Positions 1 to 64,000 of a stretch of DNA of 64,000 nucleotides are shown here, one piece after another. The translations under genes and the position numbers were made by a program. Within the stretch, counting starts at the first letter, position 1, and each line of letters opens with the position of its first letter. The notes beneath the pieces are model-generated. The model saw only the letters and a list, made by a program, of their open reading frames with translations, had not been told where the DNA came from and searched no databases. Source of the DNA: Sphingosinicella sp. BN140058. GTDB taxonomy: Bacteria; Pseudomonadota; Alphaproteobacteria; Sphingomonadales; Sphingomonadaceae. The stretch covers positions 4,411,501 through 4,475,500 of the forward strand of contig NZ_CP035501.1 in the NCBI RefSeq assembly GCF_004135585.1, written 5' to 3'.

Positions 1-483
1 CGCCTGGCGCTCGAGCAACATGGCGAGTCGTTCGAGGATCGTCGGCAGGCTGCCGGAACGCTCGCCGGCCGAGATCATCGCGCGGTAGAGCGGCGGGAAA
101 CTGCGCGGCTCCCGCGCCATCGCTTCGGAGAGCTGCCGTCCCTCGACGACGCCGCCATGCACCACCTCGATCACCCGACGGATGCGCGGACGCTCGCTTT
201 GCCGGATGAGCGTGCGCAGCGCTTCTTCGAGCGGCGTCACCTGCACGAGGGTGGAAAGCTGGCGGGTGAAGATCGCGAGCTGGTTGGAGGGCAGAGTGTC
301 GCGCACGAACAGCGGCCGTGCCCAGAATGGCTGAGCCGTGACCGGCGCACCGGATTCGAGGCGAACGACGTAGAGGCGCTTCGCCTGCAGCGCGGCGCGC
401 GCGCCCTCCGCCGTCGGCGCGCGCAGGGATCCGGTCTGCTCCCGGCCCGCGGTGTCGAGCGCAAGATAGGTGAACTCCGTCAC
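1..483 (-). CDS. gspF: Type II secretion system inner-membrane protein GspF, N-terminal part
   Basis: The first 161 residues of the polytopic platform protein of the T2SS are present; the rest lies beyond base 1. The N-terminus (VTEFTYLALDTAGREQTG) is the usual short beta segment of GspF. It is followed by the cytoplasmic four-helix domain with the family signature around FTRQLSTLVQVTPLEEAL and the SGERSGSLP motif near the break. The GTG at 483 is chosen because the upstream ATG at 513 runs into a stop before this frame. It is separated from gspM by a plus-strand peptidase gene and has its own upstream region with Pho-like repeats, so it probably begins a second gsp operon leading out of the window. 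Identity is confident; the start is moderately so. Confidence 0.9.
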   Translation of the reverse strand, partial: MTEFTYLALDTAGREQTGSLRAPTAEGARAALQAKRLYVVRLESGAPVTAQPFWARPLFVRDTLPSNQLAIFTRQLSTLVQVTPLEEALRTLIRQSERPRIRRVIEVVHGGVVEGRQLSEAMAREPRSFPPLYRAMISAGERSGSLPTILERLAMLLERQA

Positions 484-534
484 GCGGCGGCAGTCGAATC
501 GTCGGCCAACATGCGCGAAGGCTAGAAGCCGGGG

Positions 535-574
535 ATGACAGGCCGGTGCCGGTTTTGTTGCACTTTTGCGACAA
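535..574 (-). promoter_or_regulatory. Candidate PhoB-box array upstream of gspF
   Basis: On the minus strand four heptamers lie at exact 11-bp steps: TTGTCGC (568-574), GTGCAAC (557-563), CCGGCAC (546-552) and CTGTCAT (535-541). Against YTGTCAY they score 6, 4, 5 and 7 of 7. Two spacers are AAAA. A TCTAGC element 8 bp beyond the last heptamer could be a -10 box, and the gspD upstream region has a matching TGTAGC at the same offset. The assignment is by eye from the known Pho-box pattern. Confidence 0.5.
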
Positions 575-588
575 GACCGCCGCGTCTT

Positions 589-606
589 CTGTCGTCAGTC
601 TGTCAC
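589..606 (+). promoter_or_regulatory. Candidate PhoB box upstream of the M23 peptidase
   Basis: Two plus-strand heptamers, CTGTCGT (589-595) and CTGTCAC (600-606), are separated by 4 bp and so are 11 bp in phase. They match YTGTCAY at 6 of 7 and 7 of 7. This is the best-matching pair in the window. It points towards the peptidase gene whose start is 108 bp downstream, while the gspF array just to the left points the other way. Confidence 0.55.
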
Positions 607-714
607 AAAGTTCGGCTTGGATAGGCGCACGGGAATCATGTTGCCGGGCGATGCGCCGGCGCAGCCGGGGACTCCGATTTGTATCAAAACATGGACTATG
701 CGGAGGGAGGCGGC

Positions 715-2046
715 GTGGCAGCTTTCGCGCCCGCCAAATGGCCGGCCGTCGCAGCAATTTCGTTCCCGCAGCAGACACCCGGGCGTTCGTACAAGCGGGC
801 TACTTGTTGGGGCACGGCGGCGCTGTTCGGCACGGTGCTGGCCGTTGCCCTTGCCGCTTCTTTCGATGGTCCGGCCGTCGCGACCGCTCCGATTCTCCCT
901 CATGTCGCTGCACTTCCCGAAGTGCCAGATGCTTTGGAAGCGCAAGGAACGACCCTTCTCGTCGGGCTCGTGCCGGGCGAACGGATAGCGCGGGCGTTGG
1001 GCCGAGCCGGCGTCGCGGCAAGCGAGGCGGCCGCCGCCGAGCGCACCCTGGAGCAGGCGATCTTCACGACGATGCCCGCCGCGGGAACCGAACTGCGCCT
1101 CCAGCTGGGCGAACAACCAAGCTTCCTGGCCTCGCGCCCGCTCCGGACCGCGCGTTTCGTGACGGCCACCGGGGCCCGGCTGACGCTCGAACGCGCAGGC
1201 TCGGGCTTCCGGCTGCGGGCGGACGGTCCGACCGCATCCGAGCTGCCGCGCCGCTTCGAAGGTCCGATAGGCGGAGACCTGGTGCGCGCGCTCTGCGCCG
1301 CCGGGGTGACGCCGCGGGCAGCGACCGCCTTCCTCGCCGCGCTGCGCAGCCGGCGCAGCGCGGACGGCTTTGGTAACGATGATCGCTTTCTCGCCGTCAC
1401 CGACTACTCCGGCGCCTTGCTGCTGGCCAGGATCGATCGCGCGGATGGCCGCGGCATCGCGTTGATGCCGTGGACCTTCTCCGACGGCCGAACGATCTGG
1501 CTCGATGCGAACGGGGCCGGGACGCCGAGCAAAAGCCAGCGGCCGGTGCCCGGTCCCGTGTCGTCAGGTTTCGGCAGCCGCCTTCACCCGATCCTGGGCT
1601 TCTGGCGGATGCACAAGGGCATGGATTTCCGCGCCGCTGCCGGCACGCCGATCGTCGCCACGATGGACGGGCGGGTCTCGGCCGCCGGCTGGCACGGCGG
1701 CTATGGACGCCAGGTTCGGGTCGATCATCCTGGCGGTCTCGCCAGCTCTTATTCGCACATGCGGGAGATCGCGGTGACGCCGGGAACCTTGGTCCGTCAG
1801 GGGCAGCTGCTCGGCTATGTCGGATCGAGCGGCCTCTCGACGGGCCCGCACCTCCACTTCGAGTTGCTGCGCGGCGGCGTTCCGGTCGATCCGCTCAGTA
1901 TCGTTGCCCTACCGCTTACACGCCTGACCGGAGAGGATCTCGCAACCTTCCGGGAGAGGATGCGGCAGCTGGCTACGTTGCCGGCGGGCGCCGCGCCTGC
2001 GGCACAGGTCAGGGCTGCGGACGCTGGAACGTCACTTCGGCTTTGA
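715..2046 (+). CDS. M23 family metallopeptidase, membrane-anchored, inside the T2SS locus
   Basis: A peptidoglycan endopeptidase of the LytM/M23 type, 443 residues. It has a basic N-terminus, a single membrane segment at about residues 32-50, a long poorly conserved periplasmic region, and a C-terminal M23 domain with the zinc and catalytic motifs around H300/D304 (HKGMD) and H379/H381 (HLHFE). I prefer the GTG at 715 because GGAGGGAGG lies just upstream; in-frame TTG (679) and ATG (691) starts lack this. Its 3' end overlaps gspM on the other strand by 38 bp. Position between gspM and gspF plus a Pho-like box suggests a role in opening the cell wall for the secretin or in starvation remodelling, which is inference. 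All catalytic residues are visible, so it should be active. Confidence 0.88.
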   Translation: MAAFAPAKWPAVAAISFPQQTPGRSYKRATCWGTAALFGTVLAVALAASFDGPAVATAPILPHVAALPEVPDALEAQGTTLLVGLVPGERIARALGRAGVAASEAAAAERTLEQAIFTTMPAAGTELRLQLGEQPSFLASRPLRTARFVTATGARLTLERAGSGFRLRADGPTASELPRRFEGPIGGDLVRALCAAGVTPRAATAFLAALRSRRSADGFGNDDRFLAVTDYSGALLLARIDRADGRGIALMPWTFSDGRTIWLDANGAGTPSKSQRPVPGPVSSGFGSRLHPILGFWRMHKGMDFRAAAGTPIVATMDGRVSAAGWHGGYGRQVRVDHPGGLASSYSHMREIAVTPGTLVRQGQLLGYVGSSGLSTGPHLHFELLRGGVPVDPLSIVALPLTRLTGEDLATFRERMRQLATLPAGAAPAAQVRAADAGTSLRL

Positions 2047-2479
2047 GACCGGCAGCGCCGTTCGGCGCCGCCGACAGGCCCCGAACCGGCAGCCCTTCGG
2101 CCTCCATTGCTGCCAGCCAGCCGAACAGGACCTTGGGCTGCGCATCGTCGAAGGCGAGGCGGATCGTGCCATCCCGCGACTCGCTGCTGCGTGCAGTCAG
2201 GGCCACGGCGCCGGCGGTGGCGGTGAGCGCTTGTGCAGTGTGCCGCTTCGCAGGGCGAGCGGCGCCAAGAGCAGAGATCTGCCGTGCGTAATAGCGGGTC
2301 TCGCCAAGGGCTTGCACGGCGGCGTCCCGAGTCTCTGCCGCCGAACGCTGCGCGTCCCCGATCGGCCGGAGGATGAGCAGCCAGAGCAATGTCGCGCCAA
2401 GCAGCAGCGCCATGACGACGAGCAGGATCTGCTCGCGCTGCGATCGGCTGCTCCAAGCCCGTTCCAGGACGCCCGTCAT
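2009..2479 (-). CDS. gspM: Type II secretion system protein GspM
   Basis: A bitopic inner-membrane component of 156 residues that partners GspL in the T2SS assembly platform. It has a short charged cytoplasmic N-terminus, one strong membrane helix at about residues 18-37, a heptad-like coiled segment after it (RSAAETRDAAVQALGETRYY), then a compact ferredoxin-like periplasmic domain ending near VTFQRPQP. The start is placed at the ATG overlapping the gspL stop as ATGA, consistent with coupled translation; an ATG six codons upstream (2497) is an alternative. It is recognised more by topology, size and position after gspL than by strong motifs, as is normal for GspM. It is the last gene of the gspDEGLM run. 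Confidence 0.82.
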   Translation of the reverse strand: MTGVLERAWSSRSQREQILLVVMALLLGATLLWLLILRPIGDAQRSAAETRDAAVQALGETRYYARQISALGAARPAKRHTAQALTATAGAVALTARSSESRDGTIRLAFDDAQPKVLFGWLAAMEAEGLPVRGLSAAPNGAAGLKAEVTFQRPQP

Positions 2480-3645
2480 TGAGGTTTGACCAGCCATTGG
2501 CTTCTGCTTTCTCCTTCGGCGGCGCTCGGCGGCGGCCCGGCCACGGCATAGCCGGTCGCTTCGATCCGGGTGCGCAGGGCTGCGAGCGTCGCCGGGCTAT
2601 CTGCCTTCACTCCGATCGAGAGCACGCCGGCCTGGTAGGAAAGCCCGGTGAGCGATGCCATCGGCGTGTCGCGAACCGCCGCAAAGACGACAGCGCTTTC
2701 GGCGGAGAAGGCGCCGGGGCCGCCGCCGAGTTCGGACAGCCGCTCCTTCAATTGTGCGGCGGGATCGACGATACCGCGTCCGCGCGGCAAAGCCTGCGCA
2801 GCGATCGTGCGGGCTTCCTCTTCCATCCGCCCCGCAGCCGCGCTGTCGCGATAGGCGGCGACGAGCTGTGCGGCGATGGTGACGACGAGGATCGCGAACA
2901 ACAGCCAGGCAGCCCTTCGCACCAAGCTCGCCTGCACGCTTAGGCGTTGCCGTCCGAACGAGCCCTGGCGGAGATTGACGAGCGGGGTCGCGAGCGCTGC
3001 GGCAATACCGGCCGTCCAGGCCTGATCGGACAGCGGAAGAACGGGACGGTCGCCGAGCACGAGATCGGCGAGCGGCGTTTCCAGCGCGAACGCCTCGGCG
3101 GGACCGCGGCACAGCGCCATTCCCGACCGGTCGAGGCGAACCAGGCTTTCGCTCGCAGGCATGAGGAGGGCGGTTTCGGGCACGATCAGCCCCGGGTCGA
3201 GCCCCTCCTGCGTCAGGACCGCGAGCCACGCGTCCATCGCCGACGGCGAAACCAGGGCGACGCAGGTTGATCCGTTCTGCGTGGTCGCGCCGAGCGCAAG
3301 GTGCATGCCGCCGATCGGCTCTGCGGACAGATCGGCGACCATCAGCCGTGCCGCAGCGGCCGCCTGGGCAGGCGCGAGCCCCTGCGGGAGGTCAACCCAA
3401 TGCAGTGCTATCCGATCGCCGGGCACCACCGCAACGCAATCGCGCGCATCGTCCGGCCGCTCGACCGCAGCGAAGCGCCCGGTCTCATCGGTGGTCGCCC
3501 AACGCACCACGGCATCGCCTTGGAGGAAGGCGATCAGGCGTGGCGCGAGGCGCACCGGTTCGCTCGCTCCTCCGTCCGGCGCATTCGAAGCGCCCCGGAC
3601 GGGAGGCTCGGCAGCGTCAGAGGTCTGCGCTGCTGATATCGGCAT
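2476..3645 (-). CDS. gspL: Type II secretion system protein GspL
   Basis: A 389-residue inner-membrane protein that links the GspE ATPase to GspM. The N-terminal part, about residues 30-220, has the actin-like cytoplasmic fold features (for example IALHWVDLPQGL), followed by a single membrane helix at about 245-265 and a periplasmic domain. The chosen ATG at 3645 overlaps the end of gspG by 29 bp. In-frame ATG codons further up (3672 and 3708) would extend the overlap and encode a low-complexity extension. It sits in the order gspG-gspL-gspM; the pseudopilins H, I, J and K are not in between, so they must be encoded elsewhere, perhaps beyond gspF. Confidence 0.88.
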   Translation of the reverse strand: MPISAAQTSDAAEPPVRGASNAPDGGASEPVRLAPRLIAFLQGDAVVRWATTDETGRFAAVERPDDARDCVAVVPGDRIALHWVDLPQGLAPAQAAAAARLMVADLSAEPIGGMHLALGATTQNGSTCVALVSPSAMDAWLAVLTQEGLDPGLIVPETALLMPASESLVRLDRSGMALCRGPAEAFALETPLADLVLGDRPVLPLSDQAWTAGIAAALATPLVNLRQGSFGRQRLSVQASLVRRAAWLLFAILVVTIAAQLVAAYRDSAAAGRMEEEARTIAAQALPRGRGIVDPAAQLKERLSELGGGPGAFSAESAVVFAAVRDTPMASLTGLSYQAGVLSIGVKADSPATLAALRTRIEATGYAVAGPPPSAAEGESRSQWLVKPQ

Positions 3646-4036
3646 TCTGGTCTTCGCCCCCTGGCTTGCCATCACCGCCGAGGCTGGTGATCTCGAAGGC
3701 GCGGCCATTCCTGCCTGGCGCGCTATATTGATAGGCGTTGCCCCATGGATCGTTGGGCAGGCGCTTCACGTAGCCCTGGTCGACGACCGCCTTCAGCCCC
3801 TGTTGCGGGCTGGGATATTGGAGATTGTTCAGCCGGAACATCTCGACACCCTGCTCCAGCGTCGAAATGTCGGCTTTTGCCTTGGTCACCGCCGCCTTGT
3901 CGGTGGCGGGCATGACGTTGATGATCACCACCGTCGCCAGCAGCCCGATGATGACGATCACCACCATCAGCTCGACCAGGGTGAAGCCTGCTTCCGATGG
4001 CGCCGGACGGCGCCGGCGCGACGTTTCAATCCTCAT
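3617..4036 (-). CDS. gspG: Type II secretion system major pseudopilin GspG
   Basis: The major subunit of the periplasmic pseudopilus, 139 residues. A short basic leader is followed by the prepilin peptidase site EAGFTLVELMVV (cleavage between Gly17 and Phe18), the hydrophobic helix, and the GspG core with the PSPQQGLKAVV and NDPWGNAYQYSAPG stretches typical of the family. The ATG at 4036 overlaps the gspE stop by 11 bp, so the two are co-translated. It needs a GspO/PilD prepilin peptidase, which is not encoded here. No other pseudopilin gene is in the window. Confidence 0.95.
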   Translation of the reverse strand: MRIETSRRRRPAPSEAGFTLVELMVVIVIIGLLATVVIINVMPATDKAAVTKAKADISTLEQGVEMFRLNNLQYPSPQQGLKAVVDQGYVKRLPNDPWGNAYQYSAPGRNGRAFEITSLGGDGKPGGEDQNADISSADL

Positions 4037-5537
4037 CGACTGTGGTCCTCGAGATGCGAATGGCCTCTTCGGCGGTGGTGACGCCCTGGAGGACCAGGGT
4101 GCGCGCCGCCGAGGCGAGATTCTGGAAATTGCGGAAGGCATGGCTTGCGATCACCGCCTCGTCGCCCGAAGCATTGATCAGCCGGCGGAGGGCATCGTCG
4201 ATCCGTACCGCTTCGAACACGCCGATCCGGCCCTTGAAGCCGGCATTTCCGCAGGCGTGGCAGCCGACCGCGCGATAGACGATCGTTCCGGGTTCGAAGC
4301 CGAGCAGGGCGGCGAGCGACTTGTCCGCCTGCACCGGCTCGCGGCAGTCGGGGCACAGCCGGCGCACCAGCCGCTGGGCTATGACGGCGCGCAGGGTGGA
4401 GGCGAGCAGGAACGGCTCGATCTTCATGTCGCGCATGCGGGTGATCGCGCCGACCGCATCGTTGGTGTGAACGGTGGAGAGGACGAGATGCCCCGTGAGC
4501 GAGGCCTGCACGGCGATGTCGGCCGTCTCGCGGTCGCGTATCTCCCCGACCATGACGACATCCGGATCCTGGCGCAGAATCGCGCGCAGTCCGGCCGCGA
4601 AGCTTAAGCCGACCTTGGGATTGACCTGGGTCTGGCCGATGCCGTCGACCGCATATTCGACCGGATCCTCGACCGTCAGCACGTTGCGGGTGCCGTCGTT
4701 GAGCAGGCGAAGCCCGGAATAGAGGGTTGTCGTCTTTCCCGAACCGGTCGGCCCGGTGACGAGGACGATGCCGTTCGGCTCGGCCAGCGCCTCACGGTAG
4801 ATCTTCTCGACCGCCGGGGGCATTCCGAGAACGCCGAGATCGATCCCGGCGGTCGTCTTGTCGAGGATGCGGAGCACGACCCGTTCGCCGGCGCGGCTCG
4901 GCAGGGTGGAGACACGCACGTCGAGCAACTTGCCGGCGAGGGTGAGGCCGATGCGTCCGTCCTGGGGCACCCGCCGCTCTGCGATGTCGAGCCGCGCCAT
5001 GACCTTGATCCGGCTGACCACCACGGGCGCGACATGGGCGGGCATGCGCAGGGTCTCGCGCAGCACGCCATCGACCCGCATGCGGATGGTGAGGCCGCTC
5101 TCATAGGGCTCGACATGGATGTCCGAGACGCCCTGGCGCGCCGCGTCGGCGATGATGCCGTTGATCAGCCGGATCGCAGGGGCATCGTCGGCACTGTCGA
5201 GCAGGTCCTCGGCGGTCGGGATGTCGCCGGCGAGGTGGCTCAGTTCGTCGCCGAAGCCGAGGCTGTCGGCAACGTCGGCGGTGCCCTGTCCATCGAGCGA
5301 GTAACGCTCGGCGAGCAGCCGCTCGAACTGATCGGCGGGGGTGAAGCGGACATCGAATGGCCGCGCCAGAAAGCGCCGCATCTCGATCAGCACGCGCGGG
5401 TCCGCGCCCTGGCGCATCGCCACCGCGAGATGACCGTCCTCCGCGCCGAGCAGGGCGACGCCGAACCTGCGGGCGAAAGCGAACGGGATGTTGAGCGGCA
5501 GCGCCGGCGGAGCGGACGTGTCGGCTTCACCGCTCAT
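4026..5537 (-). CDS. gspE: Type II secretion ATPase GspE
   Basis: The cytoplasmic secretion ATPase of the T2SS, 503 residues. It has an N-terminal GspL-binding domain, then the conserved core with Walker A GPTGSGKTTT at about 262-271, the Asp-box region near TVEDPVEY, Walker B around GEIRDRETADIA (about 331), and the tetracysteine zinc domain (C395, C398, C426, C429) that distinguishes GspE and PilB from retraction ATPases. Its ATG overlaps the gspD stop by 4 bp (ATGA). The neighbouring secretin and pseudopilin genes settle the assignment to T2SS rather than type IV pili. Confidence 0.96.
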   Translation of the reverse strand: MSGEADTSAPPALPLNIPFAFARRFGVALLGAEDGHLAVAMRQGADPRVLIEMRRFLARPFDVRFTPADQFERLLAERYSLDGQGTADVADSLGFGDELSHLAGDIPTAEDLLDSADDAPAIRLINGIIADAARQGVSDIHVEPYESGLTIRMRVDGVLRETLRMPAHVAPVVVSRIKVMARLDIAERRVPQDGRIGLTLAGKLLDVRVSTLPSRAGERVVLRILDKTTAGIDLGVLGMPPAVEKIYREALAEPNGIVLVTGPTGSGKTTTLYSGLRLLNDGTRNVLTVEDPVEYAVDGIGQTQVNPKVGLSFAAGLRAILRQDPDVVMVGEIRDRETADIAVQASLTGHLVLSTVHTNDAVGAITRMRDMKIEPFLLASTLRAVIAQRLVRRLCPDCREPVQADKSLAALLGFEPGTIVYRAVGCHACGNAGFKGRIGVFEAVRIDDALRRLINASGDEAVIASHAFRNFQNLASAARTLVLQGVTTAEEAIRISRTTVDED

Positions 5538-7681
5538 CGTGCCTCTCCCGGCACTGGCGCGGGCAGCGCGGCGGGCGGCTCCGGAGCCTGGGGCGGCGCG
5601 GCGCCGAGATAATCGCGGACGAGCTCGTCGATGGTCGGTTCCTCGTTGGGATGAAATTGCGCCTGGCGGTCACGGATGTAGCCGTAACGCTGGGCGGAGA
5701 CCGCGCGGGCGTCCTCGGCGGAGCGGAGGATGGTCGGGCGAATGAACACCATCAGATTGGTCTTGGTGCGCGAGCGGCTCTTCGACCGGAACAGCGCGCC
5801 GAGCACCGGCAGGTCGGAGAGGAACGGGATCGCCTCGATCGTCTTGCGATCATTGTCGTCGAGCAGGCCGCCGATGCCGACGATCTCGCCGTCGTCGACG
5901 GTGATGGTGGTTTCGAGCTGACGCTTGTTGAGGATGAGATCGGTGGAATTGCGGGCGACCGGGCCGGCGATCGAGCTGACCTCCTGGCGGAGCATCATCT
6001 TGATCGAGCCGCCAGCGTTGATCTGCGGCTTCACCTCCAGGCTGATGCCGACATTCTGCCGCTGGACGGTGCGGAACTGATTGTCGAAATTCTGGCTCAG
6101 CGTCTCGCCGGTGGTTACCGGCACTTCCTGGCCGACGAGGATCCGCGCTTCCTGATTGTCGAGGGTCATGATCGACGGCGTCGACAGGATGTTGGAGCGT
6201 GTGTCGGCCTTCACCGCATTGACGATCGCGCCGAAAATCGCGTTGCCGCTCTTGATCGCGAAACCGGTGAGGCCGCCGTTCGCGCCGAGCAGTGAATTGA
6301 CCGCCGCTTCCTGCAGGGTGTCGGCCACGGTGGAGCTCTGGGTCGTGGTCACCACCTCGCCGTTCACCGTCGTTGTCGTGGTGCGAAGCTTCTCTGCGGC
6401 GACCGCGCCAGCCACGGTGAGGATGTTGGGATTGGCATTCGAGTAATTGGTGACGGCGAAGGGGACGTTGCTGCCCTTGAGCCCGGCCATCAGCAGCTGG
6501 ACGCCGAGCTGCCTGGCCGCCTGGTCGGAAATCTCGACGATGATCGCTTCGACCAGCACCTGCTCGCGGCGCGTGTCGAGCTGGCGCACGACTTCGCCGA
6601 GGCTGCGCTGGATGTCCTGGGGCGCGGCGATGATGATCGCATTCGCACCCTCGAAGCGGGTGACGACGGCGTTGCGACCACCGAACACCCCGGCGCCGCT
6701 CTGGGTCACCTCTGCGGCGGGAATCGGCGTGCTCTGCACGGCGGGCCTGGCCTGCGATTGCTGCGGCGCGCGCGCGTCCATGATGCTCTGCGATGCGCTA
6801 AGGCCGGTCGGCTGCGGCGCTGCGCTGGCGGGCTGGCCGAGCAATTGCTGCAGCACCGGCAGCAACTGCGCCGCATCGGCATGTTCGAGGAAGATCACCC
6901 GCACTTCGGTGCCCGCGGCAGCGCGCTGATCGAGTTCGGTCGCCATCGCGGCGAGGCGAGCGACGGTCGCGGAATCGCCGCGGATGGCGATCGAATTCGA
7001 GCTGTCGATCGGGACGATGGCCGCACCGCCGCCATTCGCCTGGCCATTGCCCATCAGCGTGTTGAGCGATGCTGCGATCTCTCGCGCGCCGGCATTCTGC
7101 AGCGCGACGATCCGGGCATTGCTGGTGTCGCGATCGATGCCGGCGAGCACCTGGCGGATCCGGGAGACGTTGTCGCGATAATCGGCAACCACGATCGAGT
7201 TGCGGGTGGCGGTGATGGAGCCTTCGCGGCTGACCAGCGGCCGCAGGGTCTCGAGCGCCGCACTGCCCTCGATGTGGCGTGGGCGGAAGATTTCCGTGAC
7301 GAAGCTGTTGGGGCTGCCGCGCCCGCCGATCCGGCTTGGCGCAGTGGCGCCGTTCGCCGCCGGCTGGATGCGCAGGCCGCCGCCGGCGGTCGGCACCGCG
7401 ATCAGGCCGCTCGAGCGCAAGGTGGAGAGGAACAGTTCGAAATATTCCGATTTGGACAACGGCCGCTGGGTGACCACCGAGACTTTCCCCTGCACGGCCG
7501 GATCGACGATGAAGGTTCGACCCGTGACGCGCGCCGCGTCCTCTACGAAGGCGCGAATGTCGGCCTCGCGGAAGTTGACGCTGTACTGCGCCAGGGCCGG
7601 CGCCGCCGGAACCAGGGCGAACAGGCAGACGGCGGCGGTGAGGCGCAGCAGGCGAGATTTCGAACGGGGAATCGAGTTCAT
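5534..7681 (-). CDS. gspD: Type II secretion system secretin GspD
   Basis: The outer-membrane channel of the T2SS, 715 residues. A signal peptide ends near residue 31 (PALA-QY). The N0 domain follows (VNFREADIRAFVEDAARVTG), then N1-N3 domains with the repeated IVALQNAGAREIA and REQVLVEAIIVEI patterns, and the secretin core with VGQEVPVTTGE and the final VPFLSDLP-type sequence (EAIPFLSDLPVLGALFR). The C-terminus is proline-rich and lacks an obvious pilotin-binding S domain. It is the first gsp gene of the run, with Pho-like repeats 23-51 bp ahead of the ATG and no clear ribosome-binding site, so a very short leader is possible. gspC, which usually precedes gspD, is not present here; a TonB receptor gene lies there instead. 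Confidence 0.96.
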   Translation of the reverse strand: MNSIPRSKSRLLRLTAAVCLFALVPAAPALAQYSVNFREADIRAFVEDAARVTGRTFIVDPAVQGKVSVVTQRPLSKSEYFELFLSTLRSSGLIAVPTAGGGLRIQPAANGATAPSRIGGRGSPNSFVTEIFRPRHIEGSAALETLRPLVSREGSITATRNSIVVADYRDNVSRIRQVLAGIDRDTSNARIVALQNAGAREIAASLNTLMGNGQANGGGAAIVPIDSSNSIAIRGDSATVARLAAMATELDQRAAAGTEVRVIFLEHADAAQLLPVLQQLLGQPASAAPQPTGLSASQSIMDARAPQQSQARPAVQSTPIPAAEVTQSGAGVFGGRNAVVTRFEGANAIIIAAPQDIQRSLGEVVRQLDTRREQVLVEAIIVEISDQAARQLGVQLLMAGLKGSNVPFAVTNYSNANPNILTVAGAVAAEKLRTTTTTVNGEVVTTTQSSTVADTLQEAAVNSLLGANGGLTGFAIKSGNAIFGAIVNAVKADTRSNILSTPSIMTLDNQEARILVGQEVPVTTGETLSQNFDNQFRTVQRQNVGISLEVKPQINAGGSIKMMLRQEVSSIAGPVARNSTDLILNKRQLETTITVDDGEIVGIGGLLDDNDRKTIEAIPFLSDLPVLGALFRSKSRSRTKTNLMVFIRPTILRSAEDARAVSAQRYGYIRDRQAQFHPNEEPTIDELVRDYLGAAPPQAPEPPAALPAPVPGEAR

Positions 7682-7703
7682 GCCGTGGGGCTACAGCCGC
7701 AAG

Positions 7704-7732
7704 ATGACGGCACCTTTGTACTTTTGTGACGG
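7704..7732 (-). promoter_or_regulatory. Candidate PhoB-box triplet upstream of gspD
   Basis: Three minus-strand heptamers at 11-bp spacing: CCGTCAC (7726-7732), GTACAAA (7715-7721) and CCGTCAT (7704-7710). The outer two match YTGTCAY at 6 of 7; the middle one is poor (3 of 7). The section CACAAAAGTACAA closely resembles CGCAAAAGTGCAA upstream of gspF. A TGTAGC element 8 bp downstream would serve as -10 and leave only a few bases of leader before the gspD ATG. Confidence 0.45.
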
Positions 7733-7830
7733 AATTGTTTCGTCGCCGCTGCGGCGGCTGAAACAAAGGGTGGCGGCAGCGCCGAGCGCTCCGCCACCAG
7801 GTGGGGGACCTTGTCCTATGTGGTACGAAG

Positions 7831-7858
7831 CGCTCCTCCTCGCGGGCGAGGAGGAGCG
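7831..7858 (-). terminator. Hairpin terminator candidate after the first TonB receptor gene
   Basis: A 13-bp perfect inverted repeat (arms 7831-7843 and 7846-7858, CGCTCCTCCTCGC and its complement) lies 18 bp past the receptor stop codon and before the gspD promoter region. No clear T run follows on the minus strand, so it may be Rho-assisted or a 3'-end stabiliser. Confidence 0.5.
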
Positions 7859-7875
7859 TCAACGAATGGCCCTGC

Positions 7876-10620
7876 CTAGAAGGTCGCGCTGAGCCCGAAG
7901 CTCGCGGTCGTGCCGATCTTGTAGAGATTGTAGTAGATGCGGTTGTCGCCGCTCTGCTGATATTCCTTGTATTTGGTTCCGGTGATGTTGCGGACCTCGA
8001 ACTTGGCTTCGAGGTCGACTCCGCCGATATTGATCCCCTGGCGCGCGACGAAATCGAGGCGGAAGCCCGGATATTCGATGATGTCCGGCTGCTGCGCTGC
8101 GCCGCGGTTGGTAACCCGTTTGCTGGCGTAAGTGAGCAGCAGGGTCTGCTGTGACAGCCGGTCCGTATCCTCGAGCCCGAGCTGGAGATTGACGAGGTGA
8201 TCGGACTGGCCGGTGAGCGGCGTGCCGTCGCGGAACAGGTCGGTTGCCTTGGTCGACGAGGACGCGAACAGCGCCACCGTGTCGTTTTCGTTCACCTTCA
8301 CCTTCGATTTGCTGTAGGTGTAGTTGGCGATCAGCACCGCCCGTCGCGATTGCCAGAAGGCGCCGCTGGAGAGGCCGCTCAGATCGAAATATTTCTGGGA
8401 CTCGACCTCGGCGCCATACAGGTTTGCCTTGGGCGCGTTGGCGAAGCTCGACAGCACGGCATTGTCGCTGAAGCTGGCGAAGGTCTCGATCGGATTGTCG
8501 ATCCGCTTGTAGAAGCCCGACAGCGAGAAGCGCTGGTCCCGCCCGAAATAATATTCGTAGCGTGCTTCGGCATTGTAGAGCTGGCTGTCGACCAGCAAGG
8601 GATTGCCGCGGAACTGGCGATTGTTGTCGGGATCGAAATAGAGCTGGTAGATGAGCTCGCGGAATTGCGGACGCGCAATCGTCTTCGAGCCGCTGACCCG
8701 GATCTGCATGTCGGGCCGGAACTGCCAGGTGAGCGTCGCCGCCGGCAGGAAGTAGTCGCGGTGGAGGCTGGTGCCGGCAAGCGATGCCGTCGGGGTGGTG
8801 AAGACCTGCACCGGATCGACGGTCTGGTCCGCTTTTTCCCAGCGGATGCCGTAATTGAGGCTGAGCTCGTCGCTGAACTGCGCCTGGATCTGGCCGTAGG
8901 CAGCGTGGTTGCGCAGCTTGGCGTCGAATACCGGGTTGCCCTCGTTGGTGTCGACCAGCCCGATGTCGTAGAAATCGATCACCGACGGCTGCAGCAGATA
9001 ATCCGGTCGGAACATCGCGACGCCGCTCGGGAAGGTGCTCGGCGCGATGAACAGGAAGTCGCGCCGTTCCGTCCGACGGCTGGTATCGGAGAAAGCATAG
9101 CCTGCGGTGAGCGTCAGCCCTTGAGTCGCCTTGTAGGTGAGGTCGGCGCCGGCGGACCACAAATCCTCGTTGAGATCGGAGAAGCTGATCTCGGCATTGC
9201 CCTGCTGACCATTGTTCAGCCGGTTGATGTAATATTGGCCATAGGGATCGTCGGCGCGGTTGCTGCGGAAATATTCGTAGCTGATCTCGAACGGCGCTTC
9301 GCGCTGCGAGTTGGCGTATCCGCCGCGCAGGTCGAGGCTGAGATCCCGGCTCAGCTTGAACTCGCCGACGAGCTGGCTGTCGATCAGCTGGCGTTCGAAC
9401 CATGCCGTGTCCTGCTGTTGCAGGGTCGCGGTCGGCGACGTCGTCTGCCGCGAGCCCTCGCCGAGACGGCTCTGCTTAATCGTGTCGCGTATGTAGAGGT
9501 TGGTCCAGCGGATCTGGTTCCGGCCGAACTCGAGACCGAGGCCGAGCAGGCCGTTCACCACGATCCGGTTGTCGGTGATGACCCTGCGGAAATCCAGTTC
9601 CTTCTCGCTCAGGTCGGCATTGGCGGCCGTCTGCTGGATCGTGTCGCGGCTGCGCCAATCGTTCTTGTAGCCGGCGGTGGCGATGAGGCCGAGCCGCGTG
9701 TCGCCGCCGAGATCGAAGGAGGTGCCGCCGGTGATCTGGCCGGAGAAATTGGGCGGAAGGTGCTTCCAACGTTGCAAAATGGAATTGCGCGAATTGATCA
9801 ACTCCCCGGCGATCGCCTGGGTGTCGACATTGCCCTCGCTGATCCGGTCGCCGCTGTTCAGAAATGCGGCGAGGGCAGGCGGCATGTCGCGGCTGCCGTT
9901 GTCGAAGCCGGTCCAGTCGCTCTTGCTGCCGTAATAAGTGTAGCCGAGCTGGCCGGTTGCCTCGCTGTCGGCTTCGATCGCGCCGCCGATGGTGAGAAAG
10001 CTCTCGGTCGGCACCGAACGAGTGGTGAGGTTGATCACGCCGCCGCCGAATTCGCCGGGGAAGTTCACCGAATAGCTCTTCTGAACGAGCGACGAGGCGA
10101 TCACGCTGGTCGGGAACAGATCGAGCGGAACGACGCGCCGCAGCGGTTCGGGGCTCGGCAACGGGGAGCCGTTGAGCAAGGCCAGCGAATAGCGATCGCC
10201 GAGACCGCGCACGTAGACGAAACCGCTGCCGACCACGCTGAGGCCGGTGACGCGGCTGAGCGCGCCGGCGATGTCGCCCTCGCCGGTCCGCGCGATGTCG
10301 GCGGACGACAGCACCGAGACCACCTGGGGCGTGATCCGCGTGATGTCGCGCGACCGCGTGCCGACCACGACGATTTCCGCGTCCGCGCCCGGGATCGAGA
10401 CCTCGGGCGCCGCTTCGTCGGGGGCTTCAGCCTCGCCGGCTCCAGCCTCGGTCGGGGCACCGGGGACGGAAGGGTCGTCCGGCGTGGCGACGGCATTGCT
10501 GTCGGGAACGCTCGGACCCGCCTGGTTCGGGGCGCCTGCGTCCTGCGCCAGGGCCGCCGCCGGGGCGACGAGAGCGGTGGAAAGCAGCAGCATGGTGGTC
10601 GCCGCCAACGTGTTGGACAT
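7876..10620 (-). CDS. TonB-dependent outer-membrane receptor adjoining the T2SS genes
   Basis: A 914-residue outer-membrane active transporter. A signal peptide ends near residue 26 (ALA-QDAG), followed by a long acidic Pro/Ala-rich linker and a TonB-box-like EIVVVGTRSRD. The plug domain contains VTGLSVVGSGFVYVRGLGDRYSLALLNG, and a 22-strand barrel ends in the aromatic C-terminus FGLSATF. I prefer the second ATG (10620), with GGGG upstream, over 10632. The plug resembles that of Caulobacter/sphingomonad receptors linked to secreted lipoproteins rather than siderophore receptors; the substrate is unknown. It lies just downstream of the lipoprotein gene on the same strand and just upstream of gspD, an arrangement that suggests the receptor takes up what the secreted lipoprotein releases or binds. 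That role is inference. Confidence 0.9.
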   Translation of the reverse strand: MSNTLAATTMLLLSTALVAPAAALAQDAGAPNQAGPSVPDSNAVATPDDPSVPGAPTEAGAGEAEAPDEAAPEVSIPGADAEIVVVGTRSRDITRITPQVVSVLSSADIARTGEGDIAGALSRVTGLSVVGSGFVYVRGLGDRYSLALLNGSPLPSPEPLRRVVPLDLFPTSVIASSLVQKSYSVNFPGEFGGGVINLTTRSVPTESFLTIGGAIEADSEATGQLGYTYYGSKSDWTGFDNGSRDMPPALAAFLNSGDRISEGNVDTQAIAGELINSRNSILQRWKHLPPNFSGQITGGTSFDLGGDTRLGLIATAGYKNDWRSRDTIQQTAANADLSEKELDFRRVITDNRIVVNGLLGLGLEFGRNQIRWTNLYIRDTIKQSRLGEGSRQTTSPTATLQQQDTAWFERQLIDSQLVGEFKLSRDLSLDLRGGYANSQREAPFEISYEYFRSNRADDPYGQYYINRLNNGQQGNAEISFSDLNEDLWSAGADLTYKATQGLTLTAGYAFSDTSRRTERRDFLFIAPSTFPSGVAMFRPDYLLQPSVIDFYDIGLVDTNEGNPVFDAKLRNHAAYGQIQAQFSDELSLNYGIRWEKADQTVDPVQVFTTPTASLAGTSLHRDYFLPAATLTWQFRPDMQIRVSGSKTIARPQFRELIYQLYFDPDNNRQFRGNPLLVDSQLYNAEARYEYYFGRDQRFSLSGFYKRIDNPIETFASFSDNAVLSSFANAPKANLYGAEVESQKYFDLSGLSSGAFWQSRRAVLIANYTYSKSKVKVNENDTVALFASSSTKATDLFRDGTPLTGQSDHLVNLQLGLEDTDRLSQQTLLLTYASKRVTNRGAAQQPDIIEYPGFRLDFVARQGINIGGVDLEAKFEVRNITGTKYKEYQQSGDNRIYYNLYKIGTTASFGLSATF

Positions 10621-10646
10621 GTTCAGCCCCATAAAGTGTGAGAAGA

Positions 10647-10677
10647 GCGGGGCAGCGGCTTCGATGCCGCGCCCCGC
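10647..10677 (-). other. Intercistronic hairpin between lipoprotein and receptor genes
   Basis: An interrupted inverted repeat in the 81-bp gap: GCGGGGC pairs with GCCCCGC and GCGGC with GCCGC around a 6-base loop, with a single bulged A. On the minus strand it is followed by a pyrimidine-rich stretch. It may partly terminate transcription or protect the upstream mRNA, giving more lipoprotein than receptor. Confidence 0.5.
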
Positions 10678-10701
10678 CCGTTCGAGTTCAGATCATTCGG
10701 C

Positions 10702-12279
10702 TCAGGTCGTCGGGATGGTGGTGCAGAGCCCGCCGCCGCCGAGGTCGGCGGTGGCGCTGTTGCAGGTCCAGCCCTTGTACCAAGTGTCCGACGCATCCTT
10801 GACCGCGCCGATGTAGGTCGTCTTGTCGAAGAAGCTGGCGATCGAGCTCGCGTCGAACGCGGGCACCGCCGTCTCCGTCGCGCCGTTGACGAAGATGCTT
10901 GTCAGGGTGGAGACGTAGGCGTCGTTGTTGTTGTTGCTTCCGCTGCCGAAGATCGAGGCGACCTGCGCATCGGTGACGCTGTTGGCGCCGAGATATTTCG
11001 GCGTGCCGCAGGTCATCTGCACCGAGCGGAACACCGGCGGGCCGGCTTCGTCCTGCGCCGGATCGGCGGCCTGGATGGTGTTGGCGCGGCTGATGCGCAG
11101 GCACGAAAGGCCCGAGCTCACCAGCACGCTGTTGACCAAAGTATAGTCGGTGCCGCCGCGCAGCAGGATCGCGGCGAGATCCGAGCCGGTGCTGGAACGC
11201 TGGATGAAGGTCGCGTTCGAGACTCGCACGTTCTGGCGCGGCGTGTTGCCGTCGACGGCATTGTCCGAATCCGCTTCGATCATCGCGTCGCCGAGGCCGT
11301 TGCGCTGGACGGCGAGGACGTACTGGAAGTTGCCCTTGACGCCGGTGTCGGTGTCGAGATTGTCGTCCTCCGCACCGATCGACACGAAATACTTCATGTT
11401 GACCACGCCGCCGAAGAATTCGGCGCCGTCATCCGAGCTGTTGAACGACATGATGTGATCGAGCTGGGTGCCGCTGCCGGTGCCCGAGGTGGTCAGCGAC
11501 TGCAGCTCGCTGTTGTTCGACAGGACGAAGCCCGAATAGCGGATCTGGGCATAGCTGATCCGGCCGCTGCTGTCGTTGGCGGTGGCGCCGCCATATTTGG
11601 CCGGGTCGGCCGCACCTTCGGTCTGCCGTTCGCAGGCGACGGTGCCGGGGGCCGCGCCCGGATTTTCACAATCGGTGATCGGCGCGCGGCCGAGCAGCAC
11701 GACGCCGCCCCACTGGCCCGACGAATTGTCGGTGGTGAGGCCGAGAATGTTGTCGCGGCTGGTGAAAATGATCGGCTGCGTGGCGGTGCCGACCGCCTGG
11801 ATCTTGTTGCCGCGATTGACCGCGAGCCACGACACGCCGGTGCCGCCGAACACGATCACGCCCGGATCGATGGTCAGCGTCACATTGGTATCGGCGGCGC
11901 TGGCGGTCGGGCCGCCGTCGGTGCCGACGTCGACCCGGCCGCCGAGGCGGTAGACGAGGCCGGCAACCTTGGTCAGCTGGATGCTCTTGTTGATCCGCGC
12001 CGGTAGGGTGCAGACACGCCAGGTGCCGGTCGGACCCTCGATCGTACCCGAATCGGTCAGGCCCTGCGGATCGGCGATGGTCGGGCAGCCCGCGGCCGCG
12101 GTCACCTTGGTGGGCGAGGGCGGCGGCGGCGGCGGCGCGGGCGGGGTCGGCGCCGGCGGGTTGATGATCACGTCGCCGCCGGTTCCGGGCGACGCGATAT
12201 CGTCGGCGCCGCAGGCGGCGAGCAGGGTCGTCAGCGGTATCAAGGTGGACAGAAGCAGGAGCGAGCGGCTGCGAGACAT
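10702..12279 (-). CDS. Secreted-type lipoprotein, candidate T2SS cargo
   Basis: A 525-residue protein with a lipoprotein signal peptide and lipobox LAAC (Cys23), then a proline-rich linker (about residues 42-57) typical of surface-exposed lipoproteins. The body is rich in Gly, Ser, Thr, Asn and Asp with repeated short turns (VTLTIDPGVIVFGG, QWGGVVLLGRAPI, DDGAEFFGG, VRVSNATF) that look like a right-handed parallel beta-helix. No catalytic motif is recognised. A strong ribosome-binding site (AGGGGG) precedes the ATG. Together with the downstream receptor and gsp genes and the Pho-like upstream repeats, it recalls in outline the phosphate-starvation lipoprotein ElpS secreted by the Caulobacter T2SS; sequence homology to ElpS is not established here. 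Cys pairs along the body suggest disulphides. Confidence 0.78.
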   Translation of the reverse strand: MSRSRSLLLLSTLIPLTTLLAACGADDIASPGTGGDVIINPPAPTPPAPPPPPPSPTKVTAAAGCPTIADPQGLTDSGTIEGPTGTWRVCTLPARINKSIQLTKVAGLVYRLGGRVDVGTDGGPTASAADTNVTLTIDPGVIVFGGTGVSWLAVNRGNKIQAVGTATQPIIFTSRDNILGLTTDNSSGQWGGVVLLGRAPITDCENPGAAPGTVACERQTEGAADPAKYGGATANDSSGRISYAQIRYSGFVLSNNSELQSLTTSGTGSGTQLDHIMSFNSSDDGAEFFGGVVNMKYFVSIGAEDDNLDTDTGVKGNFQYVLAVQRNGLGDAMIEADSDNAVDGNTPRQNVRVSNATFIQRSSTGSDLAAILLRGGTDYTLVNSVLVSSGLSCLRISRANTIQAADPAQDEAGPPVFRSVQMTCGTPKYLGANSVTDAQVASIFGSGSNNNNDAYVSTLTSIFVNGATETAVPAFDASSIASFFDKTTYIGAVKDASDTWYKGWTCNSATADLGGGGLCTTIPTT

Positions 12280-12357
12280 GGAAACCCCCTAGGAGTGGTC
12301 GAACGAAGGAAGCCCGCTGCGGCGGGTCTGCCCTTGCGACTCTGGCTAAAGGGAGTC

Positions 12358-12384
12358 TGTGATACTTGTGTTACATGTGAAACG
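12358..12384 (-). repeat. Three tandem 9-bp repeats in the lipoprotein leader
   Basis: On the plus strand the units are TGTGATACT, TGTGTTACA and TGTGAAACG, back to back; on the coding strand each reads as GTNNCACA. They lie 79-105 bp upstream of the lipoprotein ATG, between the heptamer array and the ribosome-binding site, so may be in the untranslated leader. The 9-bp period does not fit the DNA helix, which favours an RNA-level role or chance. Confidence 0.5.
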
Positions 12385-12408
12385 ACTTGGCGATAACTCA
12401 GAAGATCC

Positions 12409-12448
12409 GTGTCTTACTTGTGAGATTATCATGAAACAAAAGTGTCAT
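12409..12448 (-). promoter_or_regulatory. Weak PhoB-box-like array upstream of the lipoprotein gene
   Basis: Four minus-strand heptamers in 11-bp phase: ATGACAC (12442-12448), GTTTCAT (12431-12437), ATCTCAC (12420-12426) and AAGACAC (12409-12415), matching YTGTCAY at 5, 5, 5 and 4 of 7. All end in CAC or CAT and the spacers are mostly A/T. Individually weak; the phase and the stronger boxes at neighbouring genes are the reason to list it. Confidence 0.35.
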
Positions 12449-12618
12449 CTAATAGGTGGGTCAACAGCTTAGCGTCTCGGCCGCGATCAACGCCCGGAGC
12501 CAGGGGGCGCGCCACACGCCCGGCTTCCGGTGCAGAATCCGGCACTTGGAGGCATTCGCCGGCCGTCAGAGACCGAAACGCTGCGCCGGCCCCTCGATCG
12601 ATCCGCGGCGCTGGACGA

Positions 12619-15084
12619 TCAAAAGCGTGTGCCGACCCGCAACCCGATCGTTCGCGGCCGGGTCACATAGGTGTAGACCTTGGGGCCGATCGCGGTCAGA
12701 CCTTCGGGGTCGCCGCAAATGCCTTCCGCGCACTGGATCGAGTTGCCGAGCGCGCCGTTCACGTCGAACAGATTCTTGACGTAGAGTTCGGCATTCCAGC
12801 GTCCGGCCTTGATGCCGGTGCTGAGATCGACCGTGGTATATTCATCGAGATCACCCTGGATGGCGCGTTCGACGAGGCGCAGGTCGCTGGTGCGGCGTCC
12901 CTCGTGGACGACGTTGATCTGAAAATGACCTCGATTAGCACCGACTGGGAATTCGTAGCGTGCGAGCGCGTTGGCCTTGAACCTGGACGTCAGCGGAAGC
13001 CGTGTACCCTCGGGCGCCAAAATCTCGTTATCCTCGCCGCCAGGGCCAGGGATCGTGCAGTCGCTCTGACTGTTCGCGTAGCGGCAGAAATCATTCTTGC
13101 TCTGCGCGTCGTTATAGGCCGCGCCGGCGCTGATCGTGAACCCGGTTGCCGGCCGGACGAAGAAGTCCAGTTCCGCGCCGCGGATGCGGGCGTCGCCGGC
13201 GTTGCGGATCACGGTGAGGCCGTTGGCGCCGAGGAAGGACAGCTGAATGTCGCTCCAGTTCAGCTGATAGATTGCGGCGTTGAAGCGGATCCGGTTGTTC
13301 CACCAACTGGTTTTGAAGCCTGCTTCATAATTGTCGATGAAATCGGCCTGGTAGGGTCCGAAGCCGGGGCCGGTGCGGCGATTGATCCCGCCCGGGCGGA
13401 ACCCGCGGGAGACCGTCGCATAGACCAGGGCATCGTCGGTGACCTTGTAGGTGACGTTCAGGCGGTGGATGAAATCCGTATCGGACGTCGTATTGTCGAG
13501 ATTGGTGCAGGGCGATCCCGAAACCGAAGCCGGCGCGAAGCAGGCGGCGACGCCGGTCTTGCTGCTATAGCCGCTGCTATAGCCGAAAAAGCCCTTTAGC
13601 GAGTTGCGGTAGCGATAGATCCGGGTGCCGAGGGTGAAGCTCAATTTGCTCGTCATGTCGGCGGTGACTTCGCCGAAGGCGGCATAATCGCGGTCGACGC
13701 GGATCTGCTTGGTCAGCCAGATATCGCTTTCGGTGCCCGGCACCGTGATTGAATCGGCGATGTTGTCGATGATGTAATTCTGCTCGATGTTATGTTCCTG
13801 GCGCTGGTAGAACAGGCCGGCAATCAGCCGCACCGGCTTGTCGGCCGGCGACGAAAAGCGAAGCTCGTGGCTCTGCTTGGTGAAGCTGTCATCCGATTGA
13901 ATATACTGGTTCGGGTTCACCAGATTGCCGTCATTGTCGTAGAAGTAGGTGCCGTAGCCGGCGAGTGCGTCGTAGAAATAGGCATAGTCGACATAGTCGG
14001 ACTGGCCGTCGATCTGGCGCTGCATGTAGGCGCCGGCATAGGTCAGATCGAAATTGCCGATCTTGCCCGTCACGGTCAAAGCCGCCTGGTACCACTTGTC
14101 TTCGTTGCGCTCGGGATTGAATTGCTGGACCTGAAGCTCGTCCAAACCGCGTTCCTGAGCAAAGAAGCCGTGCGAGACCTGTTTCTGCGCCATCACCTGG
14201 GGCAGGATCGTCCATTCGTCGTCCAGTTCGATCTTGAGCGCGGCGCGTGCGCCATAGGTCTCGACGTCGTTATAATCGTCCTCGACCAAAGCATCGTTGT
14301 CGAAACTGATGCCGGAACTCGGGAAGGTCAGCGTGCCCGGAATGTTGTCGATATAGCCGGCATCCTTGCGGTACCAGCCGACCACGCGCACGGCGGCGCG
14401 ATCGGAGATCGGCGCGTTGATGAAGGCTTCGCCGATATAACCCTGTTCGCCGTGGGCAACCGTGTTCACCTCGGCATTAGCTTCACCGTAGAAGCCGCTC
14501 GTATCGGGCTTGTTGGTGATGATGCGGACGGTGCCGGCCTGGCTGGACGCGCCGTAGAGCGTGCCCTGGGGACCCGCCAGCGCCTCCACGCGCGCAATGT
14601 CGAAGACGTGGATGTCGAGCGCGCCGGTGGTGGTGGTGATAGGCTGTTCGTCGAGATAGGTGCCGACGCTCGGCAACGGTCCCGAATGGTTGGCGTTCTC
14701 GCCGGATGCGACGCCGCGGAAATAGACGTTGTTGAAGCCGGGGCCGCCACTTTGCACCGAGATGCTCGGGATGTTGCGGGCATAATCCTGAAAATCGTTG
14801 ACCTGGAGCTGCTCCAGCTTGGCGGTGCCGAGCGCCGTGATCGCGATCGGCACGTCCTGCAGATTTTCCTCACGCTTCTGCGCGGTGACGATGATCTCAT
14901 CCTCGTCGCCGATCCGCCCGTCCGAACTTCCCTGATCGGCCGTGCCGCTCGGATCGCCGCCGGCCGGAACATCCTGAGCCTCTTCGGCGAGAGCGGCCCC
15001 GCCGGTCAGCAACATGGTCGACGCGAGGAGCGAGAGGCCGACGGCGCGGACGCCGGTGCGGGGGTTGGCGACGAAGCGAAGCAT
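12619..15084 (-). CDS. TonB-dependent outer-membrane receptor (second)
   Basis: An 821-residue receptor of the large sphingomonad FecA/CirA-like expansion. A signal peptide ends around GGAALA, the TonB box region is DEIIVTAQKREENLQDVPIAIT, the plug includes VEALAGPQGTLYGASSQAGTVRIITNKP, and the barrel ends in TIGLRVGTRF. The ATG at 15084 has GAGGAGA upstream and is preferred to an ATG 20 codons further up. A small hairpin (CAGTC loop GACTG) lies in the leader. It is 109 bp downstream of a TPR-sulfotransferase gene on the same strand and probably shares its transcript. Ligand unknown; plug motifs of this kind occur in receptors for iron complexes, plant polysaccharides and aromatic compounds. 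Confidence 0.92.
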   Translation of the reverse strand: MLRFVANPRTGVRAVGLSLLASTMLLTGGAALAEEAQDVPAGGDPSGTADQGSSDGRIGDEDEIIVTAQKREENLQDVPIAITALGTAKLEQLQVNDFQDYARNIPSISVQSGGPGFNNVYFRGVASGENANHSGPLPSVGTYLDEQPITTTTGALDIHVFDIARVEALAGPQGTLYGASSQAGTVRIITNKPDTSGFYGEANAEVNTVAHGEQGYIGEAFINAPISDRAAVRVVGWYRKDAGYIDNIPGTLTFPSSGISFDNDALVEDDYNDVETYGARAALKIELDDEWTILPQVMAQKQVSHGFFAQERGLDELQVQQFNPERNEDKWYQAALTVTGKIGNFDLTYAGAYMQRQIDGQSDYVDYAYFYDALAGYGTYFYDNDGNLVNPNQYIQSDDSFTKQSHELRFSSPADKPVRLIAGLFYQRQEHNIEQNYIIDNIADSITVPGTESDIWLTKQIRVDRDYAAFGEVTADMTSKLSFTLGTRIYRYRNSLKGFFGYSSGYSSKTGVAACFAPASVSGSPCTNLDNTTSDTDFIHRLNVTYKVTDDALVYATVSRGFRPGGINRRTGPGFGPYQADFIDNYEAGFKTSWWNNRIRFNAAIYQLNWSDIQLSFLGANGLTVIRNAGDARIRGAELDFFVRPATGFTISAGAAYNDAQSKNDFCRYANSQSDCTIPGPGGEDNEILAPEGTRLPLTSRFKANALARYEFPVGANRGHFQINVVHEGRRTSDLRLVERAIQGDLDEYTTVDLSTGIKAGRWNAELYVKNLFDVNGALGNSIQCAEGICGDPEGLTAIGPKVYTYVTRPRTIGLRVGTRF

Positions 15085-15193
15085 CGTGTCTCCTCGGAAG
15101 CAGGGCAGTCCCCGAAGACTGTTCCTCGCCCCGACACCGGTCAATTTGATTTATTAACCGTAACGATCTTGCCGTATCGCTGTGTTCAAATTG

Positions 15194-16999
15194 TCACGCT
15201 TGCGCCGGCGCCTCGGGATAGGCGTCGAGCACCGGGCCGAGTGCCCGCCTCAGTGGGCCGAGAAACGGCGCGAACGGCTTCCACTGATCGATGCCGTCGC
15301 GGTTGATCGGGCGACGGACCTGTTCCGAGGAGGCGGTACGCACCGCGCGGGCATTGTCGTGAAAGCGCAGGCACGCATCGTCGAACGGCAGCTCGAGATG
15401 ATCGAGGAGGCGGCGTATTTCGGCTTCCGGATCGTCGAGCAGATGCTCATGGATCAGCCGGTGGATGCGGCCGGGCTGCACCGCGTCGAAATGCGCCATC
15501 ATCCGCACATAGGCGCGATAATAAAGGCCCAGTGCGGTCTGATCGTAGGCGAAGGCCTGGCCGCGGGCGAAATGCTGTTTGTAGTTGGAAAAGCAGCAGG
15601 CCAGCGGATGCCGCCGGGCATCGATGATCCTCGCCTTCGGCAGGATCAATCGGATGAAGCCGACGTGCAGCCAATTGTTGGGCAGCTTGTCGATGAAGAA
15701 GGGCCGATCGCTCTTCCGCTGGACGCGGGTTCGCGCGAGATACTCCTCCCCGAGCGCGCGGATCGCGTCCGCCGAGAGCTCGGCAAGATGCTCCGGGTAG
15801 CGCCCCTCGCGGCCGCCGGCCCGAGCGACCAGGGCCGGAATGTCGGGAAGTTCCATCGTTCCCTCAACGGCGGGATGGCTGGCGAGGATCTGCTCGATCA
15901 AGGTCGAGCCCGCCCGCGGCATGCCGAGGATGAAGATCGGATCCGGCGCATCGCAGCCCTGGCCGGCACGGGCGTCGTAGAATCCGGCGGTAAACAGGGC
16001 GGCAGCGCGCCGCACCTGATCGTGCGTTCGATCGGGATCGTAGGGGATCTGTGCGTGCCGGATCCGATTGCCGGCGTCATAATGGGCGAAGGCGCGGGCA
16101 GGGTCGCCTCGATCCTCCAGCGCCTTGCCGAGCGCGAAGTGGAGGTGAAGCCGGTCTTCGTCGGCGAGCTCGGGCGCGTCGAGCGCCCGCGTCATCGCAT
16201 GGATGTCGGCCTCGTCGAACCGCACGGTCTTGAGGTTGGCAAGGCTCCACCACACTTCGCCGAGTGTCGGTGCAAGCGTCAAAGCCTGGCGATAGGCCGC
16301 GATCCCGTCCTCCTGCCGCCCAACGGTCTTGAGCAAGTGGCCGTAGCTCATCCACAGCTTCGGCTGGGCCGGCATTCGGGCAAGCACCTGCTCGTAGAGT
16401 GCAAGCGCCTCCTGGTAGCTGCCGATCCGTCCGAGCGCCGCTGCCTTGAGATTCTGGTGGGCGGGATTGGCCGGATCCTTCCCGAGCAGCAGATCCAGGG
16501 TTTCGATCGCCTCGGCGGCGCGATTCTGGCGATAGAGGATGGTGGCGAGGTTCGACCGGGCGGGTGTGAAAGCCGGGGCAAGCTCCAGCGCCCGCCGCAG
16601 CAGCGACTCGGCGTCGCCGAGGCGGCCGAGCCGGGCGGCGAGTTCCGCCATCATCCGGATCGCGGCGACGTCGGTCGGCTTCTCCTTGAGGTGCGGGCGG
16701 AGCTGGCGCTCGGCGATGGCGAGCTGGCCCTGATTGAGCGCGGTTGCGGCCGCGATCAGCCGCGGGTCGTGGACAGAGGCCGCGATCGCCTCCAGCTCCG
16801 CTTCCTCCGCGCCATGGGCGTCGTCCTGCGTCCGCAGCGCCAGAGCGAGCAGCCGCCACGCATCGGCGTTCGCGAGATCCACACGCAGCACCTCGCGGGA
16901 TTGCGCGGCGGCGAGGTCGGGCCGGGGGCGGAGCAGGCGCCGGCCCTCGCTCAGCGCCTGTTCGATCGTCGCCATTCTTGCCTGCACGTCGCTTGCCAT
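15194..16999 (-). CDS. TPR-repeat sulfotransferase family protein
   Basis: A 601-residue cytoplasmic protein. Residues 1-310 are tetratricopeptide repeats (for example ESLLRRALELAPAFTPARSNLATIL and EALALYEQVLARMPAQPKLW). Residues 350-595 form a sulfotransferase domain with the 5'-phosphosulfate loop GMPRAGSTLIEQIL at about 359-372 and the 3'-phosphate-binding RHPLACCFS motif. This architecture is frequent in sphingomonads, often beside TonB-dependent receptors. The acceptor is unknown; some relatives look catalytically unproven and could act on peptides or surface glycans. It is the upstream gene of a likely two-gene unit with the receptor. The start at 16999 has no strong ribosome-binding site, and an ATG at codon 9 is possible. 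Confidence 0.88.
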   Translation of the reverse strand: MASDVQARMATIEQALSEGRRLLRPRPDLAAAQSREVLRVDLANADAWRLLALALRTQDDAHGAEEAELEAIAASVHDPRLIAAATALNQGQLAIAERQLRPHLKEKPTDVAAIRMMAELAARLGRLGDAESLLRRALELAPAFTPARSNLATILYRQNRAAEAIETLDLLLGKDPANPAHQNLKAAALGRIGSYQEALALYEQVLARMPAQPKLWMSYGHLLKTVGRQEDGIAAYRQALTLAPTLGEVWWSLANLKTVRFDEADIHAMTRALDAPELADEDRLHLHFALGKALEDRGDPARAFAHYDAGNRIRHAQIPYDPDRTHDQVRRAAALFTAGFYDARAGQGCDAPDPIFILGMPRAGSTLIEQILASHPAVEGTMELPDIPALVARAGGREGRYPEHLAELSADAIRALGEEYLARTRVQRKSDRPFFIDKLPNNWLHVGFIRLILPKARIIDARRHPLACCFSNYKQHFARGQAFAYDQTALGLYYRAYVRMMAHFDAVQPGRIHRLIHEHLLDDPEAEIRRLLDHLELPFDDACLRFHDNARAVRTASSEQVRRPINRDGIDQWKPFAPFLGPLRRALGPVLDAYPEAPAQA

Positions 17000-17144
17000 G
17001 TGCGGCAGCTTAGGGCCGGCCGATGGGGAGGCAAGCGAGACGGCGCCACGCCGGGGGGAGAGGAGCTGTTCCGCAGTGGCACAGGTGAAAGAATCCCCCG
17101 CGAGCGGCTAGGCGAAATGGTAAAAAAAGCGTTAAGCATCGGTG

Positions 17145-17330
17145 ATGAGACCGATCGTGCCCGCCCGCATTCGCGCCTCCTTTCGCTCCCACCCGCTGCG
17201 CGCGGCGCTGGGCGGCGTCGCACTTCAGGCGATGCCGATCGATCAGGCAACGGAATGGGCGGAAAGTGCGCGTTTCTTCCTGAACGCCTGGCTCGGCGGC
17301 GTCGTCTTCTTTGGGACCCTGCTGGCCTGA
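17145..17330 (+). CDS. Hypothetical small protein, 61 residues
   Basis: A short reading frame in the gap between divergent sulfotransferase and convergent MFS genes. It encodes a basic N-terminus with several Arg, then an amphipathic stretch and a hydrophobic C-terminus (FFLNAWLGGVVFFGTLLA) that could be one membrane helix. The ribosome-binding site is weak. It resembles no family I can name. Listed because the hydrophobic end and lack of any overlapping gene make it plausible. Confidence 0.4.
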   Translation: MRPIVPARIRASFRSHPLRAALGGVALQAMPIDQATEWAESARFFLNAWLGGVVFFGTLLA

Positions 17331-17352
17331 GACCGGTCTCGCGGCGCGCGGT

Positions 17353-18633
17353 TCAGTCGCACGCCTTGTGCAGCCGCCAGGCGAGCCAGGCGGCGCCGAG
17401 GCTTGCCACCGCCACCATCAACAGGGTCTCGGCAACCGACACGCCGAGCAGCACGAGCCCGGTCAGCAGGACGGCGGCAAGCACCATCGCGCCCGAATTG
17501 ACGATGTTGTTGGCGGCCACGGTGCGCGCCGTCTCGGACTTGGCCACGGTGGTGGTGAGGAAGGCATAAAGCGGCACCACAAACATGCCGCCGGACACGG
17601 CCACTCCGAACAGATCGAACATCACCCATTCGGCCTGCGAAATGCGGACGAAGGTGGCGAAATCCATCAGTTCGCCGCCGACGGCAGGCCAATGAATCAC
17701 GTTCCAGTAGAGGTGGACGATGAACAGCCCCATCGCGATCGCCGCGGCCGGTGAATAGACGGCGAGCACGCGGCCCTTGAGCAGGCGATTGATCAGCACC
17801 GACCCGACGCCGACACCCACGGAGAAGATCGCAAGGAAGAGCGTCGCCACCTGTTCGTTGGCGTGGAGCACGTTCTTGACCAAGGGCGGAAACTGCGCGG
17901 CGAGGATCGCACCCATCATCCAGAAGAAGCTGATCGAGGCGATGGCGAGGAACAGCCGGGGAATGTGCATCGTCGCGTTGACGAGGCGAATGGAAGCCCG
18001 GACGATGTGCCAGTCCATCTGGAGCGGCGGCGCGTCCGTCTCCGGCGGCGCCGGCGGCACCTGTCGCCCGCTGACCCAGCCCAGCAGCGCGATGATCATC
18101 ACGCCGATCGCCGCCACCCAGGCGTGGTTGGTGCCGAGCAGGCCGCCGGCGATCGTGCCCAGCAGGATCGCGCCATAGGTTCCGGCCTCGACCAAACCGG
18201 TGCCGCCAAGCACCTCGTCACGCTCGAGATGCTGGGGCAGAATCGCATATTTGATCGGGCCGAAGAAGCTTGAATGCACGCCCATCGCGAACAGAGCGAG
18301 CAGCAGCAGGGTGACGTTGCCGAGCAGCAGGCCGGCGGCGCCGAACGCCATGATGCCGATTTCCGCGCTCTTCACGATCCGGACGATCCGCGCCTTGTCG
18401 GTCGAATCCGCCAGCTGGCCGGCCAGCGCCGAGAACAGGAAGAAGGGCAGGATGAACAGGCCGCCGGCAATGGCGTTGAAGGTCGCTTCCTTGGTGGCGT
18501 CGCTGTAGACGGTGTAGGTCACCAGGATGACCATCGCCGACTTGTAGAGATTGTCGTTGAACGCCCCCAGGAACTGGGTGACGAACAGCGGCAGGAAGCG
18601 GCGCTTGCCGAGGAGATTGAGGGACGCTTGCAC
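17353..18633 (-). CDS. MFS transporter, LplT-like lysophospholipid carrier
   Basis: A 426-residue inner-membrane protein with about twelve membrane helices. The N-terminal pattern RRFLPLFVTQFLGAFNDNLYKSAM and the following loop are characteristic of the LplT / acyl-acyltransferase-linked MFS group, which flips lysophospholipids for re-acylation. Unlike some relatives it has no fused acyltransferase. The start is taken as GTG at 18633 because homologous N-termini begin just before this motif; the open frame continues far upstream but encodes charged low-complexity sequence opposite pgsA. The neighbouring divergent pgsA is another phospholipid gene, which fits. Substrate is inferred. Confidence 0.8.
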   Translation of the reverse strand: MQASLNLLGKRRFLPLFVTQFLGAFNDNLYKSAMVILVTYTVYSDATKEATFNAIAGGLFILPFFLFSALAGQLADSTDKARIVRIVKSAEIGIMAFGAAGLLLGNVTLLLLALFAMGVHSSFFGPIKYAILPQHLERDEVLGGTGLVEAGTYGAILLGTIAGGLLGTNHAWVAAIGVMIIALLGWVSGRQVPPAPPETDAPPLQMDWHIVRASIRLVNATMHIPRLFLAIASISFFWMMGAILAAQFPPLVKNVLHANEQVATLFLAIFSVGVGVGSVLINRLLKGRVLAVYSPAAAIAMGLFIVHLYWNVIHWPAVGGELMDFATFVRISQAEWVMFDLFGVAVSGGMFVVPLYAFLTTTVAKSETARTVAANNIVNSGAMVLAAVLLTGLVLLGVSVAETLLMVAVASLGAAWLAWRLHKACD

Positions 18634-18906
18634 GGTACCGGTTACACTGTGTCGGGGCGGGCGCAGGCGCCGGCGGACGAGTTGTCGCACATGGAGGGGT
18701 GGCATAGCCGCTAACGCGCCTTCGTCAAAGGCGATCCGCGAGCGGCGCGTCCCAGAGGAGGGCAGGGGCACGAGTTCAACGAGCCAAGGCTCCCTGGAAG
18801 CTGCGGATCGGGAACTTGGCGGATTTCGAGAAGGCGGCGGCGGCGCTCTCGAAAGAAAAGCGCCCCTCCACATTTTCGTACGATGCTTTAAGGGGGTGGC
18901 GAGCCG

Positions 18907-19473
18907 ATGCTGACGCTGCCCAACCTTCTCACGCTCTCCCGCATCCTTGCGGTGCCGCTGCTGGTGTTCCTGCTGTGGAAGCCGAGCTGGTGGGATTACG
19001 GCATCACCTTCATCCTCTACTGCATCGTCGGCATCACCGATTATTTCGACGGCTATCTCGCCCGGGCGCAGGGCACCGTGTCGCGGCTCGGCGTCTTTCT
19101 GGATCCGATCGCCGACAAGATCATGGTCGCCGCCGTGATCGTGATGCTGGTCTCCTCGCGGGCATCGAGCGGCGAGCCGATCATCCATGGTTTCCACATC
19201 ATCCCGGCGCTGATCATCCTGCTTCGGGAAATCATCGTCTCGGGTCTGCGCGAGTTCCTCGCCGGCTTGCAGGTGTCGATCCCGGTGAGCCAGCTCGCCA
19301 AGTGGAAGACGACGTTCCAGCTCGTCTCCCTCGGCGGCCTGATCCTGGCCGGAGCTCTGCCGCAATGGCCGCTGGTCCACCTCGGCGCGCTCGTCTTTCT
19401 CTGGGCGGCCGCGGCGCTCACACTGGTCACCGGCTGGGATTATCTGCGCACCGGCCTAAAGCATATGGATTGA
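18907..19473 (+). CDS. pgsA: CDP-diacylglycerol--glycerol-3-phosphate 3-phosphatidyltransferase
   Basis: Makes phosphatidylglycerophosphate from CDP-diacylglycerol and glycerol-3-phosphate in the inner membrane, the committed step to phosphatidylglycerol and cardiolipin. The 188-residue protein shows the CDP-alcohol phosphotransferase signature from DYFDGYLAR through GVFLDPIADK (D, DG, AR, G, D, D spacing) and several membrane helices. AAGGGGGT upstream of the ATG is a good ribosome-binding site. It is followed after 2 bp by moaD, so the three genes pgsA-moaD-moaE are probably co-transcribed, an arrangement known in alphaproteobacteria. Confidence 0.95.
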   Translation: MLTLPNLLTLSRILAVPLLVFLLWKPSWWDYGITFILYCIVGITDYFDGYLARAQGTVSRLGVFLDPIADKIMVAAVIVMLVSSRASSGEPIIHGFHIIPALIILLREIIVSGLREFLAGLQVSIPVSQLAKWKTTFQLVSLGGLILAGALPQWPLVHLGALVFLWAAAALTLVTGWDYLRTGLKHMD

Positions 19474-19475
19474 GC

Positions 19476-19733
19476 GTGGCGATAGACCTGCTCTATTTCG
19501 GTGCCTTTCGCGATGCCTTCGGCCGCGACGGCGAGCGCGTCGATCCGCCCGGCCACGTCGTCACGGTTGCCGATCTGATCACCTGGCTCGCCGACCGCGG
19601 CGACCCTTATGATGCCGCCTTCGCCGATCGGGCGGGCGTGTTCGCTGCTGTCGAAGCGGAGCCGGTAGCGCCAGAGGGCAATATCTTCGGCGCGCGCGAA
19701 GTGGCGCTGTTTCCGTCGCCGGGGGCGCTGTGA
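19476..19733 (+). CDS. moaD: Molybdopterin synthase sulfur-carrier subunit MoaD, atypical C-terminus
   Basis: An 85-residue beta-grasp protein (IDLLYFGAFRDAFGRDGERV at the start, AREVALFP near the end) that should deliver sulfur for molybdopterin. Functional MoaD ends in Gly-Gly, which is adenylated and thiocarboxylated; this one ends in PSPGAL. In the adjacent frame, the same bases read SVAGGAV and run on into moaE, so a one-base change near 19713 may have altered the tail, or the assembly may have an indel. GTG start; overlaps moaE by 4 bp (GTGA). Identity is confident from sequence and context; activity is in question. Confidence 0.85.
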   Translation: MAIDLLYFGAFRDAFGRDGERVDPPGHVVTVADLITWLADRGDPYDAAFADRAGVFAAVEAEPVAPEGNIFGAREVALFPSPGAL

Positions 19734-20128
19734 TCGACGCCCGCGTCCAGGCCGCCGACTTCGATCCGGGCCGCCAGCTTCAGCGGCTCGAGGAGCTCGG
19801 CGCAGTCGGATTGGCCAGCGCGATCATCGCGGCGCGCACCGATCCCGCGGTGCAGGAATTGCTGATCGATCATTATCCTGCGCTCGCCAGGAACGTGCTC
19901 GCGGCGATCGCGTCCGAAGCGGAGGCGAGGTTCGGCCTGACCGGGATCATCCTCATCCATCGCCACGGCGTGTTGGTGCCCGGGGAAAGGATCGCCTTTG
20001 CCGCCACCTGTGCGGACGATCCGCAGGCTGCGCTCGATGGCTGCGCGTTCGCGATCGCGGCGCTGGGCCGCCGCGCGCCGTTCTGGCGGAAGGAAATACG
20101 GGAAGACGGATCGTCCGCCTGGCGGTGA
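19730..20128 (+). CDS. moaE: Molybdopterin synthase catalytic subunit MoaE
   Basis: Converts precursor Z (cyclic pyranopterin monophosphate) to molybdopterin using sulfur from MoaD. The 132-residue protein has the family regions VGLASAIIAARTDPAVQELLIDHYP, IILIHRHGVLVPGERIAFAAT and the active-site segment RAPFWRKE with the catalytic lysine. It starts at a GTG overlapping the moaD stop. The 3' end forms half of a hairpin shared with the convergent accC end. Confidence 0.94.
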   Translation: MIDARVQAADFDPGRQLQRLEELGAVGLASAIIAARTDPAVQELLIDHYPALARNVLAAIASEAEARFGLTGIILIHRHGVLVPGERIAFAATCADDPQAALDGCAFAIAALGRRAPFWRKEIREDGSSAWR

Positions 20129-20147
20129 TCCGGAGACCACCGCCAGG
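20118..20147 (+). terminator. Inverted repeat between convergent moaE and accC
   Basis: A perfect 10-bp inverted repeat (CCTGGCGGTG at 20118-20127, complement at 20138-20147) with a 10-base loop spans the moaE stop and precedes the accC stop by a few bases. No T run follows. It may act as a bidirectional transcription end. Confidence 0.45.
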
Positions 20148-20153
20148 TTCCAA

Positions 20154-21509
20154 TCAGGAGTCCGCCTCGTCGCGCGCCAGCCACTGCTCCAGCCATTTGA
20201 TGGTGTAGTCGCCGGCGAGGAATTCAGGATCCTCGACCAGCTTCTGATGAAGCGGGATCGTGGTCTTCATGCCCTCGATCACATATTCCTCGAGCGCGCG
20301 CTTGAGGCGCATGATGCAGCGTTCGCGGGTGGTGCCGTAGACGATCAGCTTGGCGATCATGCTGTCGTAATAAGGCGGCACCTTGTAGCCGCCATAGAGG
20401 CCGCTATCGATCCGCACGTGCATGCCCCCGGGGGCGACATAGGCCTTCACCGTGCCCGGGGAGGGGGCGAATGTCCGCGGATCCTCGGCGTTGATCCGGC
20501 ATTCGATCGCATGCCCGCGGAAGGTGAGCTGCTCCTGGGTGCAGGAAAGATCCTCGCCGGCGGCAATCCGGATCTGCTCGCGGACGAGATCGAGGCCGGT
20601 GATCATCTCGGTCACCGGATGCTCGACCTGCAGGCGCGTGTTCATCTCGATGAAGTAGAATTCCTCATTCTCGTAGAGGAATTCGATCGTGCCGGCGCCG
20701 CGATAGCCCATCTCCGCCATCGCCTTGGCAACGATGCCGCCCATCCGGGCGCGCTGCTCAGGCGTGATCACGGGGGAAGGCGCTTCCTCTAGCACCTTCT
20801 GGTGACGGCGCTGCAGCGAGCAGTCGCGCTCGCCGAGGTGGACGGCATTGCCTCGGCCGTCTCCGAACACCTGAAATTCGATGTGGCGCGGGTCGCCAAG
20901 ATATTTCTCGATGTAGACGGTGGCATCGCCGAACGCCGCCTTGGCTTCGGATCCGGCCTGGACGATCAACGCTTCGAGCTGATCCTCCGACTCGACCACC
21001 TTCATGCCGCGGCCGCCGCCGCCGGAGGCCGCCTTGACGATCACCGGATAGCCGATCTCGCCGGCGATGCGGCGGCCTTCCTCGATCGTCTCGATCGGGC
21101 CGTCGGAGCCCGGAACCAGCGGCAGGCCGAGCTTGGCGGCGGTGCGCTTCGCCTCGATCTTGTCGCCCATCACCCGGATATGCTCGGGCTTCGGCCCGAT
21201 CCAGAGAATGCCATGGCTCTCGACGATTTCGGCGAACCGGGCATTTTCCGACAGGAAGCCGTAGCCGGGATGGATCGCATCGGCATGGCTGAGCTCGGCC
21301 GCCGAGATGATGTTCGGGATATTCAGATAGGAATCCGCGGCCGCCGGCGGTCCGATGCAGATCGCCTCATCGGCGAGGCGGACGTGCATCGCGTCCGCAT
21401 CTGCGGTGGAGTGCACGGCCACCGTCTTGATGCCCATCTCGTGGCAGGCGCGGTGGATACGGAGTGCGATCTCGCCGCGATTGGCGATCAGGACCTTTTG
21501 AATCTTCAT
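20154..21509 (-). CDS. accC: Acetyl-CoA carboxylase, biotin carboxylase subunit
   Basis: ATP-dependent carboxylation of biotin on AccB, the first half-reaction of malonyl-CoA synthesis. The 451-residue protein starts [21 protein letters not shown], contains the ATP-grasp glycine loop [12 protein letters not shown], the [16 protein letters not shown] region and the catalytic stretch [22 protein letters not shown]. The ATG at 21509 is chosen from the conserved N-terminus; the frame is open upstream for 16 codons without homology. It follows accB by 109 bp on the same strand, the usual aroQ-accB-accC order. Confidence 0.97.
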
Positions 21510-21618
21510 GTCAGCTCTCATCGGCCCGGCGCGATGCCGGGGCTGGTGGCGATACAAGCGGCGTGCGTCCGGACTTTCTCCGCCCTGGATATCCGGGCAC
21601 GGTCCGGCGCGGCGCCGA

Positions 21619-22104
21619 TCACTCGATGATCACCAGCGGCTGGTCATATTCGACCGGCTGGGCGTCCTGAACGAAGACCTGAGTCACGGTCCCCGAACGT
21701 GGCGCGGTAATCGGGTTCATCACCTTCATCGCTTCGACGATGAGCAGAGTGTCGCCTTCCTTGACGCTCTGGCCGGGGCTGACGAACGGCTTGGCGCCCG
21801 GTTCGCCGGCCAGATAGACGGTTCCGACCATCGGCGATTTTACCGCGCCGGGGTGGGCGGCGGGAGGCGTGTCGGCTGCAAGGCTCGGAGCCGGTGCGGC
21901 AGGGGCGCCGGCGGCCGGAGCGGGCGCGGCGACGTGGACCGACGCCGGGGCGGCATAAGTGATCTGCCGCTTGACGACGATGCGACGCTCGTCATCTTCG
22001 ACCTCGATCTCGGTCAGATCGTTCTTGTTCAGCAATTCGGCAAGGAGACGCACCAGATCTGCGTCAATCCGCATGCTCCCGCGGGAGCCGTTCTCGTCGG
22101 TCAT
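21619..22104 (-). CDS. accB: Acetyl-CoA carboxylase biotin carboxyl carrier protein
   Basis: The 161-residue biotin carrier of acetyl-CoA carboxylase. It has an N-terminal dimer segment, an Ala/Pro-rich flexible linker at about residues 55-85, and the biotinyl domain with the attachment site EAMKVMNPI and the protruding-thumb region typical of AccB. The ATG at 22104 is selected by the family N-terminus; upstream codons are in the gap to aroQ. Cotranscribed with accC and probably aroQ. Confidence 0.96.
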
Positions 22105-22159
22105 TGGACCCTCTTTTTCCCCAGCAGTTCCGCTTCTTGCGGTATTTTGGCGCGCCTTG

Positions 22160-22600
22160 TCAGAGACCGGCCGCCGCGTCCAGAGCAAGCTGATAACTGA
22201 GCGCGCCGAAGCCCGCGATGGTTCCCCGCGCCGCCTTTGCGACGAAGCTCCGGTGGCGGAAGCTTTCGCGGGCGTGGGGGTTGGAAAGATGGACTTCGAT
22301 CACCGGCGTGGCGACCGATTTGATCGCATCATGTATCGCGATCGAGGTGTGGGTGAACGCGCCCGCATTGAGGATCACCGCCCTCGCGCCCTCCGCTTGC
22401 GCTTCGTGCAGCCAATCGACGAGATGCCCTTCGTGATTGGATTGGCGCATGTCGATGCGAACGCCGATTTCGCGTGCACGGTCCTCCAGCCGGTCGGCGA
22501 TGTCGTCCAGCGTGTCGGATCCGTAGATATCCGGCTCGCGCGTGCCGAGGAGGTTGAGGTTCGGGCCGTTGAGCACGTAGATCGTCGGTAGCGTCGCCAT
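22160..22600 (-). CDS. aroQ: 3-dehydroquinate dehydratase, type II
   Basis: Third step of the shikimate pathway, dehydrating 3-dehydroquinate. The 146-residue protein matches type II enzymes throughout: [19 protein letters not shown] with the flexible lid arginine and tyrosine, [32 protein letters not shown] and [15 protein letters not shown] with the catalytic histidine region. First gene of aroQ-accB-accC, with its promoter in the 46-bp gap to divergent thiS or within thiS. Confidence 0.97.
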
Positions 22601-22646
22601 GGAGAAACCCTATATGGCGGCGGGACGACAAGCGCAAAGGCGGCTT

Positions 22647-22865
22647 ATGGTTTACGACGGTACAGCTTCGATCCGGGTCAACGGCAGCCACCGCCGGGTG
22701 CGCCAGGGCATGACGGTGGCGGAACTCGCGTTGGAACTCGGGCTCGAGCCGACCCGGGTGGCGGTGGAGCGCAATCTCGAAATCGTGCCGCGTTCCACCC
22801 TCGCCGAGGTCGTGATCCAGGACGGCGACGATTTCGAGATCGTCACCTTCGTCGGCGGCGGCTGA
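22647..22865 (+). CDS. thiS: Thiamine biosynthesis sulfur carrier ThiS
   Basis: A 72-residue beta-grasp sulfur carrier for thiazole synthesis. The sequence ([25 protein letters not shown], then [35 protein letters not shown]) is typical and ends with the required Gly-Gly. The ATG at 22647 lies at the family start; an in-frame upstream ATG at 22599 would overlap aroQ. No thiamine riboswitch fits in the short gap before it. Followed by thiG after 28 bp. Confidence 0.93.
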
Positions 22866-22893
22866 GCGTTGGGCGAATGACGATACAGACGGG

Positions 22894-23694
22894 ATGACGA
22901 CAGTGAATGTGATGACCTCGATCGGTGACGACACATGGACGGTGGCGGGGCGGACGTTTCGTTCGCGCCTGATCGTCGGCACCGGCAAGTATAAGAGCTT
23001 CGAGCAGAATGCGGCGGCGGTTGCGGCCTCGGGCGCCGAGATCGTCACCGTGGCGGTGCGGCGGGTGAACATCGCCGATCCCAAGCAACCGATGCTCACT
23101 GACTTCATCGATCCGAAGCAGATCGTCTACCTGCCCAACACCGCCGGCTGCTTTACCGCCGACGAGGCGATCCGGACCTTGCGGCTGGCGCGCGAAGCGG
23201 GAGGCTGGACCCTGGTGAAGCTCGAGGTGCTTGGCGAAGCCAAGACGCTCTATCCCGACATGATCGAGACCCTGCGGGCGACCGAAATCCTCGCCAAGGA
23301 GGGTTTTCAGCCGATGGTCTATTGCGCCGACGATCCGATCGCCGCCAAGCGGCTCGAGAATGCCGGCGCAGTCGCAATCATGCCGCTGGGCGCACCGATC
23401 GGCTCCGGCCTCGGCCTCCAGAACGAGGTCATGATTCGGATCATGGTGGAGAATGCGTCGGTTCCGGTGCTGGTCGATGCCGGCGTCGGCACCGCGTCGG
23501 ATGCTGCCGTTGCGATGGAACTCGGCTGCGATGGCGTGTTGATGAACACCGCCATTGCCGAAGCCAAGGATCCGGTGATGATGGCGACCGCGATGCGGCT
23601 GGCGGTCGACTCGGGACGGCTCGCTTATCGGGCGGGACGGATGGGAAAGCGTCGTTATGCCGATCCGTCGAGCCCGCTCGCCGGACTGATCTAG
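22894..23694 (+). CDS. thiG: Thiazole synthase ThiG
   Basis: Forms the thiazole phosphate of thiamine from 1-deoxy-xylulose-5-phosphate, dehydroglycine and the ThiS thiocarboxylate. The 266-residue TIM-barrel protein has the catalytic lysine in LVKLEVLGE, the phosphate-binding [14 protein letters not shown] and [25 protein letters not shown] motifs. It follows thiS in the same direction and its last 4 bases overlap the end of the convergent glycine-rich protein gene. Confidence 0.97.
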
Positions 23695-24431
23695 TCGCCG
23701 CCTCCGCAGCCACCGCCGCAACTTCCGCCGCAACTGGCGCAGTCTCCGTCGCTGCCGCCGGAGTCCGACGTGGAGCAGCCGCTGCCGCCGCATGATCCGC
23801 CGTCGTCCTTCTTCTTGCGCCTCTCCGCCATCGGAGGGGCGAAGACCGCAATCCCGATCACCAGCCCGATCACCAGGACGATGACGAGGAACGCAGCAGC
23901 GGGCCCGGCGATGGCAGCCGATGAGGTTGCGGCAAGAACGGCGCAGATTGTACCGAAGACAAGACGGTTTCGACGCTCCGCTTCGTCGTTGCCCTGATCG
24001 TCGTCGGCTTGTGGGCGCCGCCAGATGTCGTCCGGGGGCGATCCGAACACCTCCTGGTAGAGGGTCAGCGTCCGACGATATTGATCCGCGAAGCGCGCCT
24101 CTTCGTCTGCGTCGCCGGATCCGGGCAGATGCCGCAGCGTCCGCCCGAGCAGGTTTGCACACAGCTTGCGGTGGTAATCATCCTCGTCTTCGAGATGGAG
24201 GTGCCAGGCCTCGTCCACGGCCTTTGACGGGGTCACCTCGAACGATGCGATCGTCGCCAGATAGAGGAAGCGGCGATATTCGCCGATCACCCGCACCGCG
24301 AAGGCGTCCGACCACCCGTTGGCGTCGGCGAGCCTCCGCTCGAAGGCCGACGGTCGCGAACCGATCGGAAAATTGGAGAGAGTGGCCCAGAGGCCCGTCG
24401 GATCCGCAGCAGCGCGCAGGTTCCCGTTCAT
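23691..24431 (-). CDS. Glycine-rich-domain-like membrane protein with Cys/Gly/Ser tail
   Basis: A 246-residue protein. The first about 130 residues resemble the GRDP (DUF1399-like) domain, with the signature [21 protein letters not shown] and a [13 protein letters not shown] helix. One or two membrane helices follow ([24 protein letters not shown]), then basic residues and a 40-residue tail made almost only of Gly, Cys, Ser and Asp with about seven cysteines. The tail could bind metal or form disulphides; topology would decide which. It lies 80 bp downstream of the double-AAA+ gene on the same strand, so the two are likely co-expressed. Function unknown. Confidence 0.75.
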
Positions 24432-24511
24432 CTGCTGACGAAAATAAGGGCCGCGTGTTACGGAAATGTGACGGTGCGGGGCGGTCGAATTCGGCCGCCC
24501 CGCACCGCTCG

Positions 24512-26581
24512 TCAGAAGCCGATACGGACCGGTCGCTCGGGTTTGGCGCGCGCCTCGGCCCGCAGCAGGGTCGCGATCTCGGTTGCGGAAGCCCCGGGAC
24601 GGTAACGTAGCTGCCGCTTGACCACGGCGAAGTCGCCCGGCGTGAGGCCGCCGATGTCGCACAAGACAGAAGGTGCCGCGAGCCCGAAGAAGCGGCAGAA
24701 GGCTCTTTCTGCTGCCGCCCGCGACATCGGCTTCAAGTCGATCTTGAACACGAATCGCCGGAGCGCCGCCGGATCGAGCCTTTGCGCGAAATTGGTTGCG
24801 GCGATGAACGGCAGCGGGTGCGAATCAAGCCACGTCAGCAATTCGTTGACCTGCGTCACCTCCCACGATTGATGGGCATCCTGTCGGTCGCGAAGCAGCG
24901 AGTCGACTTCGTCGAACAGCAGCACCGACCCGTCCTCACGTGCGGCGGCGAACGCGTCCGCGATGTTCGCTTCGGTGCCGCCGACCCATTTGGACAGCAG
25001 ATCCGATCCGCGCTTGACCGCAAGGGGCCTGTCGAGCCGCTCGGCGATGTGCGCGGCCAGCGCAGTCTTGCCGGTTCCGGGCGGTCCGGTGAGCAGCAGC
25101 GAGAAGTCGGACGGAGCGTCCGCGCTCGAGAGCTGCGCAACCAGTGCCCGGATACCCTGATCGGCTTCGTAGAGATCGAGATCCGGCGCATCCCCCGAGA
25201 CGGACGGCGGCAGGCAGCGGCCGCCGCGAAGACCAAGGAGAAGCGAACGGGCTACGACGTCGGCACCGTCGCCGCCGGCGAGCGCCGCCGAGCGCAGCGC
25301 GACTCGCGCGATCGCCGCCGTTTCCGGTTCGCGTGCGACGAGCGTGTCGAGGGACTCGGCGCGGACGCCTTCGGTCGCGGCGATGCGCGTGACGATCCGC
25401 GCCCGCGCGCGCGGGCCGGGATAGTCCATCCGGAGCACGTAGCTCATGCGGCGCAGATGGGCCGGATCGACTTCGCAGATCGCGTTGGACGTCCACAGGA
25501 TCGGCACGAGGTTGGTTTCCAACAGCCGATTGACGAAGACTTTCGAGCCGAGCTTCTGGCTGGATGCCACACCGTCGGCGAACAGATCCTCCATTTCGTC
25601 GAACAGGATCAGGCTCCGGCCGCGCCGGGCGAGCAGCCGTTGCGCCCGGGTGAGCGCGTGCACGCGGTAGCGCCGGTTGGGCTCGTCGCCGTCCGAATCG
25701 CTTTCTCCAACGGCGTGGAGGCCCAAGCCCGCAGCTGCCGCCAGTGTGCGCGCGAACTCCGTCTTGCCGGTTCCCGGCGGGCCGTGGATCAGCACGTTCA
25801 CGCCGGATGCGCCTTGCGCGACCGCACCGCGGAGGAGGCGGACGAGGAAATCGAGATCGTTCGCATGTTCGGCGAAGTCGTCCGGTATCAGCGTCGCCGG
25901 CTGGCGGGCTCCGGCGAGCACCGCAATCAGCCGTTCCTCGTCCCGGCAACCGTCGTCGAGGATGTCTGCAAGACGCCAGTCGAGCGTGAGATCGACGCCG
26001 CCCGAGTAGGAATCGGCAGAGGTCTCGATCAGTCCCAGCTTGACCAGCGGAGATCGACGTACCCGCAGCGCTGCCCCGGCCGGCTCGGCGCCGGCGAGCA
26101 GCGCGGCCAGCGCGGGAACATCCTCGCCTGCGCAGGCCAGACGATCCCGCAGCACGGCGACATGCGGCAGCCGATCCAGGGCGGTTGCGACGCCGAGCAG
26201 CGCGCGATCGAAGCCGTCGAGATCGAGCAGATCGGCGACGGCGGCAACGGCCGCAGCCAAGAGATCCTCCTCTTCGTCCCCGACGATCTCATCGGCGAGC
26301 CGGGGAAGGCTGTCCCAGTCCAGGCTGTCGCTCTTGTCCTTCTTCTTCTTGGGATCGCGCCAGACGCGGTCAGGCCACAGCCAATCACGCTGATCGGCGG
26401 CCCAGTCGAGTGTCGCCGCCGCGGCCTTGCCGCCGCGGCTCTTGGTAGCGCGCAGCAGGCAAAGAATGCGCTGCGCCAAAAGTTTTTCGCCCATGGTCAT
26501 CCATCGCGGCGGGCAGGCGCGCACGACCATGCGCGCGGCCGCAACCGCTTCCCAGAAAGGTTTAATTCCTTGATATGCCAT
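24512..26581 (-). CDS. Double AAA+ ATPase of unknown function
   Basis: A 689-residue soluble protein. The N-terminal 230 residues have no family I recognise and include a lysine run (DPKKKKDK) and an acidic helix. Two complete AAA+ modules follow: Walker A GPPGTGKT at about 267-274 with Walker B LILFDE at about 324-329, and a second GPPGTGKT at about 499-506 with VLLFDE at about 553-558. The first has a degenerate insertion rich in Ser, Asp and Gly (SDSDGDEPNRRY). The second resembles the CDC48/FtsH-type core (GGTEANIADAFAAAREDGSVLLFDEVDSLL). It would remodel or unfold a partner; the neighbour downstream, a Cys/Gly-tailed membrane protein, is the obvious candidate by position. Confidence 0.85.
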   Translation of the reverse strand: MAYQGIKPFWEAVAAARMVVRACPPRWMTMGEKLLAQRILCLLRATKSRGGKAAAATLDWAADQRDWLWPDRVWRDPKKKKDKSDSLDWDSLPRLADEIVGDEEEDLLAAAVAAVADLLDLDGFDRALLGVATALDRLPHVAVLRDRLACAGEDVPALAALLAGAEPAGAALRVRRSPLVKLGLIETSADSYSGGVDLTLDWRLADILDDGCRDEERLIAVLAGARQPATLIPDDFAEHANDLDFLVRLLRGAVAQGASGVNVLIHGPPGTGKTEFARTLAAAAGLGLHAVGESDSDGDEPNRRYRVHALTRAQRLLARRGRSLILFDEMEDLFADGVASSQKLGSKVFVNRLLETNLVPILWTSNAICEVDPAHLRRMSYVLRMDYPGPRARARIVTRIAATEGVRAESLDTLVAREPETAAIARVALRSAALAGGDGADVVARSLLLGLRGGRCLPPSVSGDAPDLDLYEADQGIRALVAQLSSADAPSDFSLLLTGPPGTGKTALAAHIAERLDRPLAVKRGSDLLSKWVGGTEANIADAFAAAREDGSVLLFDEVDSLLRDRQDAHQSWEVTQVNELLTWLDSHPLPFIAATNFAQRLDPAALRRFVFKIDLKPMSRAAAERAFCRFFGLAAPSVLCDIGGLTPGDFAVVKRQLRYRPGASATEIATLLRAEARAKPERPVRIGF

Positions 26582-26858
26582 TCGCCGGGTCCACGCCCGG
26601 CCGGCGCGTTAGCGCTGGGGCGGAATCCGAACGGAGGCGGAGACAAGATTTCCATTGTCCATGCGATTCAGCATCGCGCGCTCCATCTGACCAGCTGCGG
26701 CAGGATTGTCGCAGGGCGGTGGCAATTAGTCGTACCCGTAACGATTGTCAACCGGGTCGGTCAGCGCAGCGGATTCCGATCGCCCGCCGCGGCAAGGCGG
26801 CTGCCGACGACCCAGGAAGATGACAGGAACAAGAAGGGGTGCCCACCACCCGCGGGAA

Positions 26859-26942
26859 TTACCCGTTGCGGGTAGCCCAATCTTCGAAGATCGCGCTCAA
26901 CACCATGATGAGCGAAAGCAAGGTAACCACGGCAGCAAACAT
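26859..26942 (-). CDS. Membrane microprotein, 27 residues
   Basis: A very short frame, starting MFAAVVTLLSLIMVLSAIFE, that encodes one hydrophobic helix and a short polar end with Asp-Trp and Arg-Asn-Gly. A strong ribosome-binding site (GGGGGA) lies 5 bases before the ATG. It stands alone in a 507-bp gap between the AAA+ gene and the DUF3297 gene. The combination of Shine-Dalgarno, hydrophobic helix and isolation supports a real single-span protein. No family assigned. Confidence 0.55.
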   Translation of the reverse strand: MFAAVVTLLSLIMVLSAIFEDWATRNG

Positions 26943-27088
26943 CGAATTCCCCCAAATTCACGCAAACCGGCACAGCCCATCATTTCGCCGCGCCACCCGA
27001 TCGCGGGGCGTGGCTGTGCCGAGAAAGCTTCAACAAATCCATGACAGTCTGACGGCACAGCAGGTGCGGACCCGCACCCGCGGTCGGA

Positions 27089-27382
27089 TCAGTCTTGTTC
27101 GCCTGCGCCCGGCTCTTCGTCCGTAGTCTCTTCGCCGCCGCCTTGCGCATCCTGGAAGAAGGGTTCGACCTCGCCCTTGAGCTTCACCGTCATCGGCTGG
27201 CCGAAGCGGTCGAGGCTCCGGCCAGCGGCGACCCGGATCCAGCCTTCGGAAACGCTATATTCCTCGACGTCCGTGCGCTCCTTGCCCTTGAAGCGGATGC
27301 CGACGCCGCGCCGAAGCAGGGTGGCGTCGAAAAACGGGCTCTTCGGATTGAGCGAGAGCCGGTCCGGAGGCGTGTCAGCCAT
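27089..27382 (-). CDS. DUF3297 family protein
   Basis: A 97-residue protein that matches DUF3297 along its length (DTPPDRLSLNPKSPFFDATL, RGVGIRFKGKERTDVEEYSVSEGWIRVAAG, DRFGQPMTVKLKGEVEPFF), followed by an acidic Glu/Asp/Gly tail. The family is common in alpha- and gammaproteobacteria and uncharacterised. The ATG at 27382 (MADTPPD) fits the family start; an ATG three codons earlier overlaps the upstream stop. It lies 5 bp after the DUF885 gene and is probably translated from the same mRNA. Confidence 0.88.
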   Translation of the reverse strand: MADTPPDRLSLNPKSPFFDATLLRRGVGIRFKGKERTDVEEYSVSEGWIRVAAGRSLDRFGQPMTVKLKGEVEPFFQDAQGGGEETTDEEPGAGEQD

Positions 27383-27387
27383 GATGT

Positions 27388-29241
27388 TCAACCTTCTTGC
27401 TTCTTGGCGGCGATGTAGGCCGCAACCTGTTGATCGAGGATGTCGAGCGGCAGCGCCCCGTTTTCGAGCACGGCCGCGTGGAAGTCGCGTACGTCGAACT
27501 TCGGGCCGAGTTCACGCTCGGCGCGCTGGCGCAGCTCGACGATCTTCAGCTGTCCGATCTTGTAGCTCGTCGCCTGCCCCGGCCAGTTGAAGTAACGCTC
27601 CACCTCCTTGACGATATCGCGCTCGGAGAGAAGCGAATTTTCCTGGAAATAGCGGATCGCCTGCTCCCGGGTCCATCTTTTGGAGTGGATCCCGGTGTCG
27701 GTGACGAGCCGCACCGCCCGCCACAATTCCAAGGATAGGTGACCGAATTCGGAATAGGGATCCTGATAGAAGCCCATCTCGCGGCCGAGGCGTTCGGCAT
27801 AGAGGCCCCAGCCTTCGACATAGGCGCCATAGAAGCCGAAGCGCCGGAACTTGGGTATGCCGGTCAGTTCCTGCTGCAGGGCGATCTGGAAATGATGGCC
27901 GGGCGCTCCTTCATGATAGGATATGCTCTCGATCTGCGGCTTGAGCACCTGGTTCATGTCGGCAAGGTTGACGTAGTAGATGCCGGGCCGGGATCCGTCG
28001 GGGGTGGGCGGATTGTAGAAGGCGACCGAGGCCGTTTCCTGGCGCCAGGTTTCGACCGCGCGCACCTCGAGCGGCGCCTTCGGTAGGCGGCGGAAAAGGG
28101 TCGGCGCCTTCGCCATCACCTGCGCGATCAGCCCTTTCGCGTTGGCGAGATACGCCTGCCGGCCAGCCTCGGTGTTCGGATATTTGAACTCGCTGCCGTT
28201 CTTGATGTGCTGGAAGAAGGCCTTGAGATCGCCCTTGAAGCCGACCCGGTCCTTGATTGCCGACATTTCCTTGTGGATGCGGGCGACCTCCGACAGGCCG
28301 ATCTGATGTATTCGGTCGGCGGAGAGATCGGTGGTGGTCGAGGCACGCAGGCGCGCCGTGTAGTAATCGGCGCCCTCGGGCAGACTCCATGCACCCTGAT
28401 TGCCCGTGGCCTTCGGCTCGATCGCGTCCAGCGTCTTCAGCATCGTGTCGATGCCGCGGCGGAATGGGCCTGAAAGCGCCGCATTCGCTTCTGCGATCAG
28501 CCGGGTCTTGGTCTCGGCAGGCGCATCCAGCGCCGCGACCTTCTTGCGGAAATCGGCGAGCAGAGTGCTGTCGGCGCCTTGATCGAAAGGCGCGCCGGTG
28601 ATGACGCGCTTGGCGTCTGCGCGCACCGGCGCGAAATTAAACTTGGGCGGGACGATGCCCTTCTCCGCCTGGCGCAGCGCACGATCAGAGATTTCGCGCA
28701 TCACCCGTTCGCTGTCGCGCAGACGCGCAACATAGGCGTCGGCATCGGCGACGGTGTCGATGCGATGCTGATTGATCAGGAAGACCGGGATGTCGCCCGC
28801 GGGGCTGCCGTTGGTCGAAAAGGGGAAGCCGTAGTCGCGCCACTTATATTGCTCGCGGCCCTGGACCACCGAATATTCGAACAGGCGGTAGCTGAGCTGA
28901 GCGGCCGGGCTGAGCCGAGCGGGATCGAATTTCGCCTTCATCTCGGCAAGCTTGGCCTCGGCCAGTGCACGCTGCCGCTCCGCTTCGGCATCGGTATAGT
29001 CGTCGAGCCTGTCATAACCGGTCTTGATACCGAGACCGGTAAGCGTTTCGGGCGAACGCGCCGCTGCCTCGTCGAACGCCGCGTCCAGGAACGCAAGCAG
29101 CCGGGCATCCTCCGCTTGCGTGCCCGCACGATCCGGCTTCACCGCGCTTGCCGGGCCAGCGCCGGCGGCGGGCGGGGCCTGCGGCGCGGCGGTCGCGGTG
29201 CCGGCAAGGAGCAGAGCGAGCAGAGGCAGAATGCGCGGCAT
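27388..29241 (-). CDS. DUF885 family secreted metallopeptidase-like protein
   Basis: A 617-residue exported protein with a signal peptide (LLALLLAGTATAAP) and the DUF885 domain, which belongs to zinc-dependent carboxypeptidase-like folds. The putative metal site is HEGAPGHHFQ with H443, E444 and H449, followed by YVEGWGLYAERLG, both hallmark segments. Many sphingomonads carry several copies. It probably acts on peptides in the periplasm or outside. The ATG at 29241 gives the signal peptide at the N-terminus, whereas longer starts do not. Transcribed with the DUF3297 gene; a divergent oxidoreductase lies upstream. Confidence 0.9.
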   Translation of the reverse strand: MPRILPLLALLLAGTATAAPQAPPAAGAGPASAVKPDRAGTQAEDARLLAFLDAAFDEAAARSPETLTGLGIKTGYDRLDDYTDAEAERQRALAEAKLAEMKAKFDPARLSPAAQLSYRLFEYSVVQGREQYKWRDYGFPFSTNGSPAGDIPVFLINQHRIDTVADADAYVARLRDSERVMREISDRALRQAEKGIVPPKFNFAPVRADAKRVITGAPFDQGADSTLLADFRKKVAALDAPAETKTRLIAEANAALSGPFRRGIDTMLKTLDAIEPKATGNQGAWSLPEGADYYTARLRASTTTDLSADRIHQIGLSEVARIHKEMSAIKDRVGFKGDLKAFFQHIKNGSEFKYPNTEAGRQAYLANAKGLIAQVMAKAPTLFRRLPKAPLEVRAVETWRQETASVAFYNPPTPDGSRPGIYYVNLADMNQVLKPQIESISYHEGAPGHHFQIALQQELTGIPKFRRFGFYGAYVEGWGLYAERLGREMGFYQDPYSEFGHLSLELWRAVRLVTDTGIHSKRWTREQAIRYFQENSLLSERDIVKEVERYFNWPGQATSYKIGQLKIVELRQRAERELGPKFDVRDFHAAVLENGALPLDILDQQVAAYIAAKKQEG

Positions 29242-29449
29242 GGCGTCCCTTTCGAAAGCGTCGGCGTCCTCTAGAACGTGATGGGCCGAGGGGAAAGCGG
29301 TTCGCGTTTGGCCGGTGACCGGCTTACGCTGCCGATCCCGACACGGTCGAAGGACCACTTCCTAAGTGCGTGCAGCGGGATAAGCTAGCGAGCGCCGGCA
29401 GAGAGTGCGTCGGTGGCCATGTTCGGCGACGGCAACGTGGAGGGAAAAC

Positions 29450-30676
29450 ATGCTCGGCAATGTTATGACCCGGCGGGGAATGCTGCAGGTCGGCGGCAGT
29501 GCGGCGGCTGCCGCTCTGGCGCTTGCGGCAAAGCCTGGAGCGGCCCTGATCCAAAGCGGCGGTGCGGTGCGCGCGACGGGACGGCCACTGCCCGATGGCG
29601 TCGCACTGCCGCAGACGCCTGCGGGGCGGAAGCGGGCGGACAGCGTCGGCTTCGCCATCGTCGGCCTGGGCGGCTATGCCCTCAACCAGATGCTGCCGCG
29701 TTTCGCACATGCGGAGCGCGCCCACGTCGCGGCGCTCGTCTCCGGCAATCCCGAGAAGTTGCGCCGCGTCGGCGATGCGTATGGCGTGCCGCAGGCTGCG
29801 CGCTACAGCTATGAGACATTCGCGAGGATCGCGTCGGACGATCGCATCGACGCCGTCTACGTCGTGCTGCCGAGCGGCCTGCATGCGGAGTGGACCATTC
29901 GCGCCTTCGATGCCGGCAAGCACGTCCTCTGCGAGAAGCCGATGGCGCTCTCCAGCGCCGACTGCGCGCGCATGATCGCGGCCGGGCGCCGGGCCGGGCG
30001 CAAGCTGATGATCGCCTATCGCTCGCATTTCGAGCCGCACAACCGGGAGGCGATGGCGCTGATGGCCCGGAACGCCGTCGGCCGGCTCCGGCTGGTGCGC
30101 GCAGAGCAATCCTATCGGATGGGGCCGACGCGGCCGAGCGAGAATTGGCGGGTCAGCCGCGCGCTCGCCGGCGGCGGACCGCTCGAGGATTACGGGATCT
30201 ACGGGCTGCAGGCGGCGCTGTATCTGAGCGGGGAAATGCCCGAGAGCATCAGCGCCACGGCCTTCAGACCGGCCGGCGACCCGCGCTTTGCAGAAATCTT
30301 CGCCCATGTCGCGTCGCAATGGCGGTTTCCGTCCGGCGCTGTGGCCCAGCTCGTCACCTCCTACGATTCGGCAGGAACCAACCTCGTCCACGCGCGCGGG
30401 ACCGACGGCGCTCTGATCATGGACCCGGCGACCGGCTATGCCGGCCAGAAGATGCGCCTCGAAGGCCGCGACGCCCGCACCATCAGCCCAGGCGACCCCG
30501 ACGTCCAGTTCGCCGGCCAGCTCGACCATTTCGCCGACGCGATCCGCGACGGCACACCGATCAGGACGCCCGGCGAGATGGGCCTTCGAGACCTGCGTCT
30601 GATCGAGGCAATTTATGCGTCGGCGGCTTCGGGAGCGACGGTACGGCTCGCGCCGGACGGCACGATGCGCGCCTGA
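29450..30676 (+). CDS. GFO/IDH/MocA family oxidoreductase with Tat signal
   Basis: A 408-residue exported oxidoreductase resembling glucose-fructose oxidoreductase. The N-terminus carries a twin-arginine-type signal (TRRGMLQVGGSAAAAALALA). The Rossmann motif GLGGYALNQ, the ASDDRIDAVYVVLPSGLHAE segment and the signature CEKPMA lie in order, with the catalytic region RVSRALAGGGPLEDYGIYGLQ. Such enzymes are folded with NADP in the cytoplasm and exported. GGAGGGA precedes the ATG at 29450; an ATG five codons on is possible. Substrate sugar unknown. It stands alone, divergent from the DUF885 gene. Confidence 0.9.
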   Translation: MLGNVMTRRGMLQVGGSAAAAALALAAKPGAALIQSGGAVRATGRPLPDGVALPQTPAGRKRADSVGFAIVGLGGYALNQMLPRFAHAERAHVAALVSGNPEKLRRVGDAYGVPQAARYSYETFARIASDDRIDAVYVVLPSGLHAEWTIRAFDAGKHVLCEKPMALSSADCARMIAAGRRAGRKLMIAYRSHFEPHNREAMALMARNAVGRLRLVRAEQSYRMGPTRPSENWRVSRALAGGGPLEDYGIYGLQAALYLSGEMPESISATAFRPAGDPRFAEIFAHVASQWRFPSGAVAQLVTSYDSAGTNLVHARGTDGALIMDPATGYAGQKMRLEGRDARTISPGDPDVQFAGQLDHFADAIRDGTPIRTPGEMGLRDLRLIEAIYASAASGATVRLAPDGTMRA

Positions 30677-30802
30677 CTCGCGTCCACCAGCGTCTGAGCG
30701 GCCGATGCGCTCGTAGCGCCGGAGCGGCGTCGGGATCGGGCGCAGCGGAGCGTCTTGACGGTGTTGCCAGCGGACGGTGTCGCGGGCGTCTATTTTCCGG
30801 GG

Positions 30803-30925
30803 TCAGGTCGTCAGCCAGAGCAGGAAGGTTCCCAAGAAGGCCGCCAGGATCAGGAAACATCCGAGGCCGATCCGCTTCGCGATTCGATGGTCCACGGGTG
30901 AATAGAAATCAGACCAGTCAATCAT
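30803..30925 (-). CDS. Membrane microprotein, 40 residues
   Basis: A short frame beginning MIDWSDFYSPVDHRIAKRIG and ending in one strong membrane helix (GCFLILAAFLGTFLLWL). The acidic/aromatic N-terminus followed by basic residues and a helix is a common pattern of small inner-membrane proteins. The ribosome-binding site is weak and a GTG two codons upstream is possible; the open frame continues further but loses this character. It lies alone in a gap of about 500 bp after the oxidoreductase gene, in which I see nothing else. Confidence 0.5.
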   Translation of the reverse strand: MIDWSDFYSPVDHRIAKRIGLGCFLILAAFLGTFLLWLTT

Positions 30926-31183
30926 AAACACAGATACTCTAATGACTTGCCGCCATGGATGAAGACTCAATCCAAGATACGTGCGGCAAGCCCCTCTACA
31001 GCGTACGCCAAATGCGCGCGCAAGCCCTTCGACCATGCTGCCGATGCGGTGTGCCAAAGCTGGTCATGCCCGCCGGCTCGGCGGGCTCCGGTGCCGGTGC
31101 CGGCGGACCGGCTTCGCTCTGGCCGAGGGGAGAGGAAGACCTTAAGCGGGCGGCGTCCGGGGAAGATTGTCGGTGAGGGAATG

Positions 31184-31675
31184 ATGGTTGGAGCGAAGCG
31201 GTGGGTGGTGCGCGTGGCGGCTGCGGGATTGGGCGTCCTCGTCGCGATCCTGATCGGCAGCACTCCGGCAGAGATCGGTTTCGCGAAGCCGAGGGGCGGT
31301 CCCTCCGGTTCGGCGGTCGACAGCGACGCTCCGGCCGGCATGTCGGCTGCGCGCGACTGGCTCGGGACCTATGAAGGGCGCTTCGAAGGGGCGAAGGGCA
31401 CGATCGAGATTTCCGCAGCCGAGGGCGACAGGATCGCCGTCAATCTCGTTATCGGAGCGCCCGGTTGTTCGGGGTCTCTCACCCTCGATGCGCCGGCGCC
31501 GACCTCGGACCGGCTGGTGCTGACCACAGCGGACGAGTTTACAGAGGATGTCTGCACGATCACGCTCGTTCGCCACGGCCGCGTCATCGAAACTCTCGAG
31601 GACCGCTGCCTCGCGTCGCATGGGATGCAGTGTACCTTCACCGGACGCGCGAAGAGAAAGACGGCGGGCGCATGA
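31184..31675 (+). CDS. Hypothetical exported protein, 163 residues
   Basis: A predicted secreted protein. The hydrophobic N-terminal segment (VVRVAAAGLGVLVAILIGSTPAE) acts as signal peptide or anchor. The mature part, from about residue 58 (DWLGTYEGRFEGAKGTIEISAAEG), looks like a small beta-barrel with cysteines in a GCSGSLTL, EDVCTITL, EDRCLASHGMQCTF pattern that could form two disulphides. This is the general look of periplasmic lysozyme-inhibitor-like proteins, but I do not claim the family. GGTGAGGGA precedes two possible ATGs, 31181 and 31184. It stands alone on the plus strand. Confidence 0.65.
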   Translation: MVGAKRWVVRVAAAGLGVLVAILIGSTPAEIGFAKPRGGPSGSAVDSDAPAGMSAARDWLGTYEGRFEGAKGTIEISAAEGDRIAVNLVIGAPGCSGSLTLDAPAPTSDRLVLTTADEFTEDVCTITLVRHGRVIETLEDRCLASHGMQCTFTGRAKRKTAGA

Positions 31676-31890
31676 GGATTCCGGCTCACGGCCGGTCGTC
31701 ATGGTCGCTTCCGGCGCGAGATGCTCGCGGGATCAGTAGCGCTCGGTCTGCGCGCCCCTACGCGCGCCGTCGCGGCACCCGCGCCACAAGGACGCGCAGG
31801 GAGTGAACAAGCGCGCCACGGCGCACCTATGAGGACGTCGTGTTTCCAGCGTTGCGGTTCCGCTTCTGCGATGTCCGGCGGACATGCTAC

Positions 31891-32310
31891 ATGCCTGCTG
31901 TGAAACGGACAGATTTCGCCGCCGGCGCGGGATGGCTCGGCTTCGTCCACGGGGCGGCCGTGACCCTGGCTCTGCTCTCTGGGGTCGATGGGCCGGAGGT
32001 TCTGCTTGCGACCTTGCTGCTAGCTCCCTGGCTCGTCGGCCCGGTGGCTCTGGCGGCATGTGGCGCGATACTGACGCGATCAAAGAGGCGTGCGGGAGCC
32101 TTCCTTGCTCTGGAAGCCGGGTTTGCCGCGTCGACCCTTTCCCTCTTCGTGTATCTGAAATGGATCGCGCCGGACGCTCAGAACGGATTTTGGCTGCTCT
32201 CCTTCCCGGTCGTGCAATATGGCGCGCTGCTGGTGCTCGGCGCGCTGGCCGAAACGATTGGCGGCTTTGCGCGCCAGTCCCCGGCGAACGGCGATCCGGA
32301 CCAGCGCTGA
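31891..32310 (+). CDS. Hypothetical four-helix membrane protein
   Basis: A 139-residue protein with about four membrane helices (WLGFVHGAAVTLALLSG, LLATLLLAPWLVGPVALAACG, AFLALEAGFAASTLSLFVYL, FPVVQYGALLVLGALAET) and short charged loops. No family recognised. The ATG at 31891 gives a short basic N-terminus; an ATG at 31840 is in frame but adds Cys/Arg-rich sequence. The ribosome-binding site is poor, so the start is uncertain. The 215 bp between it and the preceding gene show no gene. Confidence 0.55.
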   Translation: MPAVKRTDFAAGAGWLGFVHGAAVTLALLSGVDGPEVLLATLLLAPWLVGPVALAACGAILTRSKRRAGAFLALEAGFAASTLSLFVYLKWIAPDAQNGFWLLSFPVVQYGALLVLGALAETIGGFARQSPANGDPDQR

Positions 32311-32501
32311 CGTCGCGTTCCGCTCCCACACGGCCGGGCGGCAGGGCCTTGTGAGGGAAGGCTTCGGCCGGTGCACGGCCGACACCGTGGCGGCCGTCGA
32401 ACCGCGGTAACGCTCTGTTTTCCTTTGCCGACTAGCTCCAGCGTAGAGGTGCCAGAAGGCATTCGTCACGATCGGCTCCACCGGCGCCAGAGGGGGTTAC
32501 C

Positions 32502-32810
32502 TTGTTCAAGTCCGTTCACGCGCTTTCGGGCGCGCTCATCCTGCTGTCGTCTGCTGCCGCGTCCGCACAGACCGTGCCGCCAGCACCCGAGACCGCGATC
32601 CGTTTGAGCGGTGCGGTCGACGACAAGGGCACCACCGGAACCGCGGGCGTGGTCGCCTCGATCGCCTTCGTGCCGGTCGCGGGCTTCTTCGTCACCGGCA
32701 CCAGCGCGCAGATCCCGACCGGTGCGCCGGTCAAGGCCTTCCTCGACGAGGATGTGAGCGTCGCCGGTGCGCTGGCGGCCCAGCCGCTGCAGGTTTCCGC
32801 CGGCATCTGA
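32502..32810 (+). CDS. Hypothetical exported protein, 102 residues
   Basis: Starts at TTG with a good ribosome-binding site (GAGGGGG) and begins with a clear signal peptide (MFKSVHALSGALILLSSAAA, cleaved after ASAQ or so). The mature part is about 78 residues, rich in Ala, Gly, Val and Thr, with AFVPVAGFFVTGTSAQIPTGAPVKAFLDEDV. That pattern is seen in uncharacterised sphingomonad periplasmic proteins. Function unknown. Confidence 0.65.
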   Translation: MFKSVHALSGALILLSSAAASAQTVPPAPETAIRLSGAVDDKGTTGTAGVVASIAFVPVAGFFVTGTSAQIPTGAPVKAFLDEDVSVAGALAAQPLQVSAGI

Positions 32811-33084
32811 CCGGGACGGCGCACCGTGCAGACGACATGGCGCGCCGACACCTGCCAGATCGATAGTCCCTTGCACGGGCAGGCCCGCATCGGGGCAAGG
32901 GACCATTCGCGGGCTGGCGCGGATCGTGGTTACCCGGTTGCCCCCCGAAGCACTGGGTTTCGCACGAGCATTGCGATTGCGCGCGCGGCGGGGCAGAAGC
33001 GCGGCGAATGACCGGCCCCGCCAGGAGCCCGGGCACGCGCCCGGAGCTCGTCGCGGCGGAGGGACCCTTGGCCAGGAACATCGA

Positions 33085-33405
33085 ATGCCCGTTTCCGTCC
33101 AGATCAAGTGCATCCAGACCTTCCGCCGCGCCCATCCGTGCCGGCGGATCAGCGATATCGGCGGGTTCACCGACCGCCGCTGGAAGATCAGCGTCGAGGA
33201 CGCGATCGATCATGTCGAGGGCGGCGCCTGGGAATTCTACGTGCTCGTCGGCGAGACACGGCACAAGGTCGTCGTGGCCTCCCGCGACGGCCGCAAATAT
33301 CTGAAGGCCGAGTGCGACGACGAAGCGCCCGATACCTTGCTTTCCCTTCCGAAATGTCCGGAAGCGGATGTCTGGGGTCTCGGCGGGAGCCTCGGCGCGG
33401 AATAG
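33085..33405 (+). CDS. DUF3892-like protein
   Basis: A 106-residue soluble protein. The pattern ISDIGGFTDRRWKISVEDAIDHVEGGAWEFYV followed by KYLKAECDDEAPDTLLSLPKC fits the small DUF3892 family, which has no known role. An AGGA lies 8 bases before the chosen ATG. The 270 bp upstream show no other gene. The next gene on the other strand is a potassium channel, convergent at 68 bp. Confidence 0.65.
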   Translation: MPVSVQIKCIQTFRRAHPCRRISDIGGFTDRRWKISVEDAIDHVEGGAWEFYVLVGETRHKVVVASRDGRKYLKAECDDEAPDTLLSLPKCPEADVWGLGGSLGAE

Positions 33406-33472
33406 GCCGCTGTCCCGTCCGCTGCGACCGTTGCCCCAAGCACGCGCGTGAGATCCGGCGTGCACCGGTCGA

Positions 33473-34324
33473 TCATGCGTCCGGTTGGCTTCCATCGCGC
33501 GGATCCGAAGCCGTGTCACAGGGCCTCTCGGCGTTACGGCTGCGCTGGATCGCGTCGCTGAACGCGGCGGCGAGGATGCCCGCGGGCATCGCAATCAGGC
33601 CGATGCCGGCAATCGCGACGATCACCGCGATGAACTTGCCGAGGATGGTGACCGGAAAGACGTCGCCATAGCCGATCGTGGTCAGGGTCACCGCGGCCCA
33701 CCACATCGCGCGCGGAATGCTTCCGAACTTGTCCGGCTGGGCGTCGCCTTCGGCGAGCCACATGGCGGTGGCGCCGCCAATGATCAGAGCAAAACCAAGC
33801 AGGACGGTGAGCAGAAGTTCGTCGCGCCGATCGGACACCGCCCGGGTGAGATGGCGGACCGCGGTCGAGAAACGGCCGAGCCGGGCGAAGCGCAGGATCG
33901 CGACCACGCGCAGCAGGCGCAGCGAAACGAGACCGCTGGCGATCATCGGCGCGAAGGTGGCGATGACGACGGCGGCGTCGATGAGCGCGCCAGGCGTGAA
34001 GGCGTAGCGGAGGCGGCCACGCAGCCCCGCAAAGCGCGGCGCCTCGCCGGCTGCCCAGAGACGAAGCGCATATTCGGTGACGAAGATCGTCCCGAACAGC
34101 ATGTCGAGCCCGTTGAGCAGGGCATCGCGGCCGTCGGCGAGCAGCGGCTCCGTGCGCAGGATTGCCAGGATCGTCGCGGCGATGATCGCGGCGACGAGGA
34201 ACCGGTTTGCGGGTGACAGGCCCTTGCCGGCCCAGGCGGACGGATCGAACTGGCGATGGACGATCCGGCGCAGGCGAGGGGAGGCTGCCGCCGTCCCGTC
34301 GGATCTCTGGATCACATCCGCCAT
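33473..34324 (-). CDS. Voltage-gated potassium channel family protein
   Basis: A 283-residue inner-membrane channel subunit with the six-helix layout of Kv-type channels. S1 is around VAAIIAATILAIL and S2 around LFGTIFVTEYALRLWAA, with S3 near ALIDAAVVIATFAP. The S4 sensor has repeated arginines (RLLRVVAILRFARLGRFSTAVR), and the selectivity filter TIGYGD lies at about 216-221, flanked by S5 and S6. No cytoplasmic ligand-binding domain follows. It could respond to voltage or simply set potassium leak. Divergent from the receptor-phospholipase operon, with 231 bp between. Confidence 0.92.
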   Translation of the reverse strand: MADVIQRSDGTAAASPRLRRIVHRQFDPSAWAGKGLSPANRFLVAAIIAATILAILRTEPLLADGRDALLNGLDMLFGTIFVTEYALRLWAAGEAPRFAGLRGRLRYAFTPGALIDAAVVIATFAPMIASGLVSLRLLRVVAILRFARLGRFSTAVRHLTRAVSDRRDELLLTVLLGFALIIGGATAMWLAEGDAQPDKFGSIPRAMWWAAVTLTTIGYGDVFPVTILGKFIAVIVAIAGIGLIAMPAGILAAAFSDAIQRSRNAERPCDTASDPRDGSQPDA

Positions 34325-34393
34325 TCGCCCTCCCCCAAGGCGATGATTGCGCGTCCGGCGGACGCCTGTCCAGAGGTCGCAACCAGGCGGCGC

Positions 34394-34422
34394 ATGTCAC
34401 CATAATGTCGCGGGGGCGTCAT
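34394..34422 (+). promoter_or_regulatory. Candidate PhoB-box triplet upstream of the receptor-phospholipase C operon
   Basis: Three plus-strand heptamers in exact 11-bp phase: ATGTCAC (34394-34400), ATGTCGC (34405-34411) and GCGTCAT (34416-34422), matching YTGTCAY at 6, 5 and 5 of 7. A further in-phase CGATCAC occurs at 34438-34444. The array is 134 bp ahead of the receptor start and points towards it. No -10 box is assigned. Confidence 0.5.
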
Positions 34423-34555
34423 GCCATCACCGCCGAACGATCACGCTGCCGACGCAGGGCGGCGCTAGCGTAACGTCAAGGCAGCGGGACGGCGTCGCAA
34501 GACACGCCGGCCGCGGAGGATGCCCGTTTTCCGGTGATCAGGGGGAATTGGGACA

Positions 34556-36751
34556 GTGACGAACATTGCGACGAGGAGCCTTGCCGGCTTCTTGATGGCC
34601 GGCTGCATCTCGGTGCCGGCGATGGCGGCCGATCTGGCGTCAAAGGCGGGCGAAGACGATGTGACGGCCGAAGCGCGCGGGGACGACGCCGCTGCGGACG
34701 AGCAGAGCGAGGCCGAGATCCTGGTCACCGGCAAGGCGGTGCGCAGCAGTCCGCTCGCGGCCGGTGTCGCCGAATATGGCAATGCCGTCCAGATCGTCGA
34801 TTCCGCCGCGATCGAGGCGAGCGGCGCCACCAATTTCGCCGAAGCGGTGCAGTTCCTCGTCAAGGGCGCGAACATCGGCTACTCGCCGGACGAGGGCGAA
34901 TATACGATCCGGCTGGACGGCGGCGGCGACCGCGACACCCTGGTCGTGCTCGACGGCGTACCGCTTTACGATCGGGGCCCTGCGCTCGAGGAGATTTGGG
35001 GCGCGACCACGATCGACCCACACATGATCGACCGGGTCGAAGTGTTTCGCGGCGGCAACAGCCTCTTCTTCGGCAGCAATGGCGGCATCGGCGTAGTCAG
35101 CGTCGTCACCAAAAAGCCGGACGGCGGCAAGCGCTTCGAGTTCGGTGCCAATGTCGGCTCATTCGGCACCCGCGACATCTGGGGCAACGTCTCGTTTCCG
35201 CTCGATACCGACGGTCGCCACTCGATCATGATCTACGGCACCGCCCAGCACACCGACAATCCGCGCATCTTCAATCCGGCCGATTTCGTCGACAATGTCG
35301 CGGCCGGCGGCGGAATTCAGGAATTCCCGACCGATCGCGACAATGTCGGCGTGAAATATCTGTGGAAGCCCGACGATCGCACCGAATTCCGCGTGAACGG
35401 TCAGTTCACCCAGATCCAGTTCCATGATCCGTTCCCGGACACCAACACCTATTCGCCGAACACGGTGAAATATCCGATCGTCGATGCGAGCTTCGTGCGG
35501 ACCTGGTCGGAGCGGCTGACGACCGAGGTCTCGGCTTATTGGAGCAATCCGCAGCTTTCCAACACCGAGACTTTCCCGGAAGTGTGCATGATCAAGACCG
35601 GGTGCGTCAGCCCGTCGACGGGACAGGCGATCGCCTGGGGCAAATATACCGGCCGCAACATCGCATTCCCGAACCAGGGCTTCGGCCCCGACTCGAAGAA
35701 GAGCGGCTTTCGCGAACTCGGCGGCAATGCCCGCGCGACCTTCACCATCCCCAACGCGATCGAGGTGGTCGGCGGCGTCCAGATCGTCTCCTACAAGGAT
35801 GACTCCGATCCGGTGTTCCCGGTCGGCAACGAAGCGACCACGATCACCGGGCTTTATGCGGACTTCCGGCCGGTGCTGCCGTTCAGCCCCGCGACCAGGA
35901 TCTCGCTGGCCGTCCGCACCGACTTCGCCGACAGCTTCGGATCGAAGACGATCTGGAAGTTCGGCCTGCGCCAGCCGATCGGCGACTTCTACCTTCGCGC
36001 CAATGGCGGCACCTCTTACAGCACGCCCAAGAATAACGAGCTGCACGCGGAGAGCGCGACCACGGTCGGCAACCCCGATCTCAAGACCGAGGAGACCGAG
36101 ACCTACAATGTCGGGATCGGCTACGGCGCCGGCTTCGGTGCCGTCCGGGTCAATGCCGAAATCGGCGGCTTCCACACCGACATCACCAACCGCATCCAGT
36201 CGACGTCGGGCCTCACGCCCAATACCTTTTTCAACAACGATCGCATCACTCAGATACGCGGCCTCACTGCCGAACTGGACGTCGCGATCGGCAGCCAGTT
36301 CGCCGCGAACGTCAGCTACACCAAGCAGCAGGCGCGGCTCGACGGCAGCAAGCTGCAGATCAACGAAACGCCGGAATATATCGTCCAGGGCAATTTCGCC
36401 TGGCATTCCTCGGACCGGCACTTCCACGTCAATTTGATGCCGCGCTATCAGGGGCCGGAATATGCGACCGGGGGCGTCAACGCGGCACTGCGCACCAATT
36501 TCGGCAATTACTTCGTCGCCAATGCCTCGATCGCGTACTGGGCGGGTGCCGAGCGCCAGCATCGTTTCCAGCTGCGCATCGCCAATCTGTTCGACGCCGA
36601 CTATGCCGAGCGCTGGGCCTACGGAAACACGCGGTTCAGCGAGGCTTTCGTCACGGGGCAGATCAAGCTCAACGGACCCGGTTACTTCTACGGCTATCCG
36701 TTCGAGGGCAAACCGCGCAGCTATTATCTTTCCTACATGACCCAATTCTGA
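34556..36751 (+). CDS. TonB-dependent outer-membrane receptor (third), paired with phospholipase C
   Basis: A 731-residue outer-membrane receptor. A signal peptide ends near AMAADLAS, a TonB-box-like EAEILVTGKAV follows, the plug contains RDTLVVLDGVPLYDRGP and VEVFRGGNSLFFGSNGGIGVVSVVTKKP, and the barrel ends at YYLSYMTQF. GTG start with AGGGGGA upstream. It is 16 bp ahead of the phospholipase C gene and surely co-transcribed. The pairing suggests it imports a phosphorus- or choline-containing product, or a phospholipid headgroup, released by the enzyme; that is inference. The Pho-like repeats ahead of it fit this view. Confidence 0.92.
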   Translation: MTNIATRSLAGFLMAGCISVPAMAADLASKAGEDDVTAEARGDDAAADEQSEAEILVTGKAVRSSPLAAGVAEYGNAVQIVDSAAIEASGATNFAEAVQFLVKGANIGYSPDEGEYTIRLDGGGDRDTLVVLDGVPLYDRGPALEEIWGATTIDPHMIDRVEVFRGGNSLFFGSNGGIGVVSVVTKKPDGGKRFEFGANVGSFGTRDIWGNVSFPLDTDGRHSIMIYGTAQHTDNPRIFNPADFVDNVAAGGGIQEFPTDRDNVGVKYLWKPDDRTEFRVNGQFTQIQFHDPFPDTNTYSPNTVKYPIVDASFVRTWSERLTTEVSAYWSNPQLSNTETFPEVCMIKTGCVSPSTGQAIAWGKYTGRNIAFPNQGFGPDSKKSGFRELGGNARATFTIPNAIEVVGGVQIVSYKDDSDPVFPVGNEATTITGLYADFRPVLPFSPATRISLAVRTDFADSFGSKTIWKFGLRQPIGDFYLRANGGTSYSTPKNNELHAESATTVGNPDLKTEETETYNVGIGYGAGFGAVRVNAEIGGFHTDITNRIQSTSGLTPNTFFNNDRITQIRGLTAELDVAIGSQFAANVSYTKQQARLDGSKLQINETPEYIVQGNFAWHSSDRHFHVNLMPRYQGPEYATGGVNAALRTNFGNYFVANASIAYWAGAERQHRFQLRIANLFDADYAERWAYGNTRFSEAFVTGQIKLNGPGYFYGYPFEGKPRSYYLSYMTQF

Positions 36752-36767
36752 GTCGAGGGAGGGGCAG

Positions 36768-38846
36768 TTGACCGACACCACCCGCAGAAACCTGCTTCGC
36801 GCTGCGACCGCCGGCGCGGCGGCGGCGGCGATGCCGCCGAGCATCGCCCGTGCGCTGGCCATTCCGGCGGCACGCGAGACCGGCACCATCCAGGACGTCC
36901 GCCATGTCGTCATCCTGATGCAGGAGAATAGGAGCTTTGACCATTATTTCGGGACGATGCGCGGCGTCCGCGGCTTCGGCGATCGCCATCCCGTGCCGAT
37001 GGAGGGCGGACGAGATGTCTGGCAGCAATCGGATGGCACCCGGATCCTGCCGCCCTTCCATCTCGACACCGCCGCCACCGACGCGCTCAAGGTGCCGGGG
37101 ACGCCGCACAGTTTCTCGGACTCGCAGGCGGCCTGGAACCAGGGCAAGTTCGGCGCCTGGCCGAAGTACAAGAACCCGTATTCGATGGGTCACTACCGCC
37201 GTCAGGACATCCCGTTCCAGTTCGCGCTCGCCGAAGCGTTCACGATCTGCGACGCCTATCATTGTTCGGTGACCACCGGCACCGATCCAAACCGGATCGT
37301 CTTCTGGTCCGGATCCAATTTCGATCCGGTGAAGCGAGCGCAGGGGATCAACTGCACGGACGCGGATTCGGAACCGAACAATCTGCGCTGCTGGATCAAG
37401 GGCGCGCTGCCCACGCCGGGCTACACCTATGCGGGCTCCGCACTGACGTGGAAGACGATTCCGGACGTGCTCGAGGAGGCCGGGATCAGCTGGCGGATCT
37501 ACCAGGATCCCAACGACAATTGGACGGGCGCGATGCACGGCGGTCTCGCTTTCGAAAGCTTCCGCAATGCGAGACCGGGATCGCCTTTGTTCGAAAAGGG
37601 CATGGCCGATCTGACTCTCGATCGGCTTGCCGAGGATGTGAAGAACGGGACCCTGCCGGCGGTATCGTGGGTGCTGCCGCCCAAGGAATGGTCCGAGCAT
37701 CCGAGCGCGTCGACACCGCTGCAGGGCGCTGAATTCACGGCGCGGGTGCTGGCCGCGCTGACCGCCAATCCGGAGGTGTGGAGCCGGACGGTGTTCTTCC
37801 AGACGTTTGACGAGAATGACGGCCAGTTCGACCACGTGCCGCCGCCGGCACCGCCCTCGTTCGACGCCGCCGGCACCCCGATGGGCAAGGCTACGCTCGA
37901 TCTCGCCGGCCATTACTTTCACGATCCCGACAACAAATACCGGGTCGCCGACGACGTGATCAGCGGTGCCGTGCGGCCGTGGGGCCTAGGGCCGCGCGTG
38001 CCGATGTATGTGGTGTCGCCGTGGAGCAAGGGCGGCTGGGTCAACTCGGAAGTGTTCGACCATACATCCGTCGGCCGGTTCCTGGAGAAACGCTTCGGCA
38101 TCACCATTCCGGCCATCAGCCCATGGCACCGCGCAGTCTGCGGAGATCTTACCTCCGCGTTCGACTTCTCGGCGGCGCCCGATGCGGCCTTCCCGCCTCT
38201 GCCCAAGGTCGAGGGTGCGTCGGGCGTGGTGCTCGCCCACATGCAGCGGCCCAAGATCAAGCCGCCCGAGCAGCCGGAACCGCTCTTCCAGGAGCGTGGT
38301 CTGCGCCGGTCGCGGGCCCTTCCTTACGTCCTCCACGTCGACGCGGCGCGGGCGCTCGGCGGCGACGGTATCGAACTGACCTTCCGTAACGAGGGCAAGG
38401 CCGGCGCGGTGTTCCAGGTCTACGATCGCAAGGACCTCGCGGCGATCCCGCGACGCTACACCGTCGAGGCGGGAAAGAGCCTGTCCGACCGCTGGAGCTT
38501 CCACGCCGACGGCAGTCACGATCTCTGGATCCTGGGGCCGAACGGCTTTGTGCGCAGCTTCGCAGGCGAACGCCCCCAGTCGCTGCCGCTGGCAAGCCTT
38601 CGCTACGATGTCCGGCGCAAGGCCGTGCTGCTGTCGACCCGGCCCGGCGCACCCAGGGGCCTTCGGGTCCGCGCGCTTGCCTATGATGCGGCGCCATCGA
38701 AGACTTTGGTCCGCACCTTGTCGTGGCCGATCGAGCAGAGCCACGGCTGGTACGATCTGCTGGTCGAGGGCGAAGGAGTCCGTCAGCGGTTCGCGGGGCG
38801 GGTGGAAACAGGCGACCATGGCATCAGCGATCCGGCGCTCGCCTGA
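36768..38846 (+). CDS. Phosphocholine-specific phospholipase C, Tat-exported
   Basis: Hydrolyses phosphatidylcholine or sphingomyelin-type lipids to diacylglycerol (or ceramide) and phosphocholine. The 692-residue protein has a twin-arginine signal (TRRNLLRAATAGAAAAA) and the phosphoesterase core motifs QENRSFDHYFGTMRGVRGF (about 52-70), YHCSVTTGTDPNR and FFQTFDENDGQFDHVPPPAPP. A C-terminal pair of DUF756-type beta domains covers about residues 480-690. TTG start with GAGGGAGGGG upstream. It is Sec-independent and probably ends in the periplasm, from which T2SS could export it, as known for Tat-T2SS substrates such as Pseudomonas PlcH. The T2SS link here is inference. Confidence 0.93.
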   Translation: MTDTTRRNLLRAATAGAAAAAMPPSIARALAIPAARETGTIQDVRHVVILMQENRSFDHYFGTMRGVRGFGDRHPVPMEGGRDVWQQSDGTRILPPFHLDTAATDALKVPGTPHSFSDSQAAWNQGKFGAWPKYKNPYSMGHYRRQDIPFQFALAEAFTICDAYHCSVTTGTDPNRIVFWSGSNFDPVKRAQGINCTDADSEPNNLRCWIKGALPTPGYTYAGSALTWKTIPDVLEEAGISWRIYQDPNDNWTGAMHGGLAFESFRNARPGSPLFEKGMADLTLDRLAEDVKNGTLPAVSWVLPPKEWSEHPSASTPLQGAEFTARVLAALTANPEVWSRTVFFQTFDENDGQFDHVPPPAPPSFDAAGTPMGKATLDLAGHYFHDPDNKYRVADDVISGAVRPWGLGPRVPMYVVSPWSKGGWVNSEVFDHTSVGRFLEKRFGITIPAISPWHRAVCGDLTSAFDFSAAPDAAFPPLPKVEGASGVVLAHMQRPKIKPPEQPEPLFQERGLRRSRALPYVLHVDAARALGGDGIELTFRNEGKAGAVFQVYDRKDLAAIPRRYTVEAGKSLSDRWSFHADGSHDLWILGPNGFVRSFAGERPQSLPLASLRYDVRRKAVLLSTRPGAPRGLRVRALAYDAAPSKTLVRTLSWPIEQSHGWYDLLVEGEGVRQRFAGRVETGDHGISDPALA

Positions 38847-38885
38847 AGGAGCAAGCGCGTTGCCGGCGATCCGGCCGGCGGGTAG

Positions 38886-39460
38886 ATGGTCGCCATGGAC
38901 TCCGAAGCTGCACCAGGAGAGTTGGCACAGCCGGGCGGGACGCTCGCGCGCGCTGCAGAGATCGATCTGCCGGCCGTCGCCGCGCTGATGAACGCGGCCT
39001 ATCGCGGCGACGCCGGCTGGTGCAGCGAAGCCGATTTCATGGGGGCGACCGCACCAGCGCCGGCTGGCTCGCCGAGCAGATCGCCGCGGATCCGGCTGCC
39101 GCGTTGCTGGTCTGGCGGGCGGGCGGGGATCGGGCGCTGCTCGGATCGGTCTGGCTCGAGCCGAAGCCTGCGGGGGGATGGTATCTTGGATCTTTGACCG
39201 TCGACCCCGCTCGGCAGGATCAGGGCCTCGGCCGCGCTCTGCTGGCGCTCGCGGAGGATTGGGTGCAGGCGCACGGCGGCCGCGAGATCGAGATGAGCGT
39301 GATCAACATCCGCGACGCGCTGATCGCCTGGTATGAACGCCGCGGCTATCGCTGCAGTGGCGAGACGCGGCCTTTCCCCTATGGCGACGACCGGTTCGGA
39401 GTTCCGAAGCGGACGGACCTGGAGTTCGTCGTGCTGCGCAAGAGGTTGGACTTCGAGTAA
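38886..39460 (+). pseudogene. GNAT family N-acetyltransferase, split by a one-base frameshift
   Basis: The N-terminal part (TLARAAEIDLPAVAALMNAA, YRGDAGWCSEADFM) is read in one frame to about 39045. The rest (DRTSAGWLAEQIAADP, GGWYLGSLTVDPARQDQGLG, ending in KRLDFE) is in the next frame. One extra G in the run of five at 39041-39045 would restore an uninterrupted acetyltransferase with the acetyl-CoA loop QDQGLGRALL. It is either a recent pseudogene, a G-run length variant, or a sequencing error. Start at 38886 or 38895. The phospholipase gene lies 40 bp upstream. Confidence 0.75.
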
Positions 39461-39563
39461 GCGCACGCTCCGGGACGAAGCGGGGAACTCAGCGCATGAT
39501 CGTTCGTCTGCTCGGCGCGGGCGCCCTCCATGGCGTCCCGCTGCCGGCAGGATGGAGATGCGG

Positions 39564-39782
39564 ATGATCGGGAAGCTCACGCGAGCGCTCACGGGGCGGT
39601 ATCTGGCAAAGCGCTGGGGCTATGCGCCGTCGACGGGGATGGTTGCCGGTCTGGCGGCACCCCTGGTGGTCAGGCTCGGCGGCCGCCTAGTGCATGCAAG
39701 CGTTGCGGCGGCGGCCGATGCCCGGAACCGCCGGCAGGGGCCGACCTACGGCGCCAACCGGCCGGCCTCCCGTTCCGGCTGA
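39564..39782 (+). CDS. Hypothetical small protein, 72 residues
   Basis: A basic 72-residue protein starting MIGKLTRALTGRYLAKRWGY, with a hydrophobic middle (GMVAGLAAPLVVRLG) and a polar tail. GGAG lies 6 bases upstream of the ATG at 39564; two further in-frame ATGs at 39552 and 39558 are alternatives. The general look (short, basic, one hydrophobic stretch) matches small sphingomonad proteins of unknown role. Confidence 0.55.
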   Translation: MIGKLTRALTGRYLAKRWGYAPSTGMVAGLAAPLVVRLGGRLVHASVAAAADARNRRQGPTYGANRPASRSG

Positions 39783-39789
39783 GCGAGGC

Positions 39790-40002
39790 TCAGGGAAGCG
39801 GCGCCTCGACCACGATCCGGGTCGTGCAGCAGCCGGAGCAGCGGCCTTCGAAGCGGCGCAGCGCGTGTTGCCGCGCCATCCGGTTCGCGGCGGCGGCGAC
39901 CTGCTCCGGCCGCAGGCCGAGATAGTCGCCGACGCACGCATCGCAGATCGGCCGGAGCCGGCGCTCGGCAACGAAGCTTTCTATCGTCGACTGATGAGTC
40001 AT
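39790..40002 (-). CDS. Small Cys-rich zinc-ribbon-like protein, 70 residues
   Basis: A 70-residue soluble protein with two CxxC units: ICDACVGDYLG near the N-terminus and RCSGCCTTR near the C-terminus, separated by a helix with PEQVAAAANRMARQ. This resembles a zinc ribbon or small DNA/RNA-binding fold. The ATG at 40002 (MTHQSTIES) is chosen over one four codons upstream. Convergent with the 72-residue gene. Confidence 0.6.
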   Translation of the reverse strand: MTHQSTIESFVAERRLRPICDACVGDYLGLRPEQVAAAANRMARQHALRRFEGRCSGCCTTRIVVEAPLP

Positions 40003-40097
40003 CCCGCTCAGCATAGACCCGCCACAGGCCGGGCTGAAGCGGGTTTACCCTGACCGGCGAGGATTTCGCGTCCCTTTTGGAGCGTTTCGACCTTTGG

Positions 40098-41561
40098 TCA
40101 GGTGCCGCAGAACGTTGCGGTAACCCGTTCCTGCTCCGCCGGCGGGCTGCGGTACCCGTCATATTCCGGCTGGTCCTCGTAGGGTCGGGCAAGCACGGTC
40201 AGCAGCTCTTCGAAAGGCGCGAAGTCGCCGTGATCGACAGCGGCCCGGATCATCGCCTCTATGCGATGGTTGCGCGGGATGAATGCCGGATTGGCCGCGC
40301 GCATCAGGGTGCGTCGCGCAAGTTCATCCTGCGGTTCGTCGGCGAGGCGCGCTTTCCATTGCGCCAGCCAGTCGTCGATCACCGTCGGCGCCTCAAACAT
40401 GTCGCGCAAACCGCTTTGATCGGCATCGACGAGACCGCGGAAGAAATTGGTGAAGTCGATCCGGTTGGCGGCGAGGATCCGCAGCAAGGCGGTGGCGAGG
40501 CCGAGATCGTCCTCCTTTTCGGTGAAGAGCCCGAGCTTGCGGCGGAGCCCGCCGAGATAGGCGCGCTCGAACGCGGGGGCGAAGGCGGCAAGCGCCGCCT
40601 CGGCATCCGCGATCGCTTCGACCTCGTCCTCGGCGAGCAAGGGCAGCAGGGTCTCGGCCAGACGCGTCAGGTTCCACAAGGCCATTTCCGGCTGGCGTCC
40701 ATAAGCATAGCGGCCCATCCGGTCGATCGAGCTGAACACCTTGTTCGGATCATAGTCGTCGAGGAAGGCGCAGGGCCCGTAGTCGATCGTCTCGCCGGAG
40801 ACGGCCATGTTGTCGGTGTTCATGACTCCGTGGATGAAGCCGACAAGCAGCCAGCGGGCAATGAGGTCCGCCTGGGCGGCGATGACGCCGTCCAGCAGCG
40901 CGCGGTAGGGTCGTTCCGCCTGGGCTGCCGCGGGATAGTGGCGGGCGATGACATGGTCGGCGAGCAGGCGAAGGCCTTCGACATCCTCGCGCGCGGCGAA
41001 GAACTGGAAGGTGCCGACGCGGATGTGGCTGGCGGCGACCCGGACGATCGCCGCGCCGGGCAGCAGATCCTCGCGGACCACCTGCTCGCCGGTGGTCACC
41101 GCCGCGAGTGCACGCGTGGTCGGGATGCCGAGCGCGGCCATTGCCTCGCTGACGACATATTCGCGCAGCACCGGCCCGAGCGCCGCCTTGCCGTCGCCGC
41201 CGCGGGAGAAGGGAGTCCGCCCCGAGCCCTTGAGCTGCAGGTCGCGGCGCCGGCCGCTGCGATCAACCACCTCGCCGAGCAGGATCGCGCGACCATCGCC
41301 CAGCTGCGGGACGAAATGGGCGAATTGGTGCCCCGCATAGGCCATCGCGATCGGCTGCGAGCCTTCGGCAATGCGCAGGCCGCTGAGGATCTCGATACCC
41401 TCCGGCGCGGCGAGCGCCTCGGCATCGAGGCCGAGCTCAGCGGCGAGGGCGCGGTTCAGCTGGAGAAGCTGCGGCGCCGAGGCGGCGCTCGGCCGCACCG
41501 GCGCATAGAAGCGATCGGGCAAGCGGGCATAGCTGTTGTCGAACGGAATGGAGATGGTCAT
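40098..41561 (-). CDS. selO: Protein adenylyltransferase SelO (YdiU family)
   Basis: Pseudokinase-fold enzyme that transfers AMP to proteins, linked to redox stress. The 487-residue protein has the family segments FDNSYARLPDRFY, GHQFAHFVPQLGDGRAILLGE, LQLKGSGRTPFSRGGDGKAALGPVLREYVVSEAM, and VGFIHGVMNTDNMAVSGETIDYGPCAFLDDYDP holding the catalytic Asp and metal ligands. It ends FCGT, keeping a cysteine near the C-terminus where many SelO proteins have a redox-active Cys. ATG with the family N-terminus. Confidence 0.93.
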   Translation of the reverse strand: MTISIPFDNSYARLPDRFYAPVRPSAASAPQLLQLNRALAAELGLDAEALAAPEGIEILSGLRIAEGSQPIAMAYAGHQFAHFVPQLGDGRAILLGEVVDRSGRRRDLQLKGSGRTPFSRGGDGKAALGPVLREYVVSEAMAALGIPTTRALAAVTTGEQVVREDLLPGAAIVRVAASHIRVGTFQFFAAREDVEGLRLLADHVIARHYPAAAQAERPYRALLDGVIAAQADLIARWLLVGFIHGVMNTDNMAVSGETIDYGPCAFLDDYDPNKVFSSIDRMGRYAYGRQPEMALWNLTRLAETLLPLLAEDEVEAIADAEAALAAFAPAFERAYLGGLRRKLGLFTEKEDDLGLATALLRILAANRIDFTNFFRGLVDADQSGLRDMFEAPTVIDDWLAQWKARLADEPQDELARRTLMRAANPAFIPRNHRIEAMIRAAVDHGDFAPFEELLTVLARPYEDQPEYDGYRSPPAEQERVTATFCGT

Positions 41562-41650
41562 GATACCTCGAAGGCCGGCGCTACCGATCGCAAGTCGGGC
41601 GGAGCTTGCGTGAAATCAAGACGTTGGCGGCACTGCTGCAGACGGGACGA

Positions 41651-41974
41651 TCAGCGCCAGGCGCCAGTCAAGCACGTGTCGGCGACGAGGCACAACAGCA
41701 AGGTCAGAATCGGCGCGCCCTTCAGCGCCCAGACCGAGTAGATCAGCAATGCGACCACCAGCCGCGTTCCGGACCAGCGCGCAATCAGCAATCCCGGCAG
41801 GCCGGATGCCCACATCAGGCCGAGCAGCGGGGTATAAGCCCACAACTGGTTCTTCAGGATTCCGGCCTTCGTGACCACGAACAGAAATGCGGCCGGCGCC
41901 GCCGCCATGATCGCGAATGCGGCAAGCGGACGGGACCATCCTTGCCACGTGCGCGGAGTCCGAGAGGAGTTCAC
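41651..41974 (-). CDS. Hypothetical membrane protein, 107 residues
   Basis: A small inner-membrane protein with three or four membrane helices (LAAFAIMAAAPAAFLFVVT, LWAYTPLLGLMWASGLPGLLIA, LVVALLIYSVWALKGAPILTLLLCLVAD). No family recognised. Start taken as GTG at 41974 with GAGGA 8 bases upstream; a TTG at 41989 is also in frame. It lies between selO and the GH28 gene on the same strand with 89 bp to selO. Confidence 0.6.
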   Translation of the reverse strand: MNSSRTPRTWQGWSRPLAAFAIMAAAPAAFLFVVTKAGILKNQLWAYTPLLGLMWASGLPGLLIARWSGTRLVVALLIYSVWALKGAPILTLLLCLVADTCLTGAWR

Positions 41975-42063
41975 GCGATCGATCCTCAATAATCCGTTGA
42001 TTGTCGTTGGTTCAGCCGGCGCGACTTAGGGAGATCCGCATCCTGTCGCCAGCGCGCACCGGA

Positions 42064-43467
42064 TCAGTTCGGCGTGCCCGTGGTCATTCCGAGCCTGTAG
42101 CGCGGATCCGCTTCGACGGGTGCCGGCCGCGGTGTCGGCGGCAGGGCGGCCGCGCCTTCGACTCCGCGGCCGCGAACGTTGCTGGTGGCGAGCTTGGGTC
42201 CTTCCGCGACGTTCACCCGGATCCCGTCGAGCACCACGTCGCGCATGTTGGCGAGCCGCATGCCGCGAATGCTGGTTCCGGAAATATCGCGAAGGACGAA
42301 GCCCTCGAGGGGCTTGTCCGGATGGACGTTCACCGCTTCGACGAGGGTGGGGACATCCCGGATCCGGATCCGTTCGAAGGTGAAGTTGCGCACCGTCGGA
42401 ATGCCGTCGCGGCCCGGGACGGGAAACTGGTCCTGCTTGCCGCTGTCGAGGAAGTTGAGCCGGAGGAAGCCGTCCTTGGCGCCGGAGATATCGAGATCGC
42501 GCATCACGATGTCCTGGATGAAGGCGCCGCGGCCCGGCCGGCTTTTCAGATAGATGGCGAAGGTGCCGGCGCGAAGGCACTGGCAGCGTTCGACCAGCAC
42601 CCGTCTTATTCCCGCTGAAGTCTCGCTGCCGACACCGATGCAGGCCCAGCGCTGGTCGCGGAACACACAATCGGTGATCGTCACGTCCTCGGTAGGTCGG
42701 CCGATCGTCAGTCCTTCCAAGCCGCGGCCCGATTTGAGCGAGATGCAATCGTCGACCGTGTCGAAGTCGCAGCGCTCGATCGCGACCCGGCGGCAGCTGT
42801 CGACATCGATGCCGTCGGCATTGCCCTTGACGGTGAGGCCGCGGAACAGCGCGTCCTCGCAATAAACGGGGTGGATCGACCACATGTCGTTCTGCTCGGT
42901 GACGAGATCGGTCACCGAGAGCCCGCTGACGCCGACGAATTCGAGGAGGGCCGGGTGGCGGAGCCCGGCTTCGCTGAGCCGGCGGCGGATGGTCATCGCC
43001 GCAAGGATGCGCCCCTTGCCCGCGAGCGCGACGTTGCGCGCGTCGTGGGCGGAGATGAGGGCGGAATAGCCCTGCACCCAACGACCCTCCCAGCGCACCT
43101 CAGCGATCGGATAATCGGCGAGATCGGGCGAGCCCTGCAATGTGGCGCCCGCTTCGATCCGGAGAATGGTGTTCGAGAAGATGCGAAGCGCGCCGGTGAG
43201 ATAGGTGCCGCCATCGACGACGACTTCGCCGCCGCCGAGGACCGCACAGCGGTCGAGCGCCTGCTGCAGGGCCGCGCTGTCCTTGGTGACGCCGTCGCCC
43301 CGCGCGCCGAAATCGCGCGGATCGAGCCTGAGGCCGGTTGCGGGTGCACGAAACGGCGCCGGCCGTGCGGGCGCGGCAGTGCGTGCGTTCGCAACCGCTG
43401 GGGCGAGCACGGCCGCTACGCTGGCAACGCCGGCGCCGGCGAGGAAGTCACGGCGGTTTGCAGGCAT
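42064..43467 (-). CDS. Glycoside hydrolase family 28 protein, Tat-exported, altered active site
   Basis: A 467-residue exported beta-helix protein related to polygalacturonases and rhamnogalacturonan hydrolases. A Tat-like signal (ANRRDFLAGAGVASVAAVLAP) leads into the core with FGARGDGVTKDSAALQQALD. Of the four GH28 active-site motifs, the NAD (NADGID) and DD (DDCISL) elements are present. The third, normally GHG, reads QRWACIGVGSE with no histidine, and the final RIK is replaced by YLKSR. Activity may be altered. The gene lies 8 bp downstream of a double alpha/beta-hydrolase gene, so the pair probably acts on pectin-type side chains. Confidence 0.85.
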   Translation of the reverse strand: MPANRRDFLAGAGVASVAAVLAPAVANARTAAPARPAPFRAPATGLRLDPRDFGARGDGVTKDSAALQQALDRCAVLGGGEVVVDGGTYLTGALRIFSNTILRIEAGATLQGSPDLADYPIAEVRWEGRWVQGYSALISAHDARNVALAGKGRILAAMTIRRRLSEAGLRHPALLEFVGVSGLSVTDLVTEQNDMWSIHPVYCEDALFRGLTVKGNADGIDVDSCRRVAIERCDFDTVDDCISLKSGRGLEGLTIGRPTEDVTITDCVFRDQRWACIGVGSETSAGIRRVLVERCQCLRAGTFAIYLKSRPGRGAFIQDIVMRDLDISGAKDGFLRLNFLDSGKQDQFPVPGRDGIPTVRNFTFERIRIRDVPTLVEAVNVHPDKPLEGFVLRDISGTSIRGMRLANMRDVVLDGIRVNVAEGPKLATSNVRGRGVEGAAALPPTPRPAPVEADPRYRLGMTTGTPN

Positions 43468-43475
43468 GGACGCAC

Positions 43476-45551
43476 TCACTCTGATGGGGAAGGGATCGGA
43501 TCGCGGGGCGCGCGGAAGCGCACGCGAACATCCGGTGGCAGGAGCGGCGTGACAGCCGGCCCGGTCTCGCCGACCGAATTGATCGGGTTGACCAGGGTGA
43601 GCCGATCGCCGAGTGCTGCGGCCAGGTCGGGCAGATCGTAGCGCGCAAGCACGCCCGGCAGATTGATCTCGGCCATGTCGCGGCTGATCGGCCGCGTTGC
43701 GAATTCACGGTAGCGAAGGATACCGCCATCGGCGGTCACGGAGCCCACCCGATCGTCGAGCAGGGCGACGTGGAGCGCGACGGGAGCCAGCGCATCGATG
43801 CCGTAGAGCGCAATGCGACCGACCTCCGGGCGTCCGGCAAGCCAGTTCAGAGCGGCGAGCGCATCATCGGCGCGGAGGCCCAGCGGCGTCTTGCCGACCA
43901 GCAATGCCCGGAGCGACAGCAGAGTCCAGTCGCCGGTCCATGGCGATTTCGCCTCCTCGCTGCCACCGGCACCGCGCGGCTCCAGTGCCAGCACGTTCCA
44001 GCCGGCACGCGCCCAGCGTCCGAACAGATCGGAGAGCGTGCGCGGCGGCGCGTTCGACAGCAACAGCAGGGTCGGCTTGCGTCCGGGGCCGGAGGCGCGC
44101 GCGAACACCCCATCGACCCGCATGCCGGGCGCCGCATCGAAAGAGATCGGAACGCAGGTAAAGCCCTCATCCACCTCCGTCGGACCTTCGCAAACCTCCG
44201 GCGGCGGATTGCCCGGCGCGACGGTGAGTCGGGCGACATCGCGCACCGCCGCCCGGAGCCGGGCGAGACGCTGTGCCCCGCTTTCTCCGGTGGCCGGCGG
44301 CGGCGAGGGCGCCTGGGCCGCAATGACCTGCTGGAGCGTGGCGCTGCCGAGCGCGGCGACGTTGCCGGTCGGCGAGACCAGCAAGCGCGCGGGATCGCCG
44401 ATCGGCGCCGGGCGCGGCGCCGGCGGCGGGCCGGTCTTCAGCCAGCGGGTGAAGAATTCCAGGATCGCCGGTGCGATCGGCGCAAGATTGCCGTGTCCAC
44501 CCGGGCCCTCGATCATCGTGATCGCGTCGCCGGCGCCGAGCAGGCCATAAAAGCGGCGCGCTTCGGCAAAAGCCGCGCGAGCACCGGCGATCGGGAACAT
44601 GTCATCGCTGGTGGAGACGATCGCATAGGGGCGCGGTGCCGCTGCCTCGATCCAATCGGGCAGATCGAGGCCGCGGTCGAGAAAGAAGGGGATCGATTGC
44701 TCGGCATCCTGCGGCCCCGGTCCGCCCCGCGCGAGCAGGTGATCGAAGTCGTTCGCGTAGCAGTCGACCGCGGTGGCCGCGATCCGGGGATCGAAGGCTG
44801 CGAGATAGGCGGTGATGGTGCCGCCGCCCGAGCAGCCGAAGGCGCCGATTTGGCCGCCGTCGACGTCCGCCCGGCTCAGCAGATAGTCGACGCCGCGGAC
44901 CGCGTCCTGGATGAAGAAGCGGGCAATGTGACCGCCGTTCGGCAGCGCCTGACCGAACGCCATCGAATGCTCCCCGGTAGGACGGCCGACCTTCGAGGCG
45001 CCGAGCTCCGGATCGTAATGCTGGATTCGTTCGCCCTCGCCGACGATGTCGATCGACAAGGCAATGAAGCCGGCGCGGGCGAAATCGGCGGCGAAGCCGT
45101 GATTGCCGAGCTTACCGTCGCTGCCATGGCCGGGCTGGAGGATGATCGCCGGGAACGGGCCTTCGCCTTTGACCGGGCGATAGACGATCGCCGAAACGCG
45201 ATACCCGGGCAGACTTTCATACCAGAGCGACTCGGTGCGGTAGCCATCGCCTTCGCTGATTCGCGTCACCTGCGATCGCAGCGGGCCGCGGGCGCGTTCG
45301 AAGCCAGTCAGATCGGCCAGGGTGGCGCGAACATGCGCCTGGCGAAGCCGGGCGGCGTCCTTAGTGGCGATTGCGCTGATGGTAGCAGCCCGCGCCGACG
45401 TTTGCTGATCGGCAAGTTCGGTCAGATAGGCGATCAGACGATCCCGCGGCGTCTCCGCGGGGGCCGGAGTAGCGGCGAGCACCAGCACTGGAAGCAGCGG
45501 CAGGAGGCGACACAGAACGGCGCGGATCAAGGCGCCAGAGCGATCGGCCAC
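43476..45551 (-). CDS. Secreted two-domain alpha/beta-hydrolase, probable carbohydrate esterase
   Basis: A 691-residue exported protein with a signal peptide (LLPLLPVLVLAATPAPAE). The first domain is an alpha/beta-hydrolase with oxyanion region PGHGSDG, nucleophile Ser241 in FGCSGGG, and Asp and His at SDDMFP and GGHGN. The second (from about residue 440) is a similar fold with IALYGIDALAPVAL in place of the nucleophile elbow, so it lacks the serine and is likely a structural or binding domain. The pairing with GH28 immediately downstream suggests removal of acetyl or methyl groups from pectin side chains. This function is inferred. Confidence 0.82.
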   Translation of the reverse strand: MADRSGALIRAVLCRLLPLLPVLVLAATPAPAETPRDRLIAYLTELADQQTSARAATISAIATKDAARLRQAHVRATLADLTGFERARGPLRSQVTRISEGDGYRTESLWYESLPGYRVSAIVYRPVKGEGPFPAIILQPGHGSDGKLGNHGFAADFARAGFIALSIDIVGEGERIQHYDPELGASKVGRPTGEHSMAFGQALPNGGHIARFFIQDAVRGVDYLLSRADVDGGQIGAFGCSGGGTITAYLAAFDPRIAATAVDCYANDFDHLLARGGPGPQDAEQSIPFFLDRGLDLPDWIEAAAPRPYAIVSTSDDMFPIAGARAAFAEARRFYGLLGAGDAITMIEGPGGHGNLAPIAPAILEFFTRWLKTGPPPAPRPAPIGDPARLLVSPTGNVAALGSATLQQVIAAQAPSPPPATGESGAQRLARLRAAVRDVARLTVAPGNPPPEVCEGPTEVDEGFTCVPISFDAAPGMRVDGVFARASGPGRKPTLLLLSNAPPRTLSDLFGRWARAGWNVLALEPRGAGGSEEAKSPWTGDWTLLSLRALLVGKTPLGLRADDALAALNWLAGRPEVGRIALYGIDALAPVALHVALLDDRVGSVTADGGILRYREFATRPISRDMAEINLPGVLARYDLPDLAAALGDRLTLVNPINSVGETGPAVTPLLPPDVRVRFRAPRDPIPSPSE

Positions 45552-45717
45552 AATCTCCCTCCTCTCGCGCCGAGCGGTTGATCCGCATCTGACACCGGTG
45601 TCTATTGGTCGTGGCAGATTGCGTGCTTGTCAATGATCGGGATTGCCAGTGCGGCGTTCTTGTCGACGCCCGCGTTGCGCTTGCCAGCTCGGTGACGCAC
45701 GGCCAAAGACCTGGATC

Positions 45718-46521
45718 ATGGACGTCCAGCTGCTGGTCATCTGCCTGCTTACGGCGGGCATCAATCTCATCGGTACGCTCGCATACGGGGCCCGCATCGC
45801 CGGCGTCCGGACCCGGCGAATCGCGATGAGCTTCGCGCTGTTCAACATTCTCGTTCTCGTCTCGCGAACCTCGAACAGCTTCCTTGGACCGTTTCTCGCA
45901 AAGAGGATTGAGGTTCGGCTCGGCACAAGCGGGGGCGAGGCTTTGCTGTTCGACTTTCGGATCGTTCTGCTCGCTGCCTCGATCGCCGTCTTCGTCGGGA
46001 TCCTGCTGGTGCCGACTGCGCAGCGGCTGTTCGCCCGCGCGATCGGCTACTTCCAGGAGCATCGCTCGACGACACGCATGGTATTGCGGACGGCGACCCC
46101 CGGCGGGCTGCGGACGATACGCGACTCGATTGCGCTGCCGAGCGCGGATCAATTTCGCGCGATCGGCAAGGCGCGAGGGGTCGGCTGGGGCGTGCTGATC
46201 GCCAATTGCCTGGCGCAGGCGCTGCTCACCGTCGGCGTGCTGGCGTCCCTCTACGCCGGCTATCTGAATCCCGATTTTCGAGTGACGGCGTCACAGCTGT
46301 CGGCGCTGATCAACGGCGTCGCGACCATCCTGCTGTTCGCGCTGATCGATCCGCAACTGTCGGTGATGACCGACGATGTGGTCGAAGGGCGGGTCAGCGA
46401 AGCTCTGTTCCGCCGGACGATCGTTTGGATCTCGTTCAGCCGGCTGGCGGGAACGCTGCTCGCCCAGGCAATGTTCGTGCCGGCGGCGACGCTGATCGCC
46501 TGGACGGCGAGCCGGGTCTGA
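45718..46521 (+). CDS. amj: Amj-family lipid II flippase-like protein
   Basis: A 267-residue membrane protein matching Amj (DUF2837): VQLLVICLLTAGINLIGTLAYGARIAGVRTRRIAMSFALFNILVLVSRTSNSF is nearly diagnostic, with six or so membrane helices after it. In Bacillus, Amj can replace MurJ as the lipid II flippase under stress. ATG with weak ribosome-binding site. It is convergent with the RDD gene of the envelope cluster, ending 4 bp from it. Its function in alphaproteobacteria is untested. Confidence 0.88.
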   Translation: MDVQLLVICLLTAGINLIGTLAYGARIAGVRTRRIAMSFALFNILVLVSRTSNSFLGPFLAKRIEVRLGTSGGEALLFDFRIVLLAASIAVFVGILLVPTAQRLFARAIGYFQEHRSTTRMVLRTATPGGLRTIRDSIALPSADQFRAIGKARGVGWGVLIANCLAQALLTVGVLASLYAGYLNPDFRVTASQLSALINGVATILLFALIDPQLSVMTDDVVEGRVSEALFRRTIVWISFSRLAGTLLAQAMFVPAATLIAWTASRV

Positions 46522-46525
46522 ATTC

Positions 46526-47398
46526 TTATCGGTCGAACTTGTCGACGCGTCTGCGGCCGAACAGCAGTTTGCGCTCCAGCCGCGTCCGCAGCGCCTCGTA
46601 ATACGCGTTGAGGAAGGCTTCGTTGCTGTCGACCTCGCCGATGCCGAACTTGTCGCGGATGGTGATCGCGACCGCGGCCATGCTGTCATAGTCGCCGGTG
46701 CGGAGCACCTGTTCCAGCGTCTGCAGTTCGTAGATTCCGTAGGCGTCGAGCTGTTCCTCGGTAAACTGGTAGCCGCCGCTTGCGGCAGTTCCGCGCATCA
46801 GATCGAAGCTGAGGCTGCGCTTGGGTGCGTTGATCACCCAGGTTCCGGCGAGCAGATCGCCGATGCGCAGGCGATCGCGGTTGAAGGCAGGGAAGAACAG
46901 GAAGATGCCGGCCCAGCCGAGGCCAAGCAGGGTCGTCAGCGTGTCGACCCCGTCACCGGCGGCTTCGTACCCGAGGAAGGAGAGGGGAAGATAGACCTCG
47001 ATCTCGCGCATCAGATTGCGCGCGATCACCGCGTCCGCGGTGAGCCTGCCGCCGTCGCGAGCGACGACTCGGAGGCCGGCCACGCGCTTGCCGAAGGTCG
47101 CCGCGCGCGGCCCCATCTCCATCAGGATGAAGTAGAAATTGCGGAGCAGGAAGAAGCCGAGCAGCCAGGTGATCGCAACGATCTGCATGCCCCCGCCGCC
47201 AGTGGCGAACAGTCCGAACACCGCGATCAGAGTCATCGCGATCAGGACGACGATCATGATCACCGCATCGAGCATGAACGCGGTCATGCGCTGGCTCGCG
47301 GTGGCGAGGGTCAGGCCAAGATCGACGCCTTCGGGCGTGACCAGGCGGCGGCGCATGGCCGCTTCGTCGCGCGGGGCGAGGCCGGCGGTTCTAGCCAT
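46526..47398 (-). CDS. RDD family membrane protein
   Basis: A 290-residue protein with an RDD domain (helices around MTAFMLDAVIMIVVLIAMTL, ITWLLGFFLLRNFYFILME, LLGLGWAGIFLFFP) and the Arg/Asp motif near FGKRVAGLRVV and RDRLRIGDLLAGT. A cytoplasmic tail of about 90 residues has helical repeats (FTEEQLDAYGIYELQTLEQVL). Start at ATG 47398, overlapping the SpoIIM gene by 8 bp. Last gene of the MoxR-DUF58-DUF4350-DUF4129-SpoIIM-RDD block on the minus strand. RDD proteins have suggested transport or channel roles; here unknown. Confidence 0.88.
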   Translation of the reverse strand: MARTAGLAPRDEAAMRRRLVTPEGVDLGLTLATASQRMTAFMLDAVIMIVVLIAMTLIAVFGLFATGGGGMQIVAITWLLGFFLLRNFYFILMEMGPRAATFGKRVAGLRVVARDGGRLTADAVIARNLMREIEVYLPLSFLGYEAAGDGVDTLTTLLGLGWAGIFLFFPAFNRDRLRIGDLLAGTWVINAPKRSLSFDLMRGTAASGGYQFTEEQLDAYGIYELQTLEQVLRTGDYDSMAAVAITIRDKFGIGEVDSNEAFLNAYYEALRTRLERKLLFGRRRVDKFDR

Positions 47399-48383
47399 TG
47401 CGGCGCCTGCGCGGTGCATAGAAATAGACGAGCCAGAGAAGCATCATGGTGAGGCCGATAGCGTAGCGGACAGCATCGTCGACGATCAGCTGGCGGCCGA
47501 AGCCTTCGAGCAGGCCGGCAGCGATCAGCATCAGCACCACCCCAACCATGGCGGTGGCAGCGCCGCGCCCGGCGACGCTCGCGGCTGCCAGCCGGGAGGC
47601 CGCGCCAGGGAAAACGACGCTCCAGCCGATCCGGAGCCCGCCGGCACCGGCGAGCACGATCGCGAACAATTCGGTCGAGCCGTGGATGATCAGCCAGCCG
47701 CCGAGCTGGAGGCCGAGGCCGTGGCCGCCATAGAGCGCCAGGAAGGCGCCGAGCATCGCGCCGGTATAGGCGAGCAGCAAGGCCGTCGGTATGCCGAAGG
47801 CAAAGCCGAGCGCGAAGCAGAAGATTGCGACCTGGGCATTGTGGGTGAACAGATAGGTGGCGAATACCGCCAGCCCGTCCTGCTCCTTGCCAGAATAAAG
47901 GCTGTTCAGCAGCGTCTCGCGGCTGGCGCTGAAATCGCGGCCGTTGGCGAGCTCGCCGGGTACGAAGGCGCTGAAATATTCCGGCTGGCTGGAGACGAGC
48001 AGATAGCCGGCGATCGTTCCGACAAGCAGCAAGGCAAGCGCGATCAGGGTCTCCCGGCCCAGCCCGCGTACGGCGGCGGGCCAATCGTTCGCGAAGAACT
48101 GGCGCAGCCGTGCCCCGGGCGAGGTGCGCACCCCGTAGAGGAAGAAGTAAGCGCGGGCGCAGAGATGCTCGAGATAGGTGACGAGCTCCAGATCGAGCGA
48201 TGTCTCGCGCGCCACCGACAGCGACGACAGAGCGCTGCGATACAGGATCGGCAACGCCATCAGATCGTCGTCGGACAGCGCCCGGGGCGACTTCTTCTCG
48301 CACAGCGACACCAGGGCATCCAGCCGGCGCCATTCCTCCTCGCGCTCGGCGCGCAGGCCACGGAAGGACGAGGGAGCATTCAC
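47391..48383 (-). CDS. Stage II sporulation protein M-like membrane protein
   Basis: A 330-residue inner-membrane protein with the SpoIIM fold: a cytoplasmic helical domain (about 1-100), then about six membrane helices with TYLFTHNAQVAIFCFALGFAFGIPTALLLAYTGAMLGAFLALYGGHG as hallmark. In non-sporulating bacteria these genes associate with RDD and MoxR genes; function is not known. The GTG at 48383 overlaps the DUF58 stop by 4 bp. Confidence 0.9.
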   Translation of the reverse strand: MNAPSSFRGLRAEREEEWRRLDALVSLCEKKSPRALSDDDLMALPILYRSALSSLSVARETSLDLELVTYLEHLCARAYFFLYGVRTSPGARLRQFFANDWPAAVRGLGRETLIALALLLVGTIAGYLLVSSQPEYFSAFVPGELANGRDFSASRETLLNSLYSGKEQDGLAVFATYLFTHNAQVAIFCFALGFAFGIPTALLLAYTGAMLGAFLALYGGHGLGLQLGGWLIIHGSTELFAIVLAGAGGLRIGWSVVFPGAASRLAAASVAGRGAATAMVGVVLMLIAAGLLEGFGRQLIVDDAVRYAIGLTMMLLWLVYFYAPRRRRNG

Positions 48384-49693
48384 AGCAAATTCCTCTGCTT
48401 GACCTCGAGATAGGCGTTGACCAGCGCCGGGCCGGCGCGGTCGTGCGCTGCTTCGATGACATGAACGCCGAGGCGCTTCAGCCGATTGACCACGAGACGC
48501 CGCTGGCGGAGCAACGCCGCCGCCGTCACCGCCCGGGTGACGTCTTCCGGTGCGTTCGGCTCGGCCGCGGCGAAACCCTCCAGTTCCTCGTCGCGGAAGA
48601 GGATGAACAGGACGAGGTGACGCTTGAGCAGGGTGCCGACGGCCGCGAGCATCAGCTCGGCGCTGATCGTGTCGGCAAAGTCGGTGAAGATGACGATCAG
48701 CGAACGCCGCTGCAGCCCGGTGGTCAGCGTCGCCAGCGCCAGCGTGTAATTGGTCTCGCGATCCGAATATTCGACCGCACCCGCGACCCGTTGGAGCAAG
48801 GCGAAGGAGCGCGCACCCGACACCGGCTTGGTCGAGACCCGCGGATGGGAATCGAAGCCGAACAGGCTGACCCGATCGCCGTCCTTCAGCGCCACGAAAG
48901 CAGTGAGCAAGGCGGCGGAGACGGCGCGATCGATCTTGGGAAGGCCGGCGAGCGGCTCGCACATCGTCCGGCCGCTGTCGAGCGCGATGATGACGTTGTT
49001 GTTGCGCTCCGTCCGATACTCCTTGGCGAGCAATTTGCGGTGCCTCGCCGACTGCTTCCAGTCGATCGCGCGCCGATCCATGCCCTGCTGGAAATCGGCG
49101 AGGGAATCGAATTCGGCGCCTTCGCCGATCTGCATCCGTGCGGTAAGCCCGTGCAGCATGTCGCGGTGGCTGTAATCGGCCGAGCGCTCGCGCAGCGACC
49201 GGACGTCGGGCACGATCACGATCTCATCGGCGACTGCCAGCACGCGCTGCTTCCAGACGAGGCCCAGCGGACCTTGCCAGCGAACCCATAATTGCTCGAA
49301 GCGAGCCACCCCGCGGCGGGTTGCGATCAGCCGGATGGCCGCCTCGCCGCGTCCGTTGACGATCCTGACCCGAGTCCGCAGCCCGTCGGGCGCCTCGAGA
49401 AGGTAGTGGCTGTCGATGGCGACTTCGCACGCAGCCGGCGCCGCCCGGGCAAAGGCGAGCGCGATCTCGACCGAAAATTCGGATCCGGCAGCAGCGCTCT
49501 TGAGTCCACCGACGGTCACCGCCACGTCCTTCGGCGAGGCGCCGAGGGCTGCATCGAGGATGAGGAGAACCACCAGGAAGCCGAGAAAGGCGAGGCCGGC
49601 GACCCAATAAGCCGGCGCTATCACGCCGATCAGCAAGGCAACCGGCGCCGACGCGCCGGCGACCACGATCGCGCGCGCCGCAGGGTAGATCAA
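48380..49693 (-). CDS. DUF58 domain protein
   Basis: A 437-residue membrane-anchored protein with two N-terminal helices and the DUF58 domain, a von Willebrand A-like fold ([51 protein letters not shown], where DSGRTM is MIDAS-like). It sits directly after moxR, the usual MoxR/DUF58 pairing in which the AAA+ ATPase and the VWA protein work together as a chaperone for metal insertion or complex assembly. Overlaps both neighbours by 4 bp. Confidence 0.9.
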
Positions 49694-50646
49694 CGCGGCG
49701 CCTCAACGGCGTCGAGCAGCCGGTCGATCACCGTCTCCACCGGTCGGCCCTCGATCTCGGCGGCCGGGGAGAGCGTGACGCGGTGACGAAGGACCGCCGA
49801 TGCCAGTGCCTTGACGTCGTCGGGGATGACATAGTCGCGGCCGTCGAGTGCGGCCCGGGCGCGCGCCGCACCGGCGAGCATCGCCGCCGCGCGCGGCGAG
49901 GCACCGGTCTCGAGATCCGCCGCTTCGCGGGTCGCCCGCACCAGATTGACGACATAATCGGCGACTTCGTCGACCATCGGGATCGCCGCGACGGCCGCGG
50001 TCGCCGCCGAGATCTTTTCGGGCGATACGCGTGGTGCGATGCCCCATTCCTCCGCGCGCGGCGCGCCGAAGCGGGCGCCGTGCTGGGCGACGATCTTCCG
50101 CTCCTGCTCGGCGGAGGGATAGTCCATCCGGTGCTTGAACAGGAAGCGATCGAGCTGCGCTTCGGGCAGAGGATAGACGCCCTGCTGCTCGATCGGATTC
50201 TGCGTCGCGACCACCATGAACCGGTCGGAGAGGGCGTGGGTGTCCCCGTCGATCGTCACCGCCCGCTCCTGCATTGCCTCGAGCAGGGCGGCCTGTGTCT
50301 TGGGCGGCGTACGGTTGATCTCGTCGGCAAGCAGCAATTCGCAGAAGATCGGCCCCCGGGTGAGGGTGAATTGGCTGGTCTGGAAGTTGAACAGGTTGGA
50401 ACCGAGGATATCGGCCGGCATCAGATCGGGGGTGAACTGGATCCGGCCGTAACCGAGCCCCAGCACTCGCGCAAAGCACTGGACGAGGAAGGTCTTGGCA
50501 GTGCCCGGCGGGCCTTCGAGCAGGACGTGTCCCGACGAGAAGAGCGCCACGAGCAGCAGCTCGACCGCTTCCTCCTGACCGACGATCGCCTTGGCGATTT
50601 CGCCGCGGATGGTGTCGGCGAGGCTTCTGACGTCTTCTAGCTTCAC
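49690..50646 (-). CDS. MoxR family AAA+ ATPase
   Basis: A 318-residue ATPase with Walker A GPPGTAKT at about 45-52, Walker [22 protein letters not shown], and sensor [21 protein letters not shown], diagnostic for MoxR. The GTG at 50646 overlaps the DUF4350 stop by 4 bp; an in-frame ATG at 50667 is a further option. Works with the DUF58 partner encoded just downstream. Confidence 0.94.
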
Positions 50647-51848
50647 GTGATCAGGTCCTTCTTCCACTGAAACAAGGCGCGCGCTGCGGCGATCAGGCGC
50701 GGGCGATCCTCGGCGGTTCGCGCGTCTTCTACGAGGGCGGTGAATTTCGGCCGATCGGCCGGGGAAAGGCGGTCGAGATAGGCGTCGAGCTCGGCATCGC
50801 GGAGGGCAAGGTGGGCGCCGCTGTCGTGCGCGGCCGCCTCGCGGATGAGCTCGGCATAGGCTTCGCCCGTCCGGTGTTCACGGCGCGCCAGCCGCAGCAA
50901 GGCCGCGCTGTTCTCGACGAGAGCGCTCTTGCCGAAGGCGACGGCGCGCTGGTCCCGTGCGGCCGGCCCGAAGCGAAAGGCGCCGTGCAGCCCCGCCAGC
51001 AAGGCCGCGACCGCCAGCGCCAGCGTCAGCGGCAGGAACGGCCGTTCGAAGGCGAGCTTCAATGCGCTCGGCTGGCGGGCGAAGCCGTTGAGGGTCAGAT
51101 CGAAGACGACACCGTCGGCATCGGTGGCGTTGAGCTCGTCGAGCAGCGTCAGCGCCGCCTTGGCACGGACGGGATCGCGCATCGCCTGGTTGTTGAGCAA
51201 ATCCGGTTCGGCGAGGACGTAAAGCGGCGAGTCCCCGATCTTGGCGAGAAGCGTAGCGCCCGTTCCGGCGGTGACCAGCGGGGTCAGATCGTCGCCCTCG
51301 ATCACCTGGACCATCGCCGGGGCCGGAGCCTGGAAACCGGGCATGAAGCCTTGGCCGCGAGCGATCGGCGTGCCTTTCGTCTGCCGAACCTTGTACCGGC
51401 CATCTTCGTCGAGAATCCGCGAGAGCACAAAGTCCGGCATGAAACCTGCCGACTTGACCCAGCCGGGATGGGTCGCGTCGGGGACGACCTGCCATTTGGG
51501 CAAGATGATCAGGGTCGGCCGATTGGCGCGTGCCTTGATGAAGGCTTCGAGCGCGTCGTGGCTGGTAGCAGGCTCGACGGCGGCAACGACCAGGTTTTCC
51601 GTGTCGAGCGACTCCTCCGAGCGGGCGAGCTCCCCATCGCCGCCGCCGAGGGTGATCAGGCGCACCAGGCCCTTGAAGCCGACCGCCGATCCGGAAAGGG
51701 CGTGCGCGCGTCCGTCGCGGCCGCCACGCAGATCGCCGGCATAGGCCATCAGCACCATGAACAAGGCGAAGGCGACGAGGCCCGCCGTGATCATTGCGAT
51801 CACGATTTTGGGATTGAACACGGGCTCCGGGGCAGGGGCGGTGCTCAA
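50643..51848 (-). CDS. DUF4350 domain membrane protein
   Basis: A 401-residue protein with a single helix near the N-terminus ([23 protein letters not shown]), a DUF4350 region ([19 protein letters not shown] and the later LLTVAEP-type stretch), a second helix ([20 protein letters not shown]), and a cytoplasmic helical tail. The TTG at 51848 overlaps the DUF4129 stop (TTGA). The family has a GATase-like fold and is known only from this kind of cluster. Function unknown. Confidence 0.82.
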
Positions 51849-52543
51849 CTCTTCCACTCCGGCGCGAAGGCGAATTCCTCGTAAGAGGCGCGGCAGGACG
51901 TCCAATCCTGCGCATCGAGCGGGCGGCCGCCGAACAGGCTGTGCTCCACCGCCATAACGATGCGCCCGAAGGCGCTGCGCGGCGCGGGCGGGATCTGCGG
52001 CGCGCCGGCGATGTCGCGGCTGGTCAGCGCCGGGCGCACCAATTTGGGGCGCTTGCGCTCGATCTCTTCGATGCTGCGGAAGAGGAGCAGGTGCGCGGCT
52101 TCGGCGAAACGGCCCGCTGCGGCGAGCCTGTCGGCTTCGGCGAGCAAGGCACGGGCAGGAGCCTCCTCCGGCCGCCATGTCTCGCCGGTGGAGTCGGGTT
52201 CCTGCTTGCGATCACGTTTCAGGAAGGCGAGGCCGCCGCCCTCGATCCAGCGAAACAGCCAGTAGAGGATGGCAAGCACCACCACCGCCAGCACGACCCA
52301 GAAGATCAGCTTGAAGACGGGGCCGCCATTTTCGAGAAGCTCGCCAAGCCAGCGCAGCCATGCCGGCGGCTTGGGCGGAACGAAGGCCGGCAGATCGAAC
52401 TGCAGCGAGCCGTCGGCGCGCAGTTTCTCGTGCGCCTCGGCAAAGCGCGCGCGCTCGCCCGTCGCGGTCCACTCCTCTGCAATCGTCTCCGCCAATGCAC
52501 GCCCCCTGCGGGCGATGTACGCGGCTCCGGGTGCGGTGCGCAA
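51845..52543 (-). CDS. DUF4129 domain membrane protein
   Basis: First gene of the cluster on the minus strand, 232 residues at the longest start. It has one membrane helix (FKLIFWVVLAVVVLAILYWLF) and a C-terminal DUF4129 domain (ALLAEADRLAAAGRFAEAAHLLLFRSIEEIERKR and RSAFGRIVMAVEHSLFGGRPLD). The TTG at 52543 lacks a clear ribosome-binding site; another TTG at 52495 has GGGGG upstream and may be the real start. Confidence 0.8.
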   Translation of the reverse strand: MRTAPGAAYIARRGRALAETIAEEWTATGERARFAEAHEKLRADGSLQFDLPAFVPPKPPAWLRWLGELLENGGPVFKLIFWVVLAVVVLAILYWLFRWIEGGGLAFLKRDRKQEPDSTGETWRPEEAPARALLAEADRLAAAGRFAEAAHLLLFRSIEEIERKRPKLVRPALTSRDIAGAPQIPPAPRSAFGRIVMAVEHSLFGGRPLDAQDWTSCRASYEEFAFAPEWKS

Positions 52544-52624
52544 GCGGAAGGCGCGCTATCGTCGACGGATGGACAAAGCGGCGCCGCAGCTTAGGGTCGC
52601 GCGGGCAACGATATGGGGTATTGC

Positions 52625-53368
52625 ATGGCCAGTCTTCCGCAGCCGACGAAAATCGACATCGGCAGGGTCATCCAGGGCGGCGTCAGCGCGATCGAAGCCA
52701 ATGCGCCGGCCTACTTCCTTGCCTCCCTCCTGCTCGCCGGCATCCCCACCTTCCTGGTCTACTTTCTCGTCGATCAGGGGGTGGAATCGTTCAGTGTCGC
52801 AGCGATCACGTTGGCGGTGGTCTCCGGTTTCGTAACCTTCGTCAGTACCTATTTGCTGCAGGCCGCGTTGACCCGATCCGCGATCCTGACCCTGAGCGGC
52901 AGCCCGGCCGACGTCCGTGGCAGCGTCATCGCCTCGCTGCGCATGGTGCTGCCGATGATCGGACTCGCGATCCTCTCAGGACTGGGTATCGTCGCGGGTC
53001 TGGCCCTTCTCATCGTTCCGGGCATCATGCTCTACGTCGCCTGGGCAGTCGCGGTTCCGGTGCTCGTGCACGAGCGGACGGGCATCGTCGAAAGCCTCAG
53101 CCGAAGCGCCGAACTGACCAAGGGCTCGCGATGGATGATCTTTGCCCTGCTCCTCCTCTATCTCTTTGCCTCGGCTGCGTTCGAGGCCATGGTTGCGCGC
53201 ATGGGCACTGCAGATCTTCAGTCGCCGCTCACCACCGCATTGCTGAACGGGTTTTCGGCCGCTGTGACCACGCTGATCGGGGCAGCCATGCTCGCCAGCC
53301 TGTATCTGGAACTCCGCATGGTCAAGGAAGGCGCGAGCACGGACGAACTCGCGGCAATCTTCGCCTGA
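52625..53368 (+). CDS. Membrane protein with glycerophosphodiesterase-type membrane domain
   Basis: A 247-residue inner-membrane protein with about six helices, and the segment GIVAGLALLIVPGIMLYVAWAVAVPVLVHERTGIVESLSRSAELTKGSRW, which is the pattern of the YciC / GDPD membrane-domain group. Enzyme domain absent. The ATG at 52625 gives the natural start. Divergent from the DUF4129 gene and 11 bp upstream of the M48 gene, so part of the same transcript as the latter. Confidence 0.75.
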   Translation: MASLPQPTKIDIGRVIQGGVSAIEANAPAYFLASLLLAGIPTFLVYFLVDQGVESFSVAAITLAVVSGFVTFVSTYLLQAALTRSAILTLSGSPADVRGSVIASLRMVLPMIGLAILSGLGIVAGLALLIVPGIMLYVAWAVAVPVLVHERTGIVESLSRSAELTKGSRWMIFALLLLYLFASAAFEAMVARMGTADLQSPLTTALLNGFSAAVTTLIGAAMLASLYLELRMVKEGASTDELAAIFA

Positions 53369-53379
53369 GCGGAAGAGTC

Positions 53380-54864
53380 ATGACGCAACCGGATCGGTCG
53401 CGGAGCGTCCGTAGCCCCATGCGTCATACTCTCCTTCTGCTCGCTTCCGCCTCCCTCCTGCTCGCCGGTTGCGGCGGCGGGTCCAACTCGGCTCCGGCCG
53501 TGACCGACGAGGATCGTGCCGCCGCGGCCGAGCAGCACGAGCAATTGCTCGCCGAGTTCGGCGGCCGTTACGAAGGCGATGAAAGCGCCTATCTGGCCAA
53601 GCTCGGCGGGAAGGTCGCGGCCGCGGCAGGGCTCGACGGACAATGTACCTTCACCCTGGTCAACACGGACGTGGTCAACGCGTTCGCGGTGCCCGGCTGC
53701 TACATCTACGTCACCCGCGGGCTGATGGGCATCGTCGGCAGCGAGGGCGAACTCGCCTCGGTGCTTGCGCACGAGGTCGGCCACATCGTCGGCCAGCACA
53801 GCAAGCGCCAGCAGAAACGGTCTCTGTGGCGCGGACTCGGCGTGCTCGCGGTGCAGGTGCTGACCGGGTCCGAGCGACTGACCCGGATCGCCGGTGAGGC
53901 CGCCACCTTCTTCACCCTCCGTTACTCGCGCAGCCAGGAGTATCAGGCGGACGATCTCGGCCTCGGCTTCCTGCGCCGCGCCGGCTACGATCCTTATGCG
54001 GCCTCCGACATGCTCGGTGCGCTCGCCCGCCAGGAGCAATTCCTGGCCGCCACCCGGGGGCGCGACGAGGCCAGGAGCATCCCGGAATGGGCCCGCACCC
54101 ATCCGCTGACCGGCAATCGGGTGGAGCGGGCGCGGCAAGCGGCGCAAGCCACCGGCGTCGCACCCGATGCTCTGCCTGAATATGAGGAGCGCTATCTCCA
54201 GACTCTCGACGGCCTGCTCTACGGCGACGATCCGCAACAGGGCTTCGTCCTGGGGCGGCGCTTCGCCCACCCGGTCATGCGCATCGGCTTCGAAGCGCCG
54301 CCGGGCTTCACCCTTACCAACAGCCCCCAGGCGATCCTGATCGAAGGTCCCGATGGAATACGCGGCGAGTTCGGCGGCGGCCGGATTCCCGAAGGCGGGC
54401 TGCAAGCCTATGCCGAGGTGCTGCTGCGCCAGCTCCTCGGCGATGCACCCTTTCGGACCGGAGCGGCACGGGCAGAGAGGGTAAACGGCTTGGCTGCCTT
54501 GTTCGTACCAGCCGCCGTTGCGACCCAGAATGGCGAAATCCCAATTTCGATCGCGGTCTACGCTGCGCCGGGCGGCAACGCCTATCATTTCGCGATGGTG
54601 TCGAATGCCCCCGGCGCGGCGCCAGCTGTACTCCATCCGCTATTCCGTTCCTTTCACCTGCTGACGGATGAAGACCTAAGAAGCCTCAAGCCGCGCCGTA
54701 TCGAGGTGATCGTGGCGGGTGCGGGGGACACCGTCGCATCTCTCGCCGGCCGAATGGCCGATCCCGATCGGCTGCCCTTGTTCCTTCTCCTCAACAATCG
54801 CACCGCCGATCAGCCGATCCGGCCCGGCGAGCACGTCAAGATCGTCAGTTTCGCACAGCGCTGA
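53380..54864 (+). CDS. M48 family lipoprotein metalloprotease
   Basis: A 494-residue exported zinc protease. A lipoprotein signal (LLLLASASLLLAGC) precedes the M48 domain with H131-E132-x-x-H135 (HEVGH) and the third ligand at about E187 (EYQADDLG). A C-terminal part (about 300-490) has beta-rich sequence ending with a LysM-like stretch (IEVIVAGAGDTVASLAGRMA, LFLLLNNR). This matches BepA/LoiP-type proteases that maintain outer-membrane proteins. The ATG at 53380 is preceded by GGAAGAG; a second ATG at 53419 gives the same lipobox. Confidence 0.9.
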   Translation: MTQPDRSRSVRSPMRHTLLLLASASLLLAGCGGGSNSAPAVTDEDRAAAAEQHEQLLAEFGGRYEGDESAYLAKLGGKVAAAAGLDGQCTFTLVNTDVVNAFAVPGCYIYVTRGLMGIVGSEGELASVLAHEVGHIVGQHSKRQQKRSLWRGLGVLAVQVLTGSERLTRIAGEAATFFTLRYSRSQEYQADDLGLGFLRRAGYDPYAASDMLGALARQEQFLAATRGRDEARSIPEWARTHPLTGNRVERARQAAQATGVAPDALPEYEERYLQTLDGLLYGDDPQQGFVLGRRFAHPVMRIGFEAPPGFTLTNSPQAILIEGPDGIRGEFGGGRIPEGGLQAYAEVLLRQLLGDAPFRTGAARAERVNGLAALFVPAAVATQNGEIPISIAVYAAPGGNAYHFAMVSNAPGAAPAVLHPLFRSFHLLTDEDLRSLKPRRIEVIVAGAGDTVASLAGRMADPDRLPLFLLLNNRTADQPIRPGEHVKIVSFAQR

Positions 54865-55044
54865 TCAGACGTGCTCGGGCTTGCCCTTGCGCTTGGTCGC
54901 GGCGAGTTCCTCGAGCTGCTTTTCGCTCATCGATTCGGCCATGCTTTTGGACGCCCCTTGCAGCTTGCTCTTCGGGGTGTCGCCGCGTTTGGCGGAAAGT
55001 GCGGCTCCGGCGGCCTTCTGCTGCGCTTTCGATTTGGCAGGCAT
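54865..55044 (-). CDS. DUF3008 family protein, 59 residues
   Basis: A short, highly basic protein (MPAKSKAQQKAAGAALSAKR, then SKSMAESMSEKQLEELAATK) that matches the DUF3008 family throughout. Nearly all charged residues, no hydrophobic segment. Small cytoplasmic protein of unknown function found across proteobacteria. It ends immediately after the M48 gene on the opposite strand. Confidence 0.88.
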   Translation of the reverse strand: MPAKSKAQQKAAGAALSAKRGDTPKSKLQGASKSMAESMSEKQLEELAATKRKGKPEHV

Positions 55045-55127
55045 CGGTGACTCCTCTAACGGCACTCCCGACCGGAACCGACGCGCCCGGCGCGCGGTTC
55101 CTTGGAGACGATTTCAGCGGAGGAACA

Positions 55128-55841
55128 ATGGACGAGATCGAATGGTGGGAGTTCGACTCCGCCAAGGAAATGGCCGAACAGGTCGCCGGCGACATCGGCT
55201 TCGTGATCGAAAGCGCGCTGGAAGCGCACAAGGGCGCGCGTCTGGCGGTGCCGGGCGGCTCGACCCCGGACCTGATCTACGCCGAATTGCTCAAGCGCAA
55301 GGACATCGACTGGACCAAAGTCACCCTGATCCCGACCGACGACCGGCTGGTGCCGCTCGGTGACGGGCTCAGCAACTACCGTAAGCTCGACAGCTTCTTC
55401 GGTGCCAAGAAGGCCGACATCGTAAGCCTGATCGACGAAGCGGCGCTCGACAACCCGCAGGAAGCAGGGCGGCTCGCCGATGCGCGGCTGTCGCTGCTGC
55501 AATGGCCGCTCGATCTCGCCTGCCTCGGCATGGGTGCCGACGGCCACACCGCCAGCATCTTTCCGGGACCGGACTTCGATGCCGCGGTCAATGGACCCCG
55601 CACGCGGCGTGCGATCGGCGTTCGCCCCGATCCTTTGCCGGAGGCGGCACCGGTGCCGCGCGTCACGCTGACCGCACCTGCGCTCGCCTCGGCCCGCACG
55701 GTGATGATCGTGATTTCGGGCGCCGAGAAGCGCCGGGTTCTGGAACAGGCGCTCAAGGAAGGGCCGCTGTCTTCGCATCCGATCGGGCGCGTCGTCTCGG
55801 CCATGGACGTGCCGATCGACATTTACTGGAGCGCCGAGTGA
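55128..55841 (+). CDS. pgl: 6-phosphogluconolactonase
   Basis: Hydrolyses 6-phosphogluconolactone in the pentose phosphate/Entner-Doudoroff route. The 237-residue protein shows the family segments ARLAVPGGSTPDLIYAELL, LIPTDDRLVPLGDGLSNYRKLDSFFG and LACLGMGADGHTASIFPG, with the catalytic GxDGHTAS loop. A GGAGG lies before the ATG at 55128. Edges close on astB on the other strand. Confidence 0.95.
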   Translation: MDEIEWWEFDSAKEMAEQVAGDIGFVIESALEAHKGARLAVPGGSTPDLIYAELLKRKDIDWTKVTLIPTDDRLVPLGDGLSNYRKLDSFFGAKKADIVSLIDEAALDNPQEAGRLADARLSLLQWPLDLACLGMGADGHTASIFPGPDFDAAVNGPRTRRAIGVRPDPLPEAAPVPRVTLTAPALASARTVMIVISGAEKRRVLEQALKEGPLSSHPIGRVVSAMDVPIDIYWSAE

Positions 55842-55857
55842 GGCGCCGTGCGGGAGC

Positions 55858-57105
55858 TCAGATGAGCTCCCGCAGGCCTATCTCCTCGTAAAGGGCCGCG
55901 CGGGCGCGCTCCATCTGCGTCCAGATCGCGGGCTCCCGCAATTGATCGGGCGCCATTGCCTCCGGCCAATGCTGGGCGATCACGCCCGCGATGCGGTCCA
56001 GCTTTGCCTCGTCGACGAGGAAGCGGGGGTCGATACACTCCGGCTCCGCCACCACCCGCAGGCGCAGGCAGGCCGGGCCCCCGCCATTGGCCATCGATTG
56101 GCGGACATCGACGACGAAGATCCGGCGGATCGGGCCGTTGCCGGCGACTTGCGCCTCCAGCCAAGCCCAAACCGTCGGGGTTTCGCGCACCTCGTCCGGC
56201 ACGATCAGCGCCATGCCGCCGGTCGGCAGGGTGACGAGTTGCGCATTGAACAGATAGGAGCGGATCGCGTCTTCGAGGCTGACCGCGCTGGCCGGCACCT
56301 CGACAATCTCGATTTCCGGTATGCGGCGCTTCAGCGCGGCATACAGACTCGGCCGGTCCTCGAATGCCTGCTCGTGGGTGAACAGAACGTTTTCGTTGGC
56401 GACGGCGACGACGTCGTTGTGGAAAGCGCCGGCGGCGATGGCCGCTTCCGACTGACAGGCGAACAAGGTGTGCTCCGGATCGAGACCGTGCAGCCGGGCG
56501 ACGGCGCGGCTGGCTTCTTCATGCTGGCGAACCGGGTAGGCGCCGCCGCGCTGGCCGTAGACGAAAACCTCGATTCCCGGCGCATCGTGGCTGGCGCAGA
56601 GCCGCATGTGATTGGCCGCGCCCTCGTCGCCAAAGGTCGCCGGCACCGGCGGATGGACCGCGAACCGGGTCTCGTCGGCAAAGGCGAGCCGCAACTGGGC
56701 GAGCGTTTCGGGCCATTCGTGGCTGCGATGCGCCATCGTTCGCAGGTTCGCGACGGTGAGATGACAGCAGCCATCGGTACAATCGGGCGCCGGCGAGACG
56801 GTGGCGGCATTGGCGGCCCACATCGCCGAAGCGGAGAATGCGGCCGCGCGCAACGAGGGCGGCACCGTGCCGACATCGGTTCCGAGTTCGCCGAGCCAAG
56901 CCCGGTCCGGCCGGCGATGCGGGAGCAAGATCCCCTGCGCGAGGCCGAGACGGAGATTGTGGCGCATCTTCGCCACCCCCTGCAGCGCGGCGGCGCGTGG
57001 GTGCGAGACCAGCCCCTTGTTGCTGGCCGAGGCGACGTTGCCGAGGCTCAGGCCCGAATAATTGTGACTGGGCCCGATGATCCCGTCGAAGTTGATCTCG
57101 CGCAT
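55858..57105 (-). CDS. astB: N-succinylarginine dihydrolase
   Basis: Second step of the arginine succinyltransferase pathway, converting N-succinylarginine to N-succinylornithine, CO2 and ammonia. The 415-residue protein has the family landmarks FDGIIGPSHNYSGLSLGNVAS, LWAANAATVSPAPDC-like sequence, HNDVVAVANENVLFTHEQAF and ANGGGPACLRLRV with the catalytic Cys in GGPACLR. Third gene of M20 hydrolase-astA-astB, 3 bp after astA. astC, astD and astE are not in the window. Confidence 0.96.
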   Translation of the reverse strand: MREINFDGIIGPSHNYSGLSLGNVASASNKGLVSHPRAAALQGVAKMRHNLRLGLAQGILLPHRRPDRAWLGELGTDVGTVPPSLRAAAFSASAMWAANAATVSPAPDCTDGCCHLTVANLRTMAHRSHEWPETLAQLRLAFADETRFAVHPPVPATFGDEGAANHMRLCASHDAPGIEVFVYGQRGGAYPVRQHEEASRAVARLHGLDPEHTLFACQSEAAIAAGAFHNDVVAVANENVLFTHEQAFEDRPSLYAALKRRIPEIEIVEVPASAVSLEDAIRSYLFNAQLVTLPTGGMALIVPDEVRETPTVWAWLEAQVAGNGPIRRIFVVDVRQSMANGGGPACLRLRVVAEPECIDPRFLVDEAKLDRIAGVIAQHWPEAMAPDQLREPAIWTQMERARAALYEEIGLRELI

Positions 57106-57108
57106 CGC

Positions 57109-58128
57109 TCAGCGGCTCATCGCCAGGAAGCTGTCTCCGGGGGCGATGCCGAGCATCTCGGCAGTCCTGCGGCTGACCGAGGCCTTCCCTTCCGCCGAAA
57201 GCTGCACGGTGGCGCAGCAGGCGCGAAAATCCTCCATTCGCCCCGCCGCGAGCATTTCCGGATGACCCTCGACCTCGTCCGCGACGGCGTCGAGCGTCAG
57301 CAGGCGTGACTCGCGAATGGTCCGGATCTGATCGGTCGGTGCCAGCATCGTTGGACCGCCGTCGAAGATGTCGACGTAGCAGTCGAAGTGGAAACCCTCA
57401 TTCTCCAGCATCTTCATCGCCGCCCGGCCCTTGGGATGGGGAACGCCGATCACGCTGCGCGCGCTTTCCGGCAGCATCGCCGTGTAGATCGGTGTCTTCG
57501 GCATCAGATCGGCAATGAACTGGGTGCCGTGGGCGGCGTTGAATTCATCCGCTTCCTGGAAGTTCATCGCGAAGAACTTGCCGGCGATCGCATCCCAGAA
57601 GGGGGAGCCGCCGCTCTCGTCGATCACGCCGCGAAGCTCAGCCAGCACGCGGCGGCCGAACCGCTCGCGATGCAGCTTGATGAAAAGATAGCGGCTGCGG
57701 GCGAGCAGCAGGCCGAGCCCGCCGGCGCGCTCGCCGGGGTGGAGGAACAATCCGCCCACTTCCGACGAGCCTTCGAGATCGGTGGAGAGGTTCAGCAACT
57801 GGGCGCGGAAGGTCTTGCCGAGCGCCTTCGACGTCTGGGTCAGAGTGCCGATCCGGTAACTGTAGAAGGGCGCATGGACTCCAACCATGCCGAACACCTG
57901 GCAGGTACCCCGGATCTGCCCGGTCTCGACATTCTCGAGCACGAACAGGAACATGTCGTCGCTCGGCTCGTCGCCCTCGCGCTCGAACGATTTCTGCGAG
58001 CGGACGATCTTGTCGACGAGTGCGCCGCGATCGGGCGGGAGATTGGTAAAACCGCCGCCGGTCAGCTTCGCCATCTCGTAAATGGCCTGGAAATCGTCAT
58101 TGCCCGCCGGGCGCACGCGAAAGCTCAC
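57109..58128 (-). CDS. astA: Arginine N-succinyltransferase
   Basis: First step of the AST pathway, transferring succinyl from succinyl-CoA to arginine. The 339-residue protein contains FRVRPAGNDDFQAIYEMAK, SSEVGGLFLHPGERAGGLGLLLARSRYLF and a GNAT-like core. The GTG at 58128 overlaps the upstream hydrolase stop by 4 bp and has GGGGAGGAATT ahead. Cotranscribed with astB. Confidence 0.95.
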   Translation of the reverse strand: MSFRVRPAGNDDFQAIYEMAKLTGGGFTNLPPDRGALVDKIVRSQKSFEREGDEPSDDMFLFVLENVETGQIRGTCQVFGMVGVHAPFYSYRIGTLTQTSKALGKTFRAQLLNLSTDLEGSSEVGGLFLHPGERAGGLGLLLARSRYLFIKLHRERFGRRVLAELRGVIDESGGSPFWDAIAGKFFAMNFQEADEFNAAHGTQFIADLMPKTPIYTAMLPESARSVIGVPHPKGRAAMKMLENEGFHFDCYVDIFDGGPTMLAPTDQIRTIRESRLLTLDAVADEVEGHPEMLAAGRMEDFRACCATVQLSAEGKASVSRRTAEMLGIAPGDSFLAMSR

Positions 58129-59336
58129 AATTCCTCCCCTGTTGCGAGCCTGAGCAGAGCCAGCGCAGACAATTGGGCGCGCTCCTCCAGGCTCTTCACG
58201 ATCAGATATTCGTCGGCCGAGTGAATGGCGCCGCCGCGGACACCCATCGTGTCGACCACCGGCACGCCGCAGGCGGCGATGTTGTTGCCGTCGCATACTC
58301 CGCCGGTTGCGCGCCAGGCGATATCCTGTCCGAGATCGGCACCGCATATCCGGACCAGCCCGAACAGCCGCGCGGCGGCCGCGTCGAGCGGCTTGGGCGG
58401 CCGGCCGAAGCCGCCATGAACATGGACGATGACATCATGTTCTGCGGCAATGGCATCGACCGCACCCGCCAGCGCCGCCTCCGCTGCGGCCTGTTTCTCG
58501 CGGGTTTCCGGCCGCATGTTGACCCGCAGGATGGCGAGATCGGGGACGACATTGTTGGGGCTGCCGCCGTCGATCTTCGCCGGGTTGATCGAGAGGCCGG
58601 GCGCTCGTGCCGCCGCCAATCGCACGGCGAGATCGGCCGCCGCGACCAGAGCATTGCGTCCCTCTTCGGGATTGCGGCCGGCATGGGCGCTCCGACCGCG
58701 GACGACGATCGAGAAGTTGCCGCTGCCGGGACGGGCGCCGGCGAGCGTGCCGTCGGGCAGCGCCGCCGGTTCGTAGGTGAAGGCGGCGCGCTTGCCACGC
58801 GCGGCGGCGGAGATCAGGGCCGCCGAACCCGGCGAGCCGACCTCTTCGTCGGAATTGATCACGATCTCGTAGCCGAGCTTCGCCGCCGACGGCGCGTCCT
58901 CGATCGCCTTGAGCGCGGCTAGCATCACCGCGAGTCCGCCTTTCATGTCGGCGACGCCGGGGCCGCCGAGCACGCCCTCTTCACGCCAGGCGACGGCCTG
59001 GAACGGATGATCCGGGCCGAATACCGTGTCCATATGACCGGTGAGCAGCAGCTGCACCGGCGCATCCGGCCGCACCACCAGATGGAGGTTGCGACCGTGC
59101 TCGATCGCGCGGGCGGTGCCGTCGGCATCGACGGCTTCCGCCGGGGCAGGGGGCAGGAGAGACAGAGTGCCCGGCAGCGCGGAGAAGGCGTCGGCGAGGG
59201 TCTCGGCGATCCTGCGTAGCCCCTCGAGATTGCGCGAGCCGCTGTTGATCGCCGCCCAGGCCGTCACCTGGTCGAGCATCGGCTCGGCGGCGCAGCGCGC
59301 AATCGCGTCGCGCTCGATGGTCGTCAGCCCCCGCAT
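58125..59336 (-). CDS. M20 family metallohydrolase, first gene of the ast operon
   Basis: A 403-residue di-zinc hydrolase with the M20 motifs: LTGHMDTVFG (metal ligands), GPGVADMKGG with bridging Asp, NSDEEVGS catalytic Glu pair, and HSADEYL near the end. This is closest to the carboxypeptidase G2/ArgE-like branch. Encoded upstream of astA with overlapping stop and start. In this position it could replace AstE (succinylglutamate desuccinylase) or process N-acyl amino acids; the ast linkage is seen, the function is inferred. Confidence 0.85.
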   Translation of the reverse strand: MRGLTTIERDAIARCAAEPMLDQVTAWAAINSGSRNLEGLRRIAETLADAFSALPGTLSLLPPAPAEAVDADGTARAIEHGRNLHLVVRPDAPVQLLLTGHMDTVFGPDHPFQAVAWREEGVLGGPGVADMKGGLAVMLAALKAIEDAPSAAKLGYEIVINSDEEVGSPGSAALISAAARGKRAAFTYEPAALPDGTLAGARPGSGNFSIVVRGRSAHAGRNPEEGRNALVAAADLAVRLAAARAPGLSINPAKIDGGSPNNVVPDLAILRVNMRPETREKQAAAEAALAGAVDAIAAEHDVIVHVHGGFGRPPKPLDAAAARLFGLVRICGADLGQDIAWRATGGVCDGNNIAACGVPVVDTMGVRGGAIHSADEYLIVKSLEERAQLSALALLRLATGEEL

Positions 59337-59392
59337 CGCCCCGCTCTAGCCAACCGGCGCGGCGGAGTACAGGTGGCGTCCGTGCCCTACGC

Positions 59393-59884
59393 TCAGCGCA
59401 GCCATTCGCGAAAGGCGTGCAGCACCTTTTCGTACAGGTCGCGCTTGAACGGCACGATCATCGCCGGCAGCGTTTCCGGGTCGGCCCAGCGCCAGGCGCG
59501 GAACTCGGGATGCTCGGTCTCGATGTCGATGTCCGAATCTTCGCCCCGGAAGCGGCAAAGGAACCAATGCTGGCGCTGGCCGCGCCATTTGCCCTTCCAC
59601 AGCTTGCCGACCAGATCCTCGGGCAAATCGTAGAGCAGGACTTCGGGCGCGCGCGCGATCACTTCCACCTTGTCGCGTGTGATCCCGGTCTCCTCCTCGA
59701 GTTCCCGCAGCGCGCCGTCTTCGGCGTCTTCGCCATCGTCGAGGCCGCCCTGCGGCATCTGCCATGCCTCGAGCGTCGAATCGAGACGCTGCGCTACGAA
59801 CACCTGGTTTTCGCGGTTGATCAGCATCACGCCTGCGCCGGGGCGATAAGGGAGCGTCTCCCGGTCCGGTGTTGCGCTGCTCAT
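59393..59884 (-). CDS. rppH: RNA pyrophosphohydrolase (Nudix)
   Basis: Removes pyrophosphate from 5' RNA ends to start decay. The 163-residue protein has LPYRPGAGVMLINRENQVFVAQRLD, the Nudix box GGLDDGEDAEDGALRELEEETGI, and GKWRGQRQHWFLCRF as in alphaproteobacterial RppH. The ATG overlaps the stop of the upstream alpha/beta-hydrolase gene by 4 bp (ATGA). Confidence 0.94.
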   Translation of the reverse strand: MSSATPDRETLPYRPGAGVMLINRENQVFVAQRLDSTLEAWQMPQGGLDDGEDAEDGALRELEEETGITRDKVEVIARAPEVLLYDLPEDLVGKLWKGKWRGQRQHWFLCRFRGEDSDIDIETEHPEFRAWRWADPETLPAMIVPFKRDLYEKVLHAFREWLR

Positions 59885-60840
59885 TGTGCCTGTGCCTCCT
59901 CGATGATCCGCTTCATCGCTGCGATCGCCTCCGTGACGTCGTCCTGCGACGAGGGGATCGCCTTGCGAAGCGAGATGAAGCCGTGGATGTTCCCCGCTGC
60001 TTCCCGGAACACGGTCTCCACGCCGGCCTTGACCAAGGCGGCCGCATAAGCGCGGCCCTGATCCCGGATCGGATCCAGGCCTGCGGTCAGGATCAGGCTC
60101 GGCGGCATTCCGGCCTGATCCTTCAGCAACGGCGCATAACGCCAGTCGTTCGTGTCGGCGCGATAGCAGTCCGTGAACCAGTCCATGTCGCTGCGGGTCA
60201 GCAGATAGCCTTCCGAAAATTCGCGGAAGCTCGGATAATGGCCGGCCGGATCGGCGGCCGGATAGATCGCCCATTGCGCGAGCACGGGAATGGGTGCGGG
60301 CGCGTCGCGCAGTGCCATGCTGACGACGATCGCGAGATTGCCGCCGGCGCTGTCGCCGCAGGGGATGAGGCTGGTGACGCTGCGGCCGAGTTGATCCGGA
60401 TTGGCCGCGGCCCAGCGCGCGGCCGCGATGCAATCCTCGGGGGCGGCGGGAAAGGGGTGCTCGGGTGCGAGGCGGTAATCGACAGCGAGTACCGGCAGAT
60501 CGAGCGCGATGGCGAGCGAAGTGCAGAAAGGCTCGTGCGTGTAGAGATCGCCAAGCACGAAGCCGCCGCCATGGAAGAACAGCAGCATCGGACCCGGCGG
60601 ACGAGTCCCGCGTGCGTCGTACAGACGGAGCGGGATGTCGCCGTCCGGGCCGGGGCAGGACATGTCGCGGATCAGCGCAAGCCTTTCGGCCTTCGCATCC
60701 GCGACATCGCGCGACTTGCGGAGCATCTCGCGCGCCGTGGCAAGGCCGGCCTCGTTGCTGCGCGGCCCGGGAAGAGCGTTGAGGAAATCGAGAAAGGCGC
60801 GGACGTCGGGACGAACGACGGGTTCGGCAGGTGGGCTCAA
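59881..60840 (-). CDS. Alpha/beta-hydrolase, hormone-sensitive-lipase type
   Basis: A 319-residue soluble hydrolase with the HSL-family oxyanion motif FFHGGGFVLGD, nucleophile elbow CGDSAGGNL, aspartate near LDPIRDQG, and histidine near GNIHGF. It would hydrolyse short acyl esters. Coupled by a 4-bp overlap to rppH downstream; no functional link with RNA decay is evident. ATG at 60840. Confidence 0.9.
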   Translation of the reverse strand: MSPPAEPVVRPDVRAFLDFLNALPGPRSNEAGLATAREMLRKSRDVADAKAERLALIRDMSCPGPDGDIPLRLYDARGTRPPGPMLLFFHGGGFVLGDLYTHEPFCTSLAIALDLPVLAVDYRLAPEHPFPAAPEDCIAAARWAAANPDQLGRSVTSLIPCGDSAGGNLAIVVSMALRDAPAPIPVLAQWAIYPAADPAGHYPSFREFSEGYLLTRSDMDWFTDCYRADTNDWRYAPLLKDQAGMPPSLILTAGLDPIRDQGRAYAAALVKAGVETVFREAAGNIHGFISLRKAIPSSQDDVTEAIAAMKRIIEEAQAQ

Positions 60841-61177
60841 CCAGGCAGCTCCGGGCAGGGACGCCGCGAGGGCGCCGGGAATTGGGCCGACACTAGGAAG
60901 GACGGCACATCGCGTCCACTGCAGCGATTCCGGATGGCCGGCAACAGGGTGCCCGCATGGGCGGACCGAGGCGCGCTAATGGGGGGAGCTGCCTCGGCCC
61001 TGACCGACCAGCGAACAGGGGTGATCGGGTCGGCTGCGCGTCCCTTGGCCGATTCAGGCCGGCACTTCCATACAGGACGATCACCGTATCGATGTTTCGG
61101 TCCGGATCAGGGACGGTAGGGCGACGATCCGCTTTGCCCCACCCGCTCAGCTCAAGCTCGGCGTCGGGTCGAGCCCA
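60841..61177. other. Intergenic region without recognised gene
   Basis: A 337-bp stretch between the hydrolase start and the end of the next gene on the same strand. I see a weak GAGGC...GCCTC inverted repeat and no open frame with coding character or ribosome-binding site. Confidence 0.5.
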
Positions 61178-61408
61178 TCAGGCGGTTTCGAGGATCGTCG
61201 CCCGCGTGCGGTGGAGCGGGGCACAACGCTCGATCCAGGCGAGCTCCATCTCGCGCCCCGATTCGGCGAGCTGCTGGGCGCGGCGCATGTGCAATGCGCT
61301 GAGCTTCAGATGCGCACTGGCAACCTCGGAGCGGTCGGCACGATAGGCTGCGTCGAGCTCCGCGCGGGCGCGCGCCACGTGGAAATCCTTGTCTTCGGAG
61401 ATCAGCAC
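61178..61408 (-). CDS. Hypothetical small helical protein, 76 residues
   Basis: An all-helical, charged 76-residue protein (VLISEDKDFHVARARAELDA, then EVASAHLKLSALHMRRAQQL) lacking a membrane segment. The GTG at 61408 has CGGGAGAG upstream. Similar short proteins occur singly in sphingomonads. No family assigned; function unknown. Confidence 0.65.
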   Translation of the reverse strand: MLISEDKDFHVARARAELDAAYRADRSEVASAHLKLSALHMRRAQQLAESGREMELAWIERCAPLHRTRATILETA

Positions 61409-61474
61409 AAACACTCTCCCGATAAATGGAGCGGTTGTTCGAACATGTTGGCTATAGATGCCGGCGGCCACAGA

Positions 61475-61594
61475 TCAGGCAGGCCGATTGTTCCGCGTTG
61501 CCCAGACCAGCAACCGGGCGAACAGCATCCATCCGCCGATATGTTGATCGGCAAAGTGATCGATCTTCGCCGAATTCGTCCTGTCGTTCAGCAT
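61475..61594 (-). CDS. Microprotein with one membrane helix, 39 residues
   Basis: A short frame, MLNDRTNSAKIDHFADQHIG followed by GWMLFARLLVWATRNNRPA, with a polar N-terminal half and a hydrophobic helix. GGGAG lies 8 bases before the ATG, a well-placed ribosome-binding site. No family assigned. Listed for its signal and hydrophobic pattern. It may share a transcript with the 76-residue gene 66 bp downstream. Confidence 0.5.
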   Translation of the reverse strand: MLNDRTNSAKIDHFADQHIGGWMLFARLLVWATRNNRPA

Positions 61595-62039
61595 CGTTCG
61601 ACTCCCGTCTTCCGCAGATCGGGATGTAGCAAGATCGTATTGCAGCTCGATGACGATCGATGGCGGTCGGGGGAACACGTCGGCGTTGGATCGAGGCCCA
61701 AACAACAAGTGCCCGGGCATCGCTGCCCGGGCACCTGCGTGACGATTGCTCGTCAACCCCCTTGGAAGATGACGGCCCGCGCGCAATCCCACCTCGCATA
61801 GGATTACGGGGCCGAAGCCTCCCCGAACCGAGGCCTTCGCCAATCGTCCGGTGGATTTCTGCTAGTCGACGATGCCCCGTATTGTCACGGGGTGATCAAA
61901 GGCTTGTGGTAAAATGCTGACGGCCTGTGTCGAGAAAGACACAGCGCTCTCCCAGCCCCGACGAGTCGCAGAGCGGTTGCCTTGCCACAGCGCCGCCCGT
62001 AGAGACTGGCCGCTCTCTCCAACGGATCTTTGCAACCCG
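61595..62039. other. Intergenic region upstream of proS with three hairpins
   Basis: In 445 bp there is no convincing protein gene. Three perfect inverted repeats are present: 61709-61734 (11-bp arms), 61875-61892 (6-bp arms CCCCGT/ACGGGG) and 61925-61944 (7-bp arms CTGTGTC/GACACAG). The last would fall in the proS leader. The first is followed by a T-rich stretch on the minus strand, so a small minus-strand RNA from roughly 61900 to 61700 is possible. Confidence 0.45.
61709..61734 (-). terminator. Rho-independent terminator-like hairpin
   Basis: An 11-bp perfect stem (GTGCCCGGGCA at 61709-61719, complement at 61724-61734) with a 4-base loop. On the minus strand TTGTTGTTT follows directly, which fits an intrinsic terminator for minus-strand transcription; on the plus strand there is no T run. 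Confidence 0.55.
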
Positions 62040-63344
62040 ATGCGTCTTTCCCGCTATCTGCTTCCCGTCACCAAGGAAACGCCCTCCGATGCCCAGATCG
62101 TCAGCCACAAGCTGATGCTCCGGGCGGGGCTCGTCCGCCAGACCGCGGCCGGCATCTACGCCTGGCTGCCGCTCGGGCTGAGGGTCCTGCGCAACATCGA
62201 GCAGATCGTGCGCGAGGAGCAGGATCGGGCGGGTGCAGTCGAATTGCTGATGCCGACCGTGCAATCGGCCGATCTGTGGCGCCAGTCGGGACGGTATGAC
62301 GCTTATGGTCCGGAGATGCTGCGCTTCGTCGACCGCCACGAGCGCGAGATGCTCTATGGACCGACCAACGAGGAGATGATCACCCAGCTCTTCTCCGAAG
62401 CGGCGCGCTCCTATCGCGATCTGCCGCGCACCCTCTATCACATCCAGTGGAAGTTCCGTGACGAGCGCCGCCCGCGCTTCGGCGTGATGCGCGGGCGCGA
62501 GTTCCTGATGAAGGACGCCTACAGCTTCGACATGGATGAAGACGGCCTCAAGGCCAGCTACGAAGCGATGTTCGTCGCCTATCTGCGCACCTTCGCCCGG
62601 CTCGGTCTGCAGGCGGTGCCGGTGCGCGCACCGACCGGGCCGATTGGCGGCAATCTCAGCCACGAATTCCACATCCTCGCCGATACCGGCGAGAGCGCCG
62701 TCTTCTACGATGCCGCGATCGAGGAGGTGACCCGCGAGGAACTGCTCTCCGCCGACGCATCGACCATCGCCCGCCTGACCGGCCTCTACGCGATGGAGGA
62801 AGAGGAACATGCCAAGGTCACGGATTGCCCGGTTCCTGCGGACCGCCTGCGCACCCGTCGCGGCATCGAGGTCGGCCATATCTTTGCGTTCGGCACCAAA
62901 TACAGCGCCAGCATGGGGCTGTCGGTTCAGGGCAAGGACGGCAACCAGGTCCAGCCCCACATGGGCAGCTACGGCATCGGCGTATCGCGCCTGATCGGCG
63001 CCATCATCGAGGCGAGCCATGACGATAACGGCATCATCTGGCCGGAAAGCGTGGCGCCGTTCCGGGTGGGCCTGATCAACATGCGGGCGGACGATGCCGC
63101 CTGCACCGATGCCTGCGACACGCTCTATCGCGAGCTGCAGGCAGCCGACGTCGAGACGCTCTACGACGACCGCGACGAACGCGGCGGCGCGAAGTTCGCG
63201 ACGATGGACGTGATCGGCCTGCCCTGGCAGCTGATTGTCGGCCCCAAGGGACTGGCCAAGGGCGTCGTCGAGCTCAAGAACCGCGCCAGCGGCGAACGCG
63301 AGGAACTCTCGATCGAAAGCGCATTGGCGAGACTGACCCTGTGA
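62040..63344 (+). CDS. proS: Prolyl-tRNA synthetase, alphaproteobacterial short form
   Basis: Charges tRNA-Pro. The 434-residue protein is the alphaproteobacterial class II type without the editing insertion: [45 protein letters not shown] at the start, [37 protein letters not shown] (class II motif 2) and [16 protein letters not shown] (motif 3), and a typical anticodon-binding end. Overlaps lolC by 4 bp. Confidence 0.97.
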
Positions 63345-64000
63345 TCCTCAACCGCTACGAGCGGATGATCGCCCGGCGCTACCTGCTGCCGGGCAAGGGG
63401 GAGGGGTTCATCTTCCTGGTGGCCGCGATCAGTCTGGTGGCGGTGATGCTCGGGGTTGCCGCTCTGATCATCGTGATGAGCGTGATGAACGGCTTCCGCG
63501 CCGAACTGTTCGACAAGATCGTCGGGCTCAACGGCCATGCGGTGATCCAGGGCTACGGCAACAGGCTCGACAACTGGCAGGATATCGTCCGCGAGACTCG
63601 CGCCACGCAAGGTGTGACGTCGGCGGTGCCGCTGATCGAACAGCCGCTGATGGCGAGCTATTCGGGCCGCGTCGAAGGCGTGCTCGTGCGCGGCATGCAG
63701 CGCCAGGACATTCTCGCCAACCCGACCTTGAAGGGCAAGGTCTCGGCGGGGTCGCTCGAGTCGCTGCAGCCGGGGTCGAACAATGTCGCGATCGGCGCCC
63801 GGCTTGCCGAGGCGCTCGGCGCGACGGTGGGCGGCCAGATCTCGCTGATCAGCCCGGAAGGGCGGTCGACTCCCTTCGGAACGGTGCCGCGAATCGTCTC
63901 GTACAACGTCTCGGCGATCTTCGAGGTCGGCGTCTACGACTACGACAAGGCGTTCGTGGTGATGCCGATCCAGGATGCGCAGACATTGCTGATGCTCGGC
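63341..64000 (+). CDS. lolC: Lipoprotein-releasing ABC transporter permease LolC/E, N-terminal part
   Basis: The first 220 residues of the permease that extracts outer-membrane lipoproteins from the inner membrane for LolA. It begins [55 protein letters not shown], the signature first membrane segment, then the start of the large periplasmic domain ([13 protein letters not shown]). GTG start overlapping proS by 4 bp. Truncated by the window edge; lolD probably follows. Confidence 0.93.

Follow-up and report, generated by a model that had tools for sequence, protein, structure and literature searches.

A split type II secretion locus with phased Pho-like promoter arrays in Sphingosinicella sp. 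BN140058 and its probable control by PhoB

We detected a type II secretion system (T2SS) locus at one edge of the window, the whole 64-kb stretch of DNA analysed here, which is part of a 5.72-Mb contig in a 6.07-Mb genome (Table 1). On the minus strand, a lipoprotein gene is followed by a TonB-dependent receptor gene and by gspD, gspE, gspG, gspL and gspM. Pfam and NCBIfam assigned GspF, the M23 peptidase, GspM, GspL, GspG, GspE, GspD and the receptor to the families given by a first-pass annotation made from the letters alone, but the M23 gene, placed between gspM and gspF, proved to be encoded on the plus strand and divergent from gspF, and the split and rearrangement of the T2SS relative to related genomes had gone unnoticed. 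Past the window edge, gspF leads into a second minus-strand group with gspH, I, J, K, O, C and N. The genome's single T2SSC match is the gspC beside the window, near the end of this second group, and the core Gsp set is complete (D, E, G, L, M and F in the window; H, I, J, K, O, N and C adjoining). The true start of gspG is probably internal to the called frame, with a prepilin motif at residue 50, and the M23 protein retains its metal ligands (HKGMD at residue 312 for HxxxD, HLH at 391 for HxH; Pfam E 1.3e-32). A second TonB receptor gene (window 12619-15144) lies directly upstream of the lipoprotein gene and more than 20 kb away in the sister genome G015; between the first receptor gene and gspD there is a GC-rich long inverted repeat with no T-run (window 7831-7858), which the G015 alignment does not show in the same form.

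Table 1. Genes and promoter arrays of the secretion locus and of a second Pho-array gene pair, by position in the window.
Feature	Position	Strand	Basis
gspF, head of second T2SS gene group, continues outside window	1..483	-	Pfam/NCBIfam, neighbouring DNA
gspF array TTGTCGC-aaaa-GTGCAAC-aaaa-CCGGCAC-cggc-CTGTCAT, N8, TCTAGC	521..574	-	matrix, G015 alignment
M23 box CTGTCGT-cagt-CTGTCAC, 14 bp from divergent gspF array	589..606	+	consensus, matrix, G015 alignment
M23 (LytM) endopeptidase, MepM/ShyA-like	679..2046	+	Pfam/NCBIfam, motifs
gspM	2009..2497	-	domain match
gspL	2476..3708	-	Pfam/NCBIfam
gspG major pseudopilin	3617..4141	-	Pfam/NCBIfam
gspE ATPase	4026..5537	-	Pfam/NCBIfam
gspD secretin, head of first T2SS gene group	5534..7681	-	Pfam/NCBIfam
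gspD array CCGTCAC-aaaa-GTACAAA-ggtg-CCGTCAT, N8, TGTAGC	7690..7732	-	matrix, G015 alignment
TonB-dependent receptor, 69 bp after lipoprotein, without own Pho array	7876..10632	-	Pfam/NCBIfam, matrix
ElpS-like lipoprotein of the outer membrane (525 aa, LAAC lipobox; right-handed beta-helix predicted)	10702..12279	-	sequence, alignment, AlphaFold2
Lipoprotein proximal Pho box ATGTAAC-acaa-GTATCAC, N8, TTTAGC (-10-like)	12345..12376	-	matrix, G015 alignment
Lipoprotein distal Pho-like array, four heptamers at 11 bp: ATGACAC, GTTTCAT, ATCTCAC, AAGACAC	12409..12448	-	matrix, G015 alignment
Second Pho array ATGTCAC-cata-ATGTCGC-gggg-GCGTCAT	34394..34422	+	matrix, rank 1 by triple among 166 intergenic regions
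TonB-dependent receptor behind second Pho array	34556..36751	+	sequence
Phosphocholine-specific phospholipase C, twin-arginine-like start	36768..38846	+	sequence

The lipoprotein matched no Pfam or NCBIfam family. It has the lipobox and the size of about 50 kDa that mark the ElpS-type module, its lipobox cysteine is invariant in a 12-sequence alignment, and it matches relatives from Brevundimonas, Phenylobacterium and Asticcacaulis at 37-43%. AlphaFold2 with the 12 sequences (mean pLDDT 70.5, good from about residue 60 to 450 and poor at both ends) predicts a right-handed beta-helix. In Caulobacter crescentus, elpS (cc0170), the TonB receptor gene cc0171 and gspC-N are reported to be adjacent, with the T2SS in the PhoB regulon (PMC2996285, PMC11208175). 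ElpS is described there as a Pi-regulated lipoprotein made under phosphate starvation and anchored at the surface, with a release that depends on the T2SS; its overproduction raises phosphatase activity, and it is apparently no phosphatase itself (PMC2996285). The locus resembles that of Caulobacter in that lipoprotein, TonB receptor and T2SS genes are adjacent and run in one direction, but differs in having two separate groups of gsp genes, with the M23 gene between them, headed by gspD and gspF, each with an array of its own. The elpS-T2SS loci of Sphingomonas alaskensis, Xanthomonas campestris and Hyphomonas neptunium have the same neighbours, and for these three the available text of PMC2996285 gives gene order, not Pho boxes.

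Arrays of heptamers phased at 11 bp had been proposed ahead of gspF, the M23 gene, gspD and the lipoprotein gene, and all four stood out with a heptamer-spacer matrix trained on the pstS upstream regions of 29 relatives, the genome's own pstS being left out (30 were fetched, and L079, its best site matching just 7/12, was dropped beforehand). Own pstS scored 25.0 for the best pair and 34.2 for the best triple. Against 7880 overlapping 300-bp windows taken from 400 kb sampled in this genome, the gspF array (pair 16.2, triple 22.7) was equalled by 0/7880 on either measure and the lipoprotein array by 0/7880 for its pair (15.3), with a triple of 12.3 (p 0.0004), while gspD reached a triple of 9.7 (p 0.0005; best pair p 0.022) and the M23 box a pair of 13.5 (p 0.0011; triple p 0.013). 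A second ranking used 166 upstream intergenic regions, taken from the window and from 20 sampled stretches, with genes called by a simple codon-usage gene finder; the set contains the regions of the lipoprotein and gspD but not the window-edge regions of gspF and M23. By pair, gspF and the lipoprotein each ranked 1, M23 ranked 3 and gspD 9; by triple, gspD ranked 3. The gspF and lipoprotein arrays stand at the top and those of gspD and M23 near it, though these two are weak taken singly. The receptor gene and the next receptor gene upstream gave no matrix signal (pair p 0.35 and 0.39). Proteins with RTX repeats and cadherin repeats (L091 9664-13140 and L094 6876-11408) had fair upstream Pho-pair scores of 11.2 and 9.7.

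Consensus searches revealed less. A plain search of the window gave 24 matches with up to 3 mismatches against 18 expected, and exact TGTMAY-N5-TGTMAY occurs at 5 places in the whole genome, 0 of them in the secretion locus, so that by consensus each array is modest, as had been said of them at the outset. With at most one mismatch to YTGTCAY-N4-YTGTCAY, 8 places were found genome-wide, against 1 for the backward pattern. The M23 pair is among these 8, but at least 3 of them fall within called genes, so consensus matches alone prove little. Another of the near-consensus places starts 62 bp ahead of phoU, and behind phoU comes a gene for a PhoB-type response regulator; the genome's own pstS box reads GTGTCAT-gaaa-GTGTCAT-gcga-GTGTCAC. 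The phoU Pho box (L013 5092-6554, G000:C1 about 1.816 Mb) is far from pstS at 2.755 Mb. One exact Pho pair, TGTCACgaaagTGTAAT (L199 1501-1517), is followed after about 30 bp by a reading frame whose start resembles that of a lipoprotein.

The window's gspF, gspD and lipoprotein promoters all share the form heptamer-N8-NNTAGC; the M23 box lacks the N8-TAGC element. Across relatives, heptamer-N8-YNTAG precedes the lipoprotein gene at exactly 8 bp in 41/74 upstream regions (at most 4 for the other spacings tried; 0.1% of shuffles) and is present in 6/21 gspC promoters. Heptamer-N8-NNTA is absent upstream of the genome's own pstS and phoU, and spacing is mixed in the 29-sequence pstS set (N5 in 11, N8 in 9), so the N8 rule is not a pstS rule. 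This compact promoter rule of heptamer, 8 bp and TAG is usable to find such targets in Sphingomonadaceae.

The sister genome G015 carries a 90% identical lipoprotein, the same rearranged gene order and all four arrays. In its alignment the gspF array is almost unchanged amid differing surrounding DNA, the proximal lipoprotein box and TTTAGC are unchanged, and the distal lipoprotein array largely keeps its heptamers with changed spacers. We extended the survey to 80 named loci, in which the receptor was found in 79/80 and gspD lay on the fetched stretch in 22/80, several contigs being short. Relatives whose T2SS adjoins the lipoprotein-receptor pair mostly show the order lipoprotein, receptor, C, D, E, F, G, and in some the T2SS runs in the opposite direction. 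An array precedes the lipoprotein gene in 68/74 complete upstream regions (shuffles 1.5%; the reversed regions match in 9/74, above shuffles) and also gspC, normally the leading gene of the T2SS, in 16/21 relatives (shuffles 0.3%); the matrix found none before the receptor gene (0/64), gspD (0/22), gspE (0/22), gspF (0/22) or gspG (0/21). The six array-less lipoprotein upstream regions include Caulobacterales (L172, L178, L179) and Xanthomonas (L170), and the matrix finds no gspC array in two Brevundimonas (L172, L177). Caulobacterales are the order of the experimental precedent, yet the matrix misses lipoprotein arrays at three of its loci and gspC arrays at two.

The gspC box is present even where lipoprotein and T2SS genes are unlinked (7/10 cases); it was detected in 8/11 linked cases and in 0/4 genomes where the lipoprotein was not found (25 of 30 fetched gspD loci scorable; Fisher p 0.017, an optimistic value since the relatives are not independent). 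Completeness is below 90% for two of these four genomes without the lipoprotein, and one of the four negatives, G021, falls narrowly below the threshold (triple 7.3 vs 7.5). One genome, G020 (L185, L210), has two T2SS, of which the lipoprotein-linked one has a gspC box and the other does not.

A further link to phosphate is that the lipoprotein gene lies less than 25 kb from pstS in 5 of 39 genomes holding both (G005, G020, G033, G095 and G096; G004, a partial match, left out), with a binomial p of about 0.001 that is likewise optimistic and refers to a cut-off chosen after the distances were seen. In the genome studied here, the lipoprotein gene is not within 25 kb of pstS. A Porin O/P (phosphate-selective porin) gene is found beside a histidine kinase gene and pstS (L011 12023-13639). 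The window holds another Pho-array gene pair, a TonB-dependent receptor gene and a phospholipase C gene, whose array is also present in G015, where most of the heptamers are identical and the spacers differ. At E 1e-60, the receptor of this pair has matches in 2/79 genomes. Pseudomonas aeruginosa uses its T2SS (Xcp with PlcH, Hxc with LapA) to export phosphate-releasing enzymes in phosphate starvation, and its PlcH and PlcN are reported to be Tat-dependent, made under phosphate starvation and T2SS-secreted (PMC4899797). Given this parallel, the Pho array and the twin-arginine-like start, the window's phospholipase C is a candidate T2SS cargo, a prediction here; the available text of PMC4899797 does not mention an ElpS-like lipoprotein or an adjacent receptor.

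The gene content, the significance and conservation of the arrays, the promoter architecture and the split gene order, all read from the DNA, suggest that this locus is very probably a rearranged version of the Caulobacter ElpS/T2SS unit, serving to scavenge phosphate under the control of PhoB. The phased boxes match the genome's own pstS box, less closely for gspD and M23, and the box before phoU-phoB, and are conserved at orthologous promoters. Together with conservation in G015 and most relatives, and the Caulobacter precedent, this lends support to the PhoB-driven secretion and uptake unit that the first-pass annotation had proposed. When phosphate is short, PhoR would phosphorylate PhoB, which would then bind the 11-bp-phased heptamer arrays and recruit RNA polymerase to the lipoprotein-receptor operon, gspDEGLM, gspFHIJKOCN and probably the divergent M23 gene; PhoB as the binder, induction and T2SS-dependent release of the lipoprotein are suggested by analogy with Caulobacter. 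The T2SS would export phosphate-releasing enzymes, likely including the Tat-type phospholipase C, and the beta-helix surface lipoprotein and the receptor may act at the cell surface on the phosphorus source, whether released or bound. A possible role of the M23 enzyme is to make room in the peptidoglycan for the secretin. Operon limits, cargo, the receptor's ligand and the role of M23 are what we infer in this scheme. The receptor has no array before it, and Caulobacter cc0171 has been reported as constitutive. A locus of this type would extend PhoB-controlled type II secretion, on sequence evidence, from Caulobacter and Pseudomonas to Sphingomonadaceae.

While the kind of unit is known from Caulobacter, what is new is the splitting of the T2SS, with gspC near the end of the second group and both leading genes arrayed; a literature search found neither such a split, re-promoted arrangement nor box conservation across sphingomonads. 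In both this genome and G015, gspD and gspF bear arrays as group leaders, while in relatives they are array-less internal genes. It is an even call whether selection keeps phosphate control rather than gene order, such that a sphingomonad co-regulon unites the ElpS-like lipoprotein with the T2SS and is PhoB-wired even when its parts are separated, gspD and gspF each came to have a Pho promoter when the operon broke in this lineage, and the M23 endopeptidase joined the regulon to make cell-wall room for the secretin. We give equal weight to the split being no regulatory rewiring at all, in which case the promoter that once served gspC passed to gspD on the departure of gspC, and gspF brought a pre-existing Pho promoter along when it moved. 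The gspD array may indeed be inherited from the old gspC promoter: in relatives gspC is normally boxed and lies directly before gspD, and nothing we found for gspD speaks against this origin, which opposes only the rewiring reading and is compatible with PhoB control of the unit. Either way, the locus is a natural case of a secretion operon that was split with phosphate control at both new heads.

Phased repeats are shared by OmpR-family sites, and T2SS and TonB receptor genes are envelope genes. The arrays might thus bind another OmpR/PhoB-family regulator such as ChvI and the unit might answer envelope stress instead of phosphate, but we consider this improbable, as only pstS promoters went into the training of the matrix, the Caulobacter T2SS belongs to the PhoB regulon (PMC11208175), and the arrays are unlike the reported ChvI motifs, TTGC-N3-GCAA in Caulobacter and N-GCC-N8-GCC in Sinorhizobium (PMC9731502). 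Equally doubtful is that the lipoprotein-receptor operon is the sole real Pho target, with chance arrays at gspD, gspF and M23 and a constitutive T2SS: taken one by one, the gspD and M23 arrays are modest, and Caulobacter gspE and gspL were expressed even in rich medium, their mRNA rising 1.7-fold in poor medium (PMC2996285), but the gspF array exceeds every background window, both the gspD and gspF arrays survive in G015, and gspC is arrayed in most of the relatives scored.
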